Positions 1 to 64,000 of a DNA stretch of 64,000 bases are shown here, one piece after another. A program made the position numbers and the translations under genes. The DNA lies in NCBI GenBank assembly GCA_027452025.1, contig DAIDHI010000035.1, positions 62,001-126,000 of the forward strand, in the 5' to 3' direction. Positions within the stretch are counted from its first letter, which is position 1. Each line of letters opens with the position of its first letter. Below the pieces are notes generated by a model. That model was not told the origin of the DNA and did no database searches. It saw only the letters and a program-made list of their open reading frames with translations. This DNA comes from Elusimicrobiota bacterium (GTDB taxonomy: Bacteria > Elusimicrobiota > Elusimicrobia > UBA1565 > UBA9628).

Positions 1-278
1 CCCTTGAGCAGGTCGTTGATCACGTTGAGCCTGGCCCGCACGGCCGAAGCCGTCTTTTCCAGTTCCTCGACCTGATCCACGATGACCTGCAGCTTCTTGA
101 GCTGCCCCTGATCGTAGGCGTATTGCTTCTGCAGCCGCGTCAGCGTCCAATAGTGCATTACCGAGGCCAGCGCGATGAGAATCAGCGCGACGATTCCGAC
201 CGCGGAGGCCTGCATGATCTGCTGCTTTTGCCGCGCCTTGGCGAGGATCTCGGCCGGGACGAGGTTGATCTTGATCAT
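1..278 (-). CDS. pilN: PilN-like type IV pilus inner-membrane protein, 3' part missing at window edge
   Basis: The reading frame begins at an ATG (278, minus strand) with MIKINLVPAEILAKAR, the N-terminal signature of PilN/GspL-type proteins, and runs off the window edge after 92 codons. A short cytoplasmic segment is followed by one hydrophobic membrane span (about residues 25-41) and then a polar stretch predicted to be coiled coil (about 45-90). PilN forms the inner-membrane alignment platform of the type IVa pilus with PilO and docks onto the actin-like PilM. It starts 4 nt after the pilM stop codon, so the two are co-transcribed. The C-terminal ferredoxin-like domain lies outside the window. 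Confidence 0.82.
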   Translation of the reverse strand, partial: MIKINLVPAEILAKARQKQQIMQASAVGIVALILIALASVMHYWTLTRLQKQYAYDQGQLKKLQVIVDQVEELEKTASAVRARLNVINDLLK

Positions 279-282
279 GGCT

Positions 283-1440
283 TCAAGCCCAATCCCTGTT
301 GCGCCGCAGCGCCAGGCCCGCGGCCACCCCGAAGGCGGGCGTCAGGTCCGCGGGAACGTCGACGGATGTCTTCAGAAACGAGAAGGGGTCGAGGACGCTG
401 ACCGGCACCTTGAGCTCGCCCGCAAGATGCTTGGAGAGGTTGCGCAGTCGCGCCGTGCCGCCCATGAGCACGATGCGGCCGATGGAGCGCTCGGGGCCCT
501 GCGACAGGTAGAAGTCCACCGACCGGTGAACCTCGGCGACCAAGTCCTTGACGACGCCGGTGATCGCCTGGGACACGCCCAGCGCTTCGCGCTGGCCCTC
601 TTGAAGGGCCTTTTCCTTTTCCGCGGGGTCGACGATGATCCCGTAGCTGCGCTTGGCCTCCTCGGCCTTGGCTTGGTCCATCTGGAACGCCTTCATGATA
701 GCCTTGGTCAAGGTGTTGCCCGAGATGAAGATGTCGCGCACGACCCGGGTAACCCCGCTTTCGAGGATCGAAAGGTTGGTCACCATATGGCCGATGTTGA
801 GATAGAGCGTCGCCCCGAGCTCCGGCTTGGGACCCTGCAGGCGCTCATAGACGTTCTCCAAGGCGAAGGAGTCGACGTCGATGATCGTCGGCGTGAGGCC
901 GGCGCCCTGCAGCACGTCGAGCCTCGCGGAGATGAGGTCCCTCTTGGCGGCCACGAGGACCGTCTCCATCTTCTTCTGGCCCTCCTCGACGAGCTCGGCG
1001 AGGATGTGGAAGCCGAGCTGCACCTCGTTGATGTCGAAGGGGATGAAGGGTTCGGCCTCGGTGGCCAAAGTAGCGGTGAGCTCCGACTTCGTCAGCCGAG
1101 GAAACTTCACGTAGCGGACGATGACGGAGTTGCCCGAGAGCGCCGTCGCCGTCTCCTTGACGCGGATGCCCTTCTTGATGAGGAAAGCGCGCAGCTCGTT
1201 GATCGTGTAAGCCTTTTTCTCCTCGGGAGAAGCGTCGGGCTTGGGCTTGAGTTCGACGTAGCCCCAGCTCTTGAGCGCCAGCTGGCCCGACTCTTGCCCG
1301 AACTGCGCGATCTTCAGGGCATAGCTGCCGATGTCGACGCCAACGACGTCTTGCGGCCCCGTAAAGAACGCGGCCAAGCCCTTGGCCTTCTTGAGGGCCG
1401 CGCCTGCCTTCATCTTCCAGTCTGCGATAGGAACCGCCAT
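283..1440 (-). CDS. pilM: PilM-like type IV pilus assembly ATPase (actin-like)
   Basis: A 385-residue cytoplasmic actin-fold protein of the PilM family, which recruits the pilus motor to the PilN/PilO membrane complex. The phosphate-1 segment VVGVDIGSYALKIAQF lies near residue 33, and a second phosphate loop, RIVLMGGTARLRNL, near residue 325. Length is normal for PilM (about 350). I place the start at the ATG at 1440, giving MAVPIADWKMKAG. An in-frame ATG at 1515 overlaps the -10 hexamer of the upstream promoter and cannot be translated from that transcript. pilN follows after 4 nt. The pilus ATPase at 62550-64000 probably serves the same machine. Confidence 0.88.
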   Translation of the reverse strand: MAVPIADWKMKAGAALKKAKGLAAFFTGPQDVVGVDIGSYALKIAQFGQESGQLALKSWGYVELKPKPDASPEEKKAYTINELRAFLIKKGIRVKETATALSGNSVIVRYVKFPRLTKSELTATLATEAEPFIPFDINEVQLGFHILAELVEEGQKKMETVLVAAKRDLISARLDVLQGAGLTPTIIDVDSFALENVYERLQGPKPELGATLYLNIGHMVTNLSILESGVTRVVRDIFISGNTLTKAIMKAFQMDQAKAEEAKRSYGIIVDPAEKEKALQEGQREALGVSQAITGVVKDLVAEVHRSVDFYLSQGPERSIGRIVLMGGTARLRNLSKHLAGELKVPVSVLDPFSFLKTSVDVPADLTPAFGVAAGLALRRNRDWA

Positions 1441-1514
1441 GATTTTTAAAATCCAGCCATGAAAAAGCGCCAGCGCCCCCTGGCTGGAAGGGGGTCGACT
1501 CGGCGCGTGCCTCA

Positions 1515-1543
1515 TTAATAACAGGATTGCAACTCTTTGTCAA
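1515..1543 (-). promoter_or_regulatory. sigma-70-type promoter of the pilM operon
   Basis: On the minus strand, TTGACA (1538-1543) is followed by exactly 17 nt and TATTAA (1515-1520). Transcription would begin near 1508, giving a leader of about 70 nt before the pilM ATG at 1440. This is one of the best -35/-10 pairs in the window. Confidence 0.7.
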
Positions 1544-1621
1544 GGCCCGGTCCCAAAAGTCACAAAATTGAGACCGGACGTTCTTGGACGATTTGATAGA
1601 ATTGCCTCCCCGGAATCCAGC

Positions 1622-2278
1622 ATGAAAGCCTTGCTTTTCGACTTTGGCGGCACCCTCGACGCCGACGGTCGGACGTGGATCGACCGCTTCTACCCTATTT
1701 ATAAGGAAACGGGGCTGGAATTCCCGCGCGAACGCTTCGACCGGGCATTCTACGAGAGCGACGACGGACTGCCCCGCCGCCACGCTCTCAAGGGCCTGTC
1801 GTTGGAGCAGACCGTCCGCCTGCAAGTCGAGGACGTCCTGCGCGCGCTGGCGCCGGACCGCCGCGACGCGGCGCCGGCCGTCAGCGGCCGATTCCTCGAG
1901 GACTGCCGCGCCGTGTTTCGCCGCAACGCGCCCGTCCTCGACCGGTTGTCCCGGCGCTTCCGGTTGGGCGTCGTCTCGAACTTTTACGGCAATCTCGACA
2001 GCGTCCTGGCATCGGAGGGATTGGATCGCTACTTCGGCGCCGTCGCGGATTCCGGCGTCGTCGGACGCCTGAAACCAGACGCCGGAATCTTCGAGCACGC
2101 TCTCCGTGCCCTGGGCTGCGGCGTCCAGGACGGCCTCATGGTCGGCGACTCCGTGCCTCGCGACATGCGGGGCGCCGAAGGCCTGCGCATGCGGCACGCG
2201 CTCCTCGGCGCGGGTCCGGCTTGCTGCGCGCAGGCCTGGCGCATCCGCGCCCTGCCGGAATTGGAGGCGCTGCTGTGA
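1622..2278 (+). CDS. HAD-superfamily phosphatase
   Basis: A 218-residue haloacid-dehalogenase-type hydrolase. Motif I is FDFGGTLDADG at residues 5-15: the nucleophile Asp is present, but the usual second Asp of DxD is replaced by Gly (DFGGT), as in many HAD phosphatases and dehalogenases. Motif II is VVSNF, and motif IV is VGDSVPRDMRGAEG with the Mg-binding Asp. It is the first gene of a seven-gene chain; its TGA overlaps the GTG of the nucleotidyltransferase. In that context it probably dephosphorylates an inositol phosphate or a product of the pathway, but the substrate is inferred from neighbours only. A TAGAAT hexamer (1597-1602) lies 19 nt upstream of the ATG. Confidence 0.8.
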   Translation: MKALLFDFGGTLDADGRTWIDRFYPIYKETGLEFPRERFDRAFYESDDGLPRRHALKGLSLEQTVRLQVEDVLRALAPDRRDAAPAVSGRFLEDCRAVFRRNAPVLDRLSRRFRLGVVSNFYGNLDSVLASEGLDRYFGAVADSGVVGRLKPDAGIFEHALRALGCGVQDGLMVGDSVPRDMRGAEGLRMRHALLGAGPACCAQAWRIRALPELEALL

Positions 2279-2985
2279 GTTCAGGGCTTGCCGCGGGGAT
2301 CATCGCCGCCGGCCGCGGGTCGCGGCTGAGCGCGAGCCACCCGGGATTGCCCAAGCCCATGATTCCCGTCGCCGGCGCTCCGCTGTGCCACTGGGTGGCC
2401 CGCGCGCTCGCCGAAGCCGGGGTGGAGCGAGTCACTTTGTTGCGTAATAGCCGTGGCCGGGCCGTGGAAGAGAGCCTGCGCCAGGCGTTTCCGCGGCTTG
2501 ACTGGACCTTTCTCGAGGCCGATACGGCCTCCTCCTGGGAAAGCTTCCGGCTCGTCGCCAAGACCTTGGCCCGGACAGAACCGAGGTTCCTCATGAGCAC
2601 CGTGGACGCCGTCTTCGCCGCCGGCCAGACCGGTTTTTTCGCAGACCAAGCCGCGGGCTGCGCGGCGGCGCTCGCCTTGACCGACTTCATCGACGACGAA
2701 AAGCCTTTATGGGCCGACCTCGGCGAGGACGGCCGCGTCGCCGCCCTGGGCCCGGCCGCCCGGACCAGGCGCTACGCCACCGCCGGCCTCTATTTCCTCA
2801 CCGCGGCCGTGTCCGAGAGCATGCCCTCGGCGGAGAGTTTCGATTCGCTGCGCGCTTACCTCGCGTCGCTCGTCTTGGGAGAGCACGCGGTCCGCGGCGT
2901 CCCCCTGTCGAAGGCGATCGACGTCGACCGTCCCGAAGACGTGCGGCAAGCGGAGCAATTCCTCAAGGAGTCCCGGCCGTGGTGA
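2275..2985 (+). CDS. sugar/inositol-phosphate nucleotidyltransferase
   Basis: A 236-residue GT-A-fold nucleotidyltransferase. The N-terminus GIIAAGRGSRLS (residues 8-19) and LPKPMIPVAGAP (25-36) are the NTP-binding and sugar-phosphate signatures. MSTVDAVF provides a catalytic Asp region, and KAIDVDRPEDV near the C-terminus is the second metal-binding motif. GTG start overlaps the previous stop by 4 nt (GTGA). Single-domain length suits a cytidylyl- or guanylyltransferase. With inositol-phosphate synthase and a CDP-alcohol phosphotransferase in the same chain, formation of a CDP-activated inositol or related headgroup (as in inositol-1-phosphate cytidylyltransferase) is the most economical guess. 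Other sugar-1-phosphates cannot be excluded. Confidence 0.82.
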   Translation: MSSGLAAGIIAAGRGSRLSASHPGLPKPMIPVAGAPLCHWVARALAEAGVERVTLLRNSRGRAVEESLRQAFPRLDWTFLEADTASSWESFRLVAKTLARTEPRFLMSTVDAVFAAGQTGFFADQAAGCAAALALTDFIDDEKPLWADLGEDGRVAALGPAARTRRYATAGLYFLTAAVSESMPSAESFDSLRAYLASLVLGEHAVRGVPLSKAIDVDRPEDVRQAEQFLKESRPW

Positions 2986-3836
2986 AGTGCCTGGCGATCC
3001 TGCGCGAGCTGACCAACTCCCCCAACCGGGAAAGCGACGACGCCCTCATCCTCAAGGCGACCATGGAGCACCTGCGCATCCAGCGCGTCAGCGCCACGAT
3101 CATGACGCCGGAGCAGGCCGACGGCGAGGATTTCCTCGGCTGGGACATGATCGTGCCGATGTGCGAATCCTACTCGCGCCTGCGGCGCCTGGACGCTTGG
3201 GAGCGCGTGGGGCGGGCCGTCATCGTCAACCGCCCCGCCTCCGTCTTGGCCTGCTACCGCGCGCGGATGCTGGCGGCTTTCCGGGAGCGCCCCGGAGTGC
3301 TGATGCCGGAGACGGAGCTGCGGCCCACGCAAGGCGCCGCGACGCCGGACGAGCCGGCCTTCGACATGAGCCGGGGCGCTTGGGTCAAGCGCGGCGACGT
3401 CCACAACACGTGCAGCCATGACGTCGTCTTCGCGCGCGACATGAAGGACGTGGACGCGATCCGCCAGGACTTCCAGCGCCGTGAGATTCCGACGATGCTC
3501 ATCCAGCGCCACATCGACGGAGACCTGGTGAAGTTTTACGGCGTCGGACCCGGCCAGTGGTTCACGTGGTTCTATCACGACCCGCACTCGGCGCGGCGCC
3601 TGCCCTTCGAGCTCGAGGACCTCGCCGCCCAAGCCGAGACCGGAGCGGCGGCCCTCGGCCTCGAGATCTATGGCGGCGACGCCATCGTCTCGCAAGGCGG
3701 CCCGATCTATCTCATCGACGTCAATTCCTGGCCGAGCTTCGCGCGCGTGCGCGACGAGGCTTCGGTTCAAATCGCCCGCCGGCTGCGCGCCCGCCTTCGC
3801 CAGCTCGAGCCCGGCCGCCCCCGAGGAAAGACATGA
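2982..3836 (+). CDS. divergent ATP-grasp enzyme, possibly an inositol-phosphate kinase
   Basis: A 284-residue protein with ATP-grasp hallmarks. GAWVKRGDVHNT carries the first Lys, followed by MLIQRHIDGDLVKFYGVG, then GGDAIVSQGGPIYLIDVNSW with the metal-binding Asp and Asn. The VKFYGVG and YLIDVNSWPSF segments resemble the FKVYVVG and VIDINxFPG segments of inositol-trisphosphate 5/6-kinases (ITPK) about as well as RimK-type peptide ligases. In an inositol gene chain this makes a kinase or an amino-acid ligase the two leading options. Two adjacent GTG codons (2979, 2982) could serve as start; 2982 gives the GTGA overlap seen across this operon. No close family recognised. Confidence 0.7.
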   Translation: MKCLAILRELTNSPNRESDDALILKATMEHLRIQRVSATIMTPEQADGEDFLGWDMIVPMCESYSRLRRLDAWERVGRAVIVNRPASVLACYRARMLAAFRERPGVLMPETELRPTQGAATPDEPAFDMSRGAWVKRGDVHNTCSHDVVFARDMKDVDAIRQDFQRREIPTMLIQRHIDGDLVKFYGVGPGQWFTWFYHDPHSARRLPFELEDLAAQAETGAAALGLEIYGGDAIVSQGGPIYLIDVNSWPSFARVRDEASVQIARRLRARLRQLEPGRPRGKT

Positions 3837-5173
3837 CACCCACCGCCTTGGAAGAGAATCCCGCCGCGGGACCCAAGTCCCTCGCGCTGTTCGAGGAGGA
3901 GCAGTCCTACATCGCGCCCGGTTTGCAGTCGATCGCGCTGTTCTCGCGCCTGGCCATGGACAGCGGCCGGGGCTGCCGCCTGCGCGACGTCGACGGCAAG
4001 GAATATCTCGACTTCGTCGCCGGTATCGGCGTGGCGTCTTTGGGCTACGCTCACCCGGACTACGTGCGGGCGATGACCGACCAGCTCTCCCGAACGGCCG
4101 TCGGCTCGTTCACGACGCCGCGGCGCCTTTCCTTCGTCAAGAATCTCGCGACCGTCACCCCAAAGGGCCTGACCCGCGTCCAGCTCTATTCCTCCGGCGC
4201 TGAGGCCGTCGAGGCCTCCCTGCGCTTGGCCAAGAGCCGCACCAAGAGGTTCGAGACGATCAGCTTCTGGGGCGGCTTCCACGGGAAAACGGGCGGCGTC
4301 CTCGGACTGCTCGGCGACGGCTTCAAGAACCAGCTCGGGCCGCTCTTGCCCGGGCTCTACGTCTCGCCTTACCCCGACGCGCGCCGCTGTCCCTTCGGGA
4401 CCGACGGGCCGCACGACTGCGGCGCGCACTGCCTGCAGTTCCTGCGCGACAAGATCAAGCGGGAGACTTCGGGAAGCCTGGCCGCGATCATCCTGGAGCC
4501 CGTCCAGGGGACGGCGGGCAACGTGACCCCGCCGCCGGGCTTTTTCGCCGGCGTGCGCGAGATCGCCCGGGACAACGGCGCCCTTTTCATTTCCGACGAG
4601 ATGATCACCGGCTTCGGGCGCACCGGCGAATGGTTCGGCTGCGTCCATGAGGGCGTGGTGCCCGACATGATGACCGTGGGCAAGGGCATGGCCGGGGGCT
4701 TTCCGGTCTCCGGCGTGATCACGACCACGGAGATCGCGCAGGCCAAGCCTTGGGGCAACCCGAGCGGCTCTTCCTCGAGCTACGGCGGCAATCCGTTGGC
4801 CAGCGCGGCCGCCGACGTCACGCTCTCCGTCATCCAGAAAGAGCGGCTGGTCGACAACGCCCGCAAGGTGGGCGCGGCGCTCCTAGCGCGCCTGGAGCAG
4901 GCGGCCAAGCGCTGCCCCGTCATCGGCGCGGTCCGAGGCCGCGGGCTCATGATCGGCGTCGACCTCGTCAACCCGCGCACCGGCGCGCCGCTCGAAGCCG
5001 AAGCCTGCCGGGCGCTCTTCGACGACTGCCTGCGCCGCGGCCTCATCACCATGTCCTATAACCCGTCGCTGCGCATAAACCCGCCCCTGACGATCACCGA
5101 GCAGGAGGCGCTGCAAGGAGCCGACACGCTCGAGGAGGCTCTAGAGACGCTGCGGCGCAAGCGCTGGCCGTGA
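3833..5173 (+). CDS. class III PLP-dependent aminotransferase
   Basis: A 446-residue fold-type I aminotransferase of class III (the family of 4-aminobutyrate, ornithine and glutamate-semialdehyde enzymes). The PLP-phosphate site is YSSGAEAVEASLRLA, the Asp pairing with the pyridine N is in LFISDEMITGFGRTG, and the Schiff-base Lys is in MTVGKGMAGGFP. A normal-length C-terminal small domain follows. The ribosome-binding site GAGGAAAG lies just before ATG 3833, which overlaps the previous stop (ATGA). Between a Gfo/Idh/MocA dehydrogenase and inositol genes, it could transaminate a keto-inositol to an inosamine. That substrate is inferred, not visible in the sequence. Confidence 0.88.
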   Translation: MTPTALEENPAAGPKSLALFEEEQSYIAPGLQSIALFSRLAMDSGRGCRLRDVDGKEYLDFVAGIGVASLGYAHPDYVRAMTDQLSRTAVGSFTTPRRLSFVKNLATVTPKGLTRVQLYSSGAEAVEASLRLAKSRTKRFETISFWGGFHGKTGGVLGLLGDGFKNQLGPLLPGLYVSPYPDARRCPFGTDGPHDCGAHCLQFLRDKIKRETSGSLAAIILEPVQGTAGNVTPPPGFFAGVREIARDNGALFISDEMITGFGRTGEWFGCVHEGVVPDMMTVGKGMAGGFPVSGVITTTEIAQAKPWGNPSGSSSSYGGNPLASAAADVTLSVIQKERLVDNARKVGAALLARLEQAAKRCPVIGAVRGRGLMIGVDLVNPRTGAPLEAEACRALFDDCLRRGLITMSYNPSLRINPPLTITEQEALQGADTLEEALETLRRKRWP

Positions 5174-6192
5174 AGAAAGTCCTGCGCGGCGCGCTCGCCG
5201 GCTTCGGACAGGTGGCGGAGAAGGCCCACCTGCCGGGCTTCGCCGCCGCCGGCGGCTTCGAGATAATCGCCGTCGCCGAAGCGCAGCCCCAGCGCGCCGA
5301 GGCCGCGAAGGCGGCGCTTCCCGAGGCGCGGCTCTACTCCTCGCTTGAGGAGCTGCTCGCGGTCGAGGAGGGGCTCGACTTCGTCGATATCGCCACGCCG
5401 CCCTTCCTCCACGGAGAGCAGACGCTGGCGGCGCTCAACGCCGGCTTGCACGTATTGTGCGAGAAGCCCCTCTCGCTCGACCTCGACCAGCTGGCCGGGA
5501 TCTTCTCGGCCGCCGACGCCGCCGATCGCGCGGTCTTTACGGTGCACAACTGGGCTTATTCCCCGCAGTGGCGCAAGACCTTCGAGCTGGCCCGCGCGGC
5601 GGGGCCGGTGTCGCACGTCCATCTTTCCACGCTGCGCCTGCAGCCGGCCGCCGGCGCCCTGCCCGGAGACTGGCGCCGCGACGGCGCGAAGGCCGGCGGC
5701 GGCATCCTGGTCGACCACGGCTGGCACAATCTTTACCTGCTCTACCGCCTCGTCGCGAGCCATCCGTCGCGGCTGACGGCCTGCCTCGACGAGCAGACCC
5801 CGGCCCGCGTCGAGGACGCGGCCACCGTCTTTTTCGAGTTCCCGGGGGCTACGGCCGCCCTGCACCTGAGCTGGCGCGCCGGCCTGCGCTACAACGGCGC
5901 CGTCATCCACGCCCAGGACGCCACCGTCGAGCTGCGCGACGACGCCGTGATCCTGCGCAAGGACGGCGCGGAGCCCAAATCCTTCTCGTTCCCTCAGCGC
6001 CTCTCCGCCGGCTCGGCGCATCCCGATTGGTTCGCCGCGATGCTGCCCGACTTCGCCGCCGCCGTCGCCGATCCGGCCCGGCGCGCGGCCAACCGCCGAG
6101 AAGCCGATTTCTGCCTTAAGATGATCCGCCGCGTCTATCACTCCGTGCGCGTCGGGCGAAACCCCCTGCGGCCGTCTTTGGGCCTGCGATGA
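5170..6192 (+). CDS. Gfo/Idh/MocA-family NAD(P)-dependent oxidoreductase
   Basis: A 340-residue dehydrogenase with an N-terminal Rossmann fold (GALAGFGQVAEKAHLPGF; GxGxx(x)A-type) and the family signature CEKPLSLDL around residue 97, whose Lys is catalytic. A histidine-containing DHGWHNLY segment corresponds to the DxxxH proton-relay region. GTG start overlaps the aminotransferase stop. Inositol 2-dehydrogenases belong to this family, so oxidation of an inositol hydroxyl to a ketone for the adjacent aminotransferase is a reasonable role. Sugar or nucleotide-sugar substrates are equally possible from sequence alone. Confidence 0.85.
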   Translation: MKKVLRGALAGFGQVAEKAHLPGFAAAGGFEIIAVAEAQPQRAEAAKAALPEARLYSSLEELLAVEEGLDFVDIATPPFLHGEQTLAALNAGLHVLCEKPLSLDLDQLAGIFSAADAADRAVFTVHNWAYSPQWRKTFELARAAGPVSHVHLSTLRLQPAAGALPGDWRRDGAKAGGGILVDHGWHNLYLLYRLVASHPSRLTACLDEQTPARVEDAATVFFEFPGATAALHLSWRAGLRYNGAVIHAQDATVELRDDAVILRKDGAEPKSFSFPQRLSAGSAHPDWFAAMLPDFAAAVADPARRAANRREADFCLKMIRRVYHSVRVGRNPLRPSLGLR

Positions 6193-7250
6193 CGCGCAAG
6201 GCTCTGCTGCGCGCCGCCGCGCCCGACCTGCTCGGCGAGAGGCTGGGCGGGCTCACCGTGCTGCAGCGCCAGCTCTTCACCGCCGCCCGCGCCGGCTTCG
6301 ACGAGGTGTGGGTGGAGGCGCCAGCCCCTGCGCCGGGGCTGCGCCTGCCGCAAGGGCTTCGGACGCACTGGCAAGGCGAGCCGGCGCCGGCAAGCGCGCT
6401 GACGCTCGATGCCGGGCGGCTCCTGACCGTGGCGGGCCTCAAGCGCCTCGCCCAGGGAGCCCGCGTCGAGGAGCTGCCGGCGTCGGCCTCCATCGTCCTG
6501 AGGCCGTCGGGCCCCCGCAAGGCCGCGCTGTCGTGGCTGCTGGCCACGGGCACCAAGGCGCAAGACGGCTTCATGGCCCGCTACTTCGACCGGCACCTGT
6601 CCCTCGGCGTCTCGCGGCTGCTCCTCGATACGCCCGTCACGCCGAACATGATGACGATCCTCAGCTCGGGCATCGGCCTCTACGGCACGACCTTTTTCCT
6701 GCGCCCCGACCACGCCAGCCGGCTGGCCGGAGCGCTGCTGGTCTGGCTCCATTCCGTGCTCGACGGCTGCGACGGGGAGCTGGCGCGGATGCGCTTTCAG
6801 GAAAGCCGCTTTGGGGGCGCGATCGACTTCTGGGGCGACAACCTCGTCCATCTTTCCCTCTTCGGCTGCCTGGCCTGGGGCTTCGCCAAGGCCGACCGGA
6901 GCGTCTTGCCCCTGCTGGCCGGCGCCGCGGCGTGGATCGGCACGCTCGGCTCGGCCGCCTTGGTCTACCTTCAAAAGCTCAGCGGCCTACAGCCGCCGCC
7001 GACCGAGACGGGGACCTTCCTCAAGCGGCTCGAGGACATCCTCGCCGCGCGCGACTTCATTTACCTGCTCGTTTTCCTCGCCTTCATCGACCGCACTTAT
7101 GAGTTCATGTGGGCGGCCGGCGTGGGCTGCCTGCTGTTCTTCATCATGATGCTCTATCTCGGAGGACGAAATGACCAAATCAGCCGGCCGTATCCCGCCG
7201 CCCAAGGGGAAGCTGGGTATCCTGCTTCCGGGCATGGGGGCGGTCTCTAG
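6189..7250 (+). CDS. CDP-alcohol phosphotransferase with degenerate nucleotidyltransferase-like N-terminus
   Basis: A 353-residue membrane enzyme. The C-terminal part carries the complete CDP-alcohol phosphotransferase motif DGCDGELAR...G...D...D (about residues 194-218), with multiple membrane spans around it. The preceding segment RYFDR...TPVTPNMMT is typical of enzymes joining a CDP-activated alcohol to a second alcohol. The N-terminal 110 residues look like a worn GT-A domain (LGGLTVLQRQLFTAARAGFD) lacking the GxGxRL loop. This is the architecture of bifunctional inositol-phosphate cytidylyltransferase/DIPP synthases with the first activity lost; the separate enzyme at 2275 could supply it. 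The last 80 nt overlap the next gene in another frame. Confidence 0.85.
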   Translation: MTRKALLRAAAPDLLGERLGGLTVLQRQLFTAARAGFDEVWVEAPAPAPGLRLPQGLRTHWQGEPAPASALTLDAGRLLTVAGLKRLAQGARVEELPASASIVLRPSGPRKAALSWLLATGTKAQDGFMARYFDRHLSLGVSRLLLDTPVTPNMMTILSSGIGLYGTTFFLRPDHASRLAGALLVWLHSVLDGCDGELARMRFQESRFGGAIDFWGDNLVHLSLFGCLAWGFAKADRSVLPLLAGAAAWIGTLGSAALVYLQKLSGLQPPPTETGTFLKRLEDILAARDFIYLLVFLAFIDRTYEFMWAAGVGCLLFFIMMLYLGGRNDQISRPYPAAQGEAGYPASGHGGGL

Positions 7251-8562
7251 CACTTTCATCGCCGGCGTCGAGCTTTTCAAAAAGGGGCTGGGCCTGCCGA
7301 TCGGCTCCCTGACGCAGCTGCAGCGCATCCGCCTGGGCAAGCGCTACGAAAGCCGCAACCCGCTCATCAAGGATTTCGTGCCGCTCGCAAACCTGGGAGA
7401 TCTTGTCTTCGGCGGCTGGGATCTGTTCCCGGACAATATGTACGAAGCGGCCATGAAAGCGGGGGTGCTCGAAGCGCATCAACTCGCGCCCGTGCGCCGG
7501 GAGCTTGAGGCGATCAAGCCGATGCCCGCCGTGGCCGACACCGCCTACCTCAAGAACCTCAAGCCCGTCCATTTCAAAAAAGGCCGAACTAAGTTCGACC
7601 TGGCGCAGCAGGTCGTCGCCGACATCGAGGAGTTCCGCAAGCGGACCGGCGTCGACCGCGTCGTCATGCTCTGGTGCGGCTCGACCGAAATATTGCCAGA
7701 CCGCGCCCCCGTGCACGAGTCCATCGAGGCCTTCGAGGAAGGCCTCAAGCGCAACGATCCCATGATCCCGCCGTCCATGATCTATGCCTACGCGGCGATC
7801 TCGCGGGGCCTGGCCTACGGCAACGGCGCGCCGAACCTCTCCGCCGACGTCCCCGCCCTGGTCGAGCTCGCCGAACGGACGGGCGCGCCGATCTGCGGCA
7901 AGGACTTCAAGACCGGCCAAACGCTCATGAAGACGACCGTCGCGCCGATGCTGAAGGCGCGCATGCTCGCGCTGACCGGCTGGTATTCGACCAACATCCT
8001 CGGCAACCGCGACGGGGAGGTCCTCGACGATCCCGGCTCTTTCCGGACCAAGGAGAAGAGCAAGATGTCCGTGCTGGACACGATCTTGAACCCGGAGCTC
8101 TACCCCGACCTCTACGGCCACTATCACCACAAGGTCCGCATCGACTATTATCCTCCCCGCGGCGACGCCAAGGAAGGCTGGGACAACATCGACATCCGCG
8201 GCTGGATGAACATGCCGATGCAGATCAAGATCAACTTCCTCTGCCGCGACTCGATCCTGGCCGCTCCGATCGCCCTCGACCTGGCGCTCTTCCTGGACCT
8301 GGCCAAGCGCGCCGGCCTCTCCGGGATCCAGGAGTGGCTGTCGTTCTACTTCAAGAGCCCGCAGTGCCGCGAGGACTTGAAGCCCGAGCACGACCTGTTC
8401 ATCCAGCACCTCAAGCTCAAGAACACGCTGCGCCTGCTCATGGGCGAGGAAGTCCTGGACCACTCCGGACTGGACTATTACGACCCGGAGCGCGGCGCCG
8501 CTGTCGCCGCCCCCGCCCCCAAGCCCCACACCCGAAAGAAAAAGGCCGTCGCCGCGCGGTAG
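7171..8562 (+). CDS. ino1: myo-inositol-1-phosphate synthase
   Basis: A 463-residue NAD-dependent lyase/isomerase converting glucose 6-phosphate to inositol phosphate, the committed step to inositol. The N-terminal LGILLPGMGAVSSTFIAGV is the dinucleotide fold. PICGKDFKTGQT and STNILGNRDGEVL are the family's conserved active-site segments, and KSKMSVLDTILN and the tail VLDHSGLDYY also fit. A strong ribosome-binding site (GGAGGACG) precedes ATG 7171, which lies inside the preceding gene. The C-terminal 25 residues are a basic Pro/Ala/Lys tail. It closes the operon and is followed by hairpins and a T-run. Confidence 0.92.
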   Translation: MTKSAGRIPPPKGKLGILLPGMGAVSSTFIAGVELFKKGLGLPIGSLTQLQRIRLGKRYESRNPLIKDFVPLANLGDLVFGGWDLFPDNMYEAAMKAGVLEAHQLAPVRRELEAIKPMPAVADTAYLKNLKPVHFKKGRTKFDLAQQVVADIEEFRKRTGVDRVVMLWCGSTEILPDRAPVHESIEAFEEGLKRNDPMIPPSMIYAYAAISRGLAYGNGAPNLSADVPALVELAERTGAPICGKDFKTGQTLMKTTVAPMLKARMLALTGWYSTNILGNRDGEVLDDPGSFRTKEKSKMSVLDTILNPELYPDLYGHYHHKVRIDYYPPRGDAKEGWDNIDIRGWMNMPMQIKINFLCRDSILAAPIALDLALFLDLAKRAGLSGIQEWLSFYFKSPQCREDLKPEHDLFIQHLKLKNTLRLLMGEEVLDHSGLDYYDPERGAAVAAPAPKPHTRKKKAVAAR

Positions 8563-8566
8563 TTGG

Positions 8567-8642
8567 CCGCCGCCGTCGGCGGCGGTTGCGCCTTCGCCGC
8601 GCTCGGGCGCTCCGGGAGTCTGTGCCGCGAGCTCCCGAGCGC
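8567..8642 (+). repeat. two GC-rich hairpins downstream of inositol operon
   Basis: Immediately after the inositol-phosphate synthase stop there is a perfect 8-bp hairpin (8567-8574 with 8578-8585, 3-nt loop). A second pair of 9-nt arms, GCGCTCGGG and CCCGAGCGC, lies at 8599-8607 and 8634-8642. Neither is directly followed by a long T-run. They probably stabilise the 3' end or slow polymerase ahead of the terminator at 8658. Confidence 0.5.
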
Positions 8643-8657
8643 TCGACTTTTGATTTT

Positions 8658-8682
8658 GCGTAGAAAAAATTACGCTTTTTTT
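8658..8682 (+). terminator. probable intrinsic terminator of inositol operon
   Basis: Arms GCGTA (8658-8662) and TACGC (8671-8675) flank an A-rich loop and are followed by seven T residues (8676-8682). The stem is only 5 bp, so strength is uncertain, but the position between the operon end and the bamA promoter is right. Confidence 0.55.
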
Positions 8683-8706
8683 GGCTCGCGCCCGGATCCC
8701 ATTTAG

Positions 8707-8712
8707 TATACT
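8707..8712 (+). promoter_or_regulatory. -10 element of the bamA/lpx superoperon
   Basis: TATACT ends 9 nt before the GTG start of bamA, and there is no Shine-Dalgarno in between, so the transcript would have a leader of only a few nt. A possible -35 (TTGGCT, 8681-8686) is 20 nt away, which is too far to be convincing. Confidence 0.5.
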
Positions 8713-8721
8713 CTCCCGGAC

Positions 8722-11190
8722 GTGAAGTATTTCCTTATGAGCGCCCTCCTTGCGACGGCGTGGTCTTCCCCGTGCTCGGCCCAAACGACCGGGTCTGGGA
8801 CCGCGTCGGGGTTGCCCGGCATCGGGTTTTCCAGCTCTTCTTTGACGGCGCCCTTGCTCCCCCCGCCGACCAGCGTCTCCGTCTCGACGTCCATTCCGGC
8901 CGCGCCCTCCGCCCCGGGCGAGTCTGCCGCGCCCCCTTCCCCGCCGTGGGTCCTGGGAGACATCACGGCCCGCGGGCTCAAGAACACCAAGTTCAGCGTC
9001 ATCCGGGACGAGATCAAGGCCCGCAAAGGAGACCTCTACGACCGTCCGGATCTGGACCGGGACGTGCAAAGCCTCCTTTCCCTGGGCAGCTTCGAGCGCG
9101 TCGGCGCCGATGTCTCGTCGACGACCAAGCCCGTGCCGATCCAATACAAGACGATCTCCGGCTCGCCCACCGAGGTGCGCCTGACGTTCTTCGTCGTGGA
9201 AAAGCCGATCATCAAAACGATCAACTTCCAGGGAAACAAGAAGCTGTCGCGCGGAGCGCTGGAAGACGCGATCATGCTCAAGACCAAGGACCCCCTCGAC
9301 TTGGTCAAGCTCCACGAAGACGAGGCGAAAATCCTCGACAAGTACCACAAGAAGGGCTTTCTCGACGCGAGCGTAAGCTCGCAGGTCCAAACGGACACGG
9401 CCACGCTCCAGTCCGTGATCACCTTCAGCGTCTCGGAAGGAGCGAAGTCGCGCATCGCCTGGGTTTCCGTCAAGGGCGCCCACGCGTTCCCGTTGGGCAA
9501 GCTCATCAAGCAGATGAAGAACAAGCCCAAGAAGGTCTTCGTCGGCAAAGACCTCCCTGAGGACATCCAGAAGATCGACGCCTTTTACAAGAACAACGGC
9601 TACCTGGACGTGCACCTGAGCACGCCGAGCGTCCTGGTCAGCCTCGACAAGCAGAGCATCTATATCTCTCTGTCGGTCAACGAGGGGCGCCAATACCGCT
9701 TCGGCGACACGTCTTATTCCGGAAACTTGGTGTATACTTCAACCGAGTTGGCCAAGGCCGTGGAATACCATAGGGGAGAGATCTTCAACGAGGGCGACTT
9801 TGAGGACACCATCCGGGCGATCCAGGAAATGTACGCCGAGAAGGGCCACCTGCGCGCCCGCGTCACCCCGGTGAAATCCCTCAATCCCCAGACCGACCTG
9901 ATGGACGTGCACTACGGCATCCTCGAGGGCGACATCATCTATGTCGACCATGTCGACGTGGACGGCAATAAAGCCACCAAGACCTATGTCCTCAAGCGCG
10001 AGATCACGGTCAAGCCGGGCGACGTCTTCAAGGCGTCCAAGATCCGCAAGAGCCGCGAAAGGATCATGAACCTGGGCTTCATCGACGACGTCGACATCGA
10101 CATCCAGAGTCCTACCGATCCCGACAAGGTGGACCTGACGTTCGACGTCTCGGAAGGCAAGCCCGGGGTGCTGACGGCCGGCGCCGCCTACTCCACGGTC
10201 GACGGCATCATCGGCACGCTCTCGCTGCAGCACATGAACCTGTTCGGCCGCGCCCAACGCGCCGCGATTCAATGGTCCTTCGGCCAAAGGGTCCTGGATT
10301 ATTCCGTCAGCTGGACGACGCCCTGGGTGGACGACCACCCCACGAGCCTGGGCGTCGATCTCTTCAATACTCGCCGCATCAATCCCTTCGAATCGACCCT
10401 GTACGGCTATGTCGAGCACAACGTCGGCGGTTCGCTGCGCCTGGCCCCGCGCTTCGAGGACGACGAATACCAGCTTTCCTTCGCCTATACCGGGTCGGTC
10501 ATCAACGTCTCCAACATCGACTCGAGCATCCCCAGCTCGATCCTGACCGAGGGCACGAGCGTCCAATCGTCGATCTCGATGCAATTCGCGCGCGACACCC
10601 GCGACAACATCTGGGACCCGACCACGGGAAGCGACAACTCCATCGGCTGGGAACTCTCGGGCGGCCCGCTGATGGGCGACGTCGACTACTTCAAGCCGTC
10701 GGTCTCCGACTCGATCAACTTCAAGCTGGCCGATATCGAGGACTATCCGCTCGTGCTCACGGCGGACAACCGGGCCGCGTACATCACGCCCTTCGGCGCG
10801 GACAAGCAGGTCCCGGTCTTCAACCGCTTCTTCCTGGGAGGGCAGGACGACCTGCGCGGCTACGAGCCGACCGGCGAGGTCGGAGACCCCAACGGCGGCA
10901 ACATCTTCGACGTCGGAAATCTCGAGCTGGGGTTCCCTTTGGCGCGCGAAAAGCGCAAGACGATCGTGAAGTTCGTCGTCTTTTTCGACGCCGGCGGAGA
11001 TTGGGACACTTTCTCGCAGGTCAGCGGCCGGGTCGGCACCGGCTCCACGGACATCAAGACCGACGCGGGCTTCGGCATCCGCTTCACCACTCCGGCGTTC
11101 CCGATACGCCTGGATTGGGGCTATGGCTTCCAGCACGTCCCGGGCGAGAAGCGCTACCAGGTCAACTTCGGAATGGGTAACCTCTTCTGA
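8722..11190 (+). CDS. bamA: BamA outer-membrane assembly factor
   Basis: An 822-residue Omp85 protein inserting beta-barrels into the outer membrane. GTG start, then signal peptide (to about residue 20, cleaved near CSAQ). A low-complexity Ser/Pro stretch (about 22-75) is unusual before the POTRA repeats. Five POTRA-like repeats follow, and a 16-strand barrel ends in GMGNLF with the terminal Phe required for assembly. The conserved barrel loop motif VRGF/Y appears as DLRGYEPTG. Length is normal for BamA (about 800). It heads a 13-gene envelope operon; ompH follows after 2 nt. Confidence 0.95.
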   Translation: MKYFLMSALLATAWSSPCSAQTTGSGTASGLPGIGFSSSSLTAPLLPPPTSVSVSTSIPAAPSAPGESAAPPSPPWVLGDITARGLKNTKFSVIRDEIKARKGDLYDRPDLDRDVQSLLSLGSFERVGADVSSTTKPVPIQYKTISGSPTEVRLTFFVVEKPIIKTINFQGNKKLSRGALEDAIMLKTKDPLDLVKLHEDEAKILDKYHKKGFLDASVSSQVQTDTATLQSVITFSVSEGAKSRIAWVSVKGAHAFPLGKLIKQMKNKPKKVFVGKDLPEDIQKIDAFYKNNGYLDVHLSTPSVLVSLDKQSIYISLSVNEGRQYRFGDTSYSGNLVYTSTELAKAVEYHRGEIFNEGDFEDTIRAIQEMYAEKGHLRARVTPVKSLNPQTDLMDVHYGILEGDIIYVDHVDVDGNKATKTYVLKREITVKPGDVFKASKIRKSRERIMNLGFIDDVDIDIQSPTDPDKVDLTFDVSEGKPGVLTAGAAYSTVDGIIGTLSLQHMNLFGRAQRAAIQWSFGQRVLDYSVSWTTPWVDDHPTSLGVDLFNTRRINPFESTLYGYVEHNVGGSLRLAPRFEDDEYQLSFAYTGSVINVSNIDSSIPSSILTEGTSVQSSISMQFARDTRDNIWDPTTGSDNSIGWELSGGPLMGDVDYFKPSVSDSINFKLADIEDYPLVLTADNRAAYITPFGADKQVPVFNRFFLGGQDDLRGYEPTGEVGDPNGGNIFDVGNLELGFPLAREKRKTIVKFVVFFDAGGDWDTFSQVSGRVGTGSTDIKTDAGFGIRFTTPAFPIRLDWGYGFQHVPGEKRYQVNFGMGNLF

Positions 11191-11192
11191 CC

Positions 11193-12362
11193 ATGAAAAA
11201 GCTCCTCGCCGCCTCCGTCGCTTGGGCCTGCGCGCTGGCCTGCCTTCCGCCGGCCTCCGCCATCGAGCTGTCGCTCATGGAGAACCGCCAGGAGACCGGG
11301 CACATCGGCTTCATCGACATGCAGCGCGTCTTCCAGGAGTTCCCGCAGACGATCCGCGCCAAGCAGAATTTCGAGGAGACGGTGCGGCAGGCCGAGGAAC
11401 AGGTCAACATCCGGAAGGTCGAGCTCATCCATATGCGCAACGACCTCGACCAGCTCAAGGCCGAGCGCAAGTTCATGGGCCAGCTCATCCCCGCGCCCCA
11501 AACGCCGCCGGCCGCGACGCAGCCCAAAGCGGCGGCCGCGCCGGCCGCGCCCGCGCCGGCCAAGCCCGCCGCCGTCGCCGTCTCGACGGCCGCGCCCGCG
11601 GCGCCCAAGCCGGCCGTCGTCTTCGCCCCGCCGGTCCCGGCGGCCCAGGCGCAGCGTTCCACGGCCTCCGCCTTCGGCGCCGCCTCGCCGAAGGCCCCGC
11701 CGGTCGCGCCGATGGCTCCGCAGCTGGTCGCCGCGCGGCCCGCCCCGCGCCCCGTGGCCGCGCTGCCCGGCTTCGGCGAGGGCGCCGGCGACATGCCGGG
11801 CGAGAGCTTCGGCTGGAACGCGTCGACCAAGCCGGCCGGCGCGCCCGAGCCGAAAACGGACAAGCCCCAGCCCCTGGTCATCAACATCCCGGGCGTGAGC
11901 ACGGCTCCGATCGTCGTCCAGCCTCCGGCCCAGGCCAAGCCGCCTCAGGTCGCGGCGATTCCCAAACCCATTGCCGCGCCGGCGCCCAAGCCCGCGCCGG
12001 CTGCCCCCCCGCCGACCGTCCCAACGCCGACCGCCCCCGCGCCGGCGGCTCCCAAGCTCGACGATGCGGACGCCCAGCACAACTCCGCCATCCAGGCGAT
12101 GGACGAGAAGATCGCGGCCAAGGAGAAGGAGCTTGCCGCCAAGCAAGCCGATTTCGACAAGTATCAGGCCCAGGCCGAGAAGAACCTGCTCTCCTTGGAG
12201 AGCCGCAAGACGGAGATTTTGCTCGGCAAGATCCACGACGCCATCGAAGCCGTCGCTCGTCAAGAAGGCGTCAGCGTCGTCGTCGACAAGACGAGCATCC
12301 TTTACGGACACGACGCCGTGGACCTGACGGACAAGGTGCTGCGCTATCTGAAGAGTTCGTAG
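11193..12362 (+). CDS. ompH: OmpH/Skp periplasmic chaperone interrupted by a Pro/Ala-rich insert
   Basis: A 389-residue protein with a signal peptide (1-23). The first Skp segment (about 36-98: GHIGFIDMQRVFQEFPQ and a helical stretch) and the second (about 288-389: coiled coil, then EGVSVVVDKTSILYG and DLTDKVLRYLKSS) match the two ends of an ordinary 160-residue OmpH. Between them lie about 188 residues of low-complexity Pro/Ala/Lys. In Skp the two halves form the tentacle coiled coils, so the insert sits at or near the tentacle tip. Position after bamA is the conserved bamA-ompH-lpxD order. Confidence 0.88.
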   Translation: MKKLLAASVAWACALACLPPASAIELSLMENRQETGHIGFIDMQRVFQEFPQTIRAKQNFEETVRQAEEQVNIRKVELIHMRNDLDQLKAERKFMGQLIPAPQTPPAATQPKAAAAPAAPAPAKPAAVAVSTAAPAAPKPAVVFAPPVPAAQAQRSTASAFGAASPKAPPVAPMAPQLVAARPAPRPVAALPGFGEGAGDMPGESFGWNASTKPAGAPEPKTDKPQPLVINIPGVSTAPIVVQPPAQAKPPQVAAIPKPIAAPAPKPAPAAPPPTVPTPTAPAPAAPKLDDADAQHNSAIQAMDEKIAAKEKELAAKQADFDKYQAQAEKNLLSLESRKTEILLGKIHDAIEAVARQEGVSVVVDKTSILYGHDAVDLTDKVLRYLKSS

Positions 12363-12371
12363 GAGACAGGC

Positions 12372-13430
12372 ATGGAGCTCAACGTCAACAAGACCGTCGC
12401 CGATATCGCCACGCTCGTGGGCGGCAAAGTCGCCGGAGACGGGTCGTTCCTCATCGATAAGGCCGCCACGCTCAAGGAGGCGGGGCCCGCCGACTTGTCT
12501 TTCCTCGGCAACCAGAAATACGCTCAGGCCGCGGCCGCTTCCCAAGCCGGCTGCCTGCTGCTTCCCCAGGGCGCCGAGTCGCTGGCCTGCGCCGCGAAGA
12601 GCCGCATCTTCGTGGAGGACCCGCAGTTCGCCTTCTCGCAGGTCCTGGCCATGATCGTCGAGCGCCAGCCCAAGTCGCCGCCGAGCCTGGATGCGAAAGC
12701 CTCGATCCATTATCAAGCCAAGATGGGTCCCGGCGTCTCCGTAGGGCCATTCGCCGTCGTCGAGCGCGGCGCGGCCATCGGCGAGGGCACCACGATCGGC
12801 GCGCAATGCTACATCGGCGAAAACGCCAAGATCGGGCGCTTCTGCAGGATCTACCCCCAGGTGGTCATCCGGGAGGACTGCGTCGTCGGCGACCGCGCCG
12901 TCATCCACTCCGGCACGGTCATCGGCGCCGACGGCTTCGGCTTCTCTCCCGACAAGAAGACGGGCAAGCACCGCAAGCTGCCCCAGGTGGGCAACGTCGT
13001 CGTTGGAGACGACGTGGAGATCGGAGCCAACGTCGCGATCGATCGCGCCTCCGTGGGGTCGACTAAAATCGGCTCGGGCACGAAGATCGACAATCTGGTG
13101 CAGATCGCGCACGGCGTCAAGATCGGCCCGGACTGCATCATCGTCTCGCAGACCGGCATCGCGGGCTCCAGCGAACTCGGCCACCACGTGGTCCTCGGAG
13201 GCCAGGTTGGCCTGGTCGGGCACATCGCGATCGGAGACGGCGTCCAGGTCGGCGCGCAAAGCGGAATCATGTCGGACGTGCCGGCGGGAACTATCATGTT
13301 CGGCTATCCCGCGCGCCCGCACCGCGAGTCTTTCAAGCTGCAGGCGCTCTACGGCCGCCTGCCGGAGCTGTTCCAGGCCGTCAAGCAGATCAAGCAAAAG
13401 TTGGGCATCACCGACGGGAGCAAAGCATGA
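12372..13430 (+). CDS. lpxD: UDP-3-O-acylglucosamine N-acyltransferase LpxD
   Basis: A 352-residue left-handed beta-helix acyltransferase that adds the second (N-linked) acyl chain in lipid A synthesis. The N-terminal uridine-binding domain includes GPADLSFLGNQKYA. The hexapeptide repeats run from about residue 105 to 310, with the conserved DGFGFSPDKKTGKH segment (about 184-197) and the catalytic His in VQIAHGVKIG. The C-terminus is the usual helix. A GGAGACAGG ribosome-binding site precedes ATG 12372, and the stop overlaps the lpxC ATG. Confidence 0.95.
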   Translation: MELNVNKTVADIATLVGGKVAGDGSFLIDKAATLKEAGPADLSFLGNQKYAQAAAASQAGCLLLPQGAESLACAAKSRIFVEDPQFAFSQVLAMIVERQPKSPPSLDAKASIHYQAKMGPGVSVGPFAVVERGAAIGEGTTIGAQCYIGENAKIGRFCRIYPQVVIREDCVVGDRAVIHSGTVIGADGFGFSPDKKTGKHRKLPQVGNVVVGDDVEIGANVAIDRASVGSTKIGSGTKIDNLVQIAHGVKIGPDCIIVSQTGIAGSSELGHHVVLGGQVGLVGHIAIGDGVQVGAQSGIMSDVPAGTIMFGYPARPHRESFKLQALYGRLPELFQAVKQIKQKLGITDGSKA

Positions 13431-14311
13431 AAAGCGAATCGCAAGCCACCATCAAGAACGAGATCAGCCTGGAGGGCATCGGGCTGCACACCGGCAACAA
13501 GTCCAAGATCACGTTCCGCCCGGCTCCGGCCAACAGCGGGATCCGGTTCTTCCGGACCGACCTGCCGGGCACGCCGATGATCCCGGCGCGGCTGCATTTC
13601 GTCGTGGCTACGGTCCGCGGGACCAATCTCGGCCTGGGGGAGGCCAAGGTGCACACCGTCGAGCACGTGCTCTCGGCCTGCACGGGCGTCGGGCTCGACA
13701 ACGTCGACATCCTCGTCTCGGCCAACGAGCCGCCCATCATGGACGGCAGCTCCCTGCCGTTCTTGCAGGCCCTGCTCAAGGCGGGGCTTCATTACTATTC
13801 CGACGCGCCCAAGCGCTGGCTGCATATCCCGGGCGAGGTCGTTTACCAAGACGGCCCGGCCAAGTACCGCGCCGTGCCAGCCGAACGCTTCGAGATCAAG
13901 GCCACGCTCATCCACGACCACCCGATGATGCCGAAAATGACCTTGGAAATGAACGTGGACACGGAATCCTATCTGGACGCCGTGGCGCGAGCGCGCACCT
14001 TCTGCTTCGAGCATGAAGTCGCCTATCTCAAGTCCCAGGGCTTGGCCCAGGGCGGCTCGCTCGAAAACGCCATCGTCATCGGCAAGGACCGCTACAACAC
14101 CAACTCCGAGGGCCTGCGCTTCCCCGACGAGTTCGTCCGGCACAAGACGCTGGACCTCATCGGCGACCTCACGCTGATCGGCCGGCCCCTTTTCAAGATG
14201 CGCGTCGAGGCCGAGTGCCTCGGCCACGCGCACAACATCGAGTTCGCCAAACGCCTGCGCGAAGCCGCCGTGCAAATGCGCCGGCGCCCGCAGCCCCTGG
14301 AGGCCAAATGA
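13427..14311 (+). CDS. lpxC: UDP-3-O-acyl-GlcNAc deacetylase LpxC
   Basis: A 294-residue zinc amidase, the committed step of lipid A synthesis. Zinc ligands are visible as HTVEH (76-80), and HKTLD with His239 and Asp243. The general acid/base His is in GHAHN (266-270). It is a stand-alone LpxC, not the LpxC-FabZ fusion seen in some phyla, although fabZ follows with a 4-nt overlap. The ATG at 13427 overlaps the lpxD stop. Confidence 0.95.
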   Translation: MKSESQATIKNEISLEGIGLHTGNKSKITFRPAPANSGIRFFRTDLPGTPMIPARLHFVVATVRGTNLGLGEAKVHTVEHVLSACTGVGLDNVDILVSANEPPIMDGSSLPFLQALLKAGLHYYSDAPKRWLHIPGEVVYQDGPAKYRAVPAERFEIKATLIHDHPMMPKMTLEMNVDTESYLDAVARARTFCFEHEVAYLKSQGLAQGGSLENAIVIGKDRYNTNSEGLRFPDEFVRHKTLDLIGDLTLIGRPLFKMRVEAECLGHAHNIEFAKRLREAAVQMRRRPQPLEAK

Positions 14312-14787
14312 CCGCTGAAACGACCGTTCCGCCGCAAACTCCCGCCCCGATCCGCTCCGTCGACGTCAACGGAATCCTCAAGGCGATCCCCCACCGCTAT
14401 CCCTTCATGCTCGTCGACCGCCTCGACGTGCTCGAAGAGGAAAAGCGGGCCATCGGCACCAAGATGGTCACATTCAACGAGCCTTTTTTCCAGGGCCACT
14501 TTCCCGGCCGGCCCGTCATGCCCGGCGTGCTGATCGTCGAGGCCATGGCGCAGACCGCGCTGGCGCTGCTCTTGACGAAGGGCGGCTACGAGGGCAAGCT
14601 TGCGTTCTTCATGGGGATCGACGAGGTCAAGTTCCGCACGCCCGTCGTCCCCGGAGACACGCTCAAGATGCACGTCGAGGTGCTGCGCCTGGGGCGGGCG
14701 GGCAAGTTCCGCGGCGAGGCCTACGTCGACGGCAAGCTCGCCGCCGAGGGCCTGATGACCTTCGCCCTCGTCGACCAGGCGGCGTGA
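14308..14787 (+). CDS. fabZ: 3-hydroxyacyl-ACP dehydratase FabZ
   Basis: A 159-residue hot-dog-fold dehydratase. The active-site segment [20 protein letters not shown] (residues 62-81) holds the catalytic His and Glu. [12 protein letters not shown] (27-38) is the family N-terminal signature, and the N-terminus carries about 15 extra residues. It shares 3-hydroxyacyl-ACP with LpxA and LpxD, explaining its place between lpxC and lpxA. ATG start overlaps the lpxC stop (ATGA). Confidence 0.95.
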
Positions 14788-15596
14788 TGTCGAACATCCA
14801 TCAGACGGCCGTCGTCGACCCTTCCGCCAAGATCGACCCTTCCGCCAAAGTCGGACCCTACGCCGTGATCGGGCCCGACGTCGTCATCGGCCCGGAGTGC
14901 TCCGTCGGCGCGCACGCCGTCGTCGAATACGCGACGCTCGGCCGCGGCAACAAGCTCCATCCGGGCTGCTTCGTCGGCACCGCGCCGCAAGACCTCAAGT
15001 ACGCCGGGGAGCGCACGAAGCTCGTCATGGGCGATCACAACACCGTGCGCGAGTGCGTGACCCTCAACCGCGGCACCGTCGCCCACGGCGAGACCAGGAT
15101 CGGCAGCAACTGTCTCTTCATGGCCTACTCCCATGTCGCCCACGACTGCGTCATCGGCAACGGCGTGATCCTCGTCAACTGCGTCGCCCTCGCCGGGCAC
15201 GTGACGGTCGGCGATTTCACGGTGATCGGAGGCCTGGCCGCCATCCACCAGTTCCAAAACATCGGCCGCTATTGCATGGTCGGCGGCGGCTCCATGGTCA
15301 ACCGCGACATCCTCGATTACTGCCTCTGCCAGGGCTATCCGGCCGCCCTGCGCGGCCTCAATCTTCTCGGAATGAAGCGCTCGGGGATGTCGCGAGAGAC
15401 GATGGCCGCCGTCAAAGACGCCTACAAGACGCTTTTCACGTCCGGCCTGCGGCTCGAAGAAGCCGTGGCGAAGCTCAAGGCGTCGAGCCCGGGCGCCGAA
15501 GTGTCCGGCATGCTCGCCGGCGTCGAGAGGGCGAAGCGCACCCTCATGCGCCCGTCGTCCAAGGACCAGGCGCAGGAAGAGGAAGCCCTGGCCTGA
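14787..15596 (+). CDS. lpxA: UDP-N-acetylglucosamine acyltransferase LpxA
   Basis: A 269-residue trimeric beta-helix enzyme adding the first acyl chain to UDP-GlcNAc. It begins [16 protein letters not shown], and hexapeptide repeats occupy the N-terminal two thirds. The catalytic His segment is MAYSHVAHDCVIGN (about 112-125), followed by GGLAAIHQFQNIGRY. The C-terminal helical domain has RSGMSRETMAAVKDAYK. ATG 14787 overlaps the fabZ stop by one base; a GTG at 14784 is possible but unneeded. The adjacent oxidoreductase at 16435 raises the question whether the acceptor is a 3-amino sugar. Confidence 0.95.
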   Translation: MSNIHQTAVVDPSAKIDPSAKVGPYAVIGPDVVIGPECSVGAHAVVEYATLGRGNKLHPGCFVGTAPQDLKYAGERTKLVMGDHNTVRECVTLNRGTVAHGETRIGSNCLFMAYSHVAHDCVIGNGVILVNCVALAGHVTVGDFTVIGGLAAIHQFQNIGRYCMVGGGSMVNRDILDYCLCQGYPAALRGLNLLGMKRSGMSRETMAAVKDAYKTLFTSGLRLEEAVAKLKASSPGAEVSGMLAGVERAKRTLMRPSSKDQAQEEEALA

Positions 15597-16438
15597 TGGA
15601 CAAGCTCGGGATCATCGCCGGCTCGGGCCGCTTCCCGCTGCTCGTCACGCAAGAAGCGCGCCGCATGGGCGTCGAGGTCGTCGCCTTCGGCATCAAGGGC
15701 GTCACCGACCCCGAGCTCGAGAAGCTGGCCGGCTCGGTCAAGTATTTCAAGCTGGGCCAGATATCGGCCCCTATCGCCGCCTTCAAGGAGGCCGGCGTCT
15801 CGAAGGCCGTGATGGCCGGCAAAGTGCAGCACGCCTCGCTCTTCGGCGGCGTCATGCCCGACATGCGCGCGGCCAAGCTTCTCATGCGGGTCAAGGACAA
15901 GCGCACCGACACCATCCTGCGCGCCGTCGCCGAGGAGTTCGCCAAGGACGGCATCGAGCTCATCCCCTCGACCACGTACCTGTCGCACCTCATCGTTCGA
16001 GAAGGGCCGCTGACCAAGCGCGCGCCCGACGCCGCGGAGCTTTCCGACGTGGCCCTGGGCTGGCGCGCCGCCAAGGCCGTGGCCGGCTTCGACATCGGCC
16101 AGACCGTCGTCGTCAAAGACGGCGCCGTCATCGCCGTCGAGGGCATGGAAGGCACCGATGCCTGCATCCGGCGAGCCGCCGACATCGCGCGCTCCCAAGG
16201 ACAGCAGCCCGCTTTGACCGTCGTGAAGGTGGCCAAGCCGAACCAGGACCTGCGCTTCGACGTGCCGATCATCGGCCTCGACTCGCTCAGGGTCTGCGCC
16301 GACGCCAACGTTTCGGCGCTGGCGATAGAGGCCGGCAAGGCCATGATCTTCGACCACGACGAATTCGTCCGGCGCGCCGACGAGCAGAGACTGGCCGTCC
16401 TCGGCCTGGGCGCGCAAGGACCGGAGACCAAACAGTGA
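15596..16438 (+). CDS. lpxI: UDP-2,3-diacylglucosamine pyrophosphatase LpxI
   Basis: A 280-residue DUF1009 protein, the LpxI alternative to LpxH for cleaving UDP-2,3-diacylglucosamine to lipid X. It begins KLGIIAGSGRFPLLV. The C-terminal domain has TVVVKDGAVIAVEGMEGTDA (containing the conserved Asp/Glu cluster), VKVAKPNQDLRFDVPIIG and AGKAMIFDHDEF, all diagnostic. LpxI is typical of alphaproteobacteria and several other didermic phyla, which helps exclude an enterobacterial-type origin. ATG overlaps the lpxA stop by one base. Confidence 0.94.
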   Translation: MDKLGIIAGSGRFPLLVTQEARRMGVEVVAFGIKGVTDPELEKLAGSVKYFKLGQISAPIAAFKEAGVSKAVMAGKVQHASLFGGVMPDMRAAKLLMRVKDKRTDTILRAVAEEFAKDGIELIPSTTYLSHLIVREGPLTKRAPDAAELSDVALGWRAAKAVAGFDIGQTVVVKDGAVIAVEGMEGTDACIRRAADIARSQGQQPALTVVKVAKPNQDLRFDVPIIGLDSLRVCADANVSALAIEAGKAMIFDHDEFVRRADEQRLAVLGLGAQGPETKQ

Positions 16439-17487
16439 CCGCTCACGACCATTCTTCCAAAGTCCGCGTCGCCGTCATCGGCGCCGGCCGCATCGGCGGC
16501 CACCACGCCCGCATTTTGAGCAAACTGCCGGACGTGCAGCTGGCCGCCGTCTGCGACACCAACATCTGGCGCGCGCAGCTGGCCGCCTGGAAATGCGGCA
16601 CGGTGGCCGTGCGCGATTACCGCGACATCCTCGGGCAGGTCGACGCCGTCGTCGTCGCCGTGCCCACCCCGGCGCACTTCGAGGTCGGCCAGACGGCCCT
16701 GTCGCGCGGCCTGCACTGCTTGATCGAAAAGCCCCTGGCCGCCTCCGTCGACGAGGCCAAGAAGCTGCTGGCGCTCTCCGCGGACAAGAAGGTGGTCCTC
16801 CAGGTCGGGCACGTCGAGCGCTTCAACCCGGCCGTCCTCGAGGCGATTCCCCACATCCGCAATCCCCGCTTCATCACCGTCGAGCGCCTCGGCCCCTACG
16901 ATCCGCGCACGGCGCACATCGGCGTCGTCCTCGACCTCATGATCCACGACCTCGACATCCTGCTGACGCTCGTCGGCTCGGAAGTCGAGTCCCTGGAGGC
17001 GATCGGCGCCCATCTTTTGTCCGATCACGAGGATATCGCCAACGTCCGCATCCGCTTCAAGACCGGCTGCGTGGCCGACGTGACCGCCAGCCGCATCTCG
17101 CTCGAGAAGAGCCGCAAGCTGCGCGCTTTCCAGGAGGACAGCTATGTCTCCCTGGACTACGGCAATTCGGCGCTCAAGGTCTACAAGAAGAAAGCTCCCG
17201 TCATCAAGAGCCTCAAAGACATCGAGATCATCCGGCCGAAGCTCGACCACACCGAGCCGCTGAGAAACGAGCATCTCCACTGGCTCGACTGCATACGCCA
17301 CAACCGCAAGCCCTGGCCCAGCGGAGAGCGCGGCATCGAGGCGTTGAAGCTCGCGCTCCAGATCTCCGATGAGCTCGAGCGCTACCACAGCACCGGCAAC
17401 CAGGGCACCCGCCAGCTCCTCCCCGACTGGGCCCAGGATTTGACGCGCATCGCAAAGACCGTCGGCAAGGACTTCCTGCGCAGTTGA
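16435..17487 (+). CDS. Gfo/Idh/MocA oxidoreductase in lipid A operon (GnnA-like candidate)
   Basis: A 350-residue dehydrogenase: Rossmann motif VAVIGAGRIGGHHARIL (about residues 11-27), catalytic Lys in CLIEKPLAAS (about 97-106), and LMIHDLDILLTLVG with the DxxxH-like His/Asp pair. GTG start overlaps lpxI, and the stop overlaps the TTG of lpxB. GnnA, the UDP-GlcNAc 3-dehydrogenase of Leptospira and Acidithiobacillus, belongs to this family and prepares a 3-amino sugar so that LpxA forms an amide. A GnnB-type aminotransferase is not adjacent, so this role is a hypothesis. No other function is obvious from the sequence. Confidence 0.82.
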   Translation: MTAHDHSSKVRVAVIGAGRIGGHHARILSKLPDVQLAAVCDTNIWRAQLAAWKCGTVAVRDYRDILGQVDAVVVAVPTPAHFEVGQTALSRGLHCLIEKPLAASVDEAKKLLALSADKKVVLQVGHVERFNPAVLEAIPHIRNPRFITVERLGPYDPRTAHIGVVLDLMIHDLDILLTLVGSEVESLEAIGAHLLSDHEDIANVRIRFKTGCVADVTASRISLEKSRKLRAFQEDSYVSLDYGNSALKVYKKKAPVIKSLKDIEIIRPKLDHTEPLRNEHLHWLDCIRHNRKPWPSGERGIEALKLALQISDELERYHSTGNQGTRQLLPDWAQDLTRIAKTVGKDFLRS

Positions 17488-18602
17488 CCCGGCCCAGAAC
17501 GCTGTTGTTGGTCGCCGGAGACCCCTCCGGGGACTTGCACGGCGCCGGCTTGATCCGCGCTCTCAAGCGCGCGGACCCGGCGCTGCGTGCCTGCGCCGTC
17601 GGCGGGCCGCTCATGCGCGAGGAAGCCGACGAGTTCCTCGAAGACCTCGCGGGACGCGGCGTCACGGGCTTTTGGGAGCCCCTCCTCAAGCTGCGCTTCC
17701 TGACCGCCCTCGCCCTCGGGCTGCGACGCTTCCTGCGCGAGCGGAAGCCCGACGCCGTCGTCTGCATCGACTATTACGGCTTCAACCGGAGGGTCCTCGG
17801 GCTTGCCGCCGCCGCCGGCACCCCGGCATTCTATTACGTCAGCCCGCAAGTCTGGGCCAGCCGCCCCGGCCGCGTGAACGTGCTCAAGCGCCTGGTGCGC
17901 AAGATGCTCGTGATCTTCCCCTTCGAGGAGAAGCTCTACCGCGCGGCCGGCGTGCCGGCGCGTTTCGTGGGCCATCCATTGCTGGACCTGCTCCCGGATC
18001 CTTTGATGCCCGACGGGCAGGTCCCCGATTTGAATCCCGAGCCGCGGGTCGGGCTGCTGCCGGGCAGCCGGCGTTCCGAACTCTCGCGCCACCTGCCGCT
18101 GATGGTCGAGGCCTTCGCGCGGCTCAAGCGCGCGCTGCCCGGCTGCCGCGGCCAAGTCTTCGCCGCCTCGGGCCAGCCGGATTCCGCCTACCAGGCCGCG
18201 CGAGCCGCGGGGCTCGAGATCGTGCGCGAGCGCGACTACGCCGAGCGCCGCCGCCTCGACCTGGCGATCTGCTCCTCCGGCACGGCTACGCTCGAAAACG
18301 CGATGCTCGGCGTGCCCATGGTGGTGGTCTACCGCCTCTCGCGCCTGACCTATTGGATCGCCCGCGCCCTGATCCGCGTGCCCCACATCTCTATGGCCAA
18401 CATCCTGGCGGGAAGAGCGCTCGTGCCGGAGCTCATCCAAGACGACGCCAATCCCGAGAAGGTGGCCGAGGCCGCGCGCGCCCTGCTCGCCGACGACGGG
18501 CGCCGCCGGGCGCTTCGGCGGGAGCTGCTCTCCGTGCGCGCCAGTCTCGGCGGGCCCGGCGCGGCCGACCGCGCCGCCGGGGAGATCCTGTCCTCGCTAT
18601 GA
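17484..18602 (+). CDS. lpxB: lipid-A-disaccharide synthase LpxB
   Basis: A 372-residue GT-B glycosyltransferase (family 19) joining lipid X to UDP-diacylglucosamine. Diagnostic segments are LLVAGDPSGDLHGAGLI at the N-terminus, YYVSPQVWASRPGRV, FVGHPLLDLLP, GLLPGSRRSELSRHLP and CSSGTATLENAMLGVPMVV (the UDP-binding region). The start is a TTG overlapping the preceding stop (TTGA), which gives the expected N-terminus. It overlaps the next gene by 4 nt. Confidence 0.95.
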   Translation: MTRPRTLLLVAGDPSGDLHGAGLIRALKRADPALRACAVGGPLMREEADEFLEDLAGRGVTGFWEPLLKLRFLTALALGLRRFLRERKPDAVVCIDYYGFNRRVLGLAAAAGTPAFYYVSPQVWASRPGRVNVLKRLVRKMLVIFPFEEKLYRAAGVPARFVGHPLLDLLPDPLMPDGQVPDLNPEPRVGLLPGSRRSELSRHLPLMVEAFARLKRALPGCRGQVFAASGQPDSAYQAARAAGLEIVRERDYAERRRLDLAICSSGTATLENAMLGVPMVVVYRLSRLTYWIARALIRVPHISMANILAGRALVPELIQDDANPEKVAEAARALLADDGRRRALRRELLSVRASLGGPGAADRAAGEILSSL

Positions 18603-20386
18603 AGAGTCTGCGGCGGGTGCTGCGCTATCTCAAGCCTTACCCGGCGCGCTGCGCTTGGGCCGTGCTCGCCATGCTCACGGTGGCTTTCTTCAACGGCGCT
18701 TCCGTCCTGCTCCTCAAACCCATCGTCGACAAGGTCTTCATCGCTCGGGACTTCCGCATGCTTTGGATCGCCGCGGCCGCCGTGCCCGTGATCATCCTTC
18801 TTAAGACCGCCGTCTCCTACGTCCAGAATTACATGATGAGCTGGCTGGGCCAAAAGGCCACGCAGGAGATACGCTCCGACCTCTTCCGCCATCTCCACGC
18901 TCTGCCCCTGGACTATTACGCCCAACACCGCACCGGAGACATCCTCTCGCGCGTCACCGGCGACCTCGTCATCGTCCAAAACTCCCTCAATTCGCTGCCG
19001 CTCTACCTCATCCGCGACTCGATGACCGTCGTCTTCCTGCTCGGCTCCCTCTTTTACCTGGACTGGCATTTCGCCCTGCTGTCCCTGGCCTCGGTGCCGC
19101 TGATCTCCTTTGTCCTGGTGCCCCTGAGCCGCAAGATGCGAGACACCTCGCTGGAAAGCCAGGCCATGATGGCGCGGCTCTACCAGCGCTTCGAGGAGAG
19201 CGTTCTCGGCATGCCCGTCATCCGAGCCTTCAACTACGAGGAAGGGGTCCTGGCCAAGTTCGAGGAAGAGAACGACTCCTTCTTCGCCCCGATGATGAGC
19301 TACCTCCGGGCCATGGCGCTCTCGGCGCCGCTGCTCGAGCTCTGCGGCGCAGTCGTGGCCGCCGCCCTGCTCTATTTCGGAGGCCGGGAAGTGATCATCG
19401 GCCACATGACGCCCGGCGCGTTCTTCGCCTTCCTGGGCGCTTTCTTCGCCTCCTACGCCCCGGTCAAGAACGTCGCGCGCTCCAACTCGGAACTCCAGCG
19501 GGCCCTGGCCTCCGCCGAGAGGATCTTCCAGATCCTCGACGAGCATCCCGCCTCGCCGTTGTCCTTTCCCAAGAAAGGCAAGCTGGCCGGGCCTCCGGCC
19601 GCCCGCGGCGAGTTCGCCGGCTTTGCGCGCGAGATTCGCTTCGAGAACGTGTCGTTTCGCTACCCCGGCCGGCCCGAATGGGCCCTGCGCGAGGTGAACT
19701 TCGACATCCCGAAAGGCGCGCACGTCGCCGTCGTGGGCCCCAGCGGCTCGGGCAAGACGACGCTCGCTCAGCTGCTGCTGCGCCTCTATGAGCCGGCCTC
19801 CGGCCGCATCCTGTTCGACGGCCGCGACGCCCGCGAGTTCGACCCGCGGTCTTTGCGCGCCGCAATCGGCCTCGTCGCCCAGGAGACCCTGCTTTTCCGC
19901 GACACCGTCTTCGAGAACGTCGCTCTCGGCCGCAGCGTCGTGACCCTGTCGGAGGTCGAGCGCGCCTGCCGCCTGGCCGGCGCCGAGGAGTTCGTCGCGC
20001 GCCTGCCCGAGAACTACCACACGCGCCTGGGCGAGGACGGCTTCACCTTGTCGCCCGGCCAGCGCCAGCGCCTGGGCATCGCCCGCATCGTCATGAAAGA
20101 CCCGGCCGTCCTGATCCTCGACGAGGCGACGGCCAGCCTCGACAACTCCACCGAGGCCGCCGTGCTCTCGTCTCTCAAGCCGCTCCTCGCCGGCCGCACC
20201 GTGGTCTCGATCACGCACAAGCTCGCCGCCGTCCCGCAAGCCGACAAGATCCTGGTGATCAACCAGGGGGCGCTCGTCGAGACGGGCACGCATTCCGAGC
20301 TCTTCCTCAAAGAGGGGCTCTACCGGCGCCTTTATGACCTGCAGACGTCCCAGCGCGGCCACGGCCGGGAAAATTCGGTAAACTAA
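18599..20386 (+). CDS. msbA: MsbA-type lipid A flippase (ABC exporter)
   Basis: A 595-residue half-transporter with six membrane spans (about residues 15-300) and a C-terminal ATPase. Walker A is GPSGSGKTTL, the signature is LSPGQRQRLGIARI (LSPGQ rather than LSGGQ), Walker B is VLILDEATASLD, and the switch His is SITHKL. An insert GKLAGPPAARGEFAG precedes the nucleotide-binding domain. Placement right after lpxB supports lipid A-core export. The stop TAA is followed without a gap by the ATG of the relA/spoT gene. Confidence 0.9.
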   Translation: MKSLRRVLRYLKPYPARCAWAVLAMLTVAFFNGASVLLLKPIVDKVFIARDFRMLWIAAAAVPVIILLKTAVSYVQNYMMSWLGQKATQEIRSDLFRHLHALPLDYYAQHRTGDILSRVTGDLVIVQNSLNSLPLYLIRDSMTVVFLLGSLFYLDWHFALLSLASVPLISFVLVPLSRKMRDTSLESQAMMARLYQRFEESVLGMPVIRAFNYEEGVLAKFEEENDSFFAPMMSYLRAMALSAPLLELCGAVVAAALLYFGGREVIIGHMTPGAFFAFLGAFFASYAPVKNVARSNSELQRALASAERIFQILDEHPASPLSFPKKGKLAGPPAARGEFAGFAREIRFENVSFRYPGRPEWALREVNFDIPKGAHVAVVGPSGSGKTTLAQLLLRLYEPASGRILFDGRDAREFDPRSLRAAIGLVAQETLLFRDTVFENVALGRSVVTLSEVERACRLAGAEEFVARLPENYHTRLGEDGFTLSPGQRQRLGIARIVMKDPAVLILDEATASLDNSTEAAVLSSLKPLLAGRTVVSITHKLAAVPQADKILVINQGALVETGTHSELFLKEGLYRRLYDLQTSQRGHGRENSVN

Positions 20387-21838
20387 ATGCCCTCGATGGA
20401 GAAGGCAGAGCTGCTGGAGAAGTTCTCGGCGTATGCCCCGCATGTCGACACCGCCATGCTGGCGAAGGCTTTCGACTTCTCCGTCAAGGCCCACGCCGAC
20501 CAGGAGCGCGCCTCGGGGGAGCACTACTTCGTCCACTGCGACGCCGTGGCCTCCTCCCTCGTCGATTGGAAGATGGACCTGCCCACCATCTGCGCCGGGC
20601 TGCTCCACGACGTGCTGGAGGACACGCCGATCAGCGCCGAGACCCTGGCCGCCGAGTTCGGCGACGAAGTCACCAAGATGGTGCTGGGCGTCACCAAGCT
20701 CGACCACCTCCAATTTTCCTCGCACGACGACGCCCAGGCCGAGAATTGGCGCAGGATGCTGCTCGCCACGGCGCAGGACATCCGCGTCATCGTCATCAAG
20801 CTCGCCGACCGTCTTCACAACATGAAGACGCTGAACTTCCTCAACAAAGAGAAGCAGAAACGCATCGCTCATGAGACGCTGACGCTCTACGCGCCGCTGG
20901 CCCACCGCCTGGGGATGTTCCAGCTCAAGAGCCAGCTCGAGGACCTGGCGTTCATGTACCTCTTCCCGGCCGAGTACGAGGACCTGAACCAGAAGGTCAA
21001 CGCTCAACTGGCCACCCGAGAGGTCACGCTCGCCAAGTTCAAGGAGTCCGTCGAGCAGGCCCTGGCCAATTCCAATATCCCGCACCGCATCCTGGCGCGC
21101 ACCAAGAGCCTCAACTCGATCTATCAGAAGATGCTGCGCCAGAACAAGCCCTTCGAGGAGATCCAGGACGCCCTCGGCGTGCGCGTCATCACCGATACCG
21201 TGGCCAACTGCTACGCCCTGCTCGGCATCGTGCACACCCAGTTCAAGCCCGTGGCCGGCTCCTTCACCGATTACATCTCCATCCCGAAGATGAACCTCTA
21301 CCGCTCGCTCCACACCACGGTGATGGGCCCGGGCGGCGAACTCGTCGAGATCCAGATCCGCACCGAGGAGATGCACCGCACGGCCGAATACGGCATCGCC
21401 GCGCATTGGCGCTACAAGACCGGCGAGACGGCCCGCGACGCGCACCTGGAAGAAAAGCTCAACTGGCTGCGCCAATGGATCGAGTGGCTCCAGGACCTCA
21501 AGAGTCCCCGCGAATTCCTGGACTCGCTCAAGACCGACCTCGAGCTCAACCAGGTCTTCGTCTTCACGCCCGCCGGCGAGGTGAAGGCCTTGCCCGCGGG
21601 CGCCACCGCCCTCGACTTCGCCTTCGCCGTGCACACCGAGATCGGCATGGCCTGCGTGGGCGCCATGGTCAACAACAAAATGGTCAAGCTCGACCATCAG
21701 CTCAAAAGCGGCGACATCTGCAAGATCCTCACCAAGAAGGGCTCCGCGCCCAAGAAAGATTGGCTCAACTTCACCCGCACGGCGAGGGCCCGCTCCAAGA
21801 TCCGCCACTACCTGCGCGAGAAGGGCATCGTCGCCTGA
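20387..21838 (+). CDS. spoT: short RelA/SpoT homologue (HD + synthetase + TGS, no ACT)
   Basis: A 483-residue (p)ppGpp enzyme. The HD hydrolase domain is intact (HYFVHC with His50, LLHDVLEDT with His74-Asp75, KLADRLHNM). The synthetase domain follows with RTKSLNSIYQKM, DALGVRVIT and YRSLHTTVMGP. A TGS domain (QVFVFTPAGEVKALPAGATA) comes next, and the protein stops soon after it at REKGIVA. The helical, zinc-finger and ACT regions that normally extend the protein beyond 700 residues and sense the ribosome are absent. No downstream in-frame continuation exists: the next ATG starts an ABC ATPase 5 nt later. Co-transcription with lipid A genes is notable. Confidence 0.92.
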   Translation: MPSMEKAELLEKFSAYAPHVDTAMLAKAFDFSVKAHADQERASGEHYFVHCDAVASSLVDWKMDLPTICAGLLHDVLEDTPISAETLAAEFGDEVTKMVLGVTKLDHLQFSSHDDAQAENWRRMLLATAQDIRVIVIKLADRLHNMKTLNFLNKEKQKRIAHETLTLYAPLAHRLGMFQLKSQLEDLAFMYLFPAEYEDLNQKVNAQLATREVTLAKFKESVEQALANSNIPHRILARTKSLNSIYQKMLRQNKPFEEIQDALGVRVITDTVANCYALLGIVHTQFKPVAGSFTDYISIPKMNLYRSLHTTVMGPGGELVEIQIRTEEMHRTAEYGIAAHWRYKTGETARDAHLEEKLNWLRQWIEWLQDLKSPREFLDSLKTDLELNQVFVFTPAGEVKALPAGATALDFAFAVHTEIGMACVGAMVNNKMVKLDHQLKSGDICKILTKKGSAPKKDWLNFTRTARARSKIRHYLREKGIVA

Positions 21839-21843
21839 CCGCC

Positions 21844-22554
21844 ATGGACTCGCGACGGATCCTATCCGTCTCGGCGCTGCGCAAGGATTTCGCGGGCGTG
21901 CGCGCCGTCGACGGCGTCTCCTTCGAGGTCCGCGCGGGGGAAATCGTCGGCCTGCTCGGCCCCAACGGGGCCGGCAAGACGACGACGATCAACATGATCC
22001 TCGGCGTGCTCGAGCCGACCTCGGGGCAGGTCGCCATCGACGACCGCGGCCGCATGAGCTTCGCCGCGGCTTACGCGCCGCTGCCCGGCAACCTCACGGT
22101 CGCGGAGAACCTGCGCATCTTCGCGCTCATCTACGGCGTGCGAGACATCGCGGGGCGCATCGAGGTTCTCCTAGACGAGTACGACCTGCGGCGCTTCCGG
22201 GACTCCAAGGCCGGGTTCTTGTCCTCCGGCGAGCAGACGCGGCTGTGCCTGGCCAAGGCCATGCTCAACGCGCCGCGGCTGCTGCTCCTCGACGAGCCCA
22301 CGGCCTCGCTCGATCCCTCCGTCGCGCGCGAAATTCGCGCCGGCATCAAGCGTTTCGTTGGCGACGGCCGAGCGGGCGTGCTGTGGACGTCGCACAACAT
22401 GCACGAGGTCGAGGAGGTCTGCGACCGCGTTTTGTTCCTGTCCAAGGGGCGGATCCTGCTCGAGGGCGACCCGCGGGAGCTGCCGGCGCGCCACGGCCAC
22501 AAGACCCTCGAAGACCTCTTCGTCGCCCTCGCGCGGGAGCCGCTTTCCCTGTGA
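21844..22554 (+). CDS. ABC-2 exporter ATP-binding subunit
   Basis: A 236-residue ABC ATPase of the polysaccharide/drug export type. Walker A is GLLGPNGAGKTTTINMI, the signature LSSGEQTRLCLAKAML (LSSGE), Walker B LLLLDEPTASLDP, and the switch His is in WTSHNMHEVEEV. It pairs with the permease at 22551, which it overlaps by 4 nt. Placement at the end of the lipid A operon suggests a lipid, polysaccharide or lipoprotein-related substrate, which the sequence does not identify. Confidence 0.88.
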   Translation: MDSRRILSVSALRKDFAGVRAVDGVSFEVRAGEIVGLLGPNGAGKTTTINMILGVLEPTSGQVAIDDRGRMSFAAAYAPLPGNLTVAENLRIFALIYGVRDIAGRIEVLLDEYDLRRFRDSKAGFLSSGEQTRLCLAKAMLNAPRLLLLDEPTASLDPSVAREIRAGIKRFVGDGRAGVLWTSHNMHEVEEVCDRVLFLSKGRILLEGDPRELPARHGHKTLEDLFVALAREPLSL

Positions 22555-23354
22555 ATCCGCGGCGCCTTTTCGCCGTCGTGCTGCGCCAGTTCTACCTCAT
22601 CCGCGGCAGCGTCTCGCGGCTGGTCCCGCTTTTTGCCTGGGTCACGGTCGACATGGCCCTTTGGGGCTTCCTCACCCGCTACCTCAACTCCGTCTCCTCG
22701 GCGGGCTTCAGCTTCGTCTCGACGATGCTCGGCGCCGTGCTTTTGTGGGACTTCTTCATGCGCGTCATGCAGGGCGTGACCATGGCCTTCTTCGAGGACG
22801 TCTGGTCGCGCAACTTCCTCAACTTCTTCGCCTCGCCGCTGACGATTTGGGAATATCTCGGCGGCCTGGTCGTCTCGAGCATGGCCACGAGCACGATCGG
22901 CGTGGTCTCCATGGTGCTGCTCGCCACCCTGGCCTTCGGGCTCTCCTTCGCCGTTTACGGCGCCCTGCTTTTGCCCTTCGTCCTGATCCTCTTCGTCTTC
23001 GGCATCGCCCTCGGCATCATGGCCACGGCGCTCGTCTTGCGGCTGGGCCCGGCCTCCGAGTGGTTCGTTTGGCCCATCCCCGCGCTCGTCGCGCCCTTCG
23101 CCGGCGTCTTCTACCCGATCTCCACTCTGCCCGCCTGGATGCGCGCCGTCTCCCGGCTCCTTCCGCCCGCCTACGTCTTCGAGTGCATGCGCGCCATCGT
23201 CCTGCACGGGGCCGTCCCGCGCTTGGGAGTCGCCGCGGGCGCGGGGCTCTGTCTCGCTTATCTCGCCGCCGCCGGCTGGATCTTCGCGCGCACCTACCGC
23301 TTCGCCGTCCGCACCGGCCTCATCGCCCGCTACAGCGCCGAGAGCGTCAGCTAG
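22551..23354 (+). CDS. ABC-2 type permease subunit
   Basis: A 267-residue integral membrane protein with six predicted spans, of the ABC-2 family that includes NodJ and polysaccharide exporters. The characteristic WPIPALVAPFAGVFYPISTL segment near residue 177 matches the P-x-x-x-F-S/x-G-x-F-Y-P signature of ABC-2 permeases. GTG start overlaps the ATPase stop. It is the last gene of the envelope operon; its 3' end overlaps the convergent DUF1684 gene by 8 nt, so no separate terminator fits between them. Confidence 0.85.
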   Translation: MNPRRLFAVVLRQFYLIRGSVSRLVPLFAWVTVDMALWGFLTRYLNSVSSAGFSFVSTMLGAVLLWDFFMRVMQGVTMAFFEDVWSRNFLNFFASPLTIWEYLGGLVVSSMATSTIGVVSMVLLATLAFGLSFAVYGALLLPFVLILFVFGIALGIMATALVLRLGPASEWFVWPIPALVAPFAGVFYPISTLPAWMRAVSRLLPPAYVFECMRAIVLHGAVPRLGVAAGAGLCLAYLAAAGWIFARTYRFAVRTGLIARYSAESVS

Positions 23355-24216
23355 GCTTTCGGTAGGTCTTCTCGCCGGCCCGGATCGCCACGGGAAGCCG
23401 ATTGCCCGGCGTCGGCAGGGGACAGGTCGTGAAATGGTTATAGGCGCAGGGCGGGTTGTAGGCCTCGTTGAAGTCCAAGACGATCGTCCCGCCCTTGGCC
23501 GCCGGGGTGTCTAGAAAGCGCGCCGAGGCATACGTCTGGCGCCCGCTCGTCAGGTCCCGGAAGACGAACTCGAAAGAGCCGTCGTCCTCCAGCTCGGGCT
23601 CGAGGCGGCAGGTCTTGCCGGAAAGCGAGAACTCGGCGTAGCCGGGCACGAGCGAAGCGGAAACGTCGCCCATCACGTTCTGCACCTCGACGGTCTTGGG
23701 CCTGGGATAGGCGACGTAGCGCGCCGTGACGCGCCATTTCGGATCGATCGGGAACCAGCGCAGCCCCTGGAAACGCCGCCGCATCGGGCTTTCCGGGTCC
23801 TTGAGGCGGATGGCGTAGCGGCTGCCGCTTTGGTGGACGTAGAGGGTGAGGCGGCCCAGCTTGAGGCGGCTCTTCGGGTCGTCCGGGAAAAGCGGCGCCG
23901 ATCGGACGGTCTTGCCGCCCAGCGTCGCCGATACGCCGCGATCGAGCTTGACCGTCGTCTTTCCCGACCGGAACTCGAAGACGCCCGCCTGCCGCGGTCC
24001 CGCCGGGAGCACGATGTCGTTGAGGGGCCCGCTGCCGAAGCGGTTGTCGCCGTCGTGGAGCCAGAACAGGCCGGCAACCGAAAGCCAGCCGTCCGGCGCC
24101 AGGAGAGACTTCTCGTAGCCCCGGCGCCACTTCTCGACTCGCGCCCGATAAGGTTGGGCGGCGCGCATGGGCGCGGCGGCGCACAGCGCGGCCGCCGCGA
24201 ATAGAACGGACTTCAC
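23347..24216 (-). CDS. DUF1684 secreted protein
   Basis: A 289-residue protein with a signal peptide (MKSVLFAAAALCAAAPMRA). The family's features are visible: WLSVAGLFWLHDGDNRFGSG near residue 43, and the C-terminal DFNEAYNPPCAYNHFTTCP and GNRLPVAIRAGEKTY. DUF1684 has no firm biochemical function. The GTG start at 24216 lies 6 nt downstream of a TACAAT hexamer (24223-24228, minus), so the mRNA may be leaderless. Longer in-frame extensions upstream run into the divergent gene and lack a signal peptide. Confidence 0.82.
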   Translation of the reverse strand: MKSVLFAAAALCAAAPMRAAQPYRARVEKWRRGYEKSLLAPDGWLSVAGLFWLHDGDNRFGSGPLNDIVLPAGPRQAGVFEFRSGKTTVKLDRGVSATLGGKTVRSAPLFPDDPKSRLKLGRLTLYVHQSGSRYAIRLKDPESPMRRRFQGLRWFPIDPKWRVTARYVAYPRPKTVEVQNVMGDVSASLVPGYAEFSLSGKTCRLEPELEDDGSFEFVFRDLTSGRQTYASARFLDTPAAKGGTIVLDFNEAYNPPCAYNHFTTCPLPTPGNRLPVAIRAGEKTYRKPS

Positions 24217-24222
24217 GCCGCT

Positions 24223-24228
24223 ATTGTA
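24223..24228 (-). promoter_or_regulatory. -10 element, leaderless DUF1684 gene
   Basis: TACAAT on the minus strand ends 6 nt before the GTG at 24216. The expected transcription start coincides with the start codon. No -35 match is seen at the usual distance. Confidence 0.45.
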
Positions 24229-24263
24229 GGAATTTGCGGTAGCCTGAGCGCTTCGTTCCCAGC

Positions 24264-24269
24264 TATACT
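24264..24269 (+). promoter_or_regulatory. -10 element, leaderless TMEM175-like gene
   Basis: TATACT ends 7 nt before the TTG start at 24277, with no Shine-Dalgarno between. It forms a divergent promoter pair with the DUF1684 gene. Confidence 0.45.
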
Positions 24270-24276
24270 GCGAGCC

Positions 24277-24861
24277 TTGGGGAAAACCCGCCTCGAAGCC
24301 TTCAGCGACGGCGTCATCGCCATCATCATCACGGTGATGGTGCTGGAGCTGCGCCGCCCCGCCGGCGCGGACTTCCTCGACCTGAGGCCCCTGTGGCCGG
24401 ACTTCCTGTCCTACCTGCTCAGCTTCGTTTACCTGGGAATTTACTGGAACAACCACCACCACATGCTGCACACGGTCCATCGCGTGACCGGAGGCATCCT
24501 CTGGGCGAACCTTCACCTGCTCTTTTGGCTCTCGCTGGTGCCCTTCGTCACGGAATGGATGGCCTCCCACGCCTCGGCGACGGCGCCTTCGGCCGTCTAC
24601 GGGGCCGTGCTGCTTCTGGCCGCGCTGGCGTATTTCGTCCTCCAGCACGCCATCATCGTCTCGCAGGGGCGCGACTCGCTTCTCAAAACGGCGATCGGCC
24701 GGGACTGGAAAGGGAAAATCTCTCCCCTGCTCTACATCGCCGCCATCGCCTCGGCCTTCCGGTCGCCCGCGCTCGCCGACGGACTCTACGGCGCCGTCGC
24801 CCTCCTGTGGCTCATCCCCGACAAGCGCATCGAGCGCGCGCTGGCGCAAAACGAGGGATGA
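24277..24861 (+). CDS. TMEM175/DUF1211-family potassium channel-like protein
   Basis: A 194-residue membrane protein with about six predicted spans. The N-terminal RLEAFSDGVIAIIITVMVLE is the FSD signature of bacterial TMEM175 channels, which conduct K+ as tetramers. YWNNHHHMLHTV is the following conserved His-rich loop. The start is a TTG with no Shine-Dalgarno, just downstream of a TATACT hexamer, and the resulting N-terminus matches the family exactly. It overlaps the next gene by 4 nt. Confidence 0.85.
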   Translation: MGKTRLEAFSDGVIAIIITVMVLELRRPAGADFLDLRPLWPDFLSYLLSFVYLGIYWNNHHHMLHTVHRVTGGILWANLHLLFWLSLVPFVTEWMASHASATAPSAVYGAVLLLAALAYFVLQHAIIVSQGRDSLLKTAIGRDWKGKISPLLYIAAIASAFRSPALADGLYGAVALLWLIPDKRIERALAQNEG

Positions 24862-26300
24862 GCGCCTCCGGCCGCCGGTCCCTGATCGGACTCGGCGTCG
24901 CTTTCGTCACGGCCGCCGTTTTCCGGCCGGCGCTGCGCCTGGGCTTTCTCGGCATCGACGACCCGCAGATGGTCTTCGCCAATCCCCATATCCGCGGCGG
25001 ACTGACGGCGCAAAGCGTGCGCTGGGCGTTCACGACGACCTATTCCAGCCTTTGGCATCCGCTGACGTGGCTCTCTTACATGGCCGACGTCCGCCTTTTC
25101 GGCCCCGAGCCGTTCGGGTTTCACCTGACGGACGTGCTGCTGCATGCGGCCAGCGCCGGAGTGCTCTTCGTCTTCCTGGACGAGACGACGGATCGCCCCT
25201 GGGAGAGCGCCTTCGCGGCCCTGCTGTTTTCCCTCCACCCGCTGCGCGTCGAGTCCGTGGCCTGGGCCGCGGAGCGCAAGGACGCGCTGAGCGTGTTTTT
25301 CTTCCTGGCGACGCTGCTCGCCTATGCGCGCTATGCCCGGAGACCGTCGGCTTGGCGTTACGCCGCGCCGCTCGGGCTCTACGTCCTCGCCCTGCTGTCC
25401 AAGCCCATGGTGGTCACGCTGCCGGTCATGCTCCTGATCGTCGACTTTTGGCCGCTCGAACGCCTCGCGCGCGAGAGCCTTGCGCGCCTCCTCATCGAGA
25501 AGCTGCCCTTCGCGGCTTTAGCCGCCGGCGTCTGCCTGGCGACCTTACGGGCGCAGGCGCCCTTCATCGCGGCCGGCCTGCCCTTGAGCCAGCGCCTGCT
25601 CGGCCTGCCGGCGTTCTACGCGGAGTATCTCGGCAAGATATTCTGGCCGTCGGATCTCTCGCTCTATTATCGCCGTCCGGTCCCGCTGCCCGTCGGCCCG
25701 GCACTGGCCGCCGCCGTCGGCCTTGCGGCGGCCACCGTTCTTTTCGCGAGCCTGCGAAAGCCATCGCCCTATCTCTTGGCCGGCTGGCTATGGTTTCTCT
25801 CGGCGCTCCTGCCCGTCGTGGGCCTCGTCCAAATCACGGGGCGCTCCATCGCCAACCGCTTCACGTATCTGCCGCAGATCGGCCTGTGTTTCGCCGCCGC
25901 CTGGGCCGTCCGCGAGCTGCTGCCGAGAAGGAGGCCGGCCGCGCTGGCCGGCGCGGCGGTCCTGCTCGCCTGCGCGGCGGCCACGCGGGCCGAGCTCTCC
26001 GCGTGGCAGGACCCGCGCGTTCTCTACGAGCGCACCCTGCGCGAGGACCCGAGAAACGAGCTGTTTTGCAACATCCTCGGCGTCGATTTGGCCAAGCGCG
26101 GCGACTTTGCCGGCGCGGAAGGCGCGTTCAAGCGGGCCATCGCGCTGGCGCCGTCCTATGCCGACGCCCGCAACAACCTCGGCCTGCTCTACGCGATGGA
26201 AGGCCGGCGCGCCGACGCTCGCCGGGAACTGGCGCGGGCGCTGCGCCTTTCGCCCGGAAACGCACAGGCGGCGGCGAACCTGGCGCGCCTTAAGCGCTAG
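24858..26300 (+). CDS. TMTC-like polytopic membrane protein with C-terminal TPR repeats
   Basis: A 480-residue protein. Residues 1-385 contain about nine to ten membrane spans with the GT-C-like motif GIDDPQMVFANPHIRG and HPLTWLSYMADVRLFG early on, followed by HPLRVESVAWAAERKD. The last 95 residues are tetratricopeptide repeats (FAGAEGAFKRAIALAPSYAD and similar). This matches bacterial relatives of the TMTC protein O-mannosyltransferases; the acceptor and donor are unknown. ATG overlaps the preceding stop. Its TAG and that of the convergent gene share four bases. Confidence 0.8.
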   Translation: MSASGRRSLIGLGVAFVTAAVFRPALRLGFLGIDDPQMVFANPHIRGGLTAQSVRWAFTTTYSSLWHPLTWLSYMADVRLFGPEPFGFHLTDVLLHAASAGVLFVFLDETTDRPWESAFAALLFSLHPLRVESVAWAAERKDALSVFFFLATLLAYARYARRPSAWRYAAPLGLYVLALLSKPMVVTLPVMLLIVDFWPLERLARESLARLLIEKLPFAALAAGVCLATLRAQAPFIAAGLPLSQRLLGLPAFYAEYLGKIFWPSDLSLYYRRPVPLPVGPALAAAVGLAAATVLFASLRKPSPYLLAGWLWFLSALLPVVGLVQITGRSIANRFTYLPQIGLCFAAAWAVRELLPRRRPAALAGAAVLLACAAATRAELSAWQDPRVLYERTLREDPRNELFCNILGVDLAKRGDFAGAEGAFKRAIALAPSYADARNNLGLLYAMEGRRADARRELARALRLSPGNAQAAANLARLKR

Positions 26301-27931
26301 CGTCCGGCCGTCTCGCCCGCGTGGCGGGCCAGCTCGGCCTCGAAGGCGGGTTTCGGAATCTCGCCGAGCCGCAGGGCGTCGGCGAAGGCGGCGCCGTCCT
26401 TGGGGCGCGCCCAGCGGTATTCATGCGCGGCCAGCCATTCCCGGGGCACGTCCTCGCGGTCGACGAACAAGAGCGCCTGGTCGTCCCAATAGACCAGGGC
26501 CCAGCGCGGGCGCGGCATGTAGAAGAGATACCAGGGCCTGGCGAAGGGCTTTGTCGAGCCGTCCGGATAGCGGCGCGTCGTTTGGAACTCCTGATTCAGA
26601 TTCGGCAGCAGCTCGGCCGTGAAGCCTTCCCGGCGCGAGAATTGGTTCCAGCTCGCGTCGCTTTGCGAGGCGGCGGCGATCTGCAGGAGCACGTCGTGGA
26701 AGAGGTAGCGGCCGTCGACGAACACCTTGAGCCACGGCAGGCGCCAAGCCAGATAGCCGCCCCATTCCCACTGATTGTAGAGGCGCAGCGGCGCGAAGAC
26801 GCCGCGATTGTCCGCGATGAAGGAAGCGGCGCGGGCCGGCACGTATTTCTCGTTGAACCACGAGCGCCAGGTCACCCGCGGCACCAGCCAAAGCGAGAAC
26901 GCGGCGTAGGAGGCCAGCGCCGCGGCGCAGGGCCGCGGCGAAAGCCAACCGCGCTCGCGCGCGAGCAAAACGATCAGCAGGGCCGCCGGCGCCGCGAAAA
27001 ACAGCGACAGGCGCAAGTGCGCCAGCGCGGCGGCACCGAAGAGCGCGGCCGCCAGGGCCGCTCCCGCGGGCAATGCCTCCCTCTTGCGCGGCGGCGCGGC
27101 GGCGCGCAGCGCGAGCAGCAGCGCGGCCGCCGCCCAGGCGGGCCAGAAGGGCCAATAGACCGGGTTCTTCGTCGTCATCGGATGCCACTCGGCGATGACG
27201 CGCGACAGCTGCGCGCCCATGCGCCAGTGGCTCAGCGCCACGATGTGCGGGCCGAGACCGTAGGGGTTGGCCGTCGACCCCGCGGCCGCGACGACCAAGC
27301 CGGCAAAGGCGAAGGAAGCGCGGTCGCGCCGGCCGCGCAAGGCCTCGGCGGCGACGTAGCAGCCGATCAGAGCAAAACCGAAGAAGAACCCCGCGTGGAA
27401 GTCCGCCCAGAGCGCGAAGAGCGGGAAGAGCAGCCCCAGCTTGAGGCGGGGCCGGCGCAGACGGCCCAGCCGCCAGGCCTCGAGCTGCCAAAGAAGCAGC
27501 CCGAAAAAGAGCAAGGAAAAGAGGTCGGGGCGGATGTCGGAGGAGCCGAAGACGCCGGCGCCGAAGAGCGCCAAGCCCAGGGCGCGCCCGGCCGCCGGCA
27601 CGCGATTTTCGACGAGGGCCCGATCGACAAGGAACCAACCGAGGCCCAGAAACGTAATCTTAAGGAGCCAGAGGCCGGCCATGCCGGCCAGGGCGTAGAC
27701 CAGGGAAAAGACGACTTGGGAGAGCCATTCGAAGTCCAGCCACGGCGAGCCGGCGCGCGAAAAGGAGAGGAAGTCCGCGCGGGGCAGGGCCCGGTGGGCG
27801 ACGATCCAGTCCCCGGCCGACAGGTGCCAGAAAAGGTCGGGGTTGAACAGCGGCACGAGCAGCCCCGGCGTGGCGGCCAGAACGGCCAGGCCGAACAGGG
27901 CGTACGCCTTCCCTTTCTGGGATAAGCGCAG
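26297..27931 (-). CDS. polytopic GT-C-like membrane protein
   Basis: A roughly 544-residue membrane protein with about ten spans and a soluble C-terminal domain (from about residue 380). NPDLFWHLSAGDWIVAHRAL and WLDFEWLSQVVF match the DxxWHLxxGxxI and WxxxEWL segments of uncharacterised membrane glycosyltransferase-like proteins. The start is doubtful. The first ATG (28006) would overlap rpmB by 56 nt. A CTG at 27931 lies 7 nt after a TATCAT hexamer (27939-27944) and keeps the first span, so I favour it. The convergent neighbour is also polytopic, but no operon link exists. Confidence 0.72.
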   Translation of the reverse strand: MRLSQKGKAYALFGLAVLAATPGLLVPLFNPDLFWHLSAGDWIVAHRALPRADFLSFSRAGSPWLDFEWLSQVVFSLVYALAGMAGLWLLKITFLGLGWFLVDRALVENRVPAAGRALGLALFGAGVFGSSDIRPDLFSLLFFGLLLWQLEAWRLGRLRRPRLKLGLLFPLFALWADFHAGFFFGFALIGCYVAAEALRGRRDRASFAFAGLVVAAAGSTANPYGLGPHIVALSHWRMGAQLSRVIAEWHPMTTKNPVYWPFWPAWAAAALLLALRAAAPPRKREALPAGAALAAALFGAAALAHLRLSLFFAAPAALLIVLLARERGWLSPRPCAAALASYAAFSLWLVPRVTWRSWFNEKYVPARAASFIADNRGVFAPLRLYNQWEWGGYLAWRLPWLKVFVDGRYLFHDVLLQIAAASQSDASWNQFSRREGFTAELLPNLNQEFQTTRRYPDGSTKPFARPWYLFYMPRPRWALVYWDDQALLFVDREDVPREWLAAHEYRWARPKDGAAFADALRLGEIPKPAFEAELARHAGETAGR

Positions 27932-27950
27932 ATGCGGTATGATAGGCCGG

Positions 27951-28148
27951 TTAGGCCCGCGCGGGGCGAAGAGCCCGTCCCGACCGGATGCAGCGGGTGC
28001 AGACATAGGCCGTCTGGGTCTTTCCGTCGAGAACGACCTTCTGGCGCTGCAGGTTCGGCCGGAAAACGCGCTTGCTGCCCTTATGGGAGTGGCTGTAGGA
28101 GTAGCCGGCGACCGGACCCTTGGAGCAGATGGTGCACTTGAATGCCAT
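27951..28148 (-). CDS. rpmB: 50S ribosomal protein L28, zinc-binding form
   Basis: A 65-residue L28. It starts MAFKCTICSKGPVAGYSYSH; the body has SKRVFRPNLQRQ and ends after YVCTRCIRSG. Two CxxC pairs (Cys5/Cys8 and the pair in CTRC) make this the zinc-ribbon (C+) paralogue type. A GAGG ribosome-binding site sits 11 nt upstream of the ATG. It is divergent from recG, a common bacterial pairing. Confidence 0.95.
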   Translation of the reverse strand: MAFKCTICSKGPVAGYSYSHSHKGSKRVFRPNLQRQKVVLDGKTQTAYVCTRCIRSGRALRPARA

Positions 28149-28195
28149 AGGCGTGTGATCCTCGAATTGATGGAAAAATCCAGTTTATCAAATTA

Positions 28196-30277
28196 ATGGC
28201 GGAAGAGTCCATCCAGTTTCTCAAGGGCGTGGGGCCGGGGCGCGCGGAGATCTTCGCGCGGGTCGGCGTGCGCACCCTGGACGATCTCTTGGGCTACTAT
28301 CCGCGCGACTGGCAGGACCGGCGCCCGACGGCCGACCTGTCGCTGCCCACGGCCACCGGCCTCGTCGTCGTGCGCGGGAAAGTGGTCAAGAGCGGAGCTT
28401 TCCCGGCCGGGGCCTCGCTGTCCTTGTTCCGCGCGCAGATCGCGACCGGGACGGAGACGCTGACGGCCCTTTGGTTCAAGCACCGCAGCCGCCGCTTCGA
28501 CGTCTTCGCCCAGCTCAAGCGCGACGTCTCGCCGGGCGCCGACCTGTGGCTGGTCGGGCGCGGCGAGGCGGGAATCTCCGGGATCAGCGAGCTGCACGTC
28601 GACGAGTATTATCGGCTCGACGATCCGCGCGCCCCGCTCCACGTCGACCGCCTCGTGCCGATCTATCCGCTCACCGAAGGGCTGTCGCAGCGCTTCGTGC
28701 GCGAGCTCGTCCACCAGGCCCTTCTCAAGGCGGCCGCGGGCGCGGCCGAGATCCTGCCGCGGGCGCTGCGCGACAAGCGCCAGCTGCTCTCGGCGGGACA
28801 GGCGCTCAAGGGGATCCATTTCCCGGGCTCGCAAGCCGAGCTCTCGGAGGCGCGCAATCGTCTCGCTTACGAGGAGCTGCTGCTGCTGGAGCTGGCCTGG
28901 ATCTTGAAGCGGCGCCAAACCCGCAGCGTGTCCAAGGGCCACCGCTACGAGATCAAAAGGACCCTGCTCTCGCCGTTTCGCGAAAATCTCGGCTTTGAGC
29001 TGACGGGCGCCCAAAAGCGCGTCATCAACGAGGTCTTCTCCGATCTCCAGAAGCCCTACCCGATGACGCGGCTGCTCCAGGGCGACGTCGGCAGCGGCAA
29101 GACCGTCGTGGCGCTGGCGGCGCTGCTGCTCGCCGTCGAAAACGGCGGCCAGGGCGTCTTGATGGCGCCGACGGAGATCTTGGCCGAACAGCACTTCCAG
29201 ACGCTGAGCCGCGCGCTCAAGGGCCTGCCCGTGCGCGCCGCCGTCCTGACCTCGCGCGTGCCCGCCCGCGAGCGCAAGAGCCTCGTCGCGGCGGCGGCGG
29301 CGGGAGAGCTCGACGTCGTCGTCGGCACCCACGCCCTGCTCGAGGGCGACGTGACCTTCCCGCGCCTGCGGCTGGCCGTCATAGACGAGCAGCACCGCTT
29401 CGGCGTGCGCCAGCGCGCCACCCTTCGGCAAAAGAGCGAGCTCCTCGACCTGTTGATCATGACGGCGACGCCCATCCCGCGCACGCTCGCCCTCGCCCTC
29501 TACGGCGAGCTCGACACGTCGACCATCGATGAGATGCCGCCCGGCAAGGCGCGCGCCCGCACGCTCCAGGCCGCGGAGGCGCAGGCCTTGGACGCCGTGC
29601 GCCGCGCCGCGGGCCTCGGCCGCCAAGCCTTCATCGTCTATCCCGTCATCGAGGAGGGCGGCCCGGCCGACCTTCAATCGGCCAAGGTCGAGCACGCGCG
29701 CTTGAGCGAGACAGAGCTGCGCGGCCTGCGCGTGGGCCTCATCCACGGCGCCTTGCCCGGCCGCCAGAAGGCGGCGGTCATGTCGCAGTTCGCCCAGGGC
29801 CGCCTCGACGTCCTGGTCGCCACGCAGGTCATCGAGGTGGGCATCGATGTGCCCAACGCGACCGTGATGGTCATCCAGAACGCCGACCGCTTCGGCTTGG
29901 CCAGCCTCCACCAGCTGCGCGGGCGCATCGGCCGAGGCTCGGCCGAGGCGGAGTGCTATCTGGTGGGCGAGGCGCGCTCGCCCCAGGCGCGCCAGAGGCT
30001 CGACATCATGACGGCCACGCACGACGGCTTCCGCATCGGCGAGGAGGACCTGAAGCTGCGCGGGCCGGGCGAGTTCGTGGGGACGGCCCAGCACGGCGAG
30101 CTCTCCCTGCGCGTGGCCGATCTTGCGCGAGACGCCGCGCTGCTGGCCCAGGCGCGCCAGGACGCGGAAGAACTCCTGGCCGGCGACGCGCGCCTGCAAG
30201 CCCCGGAACTGCGCGCGCTGCGCGGGCGCCTCGTTTCGCTCTATCAGCGCCAGTGGAACTGGATCGACCTGGCGTAA
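28196..30277 (+). CDS. recG: ATP-dependent DNA helicase RecG
   Basis: A 693-residue branch-migration helicase that reverses stalled forks. The wedge (OB) domain occupies about residues 50-160. Helicase motif I is GDVGSGKTVVAL, motif II is the RecG-specific DEQHRFGVRQR, motif III is TATPIPRTLAL, motif VI is QLRGRIGRG, and the C-terminal DLKLRGPGEFVGTAQHG is diagnostic. The protein starts almost directly with the helix-hairpin segment LKGVGPGRAEIF, lacking a long N-terminal domain. The ATG lies only 4-5 nt from a TATCAA hexamer and has no Shine-Dalgarno. Confidence 0.95.
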   Translation: MAEESIQFLKGVGPGRAEIFARVGVRTLDDLLGYYPRDWQDRRPTADLSLPTATGLVVVRGKVVKSGAFPAGASLSLFRAQIATGTETLTALWFKHRSRRFDVFAQLKRDVSPGADLWLVGRGEAGISGISELHVDEYYRLDDPRAPLHVDRLVPIYPLTEGLSQRFVRELVHQALLKAAAGAAEILPRALRDKRQLLSAGQALKGIHFPGSQAELSEARNRLAYEELLLLELAWILKRRQTRSVSKGHRYEIKRTLLSPFRENLGFELTGAQKRVINEVFSDLQKPYPMTRLLQGDVGSGKTVVALAALLLAVENGGQGVLMAPTEILAEQHFQTLSRALKGLPVRAAVLTSRVPARERKSLVAAAAAGELDVVVGTHALLEGDVTFPRLRLAVIDEQHRFGVRQRATLRQKSELLDLLIMTATPIPRTLALALYGELDTSTIDEMPPGKARARTLQAAEAQALDAVRRAAGLGRQAFIVYPVIEEGGPADLQSAKVEHARLSETELRGLRVGLIHGALPGRQKAAVMSQFAQGRLDVLVATQVIEVGIDVPNATVMVIQNADRFGLASLHQLRGRIGRGSAEAECYLVGEARSPQARQRLDIMTATHDGFRIGEEDLKLRGPGEFVGTAQHGELSLRVADLARDAALLAQARQDAEELLAGDARLQAPELRALRGRLVSLYQRQWNWIDLA

Positions 30278-30281
30278 GAGG

Positions 30282-30287
30282 TATAAT
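30282..30287 (+). promoter_or_regulatory. consensus -10 element, leaderless secreted TPR gene
   Basis: A perfect TATAAT sits in the 16-nt gap after recG and ends 6 nt before the GTG at 30294. A weak -35 (CTGGAT) lies 17 nt upstream. Initiation at the G of the GTG would give a leaderless mRNA. Confidence 0.6.
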
Positions 30288-30293
30288 CGCGCC

Positions 30294-31136
30294 GTGCTCG
30301 CCGCCCTTGCCCTGCTCCTGACGCTTCCCGCCTCCGCCCAGCGGACCGATCACGAGACGTTCCGCATGCTCGGCTGGAATAACGGTTGCTCCGCGGCGGT
30401 CGAGGACCTGGGCTACGCCAAGCTCGGCGAGGCCATCCAAGGCATCCCGATCTACGCCTGGATCGGCACCATCACGATCCCGCCCGGCCATGAGGCTCAA
30501 AAGGCTCGCTGGTATTACCAGGTCGACGACCAGAGGGATTGGAACGCGAAGAGCGCGGAGAAAACCGAGGCGCGCCTGGCCGGACTGGGCTACCGGCAGC
30601 CCGGCTATCACGAGGCCGTGCGCCCCGATCCCGTCTCCCCCGGGGGAGACCTGTCGAGCCTCATCGGCTCCACCGGCACCTTCCGCACGGACTCGCCCGG
30701 CCCGTGGCCCGACACGCGGTGGCGGCTGTCTTCCGTCTACTACGACTCGATCGGAGCCTGCGGGCTGCTCGTCTATACCCCGCGGGGCGCCGACGACCGC
30801 TTCCAACTGCTGCTCGCGCGCTTCGGCAACGTCGCCGCGCGGCGCGACCGCGCCGCCGCGCACCTCAACAACGCCCTGGCGCTGCTCAAAAGCGGCGACG
30901 AGGAAGGCGCTTTGGCCGAGACGGGGATCGCCGCGGAGATGGCGCCCAAGCTGCCGCCGGCGCGCTACCAGCACGCCGCGCTGCTCAAGCTCACCGGCCA
31001 TATGCGGCGGGCCGTGCGCGAGCTCAAGGCGGCGATCGCCCTGGACCCGAGCTACGCCCGAAAATGGGAATCGGACCCGGATTTCGGGCCGATGAACGGC
31101 TTCCCGGACTTCGCGCAGCTCATGCGCGCGCGGTGA
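30294..31136 (+). CDS. secreted protein with C-terminal TPR repeats
   Basis: A 280-residue protein of unknown function. The GTG start gives a compact signal peptide MLAALALLLTLPASAQ. The central region (about 20-165) has no family I recognise. From about residue 180, two to three tetratricopeptide-like repeats follow (AAHLNNALALLKSGDEEGAL and similar), suggesting a scaffold in the periplasm. The 3' end overlaps the convergent Rrf2 gene by 17 nt. Confidence 0.75.
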   Translation: MLAALALLLTLPASAQRTDHETFRMLGWNNGCSAAVEDLGYAKLGEAIQGIPIYAWIGTITIPPGHEAQKARWYYQVDDQRDWNAKSAEKTEARLAGLGYRQPGYHEAVRPDPVSPGGDLSSLIGSTGTFRTDSPGPWPDTRWRLSSVYYDSIGACGLLVYTPRGADDRFQLLLARFGNVAARRDRAAAHLNNALALLKSGDEEGALAETGIAAEMAPKLPPARYQHAALLKLTGHMRRAVRELKAAIALDPSYARKWESDPDFGPMNGFPDFAQLMRAR

Positions 31137-31551
31137 GCGACCGGGCCATCTCGGCGAGAGTGGCGCGCGCCAGGCCCTGCCGCAGCTCCTCCTCCTGCCG
31201 CCGCAAGGCGCAGTAATTGACGCAGGCCGTGCCCTCGCAGCGGCGCGCGCTGTCCAGAGCGCAGAAGTCCCGGCTATAGCGGCCCTCGCAGGCCTCGATG
31301 ATCTCGAGCAGCGTGATCTGCTCGGCCGGCCGGCCCAGGCGCACGCCTCCTTCCGGCCCCTTCTTGGCCTCGATGAGTCCGGCCTTGACGCAGCGCGACA
31401 GGATCTTGGCCAGGAAACTCGGTGGAATCCCGCGCGCGCGCGCCAGGTCGGCCACCGGAAGCGGCGCGGCGGGCTGGGCGGCCACCGCCAATTGGGACAA
31501 TGCAGAGAGGGCGTATTCTCCGGACTTCGTCAGGTTCAAGCAGCGAGACAT
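31120..31551 (-). CDS. Rrf2-family Fe-S transcriptional regulator
   Basis: A 143-residue winged-helix repressor. The N-terminal MSRCLNLTKSGEYALSALSQ and PPSFLAKILSRCVKAGLIEA with KGPEGGVRLGRP (the wing) are Rrf2 hallmarks. Three clustered cysteines in CEGTACVNYC (with Cys in DFCALD just before) match the cluster-binding loop of IscR/NsrR/RsrR-type sensors, so redox or iron-sulphur sensing is likely. Start: ATG with a GGAGG site 8 nt upstream. It is divergent from the ribF-like gene, whose start overlaps a 13-nt palindrome that may be the operator. Confidence 0.88.
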   Translation of the reverse strand: MSRCLNLTKSGEYALSALSQLAVAAQPAAPLPVADLARARGIPPSFLAKILSRCVKAGLIEAKKGPEGGVRLGRPAEQITLLEIIEACEGRYSRDFCALDSARRCEGTACVNYCALRRQEEELRQGLARATLAEMARSLTARA

Positions 31552-31663
31552 GATCCGATCCTCCAGGTCTTTTTCCTCGCTTGCCTGAGACGCAACACGA
31601 CGGCCAAGTCGTTCCAGTCCGGCGCCGGCCCGCGGGCCGAAGCGTTGCGACCATTCTCGACAT

Positions 31664-31676
31664 TAAGGGTCCCTTA
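31664..31676 (+). promoter_or_regulatory. palindrome overlapping the ribF start
   Basis: TAAGGG-T-CCCTTA is a perfect 6-bp inverted repeat with a one-base centre ending at the A of the ATG at 31676. It could be an operator for the divergently encoded Rrf2 regulator, or a small hairpin hiding the start codon. The regulator link is inferred from proximity only. Confidence 0.4.
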
Positions 31677-32245
31677 TGATGATCTTCCAGAACGCCTTCG
31701 AGGCCGGCAAGCGCTTCCCGGGCTCCATCGTCGCCATCGGCAAGTTCGACGGGATGCACCGCGGCCATCAAAAGCTCCTGCTCGCGGCCTTGCGCCGGGC
31801 CCGGACGACCGGCACGTCCTGCCTCGCCGTGACCTTCGACCCTTCCCCGGCCCAATTTTTCGGCGGCGACCCGCTGCCCCCGATCCTGACCCTGGCCCAG
31901 AAACTCGAGCGCTTCGCGGCGCTCGGGCTCGACGCCGCCGTGCTGCTTCCCTTCGACAAGCGGCTGGCCTGCATCTCCCCCGAGGGCTTCGCCCGCGACG
32001 TGCTGGCGCTTCAACTCAAGCCCTCAGCCGTCTGCGTGGGCAGCGACTTTTGCTTCGGCAAGGACCGCGCCGGCCGCGTAGAGACGCTCCAGGCCCTCGG
32101 GCCGGGACTGGGCTTTTCCGTGCATCCGGTCTCATTGGCCGTCGACAGCGGCGAGAAGATCAGCGCCTCGCGCATCCGCCGGCTTCTGGACGAAGGCCGG
32201 CGCCGGGAGGCCGAGCGGCTGCTGGGCTGGACTCTCCCCGCTTAA
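31676..32245 (+). CDS. ribF: FAD synthetase domain protein without riboflavin kinase
   Basis: A 189-residue protein corresponding only to the N-terminal FMN adenylyltransferase domain of bifunctional RibF. SIVAIGKFDGMHRGHQKLL holds the HxGH-like nucleotidyl-transfer motif, LAVTFDPSPAQFF follows, and the C-terminal SASRIRRLLDEG is the ISSTxIR-equivalent motif. The riboflavin kinase half (normally residues 185-310) is missing. The stop is real, and the following sequence is a promoter and leader rather than coding. A kinase must be encoded elsewhere if this is the cell's FAD synthetase. A second ATG at 31679 is an alternative start. Confidence 0.87.
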   Translation: MMIFQNAFEAGKRFPGSIVAIGKFDGMHRGHQKLLLAALRRARTTGTSCLAVTFDPSPAQFFGGDPLPPILTLAQKLERFAALGLDAAVLLPFDKRLACISPEGFARDVLALQLKPSAVCVGSDFCFGKDRAGRVETLQALGPGLGFSVHPVSLAVDSGEKISASRIRRLLDEGRRREAERLLGWTLPA

Positions 32246-32255
32246 ACCGCTACAC
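32226..32255 (+). promoter_or_regulatory. promoter of metH leader
   Basis: CTGGAC (32226-32231), 18 nt, then TACACT (32250-32255). It overlaps the end of the ribF-like gene and would start a transcript near 32262, giving a leader of about 105 nt before metH. Confidence 0.5.
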
Positions 32256-32259
32256 TGAG

Positions 32260-32335
32260 GTTCAGGCGAGGATTTCTCCGAATTGCCCCGGCCCAGGCGC
32301 TTGGCGCCCAACGCGGGTGCTAAAGAGGACCTGAA
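32260..32335 (+). ncRNA. structured 5' leader of metH, riboswitch-like
   Basis: Nested helices can be drawn by hand. The outer arms TTCAGG and CCTGAA are at 32260-32265 and 32330-32335. A middle helix pairs 32285-32290 with 32314-32320 (one bulged T), and an inner hairpin GGCGC-TTG-GCGCC is at 32296-32308. An intrinsic terminator follows at once and metH starts 6 nt after it. It does not match the SAH, SAM-I, SAM-II or cobalamin consensus sequences I know. Ligand unknown; SAM, SAH, methionine or B12 would be logical for metH. Confidence 0.5.
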
Positions 32336-32360
32336 AACCGCGCCGACGGCGCGGTTTTTT
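32334..32360 (+). terminator. intrinsic terminator immediately upstream of metH
   Basis: Arms AAAACCGCGCC (32334-32344) and GGCGCGGTTTT (32348-32358) with a GAC loop form an 11-bp stem followed by more T residues. It ends 5 nt before the metH ATG, so full termination would silence metH. This makes sense as a conditional (attenuator) terminator. Its 5' arm abuts and slightly overlaps the 3' arm of the outer leader helix. Confidence 0.8.
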
Positions 32361-32365
32361 ATTTT

Positions 32366-35865
<3,500 letters not shown>

Positions 35866-35869
<4 letters not shown>

Positions 35870-36762
35870 GCGTCCTGGCCGCCGCGCAAGCCGTCGCCCT
35901 CGTTTTTTCCCGCATCGACGCCCTCCAAAAGCGCGAGTTCAACCAAAACGCCTATCAAGTCGAGCGGCTCGACAAGCGCTGCGAGGCTCTGGCTCCCGAG
36001 GTCCTGGGTCTGGGGCCGGACGCCGCGCAGCCCCTGCTCGCCGTGGCCCGCGACGAAAAGCGCCCGGTCAAGGAGCGGCTCTTCGCGGTCACGTTTCTCG
36101 GGCTGCTCGATGATCCGGCCGCCTTCCTCCCGCTCGAGGAAGTGGCCCTCGCGCCCGGCCCGGACGACCTGCGCTCCGCGGCCGTCGCCGGCCTCGAAGG
36201 CGCGGGCGTCTCGCGCCGAGCCGTACGCCGCGCCGCCTGCGACGCGCTGGCTCAAGACGATCTGCCCCCGCGCGCGCTCGCGGCCGCCCTGGCCGTCGCC
36301 TCGCGCACCGGCTGCGACGAGCCGCGTTCCCTTTACGCCTGGGCGCGTCGCTTCGGGCGGATGCCGCGCGGCGACTCGGCGCGCCTGGCGGGCTTGGCCG
36401 CCACGGGGCTGTCGCGCTCCTTTCCCTTCGAGGGCGGCCGCCTTCTCTGGAAGCTCTTTGACTTCTATCCGCCGGGCTCGACCCAGCGTCTCTTCGTCCT
36501 GGACCGCCTTTGGGACGCCCGGGACACCCAAAAGCAGCTCGGTCACGCCGCGCTCCAGCACGCCCTCGACGCGGCCGAGGCCGAGCCGCCCGTCGTGGCC
36601 AACGTGGAGGCCGCGCTGCGCCTCGTCGTCCTCCTCGACGACGGCACGGCGGCTCCCGTCGTGGCGCACCTTTTGCGCAGTCCCTATCCGAAGGTCGCCG
36701 CCTCCGCCGCCAACGTCATGCCGCTGCTGCGCGCGCCCGTTGTGAACGGCGGCCGATTTTAG
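35866..36762 (+). CDS. HEAT-repeat-like protein of unknown function
   Basis: A 298-residue, all-helical, Ala/Leu-rich protein. Repeated units such as DDLRSAAVAGLEGAGVSRRA and DGTAAPVVAHLLRSPYPKVA look like degenerate HEAT/armadillo repeats. There is no signal peptide or membrane span. The start is a TTG overlapping the metH stop, so it is translationally coupled to metH. Nothing in the sequence gives a specific role. Confidence 0.65.
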
Positions 36763-36768
36763 TAGAAA
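36763..36768 (+). promoter_or_regulatory. -10-like element, coaD
   Basis: TAGAAA ends 7 nt before the coaD ATG, no Shine-Dalgarno is present, and the gap after the HEAT gene is 13 nt. A weaker match than the other leaderless candidates. Confidence 0.35.
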
Positions 36769-36775
36769 CTGACCA

Positions 36776-37267
36776 ATGGCGCGCCTGGCCGTCTACCCCG
36801 GCAGCTTCGACCCCCTGACCAAGGGGCACCTCGACATCATCCACCGCGCCGCCGAGGTCTTCGACCACGTCATCGTGGCCGTCTCCAACAACCCCGCCAA
36901 GAAGCATCTCTTCAGCGTCGACGAGCGCATCCAGATGGCCGAAAACGCCGTTGCCGCCGTCCCCAACGCCGATGTGGACACTTTCTCCGGCCTTCTCGTC
37001 GACTACCTGCGCGAGAAGAAGGCCCGCGTCCTTATCCGCGGCTTGCGCGTGGTCAGCGACATGGACTATGAGTTTCAGCTGGCGTCCTTCAACCGCAAGC
37101 TCAACAAGGACGTCGAGACCGTGTTCCTGATGCCCTCCAACGAGCACACCTACTTGGCCGCCTCGATGGTTCGCGAGGTGGCCCGCCTGGGCGCCAAGGT
37201 CGACGAGTTCGTCACGCCCTTCGTGGCGCGCAAGCTGGCCCTCAAGTTCGGGCGCAAGCGGCGCTAG
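36776..37267 (+). CDS. coaD: phosphopantetheine adenylyltransferase CoaD
   Basis: A 163-residue nucleotidyltransferase of coenzyme A synthesis. AVYPGSFDPLTKGHLDII carries the T/HxGH motif, VLIRGLRVVSDMDYEFQLA binds phosphopantetheine, and YLAASMVREVARLGAKV is the ISSxxxRE-equivalent motif (AASMVRE). Length is exactly typical. The ATG has no obvious ribosome-binding site and may lie at the 5' end of a leaderless mRNA. Confidence 0.96.
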   Translation: MARLAVYPGSFDPLTKGHLDIIHRAAEVFDHVIVAVSNNPAKKHLFSVDERIQMAENAVAAVPNADVDTFSGLLVDYLREKKARVLIRGLRVVSDMDYEFQLASFNRKLNKDVETVFLMPSNEHTYLAASMVREVARLGAKVDEFVTPFVARKLALKFGRKRR

Positions 37268-37274
37268 CCTTCGG

Positions 37275-37280
37275 TATAAT
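37275..37280 (+). promoter_or_regulatory. consensus -10 element, leaderless membrane-anchored gene
   Basis: A perfect TATAAT between coaD and the next gene ends 6 nt before ATG 37287. No Shine-Dalgarno and no clear -35. Confidence 0.55.
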
Positions 37281-37286
37281 GCGGCG

Positions 37287-37757
37287 ATGAGGAGCCGCTG
37301 GATCTGGCCCGCCCTCGCCGGCTTGGCCTTCGCCCTGGTCTGCGCCCTGCTGCTCGCCGAGACGCGCTGGGGCGGACTGCGCATATCCGACGACGACTCG
37401 GCGCCCGCCGTCGACCTTGCGCCGCCGCAGGCCCCGCCTTCGGCGATGCCCGCGCCCACGCCCGGCGTCACCAACGAGGCCCTGCACGCCATGCTCACCG
37501 AAGAGCGCGAGAAGATGGGCATCAAGGAGATCGGCCCCGACGCCGAGCAGCCGCAGGTGTCCCACCGGCTGGGTTTTGGCCAGCCCGGGACGCGCAAGCA
37601 GGCGGAGGCGGCCATCCGGCGCATGATGCTCCTGCGCCGGCAGATCGACGATGCCGCCGGCAAGCAGCAGCCGGTGCCCATCGACGGCAGCGTCGCCCCG
37701 GTGCTGTCCCAACCGGATACCCAGTCCGGGCAAGCCGTCGGCTCCCCGCGGCCTTGA
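37287..37757 (+). CDS. membrane-anchored periplasmic protein, unknown
   Basis: A 156-residue protein: one N-terminal span (about residues 6-25), a Pro/Ala-rich linker (about 38-58), then a short charged domain. No family recognised. The start follows a perfect TATAAT by 6 nt. Its last codons contain the -35 of the promoter for the downstream M3 peptidase. Confidence 0.65.
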   Translation: MRSRWIWPALAGLAFALVCALLLAETRWGGLRISDDDSAPAVDLAPPQAPPSAMPAPTPGVTNEALHAMLTEEREKMGIKEIGPDAEQPQVSHRLGFGQPGTRKQAEAAIRRMMLLRRQIDDAAGKQQPVPIDGSVAPVLSQPDTQSGQAVGSPRP

Positions 37758-37782
37758 CGGCCCGGGGCATCCTTGCTTTAAT
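37754..37782 (+). promoter_or_regulatory. promoter of the M3 peptidase gene
   Basis: TTGACG (37754-37759), exactly 17 nt, then TTTAAT (37777-37782), 7 nt before ATG 37790. This argues for a leaderless transcript starting at the ATG rather than translation from the TTG at 37754. Confidence 0.6.
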
Positions 37783-37789
37783 CGCCGCC

Positions 37790-39844
37790 ATGCTCGCCCC
37801 TTTGCTCGCCGTCGTCCTTTCCGCTGCCGCCTCGGCCGGGGGCTTCAGCCCGTCGCCCTATCTGCGCTTCGACGCCTCGCCCGCGCAGATCTCGCAAGAC
37901 TGCGACCAAGCCATCAAGCGGGCGCAGATGGATCTCGAGGAGATCGCCCGCCTGCCGGAGACGTCCTTGACCTTCTCCAACACCGCGGCCGCCCTCGACC
38001 AAGCGGTCTGGACGGCCAACGACCGGACGGGCTCCGACACCTTTCTTAAGGAAGTGGCCGTCTCCCCGGCCGTGCGGCAGGCCGCCCTCCAGTGCCAGAC
38101 GAAGATGGACAAGTTCAACATCGACGTCTACGCGCGCGAGGACCTCTTCAAGGCCTTGAGCGCCTACGCGGCCAAGAAGGAAAAATCGGCCGCCGAGGAC
38201 GGCCGCCTGCTCGACAAGGAGCTGGAGGATTTTCGCCGCAACGGCCTGCTGCTGCCGGCGCGCAAGCGCGAGCGGGTGCGCAAGATCCACGAGCGCATCG
38301 CCGAGCTGCAGGATGAGTTCGACAAGAACATCGCCGACGACAAGGAAGGTCTTTGGCTGACGCGCACGCAGCTCGCCGGCCTGCCGGACGACTACGTCGG
38401 CGGGCTCAAGCGCGACGGCGACAAGTACTGGGTCAGCGTCGACTATCCCGATTTTTTCCCGTTCATGGAAAATTCCAAGGACGCGGACGCCCGCCGGCGG
38501 CTGGAGACGCTCTTCGACAACCGCGCCTTCCAGCTCAACGAGCCGATCTTGAAGGAAGCGCTGGCCCTGCGCGAGCAGGCCGCGCATCTTCTGGGCTACA
38601 AGGACCACGCCGCCTACGTGCTCGAGCCGCGCATGGCCAAGAACCCGCGAACCGTCGAGCGCTTCATCGACGACCTGGTCCGGCGCCTCAAGCCGCTCGG
38701 CAAGCAGGACGAAGCTCGCCTGCTCGCCCTCAAGAACGCCGACGACCCCCGCTCCGACGGCAAGCTCCACATCTGGGACTGGCGCTACTACGACAACCAA
38801 CTGCGCAAGACCAAGTACGACGTCGACGAGGACAAGCTCAAGGAATATTTCCCGATGCAGACGGTGACCGAGGGGATGCTCGGCATCTACCAGCAGGTCC
38901 TCGGCGTGCGCTTCAAGAGGATCGCGGACGCTTCCGTCTGGGCGCCCGATGTCTCGCTCTACTCCGTCAGCGACGCCGCGGGCGGCCCGCCGATCGGCTA
39001 CTTCTACATGGACCTTTTCCCGCGCGACGGCAAGTACAAGCACGCCGCGTCTTTCACCCTCATCAACGGGCGCGTCCTGCCCGACGGCACGTATCAAAAG
39101 CCGGTCTCGGCGATCGTGGCGAACTTCGCCAAGCCCTCGCCCGGCCGGCCCTCGCTGCTCAAGCACGGCGAGCACGAGGAGATCGAGACCTTCTTCCACG
39201 AGTTCGGCCACATCATGCACCAGACCCTGACCACGGCCAAGTACGGACGGTTTTCCGGAGCCAACGTCGCGCTCGATTTCGTCGAGGCGCCCTCGCAGAT
39301 GTTCGAAAACTGGGTCTGGCAGCCGGCCGTCATCGAGCGCATCTCCGGCTATTACGCGGATCCTTCCAAGAAGCTGCCTCCGAACGTGCTCCAAAAGATG
39401 ATCGCCGTCAAGAACCTGGACGCCGGCATCGTCAATCTGCGCCAGATGCTCTTCGCCCAGGTCGACATGGACTACCACACGCGCTCGACGGTGAGCGATC
39501 CCACGAAGATCTGGGCCAAGGACGCCAGGAAGATCGCGTTAATGCCGATCGCCCCGGACACGCATCCCGAGGCCAGCTTCGGCCATATCATGGGAGGCTA
39601 CGACGCCGGCTACTACGGCTATATGTGGTCGAAGGTCTACGCGCAGGACATGTTCAGCGTCTTCCAGCAAGACGGCATCCTCAACCCGGCGGTCGGACGG
39701 CGCTTCCGCGACGACGTCCTGGCCAAGGGCAGCACCGAGGACGAGATGAGGCTCGTCGAGGACTTCCTCGGCCGCAAGCCCAACAACGAGGCGTTCCTGC
39801 GCAGCATCGGCCTCGGCGCGCCCGGCGGCTCGCCCTCGCGCTGA
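37790..39844 (+). CDS. secreted M3-family zinc metallopeptidase (thimet-type)
   Basis: A 684-residue oligopeptidase. Signal peptide MLAPLLAVVLSAAASAGG makes it periplasmic, unlike cytoplasmic OpdA. The zinc motif is FHEFGHIMHQ (HEFGH at residues 470-474), with the third ligand Glu expected in DFVEAPSQMFENW, a strongly conserved M3 segment. FGHIMGGYDAGYYGYMWSKV near the C-terminus is the substrate-binding Gly/Tyr loop. The start at 37790 is chosen from the promoter and signal peptide; TTG 37754, overlapping the previous stop, would add 12 residues. Confidence 0.9.
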   Translation: MLAPLLAVVLSAAASAGGFSPSPYLRFDASPAQISQDCDQAIKRAQMDLEEIARLPETSLTFSNTAAALDQAVWTANDRTGSDTFLKEVAVSPAVRQAALQCQTKMDKFNIDVYAREDLFKALSAYAAKKEKSAAEDGRLLDKELEDFRRNGLLLPARKRERVRKIHERIAELQDEFDKNIADDKEGLWLTRTQLAGLPDDYVGGLKRDGDKYWVSVDYPDFFPFMENSKDADARRRLETLFDNRAFQLNEPILKEALALREQAAHLLGYKDHAAYVLEPRMAKNPRTVERFIDDLVRRLKPLGKQDEARLLALKNADDPRSDGKLHIWDWRYYDNQLRKTKYDVDEDKLKEYFPMQTVTEGMLGIYQQVLGVRFKRIADASVWAPDVSLYSVSDAAGGPPIGYFYMDLFPRDGKYKHAASFTLINGRVLPDGTYQKPVSAIVANFAKPSPGRPSLLKHGEHEEIETFFHEFGHIMHQTLTTAKYGRFSGANVALDFVEAPSQMFENWVWQPAVIERISGYYADPSKKLPPNVLQKMIAVKNLDAGIVNLRQMLFAQVDMDYHTRSTVSDPTKIWAKDARKIALMPIAPDTHPEASFGHIMGGYDAGYYGYMWSKVYAQDMFSVFQQDGILNPAVGRRFRDDVLAKGSTEDEMRLVEDFLGRKPNNEAFLRSIGLGAPGGSPSR

Positions 39845-39880
39845 GGCTCAGCTCCGCGGCTGGGGCGGCCCGGGATATCC

Positions 39881-40297
39881 TCACAAAGGCCTGACCGGCT
39901 CGTAGTGGAAGTAGCGCGACGCCCGCTTGGGCGTCGTCGGATCGTCTCGCTGGTAGGCCTTGACGGTCGAGCCGACCCGGAAGCTGACGCCGAAATAACC
40001 GGCGAAGCGGCCGTCGACTCTGCGGACGCCGGCCGAAACGTCGAGGTCGTCGCTCACGCCCTTGGCAATTCCTGCGAAGAAGGCCGGCATGAACACGTCG
40101 TGAGCGCCCCCGACGCCGAGGAAGGCCCCGTCGGCTTGGCGGACCTCTTCGGTGTAGCCGAGCTCGATATTGAAGGGCTTGGCCGCGCGCTGCAGCGGCA
40201 CTCCCGCGGATAAGTAGGGATAGACGTGCATGGGCACGGCGCCGCCCGGGGCGTAGAGCCCGATCTTGAGCGCGGAGAGCACGGCGGCCCAGTTCAT
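39881..40297 (-). CDS. small protein of unknown function
   Basis: A 138-residue protein starting MNWAAVLSALKIGLYAPGGA. Alternating hydrophobic stretches with Gly and aromatic residues (LDVSAGVRRVDGRFAGYFGV) suggest a beta-rich, perhaps barrel-derived, fold, but no signal peptide is evident. It diverges from the porin operon, and the shared 137-nt spacer holds the two Fur-like operators. Function not recognisable. Confidence 0.55.
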   Translation of the reverse strand: MNWAAVLSALKIGLYAPGGAVPMHVYPYLSAGVPLQRAAKPFNIELGYTEEVRQADGAFLGVGGAHDVFMPAFFAGIAKGVSDDLDVSAGVRRVDGRFAGYFGVSFRVGSTVKAYQRDDPTTPKRASRYFHYEPVRPL

Positions 40298-40359
40298 CGG
40301 CCCATCCTAGCAGCGGCCTCCTGGCGGCCCAATAGCGGCGCGGTAAAGGTCGTGTCCCG

Positions 40360-40384
40360 CTTATTGAGATTGATTTTCAATAAG
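40360..40384 (+). promoter_or_regulatory. Fur-box-like operator 1
   Basis: Inverted arms CTTATTGA and TCAATAAG separated by 9 nt. The inner core TGAGATT-G-ATTTTCA fits the 7-1-7 Fur pattern TGATAAT-N-ATTATCA at most key positions. It overlaps the -35 hexamer of the porin promoter, the position expected of a repressor site. Confidence 0.6.
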
Positions 40385-40398
40385 CCTAATGCTACGAT
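40370..40398 (+). promoter_or_regulatory. promoter of porin/flavin operon
   Basis: TTGATT (40370-40375), 17 nt, TACGAT (40393-40398). Transcription near 40405 would give a leader of about 30 nt, ending in AAGGAG (40424-40429), 5 nt before the GTG start. Confidence 0.6.
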
Positions 40399-40402
40399 CT
40401 CT

Positions 40403-40425
40403 TTGTTGAGACTCAGTATCAATAA
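40403..40425 (+). promoter_or_regulatory. Fur-box-like operator 2
   Basis: TTGTTGA and TCAATAA separated by 9 nt, the same geometry as operator 1, with centres 42 bp (four helical turns) apart. Core TGAGACT-C-AGTATCA. It covers the predicted transcription start. Confidence 0.6.
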
Positions 40426-40434
40426 GGAGACCTC

Positions 40435-41835
40435 GTGCCCAAAGCCGCTCCGCTTCTTCTGACCGCGCTGCTCGCGGCCGCCCCGGCCGCGGCCGACCAG
40501 GGCCAATCGCAGGACGACGCCGCCTGGAAGCAGCAGATGCAGCGGAAGCTCGACCTCATGGCCCAAGAGATAGCGGACATGCGCCTCTCCGGCGCCGCTT
40601 CGGCGCCGCCTGCCGCGAGCACGGCGCCCGCGACCGGCGACACCGCCGCTCCCGCGACCGTTCTTTCGCCTTACAGCATCGGTCCCGCCGCGGCCAAGAT
40701 CTACGGCGTCGAAAAGGGCTTGTCTTTCGGCGGCTACGGAGAGATGATCTACTCCAATTTCCAGCACGCCACGAAGTACAGCCTCAACGGCGACGACAAC
40801 CAGAACCGCACGGCCGAGGCCGACCTCGGACGCTTCGTCCTTTATACGGGCTACCGCTTCAGCGACAAGATCCTCTTCAACTCGGAGCTGGAGGTCGAGA
40901 GCGCCAACAGCTCCAAGAGCGGCGAGGTGGAAGCGGAGTTCGCCTATCTCGACTTCGCCCTTTGGAAGCCGCTCGGCTTTCGCGTCGGAGAGCTGCTTCT
41001 GCCCGTCGGCCTGACCAACGAGTATCACGAGCCGACCGTCTACGACAGCGTGCTCCAGCCCGACATCGAGCAGTTCCTGATCCCGCCCGAATGGCACGAG
41101 AACGGCGCCGGCTACTACGGCCAATACGCGGGGTTCGCTTACCGCGGCTACGTTCTCGCCGGCCTGCGGGCGGCCAAGGACTCGGGCATGAACCAGATCG
41201 GCTTTCAGCCCGACATCGCCCTCCAGGAGGGCCAGCAGGAGGGCTCGCGCAGCCGCGCCCACGACCTGGCCGTCGCCCAGCGCCTGGACTACGCCGGCCT
41301 CCCCGGCTGGATCTTCGGCGGGTCCTTCTACCTCACCAACGCCGGCCAGGGCGACACGACCTGCACGGGCGGCGTGACGCCCTGCTCGGGCGTCCAGCTC
41401 AGCGTGCCCCTGACCCTCTGGGAGGGCCACCTCCAAGGCGAGTGGCGCGGCTGGAAGCTGCGCGCGCTCTACACCCAGACGACGGTCGGGGGCGTCGGCG
41501 AGGTCAACCAAGCCAACGGACTGTCGGGCAACCAGTCGGTCGGGCAGTTCATGTGGGGCGGCTACGTCGAACTCGCCTACAACGTCATGAACGTCGTCGC
41601 TCCCCAAAGCCGGCAGAGCGTCTCGCCCTTCTTTCGCTACGAGCGCTACAATACCCAGGGCGAGGTGCCGGCAGGCTACTCGAGCGACCCGCAGAACGAC
41701 CGGCGCGTCTGGACCCTCGGCGCGGCCTATAGGCCGATCCCGCGCGTGGTGCTCAAAGCCGACTACCAAATCCGCGCCAGCCACGCCGGCGGCGGTGTCA
41801 ACCAAGCCAACATGGGCATGGGCTTCGAGTTCTAA
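40435..41835 (+). CDS. outer-membrane porin-like beta-barrel
   Basis: A 466-residue protein. Signal peptide MPKAAPLLLTALLAAAPAAA, a short coiled coil (QMQRKLDLMAQEIADM), a Pro/Ala/Thr linker, then a barrel of amphipathic strands ending in MGMGFEF with the terminal Phe. The arrangement of an N-terminal coiled coil followed by a roughly 16-strand barrel resembles phosphate-selective-porin/OprP-type and related channel families. GTG start with strong AAGGAG site. It is first in a Fur-like-controlled operon with FMN-binding, ApbE and cytochrome-like proteins, so it may admit an iron source or release electrons' acceptor products. Confidence 0.82.
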   Translation: MPKAAPLLLTALLAAAPAAADQGQSQDDAAWKQQMQRKLDLMAQEIADMRLSGAASAPPAASTAPATGDTAAPATVLSPYSIGPAAAKIYGVEKGLSFGGYGEMIYSNFQHATKYSLNGDDNQNRTAEADLGRFVLYTGYRFSDKILFNSELEVESANSSKSGEVEAEFAYLDFALWKPLGFRVGELLLPVGLTNEYHEPTVYDSVLQPDIEQFLIPPEWHENGAGYYGQYAGFAYRGYVLAGLRAAKDSGMNQIGFQPDIALQEGQQEGSRSRAHDLAVAQRLDYAGLPGWIFGGSFYLTNAGQGDTTCTGGVTPCSGVQLSVPLTLWEGHLQGEWRGWKLRALYTQTTVGGVGEVNQANGLSGNQSVGQFMWGGYVELAYNVMNVVAPQSRQSVSPFFRYERYNTQGEVPAGYSSDPQNDRRVWTLGAAYRPIPRVVLKADYQIRASHAGGGVNQANMGMGFEF

Positions 41836-42356
41836 TGCCGATCGCGCTTCTGCTCGCCGTCTTTCTCGTCTTCGCCGGCGCCGGCGTCGCCGGGGCCAAA
41901 GTCTACCTGACCCAGCCCCAGGCCGTCGCCCTGGCTTTTCCCAAGGCCAAGCCCCGCCGCAAGGTCCTCTTCCTGACGGACGCCCAAGCGGCCAAGATCC
42001 AGGCCCTGTGCGGCGTCAAGCCCGACTCGCGCATCGTCGTCTACTATGAAGGCCCGGAGGGCGCGGCCTTCTTCGACCGCCGGATGGTGCGCACGCTGCC
42101 CGTCGTCTATATGGCCGTCGTCAAGCCCGACGGCACGCTCGGGCGCGTCGACGTGATGTCCTGGGAGGAGCCGGACGACTATTTTCCTCCGCCGCGCTGG
42201 CTGGCCCTCTATACCAATCGCAAGCTCGGCAACGACTTGAGGCTCGGAAACGGCATCCCCCACATCACGGGAGCCAGCCTCACCAGCCAGGCCATGAACG
42301 ACGGCCTGCGCCTGATCCTCGCGACCTACCAAGCGGCCGTCCTCGCGGCGAAATGA
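41835..42356 (+). CDS. periplasmic FMN-binding domain protein
   Basis: A 173-residue protein with a signal peptide or anchor (residues 1-20). The C-terminal motif ITGASLTSQA (144-153) corresponds to the (S/T)GA(T/S)-type site where ApbE attaches FMN through a phosphoester; here Ser148 and Thr150 are the candidate acceptors. Family relatives include RnfG, NqrC and FMN-binding domains of extracytosolic reductases. The gene for the flavin transferase follows with a 4-nt overlap, which supports covalent flavinylation of this protein. Confidence 0.85.
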   Translation: MPIALLLAVFLVFAGAGVAGAKVYLTQPQAVALAFPKAKPRRKVLFLTDAQAAKIQALCGVKPDSRIVVYYEGPEGAAFFDRRMVRTLPVVYMAVVKPDGTLGRVDVMSWEEPDDYFPPPRWLALYTNRKLGNDLRLGNGIPHITGASLTSQAMNDGLRLILATYQAAVLAAK

Positions 42357-43117
42357 CGATCTTCGCGATGGCCACCTTCCTGCGCGCGCGCGTCGACGCC
42401 GGGGGCCGCTCGGAGCAGGCCCGACGGCTCGTCGCCGACACCGTGCGCGAGCTGGAGGAGCGTCTCTCTTTTTTCAGGCAGAGCAGCGACGTTTCTCGCG
42501 TCAACGCCGCCGCGGGCTCGGATCCCGTGAAAGTCGGCGCCGAAACCTTCGCCGCCGTCGCGCTCGCCCTGCGCTACGCCGACCTGACCGACGGAGCGTT
42601 CGACCCGGCGTTTCGCTCCCGGGGCTGCGGGCGCTTTCGCGAAATCGAGCTGGACGCCCGCCGGCGCACGGTCCGGCTGCCGCGGCGGGGAATGCTGCTC
42701 GATCTGGGCGGCATAGGAAAGGGCTTCGCCCTGGACCTCGCGCTGGCGCGCGCCCGCCAGGCTTATCCGGTCGAGAGCGCCGTGATGGACTTCGGAGGCC
42801 AGTGGCTCTTCTTCAGCCGTTTTGCTATTCGCGAGACCGTCGCCATCGAAGACCCTCGCGCGGAAGGCCGGCTCTTGGACACGTTGACCGTCGAAGGCAA
42901 CGTCTCCGTCTCGACCTCGTCCCAAGGCCAGCGCCCCGGGCACCTGAGGCTGCCGTGCAGCGGGGCCGCCGCCTCGGCCTGCCTCAGCGCCACCGCCGTC
43001 GCCGCCACCGGGGCCGAGGCGGAAGCGCTCTCGACGGCGCTCTTCGTCGCGGGGCCCCGCCAGGCCGAGAGGTTCCTCTCGCGATTTCCGGGCGCCCAGG
43101 CGAGGCTGCACCGATGA
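42353..43117 (+). CDS. apbE: FAD:protein FMN transferase ApbE
   Basis: A 254-residue flavin transferase. RLSFFRQSSDVSRVNAAAG (N-terminal flavin contact), LDLGGIGKGFALD (Mg/flavin-binding signature) and AVMDFGGQW are visible. The second metal motif reads TGAEAEALSTALFV, with Glu where most members have Asp. It is short, without a lipobox or clear signal peptide, and begins MTIFAMATFLRARV; export may use an atypical signal, or flavinylation may occur differently. It presumably modifies the neighbouring FMN-binding protein. Confidence 0.88.
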   Translation: MTIFAMATFLRARVDAGGRSEQARRLVADTVRELEERLSFFRQSSDVSRVNAAAGSDPVKVGAETFAAVALALRYADLTDGAFDPAFRSRGCGRFREIELDARRRTVRLPRRGMLLDLGGIGKGFALDLALARARQAYPVESAVMDFGGQWLFFSRFAIRETVAIEDPRAEGRLLDTLTVEGNVSVSTSSQGQRPGHLRLPCSGAAASACLSATAVAATGAEAEALSTALFVAGPRQAERFLSRFPGAQARLHR

Positions 43118-43605
43118 CCCGGCCCAAGACCGCCCTCGGCCCCTGGCACAAGCGCGTCCTTTACGGCTCGACCGCCCTGGTGTGGCTCTCCGGCGCCCTA
43201 TGGCTCGTCGACAAGCACTTCCGCCAGGTCCAGACCGACTTCGGCCTCCAGGCGCCGCCCACGCAGGCTTTATGGCTCGACATCCACGGCGCCGCGGCCA
43301 TGCTCATCCTGGGGCTTCTCGGGTCGCTGCTTCCGGAGCACGTGCGCCTGGGCTGGAAGCGCCGCGACCAGCGCCCCTCCGGCGGGCTGTCTCTGGCCGT
43401 CCTCGTCTTCCTCGCGCTGACCGGGTGGGGCCTCTACTACGTCGGCGACCAGGGCCTGCGCGCCAAGGTCAGCCTGGCCCATTGGGCCGCGGGCCTCGGA
43501 CTTCCCGCCTTCATCGCCCTCCACGTCCGGCTGGCCGGCCGCTCGCGCCCGAAGACTTCTCGGCCTCGTCCGCTTGATCGCCTGCCGGACAAAATCGTTA
43601 AATAG
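43114..43605 (+). CDS. four-helix membrane protein, b-type cytochrome-like
   Basis: A 163-residue integral membrane protein with four spans (about residues 13-32, 51-75, 91-110, 118-143). Histidines lie in span 2 (LDIHGAAAM) and in and after span 4 (LAHWAAGL, IALHVRL), a spacing suited to one or two b hemes, as in DUF4405/cytochrome b561-like proteins. ATG overlaps apbE. It would pass quinol electrons to the flavinylated protein outside the membrane. Function is inferred from context and histidine placement. Confidence 0.72.
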   Translation: MTRPKTALGPWHKRVLYGSTALVWLSGALWLVDKHFRQVQTDFGLQAPPTQALWLDIHGAAAMLILGLLGSLLPEHVRLGWKRRDQRPSGGLSLAVLVFLALTGWGLYYVGDQGLRAKVSLAHWAAGLGLPAFIALHVRLAGRSRPKTSRPRPLDRLPDKIVK

Positions 43606-43639
43606 TCGTCGCCGTTTTTAAATTCAAAGGGGGGTCCGC

Positions 43640-44218
43640 ATGCTCGCCACGCTCTGCCGCCGCGCCGCCATCCTCGGCGCCTTCATCCTTCTCGTCGCCT
43701 CTCTGTCGCCGGCGCTGGCCGCCGACACCTACATCGACGCGCAGCATCTCGGCGTCGGCCCGACGTGGATGACCGTGCCCGACTCGAACCGGGCCCTCAA
43801 CGATCAGGTCGGCTTCTTCAGCGGACGCTACTGGTTCAATAACCGCTTCGGCGTCGACGCCGGCATCGGCCTGGGCTTTCCGCAGATGACGCCGACCAAC
43901 GTCACCGAACTGGACCTCAACGTCGAGCCCATGTTCGCGCTGGCCATGCGCAAGCACACGATCCTCTATGCCGACGCCGCCCTCACCCCGGGCTTTCAGT
44001 TCGTGGGCTCGGGCGGCGGCACGACCACCGTCTTCGATATGTCCGCCGGCGTCGGGCTCGAGAAGGCCTTCGAGGAGCTGCCTCAGGCGGCCTTCTTCGC
44101 CCAGTGGAACCCGCTCGGCTTCAACATCACCATGCCGCCGCACGGCGACACCGCCTTCGGCATGGGAATCCTCGGAAGCGTCATGAACTTCGGGGTGGGC
44201 TTCCACTACTACCTGTAA
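43640..44218 (+). CDS. small outer-membrane beta-barrel protein
   Basis: A 192-residue protein. Signal peptide ends at SLSPALA; the mature part is about eight amphipathic strands rich in Gly and aromatics and ends FGVGFHYYL. This fits the OmpW/OmpA-like eight-stranded barrel class without matching a specific family. A strong ribosome-binding site (AAAGGGGGG) precedes the ATG. It may be read from the upstream operon (34-nt gap). Confidence 0.72.
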   Translation: MLATLCRRAAILGAFILLVASLSPALAADTYIDAQHLGVGPTWMTVPDSNRALNDQVGFFSGRYWFNNRFGVDAGIGLGFPQMTPTNVTELDLNVEPMFALAMRKHTILYADAALTPGFQFVGSGGGTTTVFDMSAGVGLEKAFEELPQAAFFAQWNPLGFNITMPPHGDTAFGMGILGSVMNFGVGFHYYL

Positions 44219-44282
44219 GGCTCCTTCGCCGGCTCGCGCTACTTCTATCTCTAGACCCGTCCTGACGGCGCTCGCCGTTCTC

Positions 44283-45170
44283 TTGTCATCGCTCCCGGCG
44301 GCTCGGGCGCAAGCGAACTGGGACCCCACGACGAGCGGCCCTTTTTTCACCGGCACGGCGGAAACCCAGCCTCCCGGCTCGTTTTTTGCCGAGACCTACG
44401 TCTATGACTACTACCAATCGAACCCGGGGATCCATTCTGTGGTCATGCCGCTGAGATTCAACGTGGGCGTCATCGACGGACTCGATTTCAACGCTTCGGT
44501 CCCATACGATCACACTCTGGAAAAGGGGCCGAACGGCAACTGGTATCAAGGCGGGGGCGTCGGCGATACCCAGCTCTGGGTTAAAAAGGAGCTGATCAAG
44601 GCTTCCGGCAATCTTCCGACGATCTCGACGGAGCTGATCCTCACCTTGCCATCCGGCAACTACGCCCATTTGAAGCCCGATCTCTACGACGCGGACCAAA
44701 CCGGGCTCGGCACGACGGACGTGGGCGTTTCCGTGTTGGCGCGAAAGCGCCTCGAGCCGTTCGAGTTTTACGGCCAGTTGACCTACACGACGGGCTCGCA
44801 GACGACCGTGGCTCCGGGCTACAGCACTCAAAACGGGACCCTCTTTCCCCAGGGCGGGCTCATCACCCCGGGAGACACGATCTTTTACTCCGGGGCCTTC
44901 GAGCACATACTCAACGAAAAATGGAACGCCGGCTACTTGATGGAGCTCTACGGCGGCGCTTCGACGGGCCATAACCTCTTCGTGGGCCCGACCGGCAGGG
45001 CGGGCTGGAGTTTCCTTTGGGCGGCGCCGGAGCTGGAGATCGACTTTCCGCGCAACGTCTCCTGGGGCGCCGGAGTGGCGCTGCCGGTCTACCAGGAGAA
45101 TTATCTGCGGACCATCACGCCCATGTTCACGGTCACCTACACGTATTCCGGTCCGGAAGGCCACCGATAG
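44283..45170 (+). CDS. secreted outer-membrane transporter-like barrel, start uncertain
   Basis: A 295-residue protein of alternating beta segments (FNVGVIDGLDFNASVPYDHT, FYGQLTYTTGSQTT), resembling the transporter/MetA-pathway-of-phenol-type outer-membrane proteins. The TTG at 44283 leaves only the end of a signal peptide (SSLPAARAQA). The frame stays open upstream, and a CTG at 44262 would complete it (LTALAVLLSS...). No ATG or GTG is available in frame, so either a non-canonical start or a mutated start codon must be considered. Its 3' end overlaps the convergent lanthipeptide synthetase gene by 38 nt. Confidence 0.68.
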   Translation: MSSLPAARAQANWDPTTSGPFFTGTAETQPPGSFFAETYVYDYYQSNPGIHSVVMPLRFNVGVIDGLDFNASVPYDHTLEKGPNGNWYQGGGVGDTQLWVKKELIKASGNLPTISTELILTLPSGNYAHLKPDLYDADQTGLGTTDVGVSVLARKRLEPFEFYGQLTYTTGSQTTVAPGYSTQNGTLFPQGGLITPGDTIFYSGAFEHILNEKWNAGYLMELYGGASTGHNLFVGPTGRAGWSFLWAAPELEIDFPRNVSWGAGVALPVYQENYLRTITPMFTVTYTYSGPEGHR

Positions 45171-47139
45171 GAGCGCCGCCGGACGCTCCCAGCACCCAGG
45201 ACGCCCGCGGCTCGAGCGCGGCCAGAAGCGCCAGGCCGATGCCGGAAAGCCCGCCCATCAAGCCGGGCACGAAGGGCCGCTCGTAGAGGCCCTGGAAGCG
45301 AAACGCTCCCTTTGCCCGGTAGAAGGCGGCCAGGTCCCGACCGGCCTGCCGCGCTTCCCGCTTGCGGCCCAGGCGCGCCAGGACGGCGATGCGCCCGGCC
45401 TCGCCGCAGCACAGGTGATGCCGCCGCAACGGCGGCAAGGGCCTAGCCGAGGCGCCTTCGATCTCGGCCTCGGCCAGGGCCAGGCCGACGTCGCCGCAGC
45501 ACCAGCCGCCGGGCTTGGCGCGTTCGCGGGCGACGGAAAGCAGCGCGCGCGCCTCGCGCTCGCGTCCCAGCCGCCAAAGCGCGACGGCCGTCCCCGCAGG
45601 CCCGTGGCCGAAGCCCGCGCCCTCGGGGATCTTTCCCGCAAAGCTTGCGCAAAGAGCGGCCGCCTCGCGCCGGCGGCCGCGCGCCAGAAGCCACAGGCAG
45701 GCGCCCGCTTGGCCGTTGAGGACGTCCGCATCGCCCAGGCGCGGCGCGGGCACGAAGCCCGGCACGTCGTCTAAGCGGCAGGCGCGGCGAGCCAAGCGCG
45801 AGAACTCCGAACGTCCGCTCTGGAGCGAGAGCTCCTCGAGGAACACGGCCACGCCCGCGGCGCCCGAGTAGAGCGACGGGTCGCCGGGGCGGTAGGCCAT
45901 CGTGCGGCCGGGGCTGCGCAGCCGCGCGACGTCGAGCCAGACCGGCCCTCGCGGCGTCTCGACGGCCAGCTCCCCAAGCGCCTCGCCGATGGCGACGGCC
46001 CAAGACAACAGGGAGCCTCCGCGCGGCCTGAGCCGCGCCGACGCAAGCGCCAAGGCGCGCTCGCAGACGGCGGCGTCGAGCGCCGCGCCGCGCGGCGCGG
46101 CCGCCGGAGCGTAGGAAACGGGAATGTCCCGCCGTCGCAGGGCGCGGCGCTCGGCCGGCGCAAAGCCGAAGCGGTCCAGAGCGCCCTCCTGGGCCCTCTC
46201 GTCCTTCAGCAAATCCGGCGCCGTGCTCCAGAAGAGCCAGTCGGCGTAGTCCCGAGTGGACCGCGCAAGCGTCCTCGCTTTCAAGCCCGGCGGCACGGGC
46301 GGGCGCCGCGACCTCAGCCTCCGAGCGGCGCGCGAAAAGCCCCTCAGCACGGCCTTCGCGTCGAACGGCGCAGGGCGAGGCCCTTTCGGGAGGCGGTAGA
46401 CGAGGCGTCCGGCGCGAAAGGCCGGGCGCGTGATCGACGGCGGCCGCAGCGCGCCGAAAAGTCCGGAGTCGACCTCGCTGAGCGCCTCCTCGCCGGCGAA
46501 GCGCCACACGGGAAGAAGGCCGGTGGCCAGAGGCGCCCAGCGCCTCTCGCCGCCGTAGCCGAAGAGCCCCTCGAGGTCTGCCGGCACGGGACGACCGCCC
46601 TTGGAGAGCCAGTTCTCGCGGTGCAGATCCGTGGCGCCGGCCAGGGAGAGCAACGCCAGCAGGGCTCCCATGTCCTCGAGCCAGCGCTTGGTGGGCTTCG
46701 CCGGCGCCGGCGCCAAAGCCTCGTGCCAGCTCCAGCTCTTGCGGCCGAGGACCAGCGGGACCGGGAAATCCCACCCGGCCCAGGAGAGCAGCCGCGCGTA
46801 AGCGGCGTCGTGGGAGGCTGCGCGCGGCTTGTAGATCAGCCTCTTGCCCGAAGAGAAGACAAGCTCCATCACGGTGCGGCCTTTCTCGTGAGGATCGGAA
46901 AGCCCGGCGCGCAAGCGGCGCAGCCGTCCCAGCTTGCCGAAGAGCGTCTCCAGGTCCGTCCTGTCGGCGGCCAGCCGCTTCAAGCATTCGGCCCTCGCGC
47001 GGCCGGCGTCTTCTTCAATCGTCTTTTGCCAGCGCCGCAGGACGGGATAGCTGGCGGCGTCGAAAGACGCGCCGTCATAGGCGCGCGCGCGCGCCTCGAT
47101 CTCGCGCAGGCGTTTCTCTATATGAGCGTCTTGCCGCAC
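45133..47139 (-). CDS. lanM: compact LanM-type lanthipeptide synthetase (CCG zinc class)
   Basis: A 668-residue bifunctional enzyme. The dehydratase half (DUF4135) retains LIYKPR (101-106), GATDLHREN (168-176), the DLE metal site (188-190) and an R-x3-R-x-T-x2-Y element (289-298): the residues that phosphorylate and eliminate Ser/Thr. The cyclase half (from about 355) has SLYSGAAGVAVFL, DVLNGQAG, FGHGPAG and the zinc ligands in WCCG (Cys547) and LCCGE (Cys577, Cys578). Cys-Cys-Gly replaces the usual Cys-His-Gly, the hallmark of ProcM-like substrate-tolerant enzymes. It is about 300 residues shorter than normal LanM, missing the N-terminal part of the dehydratase. It should dehydrate and cyclise the precursor at 48020. 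Confidence 0.85.
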   Translation of the reverse strand: MRQDAHIEKRLREIEARARAYDGASFDAASYPVLRRWQKTIEEDAGRARAECLKRLAADRTDLETLFGKLGRLRRLRAGLSDPHEKGRTVMELVFSSGKRLIYKPRAASHDAAYARLLSWAGWDFPVPLVLGRKSWSWHEALAPAPAKPTKRWLEDMGALLALLSLAGATDLHRENWLSKGGRPVPADLEGLFGYGGERRWAPLATGLLPVWRFAGEEALSEVDSGLFGALRPPSITRPAFRAGRLVYRLPKGPRPAPFDAKAVLRGFSRAARRLRSRRPPVPPGLKARTLARSTRDYADWLFWSTAPDLLKDERAQEGALDRFGFAPAERRALRRRDIPVSYAPAAAPRGAALDAAVCERALALASARLRPRGGSLLSWAVAIGEALGELAVETPRGPVWLDVARLRSPGRTMAYRPGDPSLYSGAAGVAVFLEELSLQSGRSEFSRLARRACRLDDVPGFVPAPRLGDADVLNGQAGACLWLLARGRRREAAALCASFAGKIPEGAGFGHGPAGTAVALWRLGREREARALLSVARERAKPGGWCCGDVGLALAEAEIEGASARPLPPLRRHHLCCGEAGRIAVLARLGRKREARQAGRDLAAFYRAKGAFRFQGLYERPFVPGLMGGLSGIGLALLAALEPRASWVLGASGGAPIGGLPDRNTCR

Positions 47140-48008
47140 CGCACGACCTCGTTGATCTCATCGACGCAGCCGCGCCAGCGCCTGTCGACGAAGCGCGTCA
47201 TCGCCTCGTATTCGGCCGGGACCTTGAAGGTCGCGCCGTCCGTCTCGCGCGCCAGCGGCCCGTCGAGATGCCGGCGGATCGATTCGGCCACCAACGCCGC
47301 GGCGATCCCAAGGCCCCGCAGATCCTCCCGGACCCACGTATAGGTGTAGCGCAAAAGCCGCGGCAGCGGCCGATGGTTGACCTGCCAGGCGACCACTTCC
47401 CCTTTATAGCGCAGGCCGAGGCTGTTGCCGGGCTCAAGCCACGGCTCGCCGTGGAACGGGTAGAGATTGCACGGCAGCTTCCCGGCTCGGTAGCCGTCCT
47501 CGATCGCGGCGCGCTCACTCGACCGCAACTCGGACCAGGGGAAGAGCTCGAATGCGGCGGGCACGCGCAGACGGCGCAGCCACGGCGCCTTCAAGACCTT
47601 GCCGGAACCCACGAAGCGGCACATGAGGGCGACGCGGGAAAACCCGTCCCATCCCTCCTTCTTGAGCAAGGCCTCGGCGGCGTCGCGCATGGGGCGCCCG
47701 CGCTCGAGTGTCGCCTCCACGCGCCGGCGCCCCTCGGCGGCCAGGACTCGCGCCGCTTCCTCGAGAAGGCGCGCGGCCAAGCCGCGGCGCCGCAGATCGC
47801 GACGCGTGAGAATCGACAAGAGTTCGCAAGGCTCGGCGCGGCGCGCGAGCAGCAGGCCGGCGGGAGCCTCCGCCGCGTCCCAGGCGGCGAGCGCGAGGAA
47901 CGGGCGCTCCCGCCCGCCGGCCGAAAGCAGAGCCGGAATCAGGGCCGGAAAAGTCATCCCCTGGAAGGCATAGCCTTCCAGGGGATCGGAGAGCGCGGCG
48001 ACGCGCAT
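47118..48008 (-). CDS. tandem GNAT-fold acyltransferase
   Basis: A 296-residue protein with two GNAT domains. The first acyl-CoA/ACP-binding loop is LTRRDLRRRGLAARLLEEAA (about residues 68-87) and the second VREDLRGLGIAAALVAESIR (about 239-258). It lies between the precursor and LanM genes, 11 nt after the precursor stop and overlapping LanM by 22 nt. GNAT enzymes install acetyl or long acyl groups in lipolanthines/goadvionin and attach fatty acids to Lys/Orn in selidamides, whose precursors also have nitrile-hydratase-like leaders. Acylation of the core (Lys151, Lys178 or Lys210 or the N-terminus) or self-protection by acetylation are both possible. Confidence 0.8.
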   Translation of the reverse strand: MRVAALSDPLEGYAFQGMTFPALIPALLSAGGRERPFLALAAWDAAEAPAGLLLARRAEPCELLSILTRRDLRRRGLAARLLEEAARVLAAEGRRRVEATLERGRPMRDAAEALLKKEGWDGFSRVALMCRFVGSGKVLKAPWLRRLRVPAAFELFPWSELRSSERAAIEDGYRAGKLPCNLYPFHGEPWLEPGNSLGLRYKGEVVAWQVNHRPLPRLLRYTYTWVREDLRGLGIAAALVAESIRRHLDGPLARETDGATFKVPAEYEAMTRFVDRRWRGCVDEINEVVRCGKTLI

Positions 48009-48019
48009 GCGCGCGGGCG

Positions 48020-48652
48020 CTACTTGGACGCGGAGACGGCCATCGTGATGAAGCTGGAGAACATCGTGCCCACGCAGACGGCGGCGGCCGCTCCGCCGAC
48101 GTAGTTGGCGCCGGCTGCCTTGGCCACGCCGCCGCTGACGGTGACGATCGTGCCCTCGGTGGCCAGAGCGCTGCCGCAACCGCCGGCGCTCGGGTCGCCT
48201 TTGCCGCCGGCCACCATCTCCAGGTCGGCGTCGGAGAGCTCTCCGGACTTGGGCGGCACGTAAGGCAGGACGAAGCTCATCTGCTTGACCGAGTCCTCGT
48301 GCGCGACGATCTTGAGGCTCTTGGGCACGTTGGCCCCCGTGGCTTCCTTGATGGCCGCGGCCGGCTCCTTGAGGAGCTTCGCCTTGAACTTCGGGTCGGC
48401 CCAAGCCTTGCGGAAGACCTTGGCGACGTTGGGATCGAGCTTGTCGAGGAACGCGCCGTCGCCCTGGGGCGGCAGGACGGCATGGATCGTGGAGGGGCCG
48501 TTCTCGAAAACGCTCACCTCTACGCCCGCCGGCAGGTCCACGCCGATGGACTTGAGCGCGGCGGCCGGGTCCTTCTTGGCCAAGGCGCGGAACTTCTCAT
48601 CGTGGATGCCCTTGTCGGCGAGCTGCTGGATCTGCTGGAGATTATCGAACAT
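48020..48652 (-). CDS. RiPP precursor with duplicated nitrile-hydratase-like leader (NHLP)
   Basis: A 210-residue precursor. The leader ends in LSDADLEMVAGG (residues 139-150), a double-Gly site for the C39 peptidase encoded upstream. The NHase-alpha-like leader unit occurs twice: residues 18-62 (DEKFRALAKKDPAAALKSIG...) and 86-132 (DPKFKAKLLKEPAAAIKEAT...). The 60-residue core (151-210) has two Cys (159, 193), about a dozen Ser/Thr, three Lys (151, 178, 210) and a hydrophobic C-terminal half. A strong AAAGGAG site precedes the ATG. Two Cys allow at most two thioether rings made by LanM. Confidence 0.88.
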   Translation of the reverse strand: MFDNLQQIQQLADKGIHDEKFRALAKKDPAAALKSIGVDLPAGVEVSVFENGPSTIHAVLPPQGDGAFLDKLDPNVAKVFRKAWADPKFKAKLLKEPAAAIKEATGANVPKSLKIVAHEDSVKQMSFVLPYVPPKSGELSDADLEMVAGGKGDPSAGGCGSALATEGTIVTVSGGVAKAAGANYVGGAAAAVCVGTMFSSFITMAVSASK

Positions 48653-48689
48653 TTCGGCTCCTTTTACTCGATCTTAAAAAGAACGTCTT

Positions 48690-48717
48690 ATTTTAGCTAA
48701 CTAACTCGGACCGTCAA
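48690..48717 (-). promoter_or_regulatory. promoter of precursor-GNAT-LanM unit
   Basis: On the minus strand, TTGACG (48712-48717), 16 nt, TAAAAT (48690-48695). The -35 overlaps the stop codon of the tolC-like gene. A separate promoter lets the precursor be made in excess over the exporter. Confidence 0.65.
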
Positions 48718-50261
48718 GGCCCGGCTTTCGCCGCGCCGTAGTCGTTCTCGATATCGCCCAGAGCCAGGCGGTAGGCCGTCTCGGCCCGGAAGAGGTCGGC
48801 CCGGGCCGTGGCTTGATTGACCCGCGCCTGGGTCGTCTGGTACTCGACTTGCAGGAGGCGGAAGGAGTCCGACAACCCGAGCTGCAGGCGCTTCTGCTCC
48901 CCGGCCAACTGCCGCTGCGAGAGGTCCACGGCCTGATCGGCTTCGGCCAGGCGCGTGAAGCCGAAGCGCACGGCGCGATCGGCGGCGCGCACGTCCTGGC
49001 GCACGACGTTCTCGGCGGCGATGACCTGGAGGCGTCTGTTTTCCAAGGCGGCCAAAGCCGAGCGGTAGCGCCCGCGGTCGGCGCGCAAGAGCAGCGGGAA
49101 ATTCGTCTTGAAGCCGAAGGACCACTGCTTGTCGGCGAAATCAAGCGCGCGGTTGAGGGAGTTCCAGCGCGCCGAGTCCAGGTTCTGCTGATAGCTGCCC
49201 ACGCCGCCGAAGCTGCCGGTGGCGTCGAGCTCCGGCAGAGCGGCGCGCTTGGCCGCGTCGGCCTGCGCCTGGGCCTGCTCTTCCGAGGCGCGCGCGGCGA
49301 GCAGATCGGGCCGCTGCGACAGCGCCTGCTCCTCGGCCTTGGGAAGCGCCGCGAGCGCCCCCGAGGGCAGGGCTTCGGTGGTGGTGCGCACGTCGTAGCC
49401 CTCCGCGCGGAAGCGCCGGGCGACGTCCTCGCCGAAGGCGGTGAAGATCAGCTGGTCGACGGCGTCGCGGCGCGCCTGCTCGGCCCGGAGATAGGTGGTG
49501 CGGCGCTCGGCCGCGCCGGCCGCCGCGGTGAGCACGTCGAAAGGGGCGATCAACTGGCGCCGCTCGAGCTGCCGGTTGCGGGCCAGCAGAGAATCGCCGG
49601 CGTCCATCGAAAGCCGCGCCGCATCGGCCTGCGCTTCGGCCTGCTGAAGCTGCCAGTAGGCGTTTTCGGCGTCGGCCACGGCCTGCTCCAGGGCCCGGCG
49701 GGCCGTCGCGTCGGCGGCTTGCAGCGCGGCGAAGGCTTGGCGGATGGCGGCCAGCGCCGCGGCCGGACCGGCGTTGCGCAGCAGCGGCTGGCTGGCGCTG
49801 AAGAGAGCGGAGGCCGTGTGCAGCGCGGGAAATGGGATTTGCTGCTGGTCGGTGTCCCCGGCCGTAAACGAGATCTGCCCTCCGGTGAGCAGGTTCTGAG
49901 CCAGCGACGCGGAATAATCGAGCTGGCGCGTATCGTTGGGCGGCAGCGACAGGTCATTGGTGAAGGTCCGCGTGCGGTTGTAGTTTTGGCTCGCCGAAGC
50001 CTGGAAGGTCGGGTCAAAGAAGCCCTTGGCCGTCATGACCTGGCCCCGGGCGTCGGCCTGGCCCTGGCGCGACTGCAAATACCGCAGCTGCAGCGAGGCG
50101 GCCGCGGCCACGACCTGCGCCAGGCTGAGCGCGGTCTGCGGCGCGGACTCCGCCAGACTCGCCGTCGACACCATCACCTCTCCGGCATCCAGGGATGAGG
50201 CCGGGGCGGCCGGCGCGGCGGCGGCCCAAACGGCCAAGGCGGCGACGAGGGCCGCGCTCAT
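48714..50261 (-). CDS. TolC-family outer-membrane efflux protein
   Basis: A 515-residue outer-membrane factor. Signal peptide (MSAALVAALAVWAAAAPAAPA), then two copies of the TolC repeat: strands such as FSASQPLLRNAGPAAALAAI and long helices (AEEQALSQRPDLLAARASEE; VRQDVRAADRAVRFGF). It supplies the outer-membrane tunnel for the type I exporter whose adaptor and ABC subunits are encoded just upstream; ATG overlaps the ABC2 stop. Including a TolC in an NHLM locus suits a didermic host that exports the product to the medium. Confidence 0.9.
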   Translation of the reverse strand: MSAALVAALAVWAAAAPAAPASSLDAGEVMVSTASLAESAPQTALSLAQVVAAAASLQLRYLQSRQGQADARGQVMTAKGFFDPTFQASASQNYNRTRTFTNDLSLPPNDTRQLDYSASLAQNLLTGGQISFTAGDTDQQQIPFPALHTASALFSASQPLLRNAGPAAALAAIRQAFAALQAADATARRALEQAVADAENAYWQLQQAEAQADAARLSMDAGDSLLARNRQLERRQLIAPFDVLTAAAGAAERRTTYLRAEQARRDAVDQLIFTAFGEDVARRFRAEGYDVRTTTEALPSGALAALPKAEEQALSQRPDLLAARASEEQAQAQADAAKRAALPELDATGSFGGVGSYQQNLDSARWNSLNRALDFADKQWSFGFKTNFPLLLRADRGRYRSALAALENRRLQVIAAENVVRQDVRAADRAVRFGFTRLAEADQAVDLSQRQLAGEQKRLQLGLSDSFRLLQVEYQTTQARVNQATARADLFRAETAYRLALGDIENDYGAAKAGP

Positions 50262-52513
50262 GCCGTCTGCCGACAGGCAAGCTCGAAAAAGAGGCCTTTT
50301 CGGGCCATGAGCTCGTCGTAGGTGCCGGCCTCTTTGAGCGCGCCGCGGTCGATGACCAGGATTCGGTCGGCGTCGCGGATCGTGCTCAGGCGATGCGCGA
50401 TGACCAGGCGGGTGACCTTGAGCTTGGAAAGGCTCTCCGTCACGATGGCCTGGGTGCGGTTGTCCAACGCGCTGGTGGCCTCGTCGAAGAGAATGATGCG
50501 CGGCTTGCGCGCGAGAGCCCGCGCGATGATGAGCCTCTGGCGCTGGCCGCCCGAAAGCGTCGAGGCGCCTTCGCCGATGATCGTCTGCATCCCCATGGGC
50601 ATGCCGCGGATGTCGTCGGCCAAGCCAGCGGCCTCCGCGGCCGCCCAAGCCTCCTCCATGGAGAGCGGCAGGCCGCCCACGATGTTGGTGTAGACGTCTC
50701 CGGCGATGAGGCGGGCGTTCTGCAAAACGGCTCCAATCTGCCGGCGGATGGCCGTGACGTCGTGCTTGGCCAGATCCTTTCCATCGTAGTAGACGGCGCC
50801 GAGCTCGGGCTTTTCGAAACCCAGGAGCAGGCGCATGAGGCTGGACTTGCCCGAACCCGAGGGACCAACGACGGCCACGAACTGCCCCGGCTCGACATGG
50901 AAAGAGACGTCGTCGAGGACCCTCGGCCCATCGGCCCGGTAGCGGAAGGAAGCGTGCCTGACGTCGATACGCCCTTGCAGGAGCCCCGGATGCGCCTTGG
51001 AACCGTCGTCTTCGGGGACGGCCTCGAGGATGGGCCTGGCGCGCGACCAGAGCGGGCCCACGGCCGCCAGCTGCAAAGCGGTGGCGCTCAGCGACGTGCC
51101 CGCCGACAAAAACGTCGAGAACGCGGCCGAGAAGGCGATGAAATCGCCGACGGAGATCGGCGCGGCGCCCGGGTTCGAGGCTCCTGGATGCAGATTGGCG
51201 TCGACGACGTAATAAAGGACCATGGTCGAAAGGACGGGGATGAAGCCGTTGAACACGGAGGCGTAGGCGCCCAGGCGCTCGGCGGAGAACGCCGCCTGGC
51301 AGGACTCCGCGTAGCGGCGGCTCCAGACGGCGAAGGCCCGGGGCTCGGCCGCGCTCACGCGCAGCTTGGAGATGCCGTTGAGCAGCTGCAGGACCAGGCC
51401 GCCGAGCTTGCCCTCGAGCTCGGTAAGCGCGTAGCGCTTGCGCAAGGACAGCCACATCACGGCGATCTGGAACGCGGCCACGGCGGCCAGGACCAGGCAG
51501 GCCACCAGCGCCAACTGCGAATGGTAATGGAACAGCAGGAATAAATTGAAGCCGCCCTGGAGGCTGGCCACCGTCGAGGCGAGCACCGAGCCGCTGATGA
51601 GCTCCCGCATCGAGTTGACGGCGTTGGCGCGCATGGCGAGGTCGCCCACGGTGTATTCGCGAAAGAAGGGCGCCGGCAGCCGCAAGAGCCGGTCCCACAC
51701 GGCGGCCTGCACGCAGCCGCCCCACTTGCCTTCCACGCGCAGCAGCGCGATCGCCTGAGTGAACGAGAATGCGGCGCTGGCCGCGGCCGCGGCGATGAGC
51801 CCCAACGTGAAGTGCGCCAGGCCCGCCCGGTCCGCGCTCGGCACGACCACGTCGAAGATCTTGCCGGTGGCCATCGGGATGGCCATGCCGAGCAGGGCTC
51901 CGAGCACGCCTAGGGCGGCCGCCATGGCGACGTCGCGCGCCATGTCTCGCCCGAAAAACGCCAGCAGGCCCCGCAGCCCCACCTTTCCGTCCCCGAAAGG
52001 GCGATAGAGCGCGTAGGCGAAAGGGTGAAGAGCGGCCGCCGCCGCCCCATCGAGCGGCATGCGCGCGCCGGCCGCGGGCTCCAGAAGCTCGTAGCGCCCC
52101 GGCCCCAGCGGCAGGACGGCGACCGGCTCCAAGGCGTTGTCCTTGGCGTCCGGCCGGCCTCGAAAGGCGAGCAAGGCGCCGCAATCCGTCTTCCACCAGT
52201 CGCCGCGCAGCGCCACGCGGCGATGGCGCACGCGCGAGGCGGCGCAAACCGCCTCGACGCGGTGCCGCAAAGGAAGGCTTTCCGGGATGGCGGGCGGCGG
52301 CGATAACGCGATGCCCTCGGCCCTGGCCACGGCGGCGCAGGCGCGCGAGAGCGCGTCGTCGAATCCTTCCCAGCCCCGCGGATCGAAGCTCTCGGGCGTC
52401 TCGACGACGGCCGCCAAGTCCTGCAGCGCGCCGGCATACATCCGCTCGTCGAGCAGGGCGCGGCGTCCGGCGCGCTCCTCCTCGCGCGGGGCGTCGTCGA
52501 GGGCCTCAGGCAT
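50258..52513 (-). CDS. NHLM-type ABC transporter 2 (no peptidase)
   Basis: A 751-residue ABC exporter. The N-terminal 200 residues include LRGDWWKTDCGALLAF and a LEPVAVLPLGPGRYELLEP stretch, characteristic of the second transporter in nitrile-hydratase-leader microcin (NHLM) systems; no C39 peptidase motif is present. Six spans (about 220-500) are followed by an ATPase with GPSGSGKSSL, LSGGQRQRLIIARAL and IILFDEATSALD. ATG 52513 overlaps the end of the C39 transporter gene by 8 nt. It probably works with that transporter, perhaps as a heterodimer. Confidence 0.88.
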   Translation of the reverse strand: MPEALDDAPREEERAGRRALLDERMYAGALQDLAAVVETPESFDPRGWEGFDDALSRACAAVARAEGIALSPPPAIPESLPLRHRVEAVCAASRVRHRRVALRGDWWKTDCGALLAFRGRPDAKDNALEPVAVLPLGPGRYELLEPAAGARMPLDGAAAAALHPFAYALYRPFGDGKVGLRGLLAFFGRDMARDVAMAAALGVLGALLGMAIPMATGKIFDVVVPSADRAGLAHFTLGLIAAAAASAAFSFTQAIALLRVEGKWGGCVQAAVWDRLLRLPAPFFREYTVGDLAMRANAVNSMRELISGSVLASTVASLQGGFNLFLLFHYHSQLALVACLVLAAVAAFQIAVMWLSLRKRYALTELEGKLGGLVLQLLNGISKLRVSAAEPRAFAVWSRRYAESCQAAFSAERLGAYASVFNGFIPVLSTMVLYYVVDANLHPGASNPGAAPISVGDFIAFSAAFSTFLSAGTSLSATALQLAAVGPLWSRARPILEAVPEDDGSKAHPGLLQGRIDVRHASFRYRADGPRVLDDVSFHVEPGQFVAVVGPSGSGKSSLMRLLLGFEKPELGAVYYDGKDLAKHDVTAIRRQIGAVLQNARLIAGDVYTNIVGGLPLSMEEAWAAAEAAGLADDIRGMPMGMQTIIGEGASTLSGGQRQRLIIARALARKPRIILFDEATSALDNRTQAIVTESLSKLKVTRLVIAHRLSTIRDADRILVIDRGALKEAGTYDELMARKGLFFELACRQTA

Positions 52514-54683
52514 TGGCCAACCTCGCGTAGAGCCCTTCGGCGTCGCGCATGAGCTCCTCGTGGCGCCCGCGCTGGACGACATTCCCCTCGTCCAGCACCA
52601 GGATCTCGTCGGCGTCGCGGATCGTGCTCAGCCGGTGCGCGATGATCAGGCAGGAGCAGCCGCGGCGGCGGATATTCTCGCCGATGAGGCGCTCGGTGAC
52701 CGGATCGAGGGCGCTCGTCGCCTCATCGAGCACGAGCACCGAAGGGTTGGTCGCCAGCGCCCGCGCGATCTCCAGGCGCTGGCGCTGGCCGCCGCTGAGA
52801 TTTCGGCCGCCTTCCTCGAGCATTCCGTCATAGGCGCCGGGCCGAGCCGTGACGTCGTCGTGGATGCAGGCGTCCACGCAGGCGCGCACGATCTCGACGT
52901 CGGGCGTGCTCGAGTCCCAGAGCGTGAGGTTGTCCTTGAACGGCCCCTCGAACATGACGATGTCCTGGTCGACCATGGCCACCGACGAGGCAAGCGAGCG
53001 CCGCGGCACCAAGCGGCGCGGCGCGCCGTCGAGGAGTATCTCGCCTTCCCAGGGCTCGTAAAGTCCGGCCACCAGGCGCGAGATCGTGGACTTGCCGCAG
53101 CCGCTCGGCCCGACGAGAGCGACGACGGCACCGGGCGCGATGACCAAGTCGAGCTTGCTGATGAGCGCCGGCTTGCGGCGCGAATAGCCGAAGGTCACGC
53201 CTCGCAGCTCGACGCGGCCGGAAAGCTTCTTGATCGGGCCCGCGGCCGCCGCCGGCGCGCAGGCCTGCGGGTCGAGACGGTGCGCCAGCACGTCGTCGAG
53301 CCGCCCCATGTCGGCCTCGGCCCCTTGGAGTTTTTCGAGCAGCTTCATGCAGCTCTTGACCGGCTCGAGGAACGCCGCCATCAGTCCCTGGAAGGCGACG
53401 AGCATGCCGAGCGTCATGTGGCCCTGGACCACGCGCAGCCCGCCCAGGCCCAGGAGCAGGGCGTCGGCCATGCCCTGCATGACCGCCGGGACCTGCACGA
53501 GGGCCGCCGCCGTCGACTGCAGCTCCTGCTGGCAGGCCGAGAGCTTGGCCTGGTAGCCGGACCAGGTGGCGAAGAAGTCCGACTCGCTACCCGTGGCCTT
53601 GAGGCTTTCGATCGCCTGAAGCCCGCCCATCGACACGCCCATGAGCTTGCCTTCCTCGCGGCCCAGGCGCCGGCTGCCGTCGACGCGCGCCAGGCGCGCC
53701 TTCTGGCAGACCCAGGCGTTGACGACGACCACCAGGACGGCGACGAAGAACAGCGGCCGGTCAATGGCCAGCATCAGGGCGCCGTAGAAGACGATGAGCA
53801 CCAAGTCGACGGCGGACGACGTCAGCTGGCCGGCCACCAAACTCGCCACGCGCCGGTTGAGCGCGACGCGGTTGGCCACGTCGCCCGCGTAGCGCTGCGT
53901 GTAGAATTCCACCGGCAGGCGCAGCAGATGCCAGAAGAACTGCCCGGCTCCGGCCACCGAGAGCTTGGCCTGCAGCCGGACGAGCGTCTTTTGCTGCAGC
54001 CACAGCAGCGAAGCCCGCACGACCGCGGCCGCGGCCATGGCCAGCAGAAGGGGCCTGAGCCAGTCCGTCATCCCGCGGACGAGATAGTCGTCGACGAAGA
54101 CGCGCCCGAAGGTGGGGATCGCCAGGCCCGGCAGCACCAGGCCGAGCCCGGCCAGGCCGACGAACCACAGCGCGCCCTCGGAGCCGCGCGCGCGCCGCCG
54201 CAGCGCCGGCCACAGGCTCGGCCGTCGCCCGTGCCTGCGAAACTGCGGGCCGGGAGAAAAAGAGAGGGCCACGCCGGTAAAGGCCGCGTCGAACTCGCTC
54301 CAGCTCACCGTCCGCGGCCCGCAGGCGGGATCGTTCAAGTACACGATGTCGCCGCGGAAGCCTTCGACGACGACGAAGTGGTTGAAGTTCCAGAAGACGA
54401 TGACGGGCAGTTCCATGGCCCGCAGCTCGGCGGGCTCCCTGCGCCAGCCCTTCGCCTCCAAGCCGTACACGCGGGCGGCTTCCACGACGTTGCGGGCGTT
54501 GCTGCCGTCGCGCGAGACGTCGCACTGGCTCCTCAGCTCCTCGAGAGGCACCCAGCGGCCGTAATAGGCCAGGATCATGGCCAGGCAGGCGGCGCCGCAC
54601 TCGGCGGCCTCCATCTGCAGGACGGTCGGGGTTTTTTTGCGCGCGTTTCGCGCGGGAGCCGCGGCGGGAGCGGACGCGCTCAC
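52506..54683 (-). CDS. NHLM-type ABC transporter 1 with N-terminal C39 peptidase
   Basis: A 725-residue peptidase-containing ABC transporter. The C39 domain has Gln23 and Cys29 in QMEAAECGAACLAMI, His102 in NFNHFVVVEG and Asp118 in NDPACG, a full catalytic set that removes the leader after the double Gly. Six membrane spans (about 165-440) and an ATPase follow (GPSGCGKSTI, LSGGQRQRLEIARAL, VLVLDEATSALD). GTG start overlaps the adaptor stop. This is the protease/exporter for the precursor at 48020. Confidence 0.92.
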   Translation of the reverse strand: MSASAPAAAPARNARKKTPTVLQMEAAECGAACLAMILAYYGRWVPLEELRSQCDVSRDGSNARNVVEAARVYGLEAKGWRREPAELRAMELPVIVFWNFNHFVVVEGFRGDIVYLNDPACGPRTVSWSEFDAAFTGVALSFSPGPQFRRHGRRPSLWPALRRRARGSEGALWFVGLAGLGLVLPGLAIPTFGRVFVDDYLVRGMTDWLRPLLLAMAAAAVVRASLLWLQQKTLVRLQAKLSVAGAGQFFWHLLRLPVEFYTQRYAGDVANRVALNRRVASLVAGQLTSSAVDLVLIVFYGALMLAIDRPLFFVAVLVVVVNAWVCQKARLARVDGSRRLGREEGKLMGVSMGGLQAIESLKATGSESDFFATWSGYQAKLSACQQELQSTAAALVQVPAVMQGMADALLLGLGGLRVVQGHMTLGMLVAFQGLMAAFLEPVKSCMKLLEKLQGAEADMGRLDDVLAHRLDPQACAPAAAAGPIKKLSGRVELRGVTFGYSRRKPALISKLDLVIAPGAVVALVGPSGCGKSTISRLVAGLYEPWEGEILLDGAPRRLVPRRSLASSVAMVDQDIVMFEGPFKDNLTLWDSSTPDVEIVRACVDACIHDDVTARPGAYDGMLEEGGRNLSGGQRQRLEIARALATNPSVLVLDEATSALDPVTERLIGENIRRRGCSCLIIAHRLSTIRDADEILVLDEGNVVQRGRHEELMRDAEGLYARLANA

Positions 54684-55747
54684 AGGCCGAGGTAGGACTT
54701 GAGCGCCGGCAGCGCGAGCTCGATGGGCCGACGGCGGTCCACGATCACTCTCGCCTCTCCCATCATCCCCGCGGCGACGGGGATCTCCGGCCCCTCGGAG
54801 GCCGACCACTTGAATCCGCTCGGGCTGTTCGGGTCGCGTTCGAGGGCGATCTTGACGAGGAAGGGCGGGCCGTCCTTGGTGAGCTGATCGTCGAGGGACT
54901 GGCTGCGGGTGAGCTCGTAGAGCATATTTGCGCGCACGGGCAGCTCGGAGCCGAACGCCACCTTGCCCTTGATGAAGCCGTATTCCTGCTTCGGAAACGA
55001 CGCCGGCGAGACCTGAGCGTCCATGCCCACCTTGGCTTGGTCGCCGACGTTGGGGATGAACGCCAAGGCCATCAGAGGCTCGTCGTCGTCCATGATCGTG
55101 AGCACCGGCGCGCCCGTGCGGATCATCGTCGAAGGCGAGGTGACAACCTCGACGACGCGCCCGGCCTTGAGCGCCCGCACCTCCGTGGCGTGCTTCTGCT
55201 GCACCGTGCCGACGGCGAGCTGCGTCTGGACGGACTCCAGATCGGCCTTGGCCGTGTTGACGGCGTCGGCCGCGGATGCCGCGTCGGCGGCGGGGATCAG
55301 GCCCATGGCCGCCGCCTCTTTCTTGGCCTTGGCCTGCTTTTCCAGGAAGGGGATCTTCTGCCTCAGGCCGGCGAGCCTGGTCTCCAGCTCTTGGCGCGAG
55401 CCGCGGCTCTTGACCGCCTGGGACTCCTCGAAGACGTGGGCCACGACCTCGCCCGGCTTGACGTGATCGCCCTCCTTGACCAGGATGTCGCTGACGAAGC
55501 CATCCCCGGTGGAGTAGACCTCGTCGACGCCCTCCGGCGGCATCAGGATCATCTTGCCCGAGATCGTCGTAGGGATGCGCCCGAGGATGGACCACAGCAG
55601 CACGCCCGCGAGCACCGCGACGATGGCGAGCAAGGCGACCCAGGTCTTGGGCGTCGTCACCTGGACGAGGGTATCCAATTGCTCGGGCGTCGAAAGGCGC
55701 TCGAGGGCCGACTTGCGGAAGATCTGCGCGCCGGGCAACGGAGCCAT
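54680..55747 (-). CDS. HlyD-like membrane fusion protein of NHLM secretion
   Basis: A 355-residue periplasmic adaptor. Cytoplasmic N-terminus with SALERLSTPEQLDTLVQVTTP, a segment typical of NHLM-system secretion proteins, then one span (about 37-56). A lipoyl/coiled-coil region follows (VSDILVKEGDHVKPGEVVA; helices about 115-190), then a beta-barrel domain. It bridges the ABC pair and TolC. First gene of the export operon; its ATG lies 7 nt after TAAAAT (55755-55760). Confidence 0.9.
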   Translation of the reverse strand: MAPLPGAQIFRKSALERLSTPEQLDTLVQVTTPKTWVALLAIVAVLAGVLLWSILGRIPTTISGKMILMPPEGVDEVYSTGDGFVSDILVKEGDHVKPGEVVAHVFEESQAVKSRGSRQELETRLAGLRQKIPFLEKQAKAKKEAAAMGLIPAADAASAADAVNTAKADLESVQTQLAVGTVQQKHATEVRALKAGRVVEVVTSPSTMIRTGAPVLTIMDDDEPLMALAFIPNVGDQAKVGMDAQVSPASFPKQEYGFIKGKVAFGSELPVRANMLYELTRSQSLDDQLTKDGPPFLVKIALERDPNSPSGFKWSASEGPEIPVAAGMMGEARVIVDRRRPIELALPALKSYLGL

Positions 55748-55754
55748 CGGACCT

Positions 55755-55797
55755 ATTTTAGCAGCTTTGACGGCGGCGTGACGGGCTTTGGTAGAAT
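55755..55797. promoter_or_regulatory. divergent promoter region between RiPP exporter and KS/ACP operons
   Basis: In the 56-bp spacer, TAAAAT on the minus strand (55755-55760) ends 7 nt before the hlyD-like ATG, and TAGAAT on the plus strand (55792-55797) ends 6 nt before the fabG-like ATG. A TTGACG (55767-55772) serves the plus side with a long 19-nt spacer. Both transcripts would be leaderless, and the promoters overlap closely enough to be co-regulated. Confidence 0.5.
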
Positions 55798-55803
55798 CTC
55801 CCA

Positions 55804-56541
55804 ATGGGCCGCTTCGAGGGCCGGACGGCGATCGTCAGCGGCGGCGGCCGCGGCATCGGGCGCGCCGTCGCCTTGCAGCTGGCGCGGGAAGGCGCGCGAG
55901 TCGTCTTCAGCTTCGCCGGCGACGAGAAGGCCGCCGCCCTGACCGAAGCCGCCGCCGGCGGGGCCGCCGTGGCCGTGCGCGCCGACGCATCGTCGCCGCA
56001 AGCGGCCCGGCTCCTGGCCGACGCCGCGCGCCGGCGCTTCGGAGGCTTCGACCTGCTCGTCAACAACGCCGGCATCGTCCGCTCCTCGATGGTGGCCTTC
56101 ATGGACGACGAGCAGTGGAGCCAGGTGCTGCGAGCCGACTTAGACGGCCTCTTTTATCTCAGCCGCTTGGCCGCGCAGACCTTCCTCAAGCAAGGCCGCG
56201 GCGCCATGGTCAACGTGGCGTCCTTGACGGCTTTCCACGGAGCCGTCGGCCAGGCCAACTACGCCGCCGCCAAGGGCGGCATGGTGGCCTTCACGCGCAC
56301 GCTCGCCCGGGAGCTGGCGCCCCGCGGCATCCGCGTCAACGCCGTGGCCCCGGGCGCCATCGAGACGGACATGCTCCGGGCCGTTGCGGCGCCGCGGCGC
56401 GAAGCCCTGATCAATGCCGCCCCCATGGGCCGGGCGGGCACGCCGGAGGAAGTGTCCTCCGTCGTCTGCTTCCTTTTGTCCGACGCCGCCTCCTTCGTCA
56501 CCGGGCAGACCCTGATCGTCGACGGCGGAACCTCGGCGTGA
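55804..56541 (+). CDS. FabG-type 3-oxoacyl-ACP reductase
   Basis: A 245-residue short-chain dehydrogenase. NADP-binding TAIVSGGGRGIGRAVA (N-terminal), NNAG at about 87, catalytic Ser in VNVASLTAFHG and YAAAKGG (Tyr-x3-Lys). FabG-like EALINAAPMGRAGTPEEVSS and TGQTLIVDGGT near the end. It heads an operon with KS-beta, ACP and KS-alpha, so it should reduce the 3-oxoacyl-ACP made by them. No other fatty-acid genes adjoin, so this looks like a dedicated set rather than the cell's main FAS. Confidence 0.88.
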   Translation: MGRFEGRTAIVSGGGRGIGRAVALQLAREGARVVFSFAGDEKAAALTEAAAGGAAVAVRADASSPQAARLLADAARRRFGGFDLLVNNAGIVRSSMVAFMDDEQWSQVLRADLDGLFYLSRLAAQTFLKQGRGAMVNVASLTAFHGAVGQANYAAAKGGMVAFTRTLARELAPRGIRVNAVAPGAIETDMLRAVAAPRREALINAAPMGRAGTPEEVSSVVCFLLSDAASFVTGQTLIVDGGTSA

Positions 56542-57518
56542 GGCGGGTCGTCGTCACCGGAATCGGCATCGTCTCGCCCATCGGCCACGGCCGGGAAGCG
56601 TTCTGTTCGGCCCTGGCGCGGGGCCAAAGCGGCATCCGCGACATCACCCTCTTTGCGACCGACGGCCTGCGCGCGCGACGCGCCGGCGAGATCTCGGATT
56701 TTCAGCCTGAGGCGTTCCTCGGACCCAAGGGCCTTCGGCTGCTCGACCGCGCCGCCAAGCTCGCGCTCTGCGCGGCCCACTTGGCGCTGGAAGACAGCGG
56801 CCTCCTTTATAAAGAAGACGCCGGCGCGGAAATCGGCGTTTGCCTGGGCTCGACGGCCGGAAGCGTGCAGTCCCGCGCCGCCTACTTCGCCACGCTGCAC
56901 CGCGAGGGCGTGCGCGGGCTCAACCCCGCCCTCTTTCCCAACACCGTCGTCAACTCGCCCTCCGCGCAAGTGGCGATCCGTTTCGGCCTGAAGGGCTACA
57001 ACGCCACGATCTCGTCGGGCGCGGCGTCCTCCTTGCACGCGCTGGACTACGCGGCTCGCTCCATCGCCACGGGCCGCGCGCCCGCGGCGCTCGCCGGCGG
57101 AGTCGAGGAGTTGGGCGAGTTCTTCTTCATGGCGTTCCACCAGGGCGGCTGCCTCGACGACGGCCTCGTCCTCGGCGAAGGAGCGGCCGTGCTCGCGCTC
57201 GAGGAGGCCGGGGCGGCGCGCGCGCGCGGCGCGCGGATCCTGGCCGAATACGCCGGCGGCGGCTCGTCGCTCGCGCTGCCCGAGGCGGTCGCGCTCGCGC
57301 TCGAGGAGGCGGGAGCGGCGGGCGCGCCGCCCCCCAGGACCTTCTCGGCCGACGCCGTGCGACCGTTCATCGGCGAGTGCTATTCGGCGGGAGGCGCGTT
57401 CCAGGCCTGCGCGGCGATCCAAGCCTTGGAGCGCGAGCCGCGCGCGCTGGTGTCGTCGGCCGGCCCCACGGGCGAGGCGGCGGCGTGCGTATTTTCGAGA
57501 TGGGAGAAAAACACATGA
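56538..57518 (+). CDS. ketosynthase-like protein lacking the catalytic triad (KS-beta/chain-length-factor-like)
   Basis: A 326-residue thiolase-fold protein. It starts RRVVVTGIGIVSPIG like FabF. The nucleophile elbow reads TISSGAASSLHALDYA with Ala162 where Cys should be. The C-terminal PFIGECYSAGGAFQ has GEC where active enzymes have GHxxGA, and no HGTGT motif is present. It is also about 80 residues shorter than FabF. This is the pattern of chain-length factors in type II polyketide and aryl-polyene systems, which pair with an active KS: here the enzyme at 57768. GTG start overlaps the fabG stop. Confidence 0.82.
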   Translation: MRRVVVTGIGIVSPIGHGREAFCSALARGQSGIRDITLFATDGLRARRAGEISDFQPEAFLGPKGLRLLDRAAKLALCAAHLALEDSGLLYKEDAGAEIGVCLGSTAGSVQSRAAYFATLHREGVRGLNPALFPNTVVNSPSAQVAIRFGLKGYNATISSGAASSLHALDYAARSIATGRAPAALAGGVEELGEFFFMAFHQGGCLDDGLVLGEGAAVLALEEAGAARARGARILAEYAGGGSSLALPEAVALALEEAGAAGAPPPRTFSADAVRPFIGECYSAGGAFQACAAIQALEREPRALVSSAGPTGEAAACVFSRWEKNT

Positions 57519-57775
57519 AGCAAGATCAAGCGGCCGTCGAGGCCGCCGTCCGGACGATGGTCGCCACGATCCTCGAGAAGCCCGAAGACAAGATCGGCCC
57601 CCAGGCGGACTTCGTAGACCAACTGGGGGCGGACTCCATGGCCGCGCTCGAGCTCATGGCGGAGATCGAGAAGCGCTACGGCATCGTCGTGCCCCCGGAG
57701 AACCTGCCGCGGTTCAAGTCCGTGGCGTCGGTCAGCCGCCTCGTCATGGAACTCCTGGAAGCCGAAGTTGCCTGA
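57515..57775 (+). CDS. acyl carrier protein
   Basis: An 86-residue ACP. The attachment site is LGADSMAALEL with Ser41; the usual DSL is DSM. The sequence IEKRYGIVVPPENLPRFKSV is the typical helix III region. ATG overlaps the KS-beta stop, and the gene overlaps the next KS by 8 nt. An upstream in-frame ATG at 57500 is possible. It carries the growing acyl chain for the flanking ketosynthases and could hand it to the GNAT enzyme encoded at 47118. Confidence 0.92.
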   Translation: MKQDQAAVEAAVRTMVATILEKPEDKIGPQADFVDQLGADSMAALELMAEIEKRYGIVVPPENLPRFKSVASVSRLVMELLEAEVA

Positions 57776-58964
57776 GGCACGCGTCGTCGTCACCGGCATC
57801 GGCGTCGTTTCCGCCGTCGGGATAGGCAAGGAAGCCTTCTGGCGCGGATTGCTCGCCGGGAAAAGCGGCGTCTCGCCGATCACGGCCTTCGACCCCGCGG
57901 CCTGCCCCGTCCCGATCGCGGCGGAAGCGCAGGATTTCCGGCCCGAAGAGCACCTCGAGCCCGAGCAGGTCCGGGCGTTCGGACGCTCCTCGCAGCTGGC
58001 GACGGCCGCCGCCAAGCTCGCCTTGACCGACGGCGGAGAGCCCTCCGGACGCTGCGGGGTCTACATCGGCACGACGATGGGAGAGGCGCGCATGCAAGAC
58101 GAGGCCTGCGGCGCCTGGGTCTCGGGCGGCCGCATGGCGATCTCCGGAGACCTGGCGCGCCGCGGCGCCGACAACGTCCTGGCCGTCAACGCGGCGCGCG
58201 CCCTGCGCCTCGACGCCGAGTGCCTCTGCCTGCCCACGGCCTGCGCGGCCGGAAACTACGCCCTGGGCCACGCCTTGGACCAGATCCGGCGCGGTCGCGT
58301 GCGCTGGGCCCTGGCCGGAGGCGCCGACGCGTTTTCCCGCGTAGCCCAGGCGGGATTCTCGCGCATGCTGGCCCTGACGCCGGATCGCTGCCGGCCCTTC
58401 GACCGCGACCGCAAGGGGATCGTCGTCGGCGAGGGCGCGGCCGTGATGGTCCTGGAGCCGCTCGACGCCGCGCGCCTGCGCGGCGCGCGCGTCTACGCCG
58501 AGCTCAAGGGCTACGGCCAGAGCTGCGACGCCAGCCACATGACGATCCCCCATCCCGACGGCGCCGAGGCCGTCATGCGCCGCGCGCTCGCTCACGCGGG
58601 CGCCTCCGCCGCCGACGTCGACTACGTCTGCGCCCACGGCACCGGGACGCGGCAAAACGACCTCAGCGAGTGCGAGGCCGTCGCGCGCGTCTTCGGTGCT
58701 CGCGCCCGCGCGGTGCCCGTCAGCTCCATTAAGTCCATGCTCGGCCACGCCATGGGCGCGGCCAGCGCGCTTGAGGCCGCGGCCTGCGCCCTGGCCGTGG
58801 CCGAAGGGACGATTCCCCCGACCATCAACTACGAGACGCCGGACCCCGGCTGCCCGATCGACTGCGTCCCAAACGCCGCCCGCCGCGTCCGGGTCCGCCT
58901 GGCGCTCAACAACGCCTTCGCCTTCGGCGGCAACAACTGCGCGACGGTCTTTTCCAAGGTTTAA
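57768..58964 (+). CDS. beta-ketoacyl-ACP synthase (KAS II-type, active KS-alpha)
   Basis: A 398-residue condensing enzyme with the full triad: Cys159 in LPTACAAGNYAL, His290 in CAHGTGT, and Lys322/His327 in SSIKSMLGHAMGAA. The C-terminal NNAFAFGGNNCATVF is the FabF signature. The TTG start overlaps the ACP gene by 8 nt. It elongates malonyl units, presumably as a heterodimer with the inactive KS-beta. The operon ends here, just before a tRNA gene. Confidence 0.9.
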   Translation: MPEARVVVTGIGVVSAVGIGKEAFWRGLLAGKSGVSPITAFDPAACPVPIAAEAQDFRPEEHLEPEQVRAFGRSSQLATAAAKLALTDGGEPSGRCGVYIGTTMGEARMQDEACGAWVSGGRMAISGDLARRGADNVLAVNAARALRLDAECLCLPTACAAGNYALGHALDQIRRGRVRWALAGGADAFSRVAQAGFSRMLALTPDRCRPFDRDRKGIVVGEGAAVMVLEPLDAARLRGARVYAELKGYGQSCDASHMTIPHPDGAEAVMRRALAHAGASAADVDYVCAHGTGTRQNDLSECEAVARVFGARARAVPVSSIKSMLGHAMGAASALEAAACALAVAEGTIPPTINYETPDPGCPIDCVPNAARRVRVRLALNNAFAFGGNNCATVFSKV

Positions 58965-58986
58965 GGCTGCTCTCGTCGGAAAGTGT

Positions 58987-58992
58987 TAGAAT
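58987..58992 (+). promoter_or_regulatory. -10 element of the tRNA gene
   Basis: TAGAAT lies 8 nt before the first base of the tRNA, the normal distance for mature-end-proximal initiation. Confidence 0.45.
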
Positions 58993-59000
58993 CCCGTCAC

Positions 59001-59074
59001 GCCCCCGTAGCTCAGTTGGTCAGAGCAGCCCGCTCATAACGGGTTGGTCGCTGGTTCAAGTCCAGCCGGGGGCA
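59001..59074 (+). tRNA. tRNA with CAT anticodon (Ile2 or elongator Met)
   Basis: Complete cloverleaf. Acceptor GCCCCCG pairs with CGGGGGC (7 bp), D arm GCTC/GAGC, anticodon stem GCCCG/CGGGT around loop CTCATAA, and T arm GCTGG-TTCAAGT-CCAGC. Discriminator A; CCA is not encoded. The G1-C72 pair excludes initiator tRNA. The variable and T-arm sequence TTGGTCGCTGGTTCAAGTCC closely resembles tRNA-Ile2 (lysidine-modified CAT) of other bacteria, so Ile2 is favoured over elongator Met. Confidence 0.93.
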
Positions 59075-59127
59075 GGGATTTTCAAGCCCTGGCCGGGCCG
59101 CGATTATTGGGCTATCCTTCTTGGCGG

Positions 59128-59859
59128 ATGGTCCGCCCGGAAGTCGTCGCCTACTTTCAGGAAAACCTGAAGAAGTTCAAGCTGGCCGAGCTCAAGAAGC
59201 AGCTGGCCGAGGAAGGCATCGCCGAAGGCGACGTCGCCGACTCCCTCAAAGCCGCGCAAAAGGCCCAGGCCGCGGCGCGGCGCAAAGCCATGGGGCGGCT
59301 GCTGATGGCGCTGGGCGTGTTGGCCATCGGCGGGGGAGCGGTCTTCACGCTGATGTCTCGAAAGCCCCCGCCCGCCCCGGCCCCGGTCGTTTCCTCGGCC
59401 AGCGGCTTCGTGGGCAAGTCCGGCTACGTCCTGCGCCTGCCCGACGGCTACACCGCCATCGACTCCTCCGACCCCTCCCACGCGCGCGTCGAGGTGGTCT
59501 ACTTCTGCAAGGCCGGGACCGACCAAAGCAGCCTTCTCGACACGGGGCTTTTCGGGCAGCTCGGCATCGTGCGCCTGCGAGTCGAGCCCAACCCGTTCGG
59601 CCCGGGCCTGCAGGGCCTGACCCAGATGACGCAGTACATGACGGGCCAGGCCCAGAAGGACGGGGAGAAGTTCGCCCTCAAGAACGTGCAGATCTCCGAG
59701 CTGCGCGGCATCCAGATGACCTTCGAGGACCCCGACGCCCGCGTGCAGACCTACGTCATCGGCCAGTCCTCTCTCTACAGCTTTTACGCGGGCGGCGACA
59801 ACGAGCTCTACGAGGGCCTGCTCAACAGCCTGCGCGAGACCCAGGACGACGCGGAATGA
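59128..59859 (+). CDS. single-span membrane protein, unknown
   Basis: A 243-residue protein. The N-terminal 50 residues are charged and helical and end in LKAAQKAQAAARRKA, reminiscent of the DUF2062/short-coiled regions that precede anchors. One span follows (about 55-74), then a Pro-rich linker and a periplasmic domain of about 150 residues (SGYVLRLPDGYTAIDSSDPS, IRGxQMTFEDPDARVQTYV-like). No family recognised. The ATG follows a weak TATCCT by 9 nt. Confidence 0.68.
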   Translation: MVRPEVVAYFQENLKKFKLAELKKQLAEEGIAEGDVADSLKAAQKAQAAARRKAMGRLLMALGVLAIGGGAVFTLMSRKPPPAPAPVVSSASGFVGKSGYVLRLPDGYTAIDSSDPSHARVEVVYFCKAGTDQSSLLDTGLFGQLGIVRLRVEPNPFGPGLQGLTQMTQYMTGQAQKDGEKFALKNVQISELRGIQMTFEDPDARVQTYVIGQSSLYSFYAGGDNELYEGLLNSLRETQDDAE

Positions 59860-59867
59860 CGTGGGTC

Positions 59868-59896
59868 TTGAAATTCGGCGGCTCCCCGTCTACACT
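59868..59896 (+). promoter_or_regulatory. promoter of the 76-residue protein gene
   Basis: TTGAAA (59868-59873), exactly 17 nt, TACACT (59891-59896). The leader of about 32 nt contains GGAGGA just before the ATG. Confidence 0.65.
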
Positions 59897-59934
59897 TAAC
59901 CCGCCTTTCAATCCCCGTCGCGCGGAGGAACGAA

Positions 59935-60165
59935 ATGCCGGTGAAGAAGCGCCGCAGCACCCTGCCTACCGACGTCCAGCTCTCGCGGGAAGAGGTGGCC
60001 CGCCTCGAGGCCGAAGCCTTGAGCCAAAAGCGCAGCGAGAGCGCTTGGCTGAGCATGACGGCCTCGGAAGAGGACGACGGCTGGACGACCGTCGAGGAGC
60101 ACATGCTCTCCAAGAGCCAGCAGCAAGACCGCTCCGTCTTTCGCTGGAAGCACTTCGCCAAGTAG
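59935..60165 (+). CDS. small charged protein, unknown
   Basis: A 76-residue soluble protein, Lys/Arg-rich at the N-terminus (MPVKKRRSTLPTD) and Glu/Ser-rich after, with a Trp-containing tail (DRSVFRWKHFAK). It has its own consensus-like promoter, a good ribosome-binding site and its own terminator, so it is a real monocistronic gene, probably well expressed. No family recognised. Confidence 0.72.
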   Translation: MPVKKRRSTLPTDVQLSREEVARLEAEALSQKRSESAWLSMTASEEDDGWTTVEEHMLSKSQQQDRSVFRWKHFAK

Positions 60166-60182
60166 CCGCGAGCGCGCCGAGG

Positions 60183-60217
60183 CCCCCGCGTCCCGCCCCC
60201 GGACGCGGGGGCGTCTT
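60183..60217 (+). terminator. intrinsic terminator after the 76-residue protein gene
   Basis: Arms CCCCCGCGTCC (60183-60193) and GGACGCGGGGG (60201-60211) form a perfect 11-bp stem with a 7-nt loop, followed by a short T-containing tail (CGTCTTT). Confidence 0.75.
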
Positions 60218-60237
60218 TCGTCGCGGGGCGCGATTGG

Positions 60238-60243
60238 TATAAT
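60238..60243 (+). promoter_or_regulatory. consensus -10 element for 60258 operon
   Basis: A perfect TATAAT 14 nt before ATG 60258, giving a leader of about 7 nt. No convincing -35. Confidence 0.5.
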
Positions 60244-60257
60244 GGGCGCGTTCGCCC

Positions 60258-61766
60258 ATGCGTGAATCCCAGCGCGCCAACCTCCTGATCGTCCTCTCCC
60301 TGGCCGCGATCATCGGGTCGATGGCCGTCTACGCCTCGATCCTGCTGTCCTGGCTGCGCAAGGGCTCCGGCCCGACCGCGCCCGCGCCCCCCGCCGTCAG
60401 CGCCGACTTGGCGGCGGCGCGAAAGGCCTTCCGGGCACGGATCCTCGACGCGCGCGGCGCCTTGGAGTTGTCCGAGGCGCTCTACCGCGCCCACCGGGCC
60501 GTCGATTCCTTCTATGTCGAGGACTGGGCGCAGTCGTTCTACGGCCCCTCCGAGTTCTCCAAGGCCCACGACGAGGTGGTGCTGCGCAAGGAGCCGCTGC
60601 CCATCTCGATCGAACCCGGCGACCCGAAGGCCTCGCTCAAGCAAGTCGCGCAGGCGCTGGCCGGCAGCCCGGAGGACCGCGCCCTGCTCTGCCTCAAGGC
60701 CCAATTGCTCGAGCCCTCCGACCCCAGCGACGCTATCGGCCTCTATGCCCGGCTCGTCAGCGGCCATCCAGACACCTACGAAGCCGGCCAAGCCCTCGGA
60801 GAGCTCCGGCGCCTGGCCGCCGTCAAGGACGAAGGACCCTCCGAGGCGGCCGACGACGCGCGCGAAGCCCTCCAGGAACTGATGCAGGCGCGGCCCGAGG
60901 ACGCCGAGATCTTCGCGGCCGCGGCGATGGCGGCCTGGCAGCGCGGCGACCTGGCTTCCGCCAAGGCCATGGTGGCCGACGCGCTCTCCAAGCGCCCCGA
61001 CCAGGCCGGGGCTTTGATGGTCGACGGGGCGTTGGCCTGGAATCAGGGCGATTCCGACACGGCGCTGCGGCGCTTCTCCGCGGCTTTCGAGCGCGACCCC
61101 GACGATCTCTACAGCGCCGAGAAGCTCGCCGAGGTCTTCGACAAGCAGGGCGTCAACCGCGAGGCCGCCCTGCCTTATTACATCGCGATCTACCGGCGCC
61201 AGCCGGATTATTCCGACGGCGTCCCGGTCGAGGACACGATCCGGGACATCCTCGCGGCCCGGGACGTCTCCGGGGCGGGCTCCTCGCCGGAGGGGCTGCG
61301 GCGCGACCTCGACTCCGACGACGCCTCCGCGCGCGCCGACGCCTGCGCCCGAGCCGGCCGCTCCGGCGATTCCCGCTGGCTGGACCCCCTGACGGCCCGC
61401 CTCGACGACGACGTGGACATCGTGCGGCGCGCCGCGCGCTCGGCTCTCGTGAGCCTCGCGCGGGCGGACCCGGGAGCTCTCGACGAGCGGCGCAAGTCCC
61501 TGCTGTCCGATCCGCGGCCGCTGGTGCGCGCCGGAGCCCTCGCCGTCTTCGCCGAGCTCAACGCCCCGAAGACGCTGCCCGACGTCGAGCGAGCCCTCCG
61601 CGACCCCGACTCCGCCGTGCGCTTCTTCGCCCACGCCGTGCTGCAAAACCGCTATCAAGACGGCCCGGACATCGCCCGCATCCGCGCCGAATACCTGGCC
61701 CGCGAGACCGATCCTCTCGTTCTGGCGCGCTATGGCCTTGCTCCGCGCCAGCCGAGCGCACGATGA
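60258..61766 (+). CDS. membrane-anchored TPR and HEAT repeat protein
   Basis: A 502-residue protein. One N-terminal span (about residues 9-33), then tetratricopeptide-like repeats (about 120-320; for example QRGDLASAKAMVADALSKRP), then HEAT-like repeats (about 345-480; for example DDDVDIVRRAARSALVSLAR). Such proteins act as scaffolds for envelope complexes; the partner is unknown. The tatD ATG overlaps its stop. Confidence 0.75.
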   Translation: MRESQRANLLIVLSLAAIIGSMAVYASILLSWLRKGSGPTAPAPPAVSADLAAARKAFRARILDARGALELSEALYRAHRAVDSFYVEDWAQSFYGPSEFSKAHDEVVLRKEPLPISIEPGDPKASLKQVAQALAGSPEDRALLCLKAQLLEPSDPSDAIGLYARLVSGHPDTYEAGQALGELRRLAAVKDEGPSEAADDAREALQELMQARPEDAEIFAAAAMAAWQRGDLASAKAMVADALSKRPDQAGALMVDGALAWNQGDSDTALRRFSAAFERDPDDLYSAEKLAEVFDKQGVNREAALPYYIAIYRRQPDYSDGVPVEDTIRDILAARDVSGAGSSPEGLRRDLDSDDASARADACARAGRSGDSRWLDPLTARLDDDVDIVRRAARSALVSLARADPGALDERRKSLLSDPRPLVRAGALAVFAELNAPKTLPDVERALRDPDSAVRFFAHAVLQNRYQDGPDIARIRAEYLARETDPLVLARYGLAPRQPSAR

Positions 61767-62569
61767 AGGGCCTGGTCGACACCCACGCCCATCTGGGCGA
61801 CGCGCGGTTTTCCGAAGACCGCGAGCAGGTCCTCGACCGCGCCGCCGCCGCGGGGGTCTTCAGAGTCGTCGAAATCGCCGACGCTCCCGCCGACTGGGCG
61901 GCCGCGGTCGCTCTTTCCCGCGCCCGGCCGGCGAGCGTGCGCTGCAGCCTCGGCCTGCATCCTTATTACGCCGATCAGTTCGCGCCGGCGCTGCTCGCCG
62001 AGCTCGAGCGCAAGGTCCTGCTGCCGGAGGTCGTCGGCGTCGGCGAGATCGGCCTCGACTACGTCAAAGCCGAGACCGGCGCCGAGACTCAGCGGCCGGC
62101 CTTCGAGCGCCTGCTGGCCTTTTGCCGCGACAGCGGCAAACCCGCCGTCATCCACTGCCGAGGGGCCTACCCCGACTTGCGCGCCGTGCTCGGCCGGCTC
62201 TTCCAGGGCCCGCCCGCCGGACGGCGGTTTTGGGGAGTCGTGCACTGCTTTTCGGGCGACGTCCGGGACGCCCTCTATTGCCGCGACCTCGGCTTTTGCC
62301 TGGGCGTCGATGGGCCGGTCACTTACCCGAAGAACGACGGCCTGCGCGAGGCGCTGCGGCAAGCCGGCCCGGACTGCCTGGTGCTGGAGACCGACAGCCC
62401 CTACCTGCCGCCGCAGACGCTGCGCGGCAAGCGCAACGAGCCCGCGAACCTGCCCGAGATCGCGCGCCGGCTCGCCGAAGTCTGCAGGCTGGCGCCCGAA
62501 GAGCTGGCGGCCAAGACCACGGCCAACGCCCGGGCCCTCTTCGGCCTGCCTAAAGATACAGCGCCTTGA
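61763..62569 (+). CDS. tatD: TatD-family metal-dependent hydrolase
   Basis: A 268-residue TIM-barrel hydrolase. VDTHAHLGDARF gives the HxH metal pair, VVGVGEIGLDYVKAE the bridging Glu, VIHCRGAY and HCFSGDV the next His ligands, and LVLETDSPYLPP the final Asp: a complete TatD set. TatD proteins are 3'-5' DNA exonucleases or deoxyribonucleases. ATG overlaps the previous stop, and the 3' end overlaps the convergent pilus ATPase gene by 20 nt. Confidence 0.94.
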   Translation: MKGLVDTHAHLGDARFSEDREQVLDRAAAAGVFRVVEIADAPADWAAAVALSRARPASVRCSLGLHPYYADQFAPALLAELERKVLLPEVVGVGEIGLDYVKAETGAETQRPAFERLLAFCRDSGKPAVIHCRGAYPDLRAVLGRLFQGPPAGRRFWGVVHCFSGDVRDALYCRDLGFCLGVDGPVTYPKNDGLREALRQAGPDCLVLETDSPYLPPQTLRGKRNEPANLPEIARRLAEVCRLAPEELAAKTTANARALFGLPKDTAP

Positions 62570-64000
62570 AGGCCTCTTCCGGGGAAGTCAGCCCCTCGGC
62601 GGCGGCGGCCAGCGCCTCCTGGCGCATCGGGATCATCCCCTCCTCCAGCGCCAACGCGCGCAGCTGATCGGGATTGGACTCGCCGACGATCGCTTCGTGG
62701 ATGCGAAAGGACATCGTGGGCATGATCTCTCCGATCGCCTTGCGTCCCGAATAGCCGATGCCGTGGCAGTCCGGGCAGCCCCTGGCCCGCCACGCCGTTT
62801 TGAGGGCCGGCCGCTCCTCGGGCGCGAGCTGGCATTCCTCCTCGGGCGTCAAGGTCCCGGCAACGCGGCACTTCGGGCACAGCAGCCGCACCAGCCGCTG
62901 GCTGATCACCATCCGGCAGGCCGCCGCCACCAGATAAGCGGGAAGCCCCATCGACAAGAGGCGATAGACGGCGCTCGGCGCGTCGTTGGTGTGCAGCGTC
63001 GAGAGCACCATGTGGCCCGTGACGGCCGCTTTCAAGGCGATCTCGGCGGTCTCGGCGTCGCGAATCTCACCGATCAGAACGACGTTGGGATCCTGGCGCA
63101 AGAGAGACCGCAGGACGCGGTCGAAAGTGTAGCCGACGGCGGCGTTGACCTGCACCTGGGTGATGCCGGGCAGCTGATACTCGACGGGATCCTCCACCGT
63201 GACGATGTTGCGCTGGGGATTGTTGAGCATGTCGAGCATCGTATAGAGCGTGGTCGTCTTGCCGCTGCCCGTCGGTCCGGTCGTCAGGATCAGGCCGGTC
63301 GGCCGCTGGAGCGTCTCGTGGATCTGCGCCCGGCAGCGCGGGGAAAACCCGAGGCTGTCCAGCTTGACCTGCAGACTGTCGGCGCTCAGCAGCCGGATCA
63401 CGATCTTCTCGCCGTAGAGCGACGGCAAGGTGCTCACCCGGAACTTCGCCGTCTGGCCGTCTGGCTTTCGGGCGGCGAATTGGCCGTCTTGAGGCAGGCG
63501 CTTCTCCGTGATGTTGAGATTGCAAAGGATCTTGATGCGCACGCAGACCTTGTCGAGCGACTCGATCGGGAGCTTCCCCAGCGGCTGGAGCACGCCGTCG
63601 ACGCGGGTACGCACGCACAAGCAGTCTCGCTGCGGCTCGAAGTGGATGTCGGAAGCGCCCTGGTTGAGCGCCTTAGTCACGATCTGGTTGACCAGCTCGG
63701 CGATCGGAGACTCCGCGCTGATCGCGTCGGCCGGACCGCGGGACTCAACGACCGCGGCCGCAGGCGGGGCGGGCCGCATGGGCGGCGCCGGCGGAGCCGG
63801 CCTTTCGAAGCGCTCGATGATCGGCGGCCGGGGAGGCTCGGGACTCTCCGAACGCGGCGGCTCGTCGGCGCCGGACCCGGCCGCCGGGAGCAAGTCGACG
63901 GGCTCGGGGACGAGGACCCGGCTCATGCTCGGCTTGGCTCCGGAAAGCGCCCGTTCGATCGTGGCCAGGAGGACACCGGTCAAAAAAGGCTTGTGGATGA
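62550..64000 (-). CDS. PilB/GspE-type secretion ATPase, 5' end beyond window
   Basis: At least 483 residues, read from the window edge. The frame is open upstream of the TTG at 63983 (preceding codons give HKPF), so the N-terminal domain lies outside. A Pro-rich linker precedes ASDIHFEPQRDCLCVRTRVD. Walker A is TTGPTGSGKTTTLYTM, Asp box LPSLYGEKIVIRLL, Walker B VVLIGEIRDAETAEIAL, and His box VLSTLHTNDA. A zinc site is formed by LCPKCR and GCPDCHG. It powers pilus extension or type II-like secretion; pilM/pilN at the other edge suggest the pilus. Confidence 0.92.
   Translation of the reverse strand, partial: IHKPFLTGVLLATIERALSGAKPSMSRVLVPEPVDLLPAAGSGADEPPRSESPEPPRPPIIERFERPAPPAPPMRPAPPAAAVVESRGPADAISAESPIAELVNQIVTKALNQGASDIHFEPQRDCLCVRTRVDGVLQPLGKLPIESLDKVCVRIKILCNLNITEKRLPQDGQFAARKPDGQTAKFRVSTLPSLYGEKIVIRLLSADSLQVKLDSLGFSPRCRAQIHETLQRPTGLILTTGPTGSGKTTTLYTMLDMLNNPQRNIVTVEDPVEYQLPGITQVQVNAAVGYTFDRVLRSLLRQDPNVVLIGEIRDAETAEIALKAAVTGHMVLSTLHTNDAPSAVYRLLSMGLPAYLVAAACRMVISQRLVRLLCPKCRVAGTLTPEEECQLAPEERPALKTAWRARGCPDCHGIGYSGRKAIGEIMPTMSFRIHEAIVGESNPDQLRALALEEGMIPMRQEALAAAAEGLTSPEEAFKALYL

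What the first reader, a model, noticed from the sequence alone, without database searches (positions are those of the whole stretch)
45133..58964. Candidate lipidated lanthipeptide system: NHLP precursor, tandem GNAT, CCG-LanM and a divergent KS/ACP operon
Seen: an NHLP-leader precursor, a tandem-GNAT gene and a LanM gene sit in one unit, with an NHLM export operon (HlyD, C39-ABC, ABC2, TolC) upstream. A fabG/KS-beta/ACP/KS-alpha operon diverges from the exporter through a 56-bp spacer with overlapping promoters. Known: GNAT enzymes attach polyketide or fatty acyl chains in goadvionin/lipolanthines and fatty acids to Lys/Orn in selidamides with NHLP-type leaders. Inference: the dedicated ACP supplies an acyl chain that the GNAT loads on the lanthipeptide core. 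Combining CCG-LanM, GNAT and a minimal type II KS pair is, to my knowledge, not a described class.
Basis: partly seen in the sequence, partly recalled or inferred. Interest (0 to 1): 0.93.

Follow-up and report, generated by a model that had tools for sequence, protein, structure and literature searches.

The report
Acylated lanthipeptide cluster beside ketosynthase operon
An uncultured, likely Elusimicrobiota, bacterium carries genes for a leader-bearing peptide, a shortened lanthionine synthetase, a two-domain enzyme of the GNAT acyltransferase fold and a peptide exporter, together predicted to make and secrete a fatty-acid-tagged peptide of the known selidamide kind; 56 bases from the exporter begins a four-gene ketosynthase/carrier-protein operon that may build the tag, a pairing that would be new for this peptide class.

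Summary
Minus strand: an NHLP precursor (two leader repeats; core starts with Lys), a tandem GNAT, a CCG-type LanM and an NHLM exporter. Plus strand, 56 bp away: fabG/CLF/ACP/ketosynthase. GNAT + LanM + NHLP/Nif11 leader is not a new class: it is the selidamide architecture (phaeornamide, nostolysamides). A same-family genome (G004) holds two Arg-first NHLP precursors, a GNAT, a pfam12640 (peptide arginase family) protein, LanM and NHLM exporter, which fits a GNAT acting on core residue 1: Lys here, Orn there. New features are a 668-aa LanM lacking roughly 120-170 N-terminal residues, and the neighbouring operon. The operon's KS pair belongs to a widespread ladderane-like type II family; none of 80 sampled KS loci showed LanM, GNAT, NHLP or HlyD. 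Two other LanM+NHLM loci found in 340 phylum genomes lack the operon, and so, judged by listed contig length only, does the 177-kb contig with the closest LanM. Acyl supply by the operon is therefore plausible (compact divergent locus; ketoreductase but no dehydratase beside it, hence a 3-hydroxyacyl prediction) but unproven, and the operon is not a conserved part of such clusters.

The parts
48020..48652 (-). precursor gene, 210 aa: Os17-type leader repeat (residues 6-40), NHLP leader (77-150), LEMVAGG, then a 60-residue core that begins with Lys and holds 2 Cys and 12 Ser/Thr
   Evidence: TIGR03793 102 bits, NF038399 43.8 bits; core parsed
48023..48202 (-). predicted core peptide coding part (Lys1 to the last residue)
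   Evidence: sequence after Gly-Gly; cleavage site inferred
47118..48008 (-). tandem GNAT, predicted acyltransferase acting on Lys1
   Evidence: PF00583; model pLDDT 88 and tandem GNAT matches; P-loop motif in both halves
45133..47139 (-). short class II lanthionine synthetase (LanM), 668 aa, CCG type
   Evidence: DUF4135 and LANC_like; motifs kept; model matches LicM2 and CylM; LCCG motif
48714..50261 (-). TolC-like outer membrane efflux protein
   Evidence: OEP 4.3e-38
50258..52582 (-). NHLM exporter ABC2
   Evidence: TIGR03797 876 bits, over cut-off
52506..54674 (-). NHLM exporter ABC1 with C39 peptidase (start codon not settled)
   Evidence: TIGR03796 1045 bits, PF03412 1.1e-35
54680..55747 (-). 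NHLM HlyD-like secretion protein (start chosen at the ATG)
   Evidence: TIGR03794 238 bits; start
55748..55803 (.). 56-bp divergent spacer with a -10-like box on each strand
   Evidence: no sigma-70 pair
55804..56541 (+). FabG-like ketoreductase (SDR)
   Evidence: PF13561 1.7e-64; FabG models match below their cut-offs
56538..57518 (+). KS-beta / chain-length-factor-like subunit, compact, Ser for the active Cys
   Evidence: PF00109
57515..57775 (+). acyl carrier protein
   Evidence: PF00550 2.1e-15
57768..58964 (+). KS-alpha ketosynthase with Cys-His-His intact
   Evidence: PF00109, PF02801; alignments

Best explanation
The locus encodes an NHLP-leader precursor, a tandem GNAT, a short CCG-type LanM and an NHLM exporter, which together likely make a selidamide-type lanthipeptide whose core Lys1 would be fatty-acylated, with the adjacent KS/CLF/ACP/ketoreductase operon the predicted but least certain source of the acyl chain. 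Predicted order: LanM, guided by the leader, dehydrates Ser/Thr and closes up to two (methyl)lanthionine rings with the two core Cys; the GNAT transfers an acyl group to the side chain of Lys1; the C39 peptidase of ABC1 cuts after Gly-Gly; HlyD, the ABC proteins and TolC export the product. The operon has a ketoreductase but no dehydratase or enoyl reductase gene in it, so if it feeds the GNAT the chain would be a 3-hydroxyacyl group on the dedicated ACP. Shown: genes, domains, catalytic motifs, gene overlaps, spacer. Inferred: every reaction. Judged separately: selidamide-type acylation about 0.8; supply by this operon, given that, about 0.5.
For: NHLP precursor, GNAT, LanM and full NHLM exporter in one stretch. 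Core begins with Lys and the window shows no match to the G004 arginase, whereas G004 has two Arg-first cores with a pfam12640 protein, GNAT, LanM and exporter; pfam12640 peptide arginases make the ornithines of kamptornamide and phaeornamide (PMC10028609 passages), and nostolysamide is acylated on Lys1 (PMC13060382, abstract). GNAT model is a tandem GNAT, as NpuN is. LanM keeps its catalytic motifs in an alignment of 24. GNAT and LanM homologues list shared contig lengths for 3 of 3 close short-LanM relatives. Operon supply: 56-bp divergent spacer with two -10-like boxes, overlapping genes, intact KS-alpha, CLF and ACP; no FabA/FabZ-like match in the 64 kb outside 14.4 kb; phaeornamide carries a 3-hydroxydecanoyl group.
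Against: No reaction was tested. The wider GNAT family includes TIGR03032 fusions in non-RiPP settings, and the G004 GNAT is only 29% identical and is missed by tblastn at E 1e-3. One of five G221 cores starts with Arg although no arginase or GNAT was found there (weak test). Operon supply: G004 and G221 loci lack it; no KS-beta hit among the 120 listed of 645 bears the 177,528-bp contig length of the closest LanM/GNAT; 0 of 80 KS loci show LanM, GNAT, NHLP or HlyD; described selidamides use fatty acids of primary metabolism (PMC9505594 passages).
Confidence: 0.45

Rival explanations
1. The RiPP half is an ordinary selidamide cluster whose GNAT takes acyl groups from primary metabolism, and the KS/CLF/ACP/FabG operon is an unrelated neighbour, a reduced relative of the ladderane-like type II clusters.
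For: Described selidamides use primary-metabolism fatty acids (PMC9505594 passages) and NpuN accepts acyl-CoAs (PMC13060382 passages). G004 and G221 have LanM + NHLM without the operon. KS relatives stand without RiPP genes in 80 of 80 loci sampled. The 177-kb contig with the closest LanM shows no KS-beta among listed hits.
Against: The operon abuts the exporter through a 56-bp divergent spacer, has lost the dehydratase and oxidoreductase genes common in its relatives, and no other client gene was recognised beside it. G004 and G221 are distant (GNAT 29%, none found).
Confidence: 0.4
2. The GNAT adds a small group such as acetyl, to the peptide or as self-protection, and the product is not a lipopeptide.
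For: The GNAT profile also matches RimI and aminoglycoside acetyltransferases weakly; NpuN accepts acetyl-CoA as well.
Against: Tandem architecture and placement between precursor and LanM match RiPP acyltransferases; a GNAT gene also sits beside the precursors in G004.
Confidence: 0.1
3. The short LanM is inactive, so the product is a modified but ring-free peptide.
For: It is about 310-325 aa shorter than LicM2 and CylM and scores below the TIGR03897 cut-off.
Against: Motifs of both halves are kept, three relatives are similarly short (656, 780, 620 aa), and the model is confident (pLDDT 86) and matches LicM2 and CylM.
Confidence: 0.05

Closest known systems
Nostolysamides (Nostoc punctiforme; NpuA, NpuM, NpuN)
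   Same: three-Cys (CCG) LanM, tandem GNAT, Gly-Gly leader, core starting with the Lys that is acylated (PMC13060382)
   Different: Nif11 leader there, NHLP here; normal-size LanM assumed there, 668 aa here; no ketosynthase operon mentioned in the parts I read
Phaeornamide (Pseudophaeobacter; PhaA, PhaM, PhaN, PhaR, PhaI, PhaT1-3)
   Same: NHLP precursor, LanM, GNAT, dual transporter; 3-hydroxydecanoyl lipid (PMC9505594 passages)
   Different: there an arginase and a hydroxylase prepare the acceptor ornithine; here the core starts with Lys and no arginase match was found; acyl from primary metabolism there
Lipolanthines (microvionin) and goadvionins
   Same: RiPP lanthipeptides joined to a chain made by a dedicated synthase (polyketide hybrids; passages)
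   Different: class III synthetases and N-terminal lipid; here class II LanM and a type II KS/CLF/ACP set
[quoted passage not shown]
   Same: pairs of FabF-like KSs, one lacking the active-site Cys and His (Kuste3348; PMC2649909 passages); KS-alpha relatives in Brocadiaceae, Scalindua, Omnitrophota, Nitrospirota
   Different: no radical SAM, oxidoreductase or dehydratase gene in the four-gene operon; KS-alpha 44-52% identical

Membership tests
Selidamides | GNAT encoded with a RiPP precursor | tested here: met
   adjacent genes 47118-48008 and 48020-48652
Selidamides | Lys or Arg/Orn acceptor in the core | tested here: met
   core starts with Lys; that it is the acceptor is inferred
Selidamides | fatty acyl group attached to a Lys or (hydroxy)Orn side chain | not testable with these tools
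   needs mass spectrometry
Selidamides | GNAT groups phylogenetically with PhaN, NpuN and the kamptornamide GNAT | not tested
Class II lanthipeptides | LanM with DUF4135 dehydratase and LanC-like cyclase parts | tested here: met
   TIGR03897 below its cut-off because of shortness
Class II lanthipeptides | dehydratase and Zn-site motifs | tested here: met
   D82/H84, K104, D171/H173/N176, D188, R293, C547, C577 invariant or nearly so in 24 sequences; functional roles recalled from CylM
Lipolanthines/goadvionins | class III (LanKC) synthetase | tested here: not met
   LanKC model 36.9 bits against cut-off 575; LanM model 206.9 bits
Ladderane-like KS/CLF clusters | KS-alpha with CLF-like partner, ACP and KR | tested here: met
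Ladderane-like KS/CLF clusters | dehydratase and FAD oxidoreductase genes beside the KS pair | tested here: not met
   FabA-like in 52 and FAD oxidoreductase in 58 of 80 relatives' loci, neither beside the window operon

The most novel reading that the evidence does not exclude
A RiPP lipopeptide cluster that recruited its own minimal type II synthase from the ladderane-like KS/CLF family: a dedicated ACP, ketosynthase pair and ketoreductase build a fixed 3-hydroxyacyl chain that the tandem GNAT puts on Lys1 of a class II lanthipeptide, instead of drawing on primary metabolism.
Probability: 0.38. Interest if true: 0.78.

Novelty: new variant of a known kind. Interest (0 to 1): 0.5.

Why it matters
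Described selidamides take their fatty acid from primary metabolism. If a cluster encodes the chain builder as well, chain identity becomes genetically programmed, joining type II fatty-acid/polyketide synthesis to class II lanthipeptides. The short LanM offers a compact natural class II synthetase, and the architecture is extended to a likely Elusimicrobiota lineage, where G004 gives a second, arginase-containing example. Even without the operon link, the contrast of Lys1 without arginase here and Arg1 with arginase in G004 is a direct test of how the acylated residue is chosen.

Tried and rejected
Rejected: that GNAT + CCG-LanM + NHLP/Nif11 leader is an undescribed class. Rejected: that the compact CLF is an assembly error, since P0038 shares its deletions. 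Not taken as decisive: absence of KS-beta from metagenome contigs with GNAT/LanM. Contigs were matched by listed length only, not read; only the 177-kb contig is long enough to be informative, and only 120 of 645 KS-beta hits were listed. Considered: recent foreign origin of the operon; its G+C is like its surroundings.

Led nowhere or not followed: the G004 GNAT found no plasmid match. The precursor found NHLP genes on five plasmids; I opened two, and no LanM is among the annotated genes of the stretches shown. G218 was read only as an ORF list; the fetched G014 and G002 loci and the weak DUF4135 match in G043 were not followed. tblastn with the window GNAT at E 1e-3 misses even the G004 GNAT, so absence of a GNAT in the G221 locus is a weak statement. 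No metagenome contigs or viral-contig scan was made. PDB entry 9s5h could not be tied to a paper. Papers with both 'selidamide' and 'ketosynthase': 1, a review that I did not open; a broader search gave 23, of which 10 were listed and none opened. The paper library lacks most subscription journals, so 'new for this class' rests on these searches and on recall.

Full report
WHAT IS THERE. Minus strand: HlyD, C39-ABC1, ABC2 and TolC (55747 down to 48714), then after a 61-bp gap the precursor (48020-48652), GNAT (47118-48008) and LanM (45133-47139). Plus strand: fabG, KS-beta, ACP, KS-alpha (55804-58964), then a tRNA at 59001-59074. Family assignments are; HlyD, ABC1 and ABC2 exceed their NHLM cut-offs. 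The two divergent start codons lie 56 bp apart, each preceded at 6-7 bp by a -10-like hexamer. TA[AG]AAT occurs 12 times in the window on both strands together; 3 of these precede an ATG by 5-8 bp and 2 of the 3 are the pair in this spacer. The consensus scan finds no sigma-70 pair, so leaderless transcription from both sides is an inference.

HOST. The window is part of a 3.2-Mb draft genome of 105 contigs, 93.9% complete. Homologues of the GNAT (P0005, 60%) and of KS-beta (P0039, 54%) carry the name Elusimicrobiota; the phylum is therefore likely, not certified.

PRECURSOR. 210 aa with an Os17-type leader repeat at residues 6-40 and the NHLP leader at 77-150. After LEMVAGG the core has 60 residues, begins with Lys and holds 2 Cys and 12 Ser/Thr, so at most two lanthionine rings.

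RELATIVES IN THE PHYLUM. Of 340 phylum genomes, the window's own included: GNAT at E <= 1e-8 in 1, DUF4135 in 4 (G000, G004, G221, and weakly G043), NHLM ABC2 over its cut-off in 3 (G000, G004, G221). G004 (same family) has two NHLP precursors whose cores start RCAGSC and RCGASC, a GNAT (29% to ours by BLASTP), a pfam12640 protein, a full-size CCG LanM and HlyD/ABC1/ABC2/TolC. pfam12640 is the peptide arginase family that makes ornithine (PMC10028609 passages). G221 has the exporter, at least five NHLP precursors and a full-size LanM; in the 32 kb fetched, tblastn finds no match to either GNAT or to the G004 arginase (a weak test, since the same search misses the G004 GNAT with our GNAT as query). 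Of its 5 cores parsed the first residues are Q, F, F, A and R; the R without an arginase found is a result against a strict rule. Neither the G004 nor the G221 locus gives a tblastn match to KS-alpha, KS-beta, ACP or FabG at E 1e-3. Genome-wide, G004's one KS-beta match lies on another contig, as does G221's at E <= 1e-30.

KS OPERON. KS-alpha keeps Cys, His, His; KS-beta has Ser for Cys and lacks the His segments. Homologue P0038 (69%) has the same deletions; P0039-P0043 (51-54%) keep a longer form that still lacks the Cys. Both subunits match the two KS chains of PDB 9s5h best (386 and 175 bits). KS-beta matches at E <= 1e-30 occur in 62 of 340 phylum genomes, but the best outside the window's own is 45% identical (G325). 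The 80 best KS-alpha relatives kept, from Omnitrophota, Nitrospirota, Brocadiaceae, Scalindua, Planctomycetota, Acidobacteria and others, are 44-52% identical. By tblastn at E 1e-4 they show two or more KS in 74 of 80, a FabA/FabZ-like gene in 52, an FAD oxidoreductase in 58, FabG in 39, ACP in 36, a thioester-reductase-like gene in 16, and LanM, GNAT, NHLP or HlyD in 0 (loci are 3-21.6 kb long, so these are lower bounds; general ABC matches, ABC2 in 4 and ABC1 in 3, were not counted as NHLM). The query genes were family-tested (FabA-like, NAD_binding_4, Amino_oxidase). Anammox ladderane clusters likewise include FabF paralogues with substituted active sites, phytoene-desaturase-like and radical SAM enzymes (PMC2649909 passages; PMC9821293 passages). 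The window operon keeps only KR, CLF, ACP and KS; a chain would end at the 3-hydroxy stage unless a dehydratase from elsewhere acts. One FabZ-like match does lie in the window, at 14.4 kb.

IS THE OPERON PART OF IT? For: position, overlapping genes, shared spacer, no other client recognised beside it, and rarity of close relatives of both GNAT and KS-beta in the phylum sample. Against: absence from the G004 and G221 loci, and no KS-beta hit with the 177,528-bp contig length among the 120 listed of 645. Of the seven best KS-beta hits (51-69%, coverage 79-99%), 0 share a contig length with a GNAT or LanM hit; five of their contigs are under 12 kb and the genes lie 8.5 kb apart here, so this is weak. 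Further KS-beta hits of 51-54% identity but lower coverage (62-75%) are also in the list and do not share those lengths either. I put supply by the operon at about even odds, given acylation.

COMPARISON. It works like a selidamide system: nostolysamide (Lys1, three-Cys LanM, tandem GNAT) for the acceptor, phaeornamide for precursor type, exporter and possibly the 3-hydroxy lipid. Membership: gene-level features are met; the defining lipid cannot be tested here, and the GNAT could not be placed on a tree with reference enzymes. What differs is the short LanM, the double leader and the neighbouring synthase. Dedicated synthases beside lanthipeptide genes are known for class III (lipolanthines, goadvionins), so the new element would be their use with class II/selidamide chemistry.

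VERDICT. Observation right; class claim wrong; acyl-supply idea open and testable. Interest 0.5.

Noticed in passing
L108:900-13500 (G004:C14): A same-family genome carries a phaeornamide-like set: two Arg-first NHLP precursors, GNAT, pfam12640 protein, full-size CCG LanM and NHLM exporter.
   Followed up: yes
L139:7977-19900 and L147:1-5072 (G221:C12): An NHLM exporter, at least five NHLP precursors with different cores and one full-size CCG LanM: one synthetase that may serve many substrates.
   Followed up: partly
window 55748-55803: Two divergent -10-like boxes 6-7 bp before their ATG codons suggest leaderless transcripts on both sides; a TATAAT box 6 bp before an ATG at 37287 may be another case.
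   Followed up: partly
L135:7855-14934 and L138:6789-11127 (cyanobacterial plasmids): A related tandem GNAT is fused to TIGR03032 and lies next to Ig-like or cadherin-like proteins, perhaps acyltransferases for surface proteins.
   Followed up: no
L151:5500-7500 (G000:C18): The same genome has a second ketosynthase pair with an ACP-like match on another contig.
   Followed up: no
L153:1-12498 (Nostoc sp. C057 plasmid): An NHLP precursor that aligns with residues 1-150 of the window precursor, so the double leader is not unique; it lies beside SagB/TOMM-type and NHLM genes.
   Followed up: no
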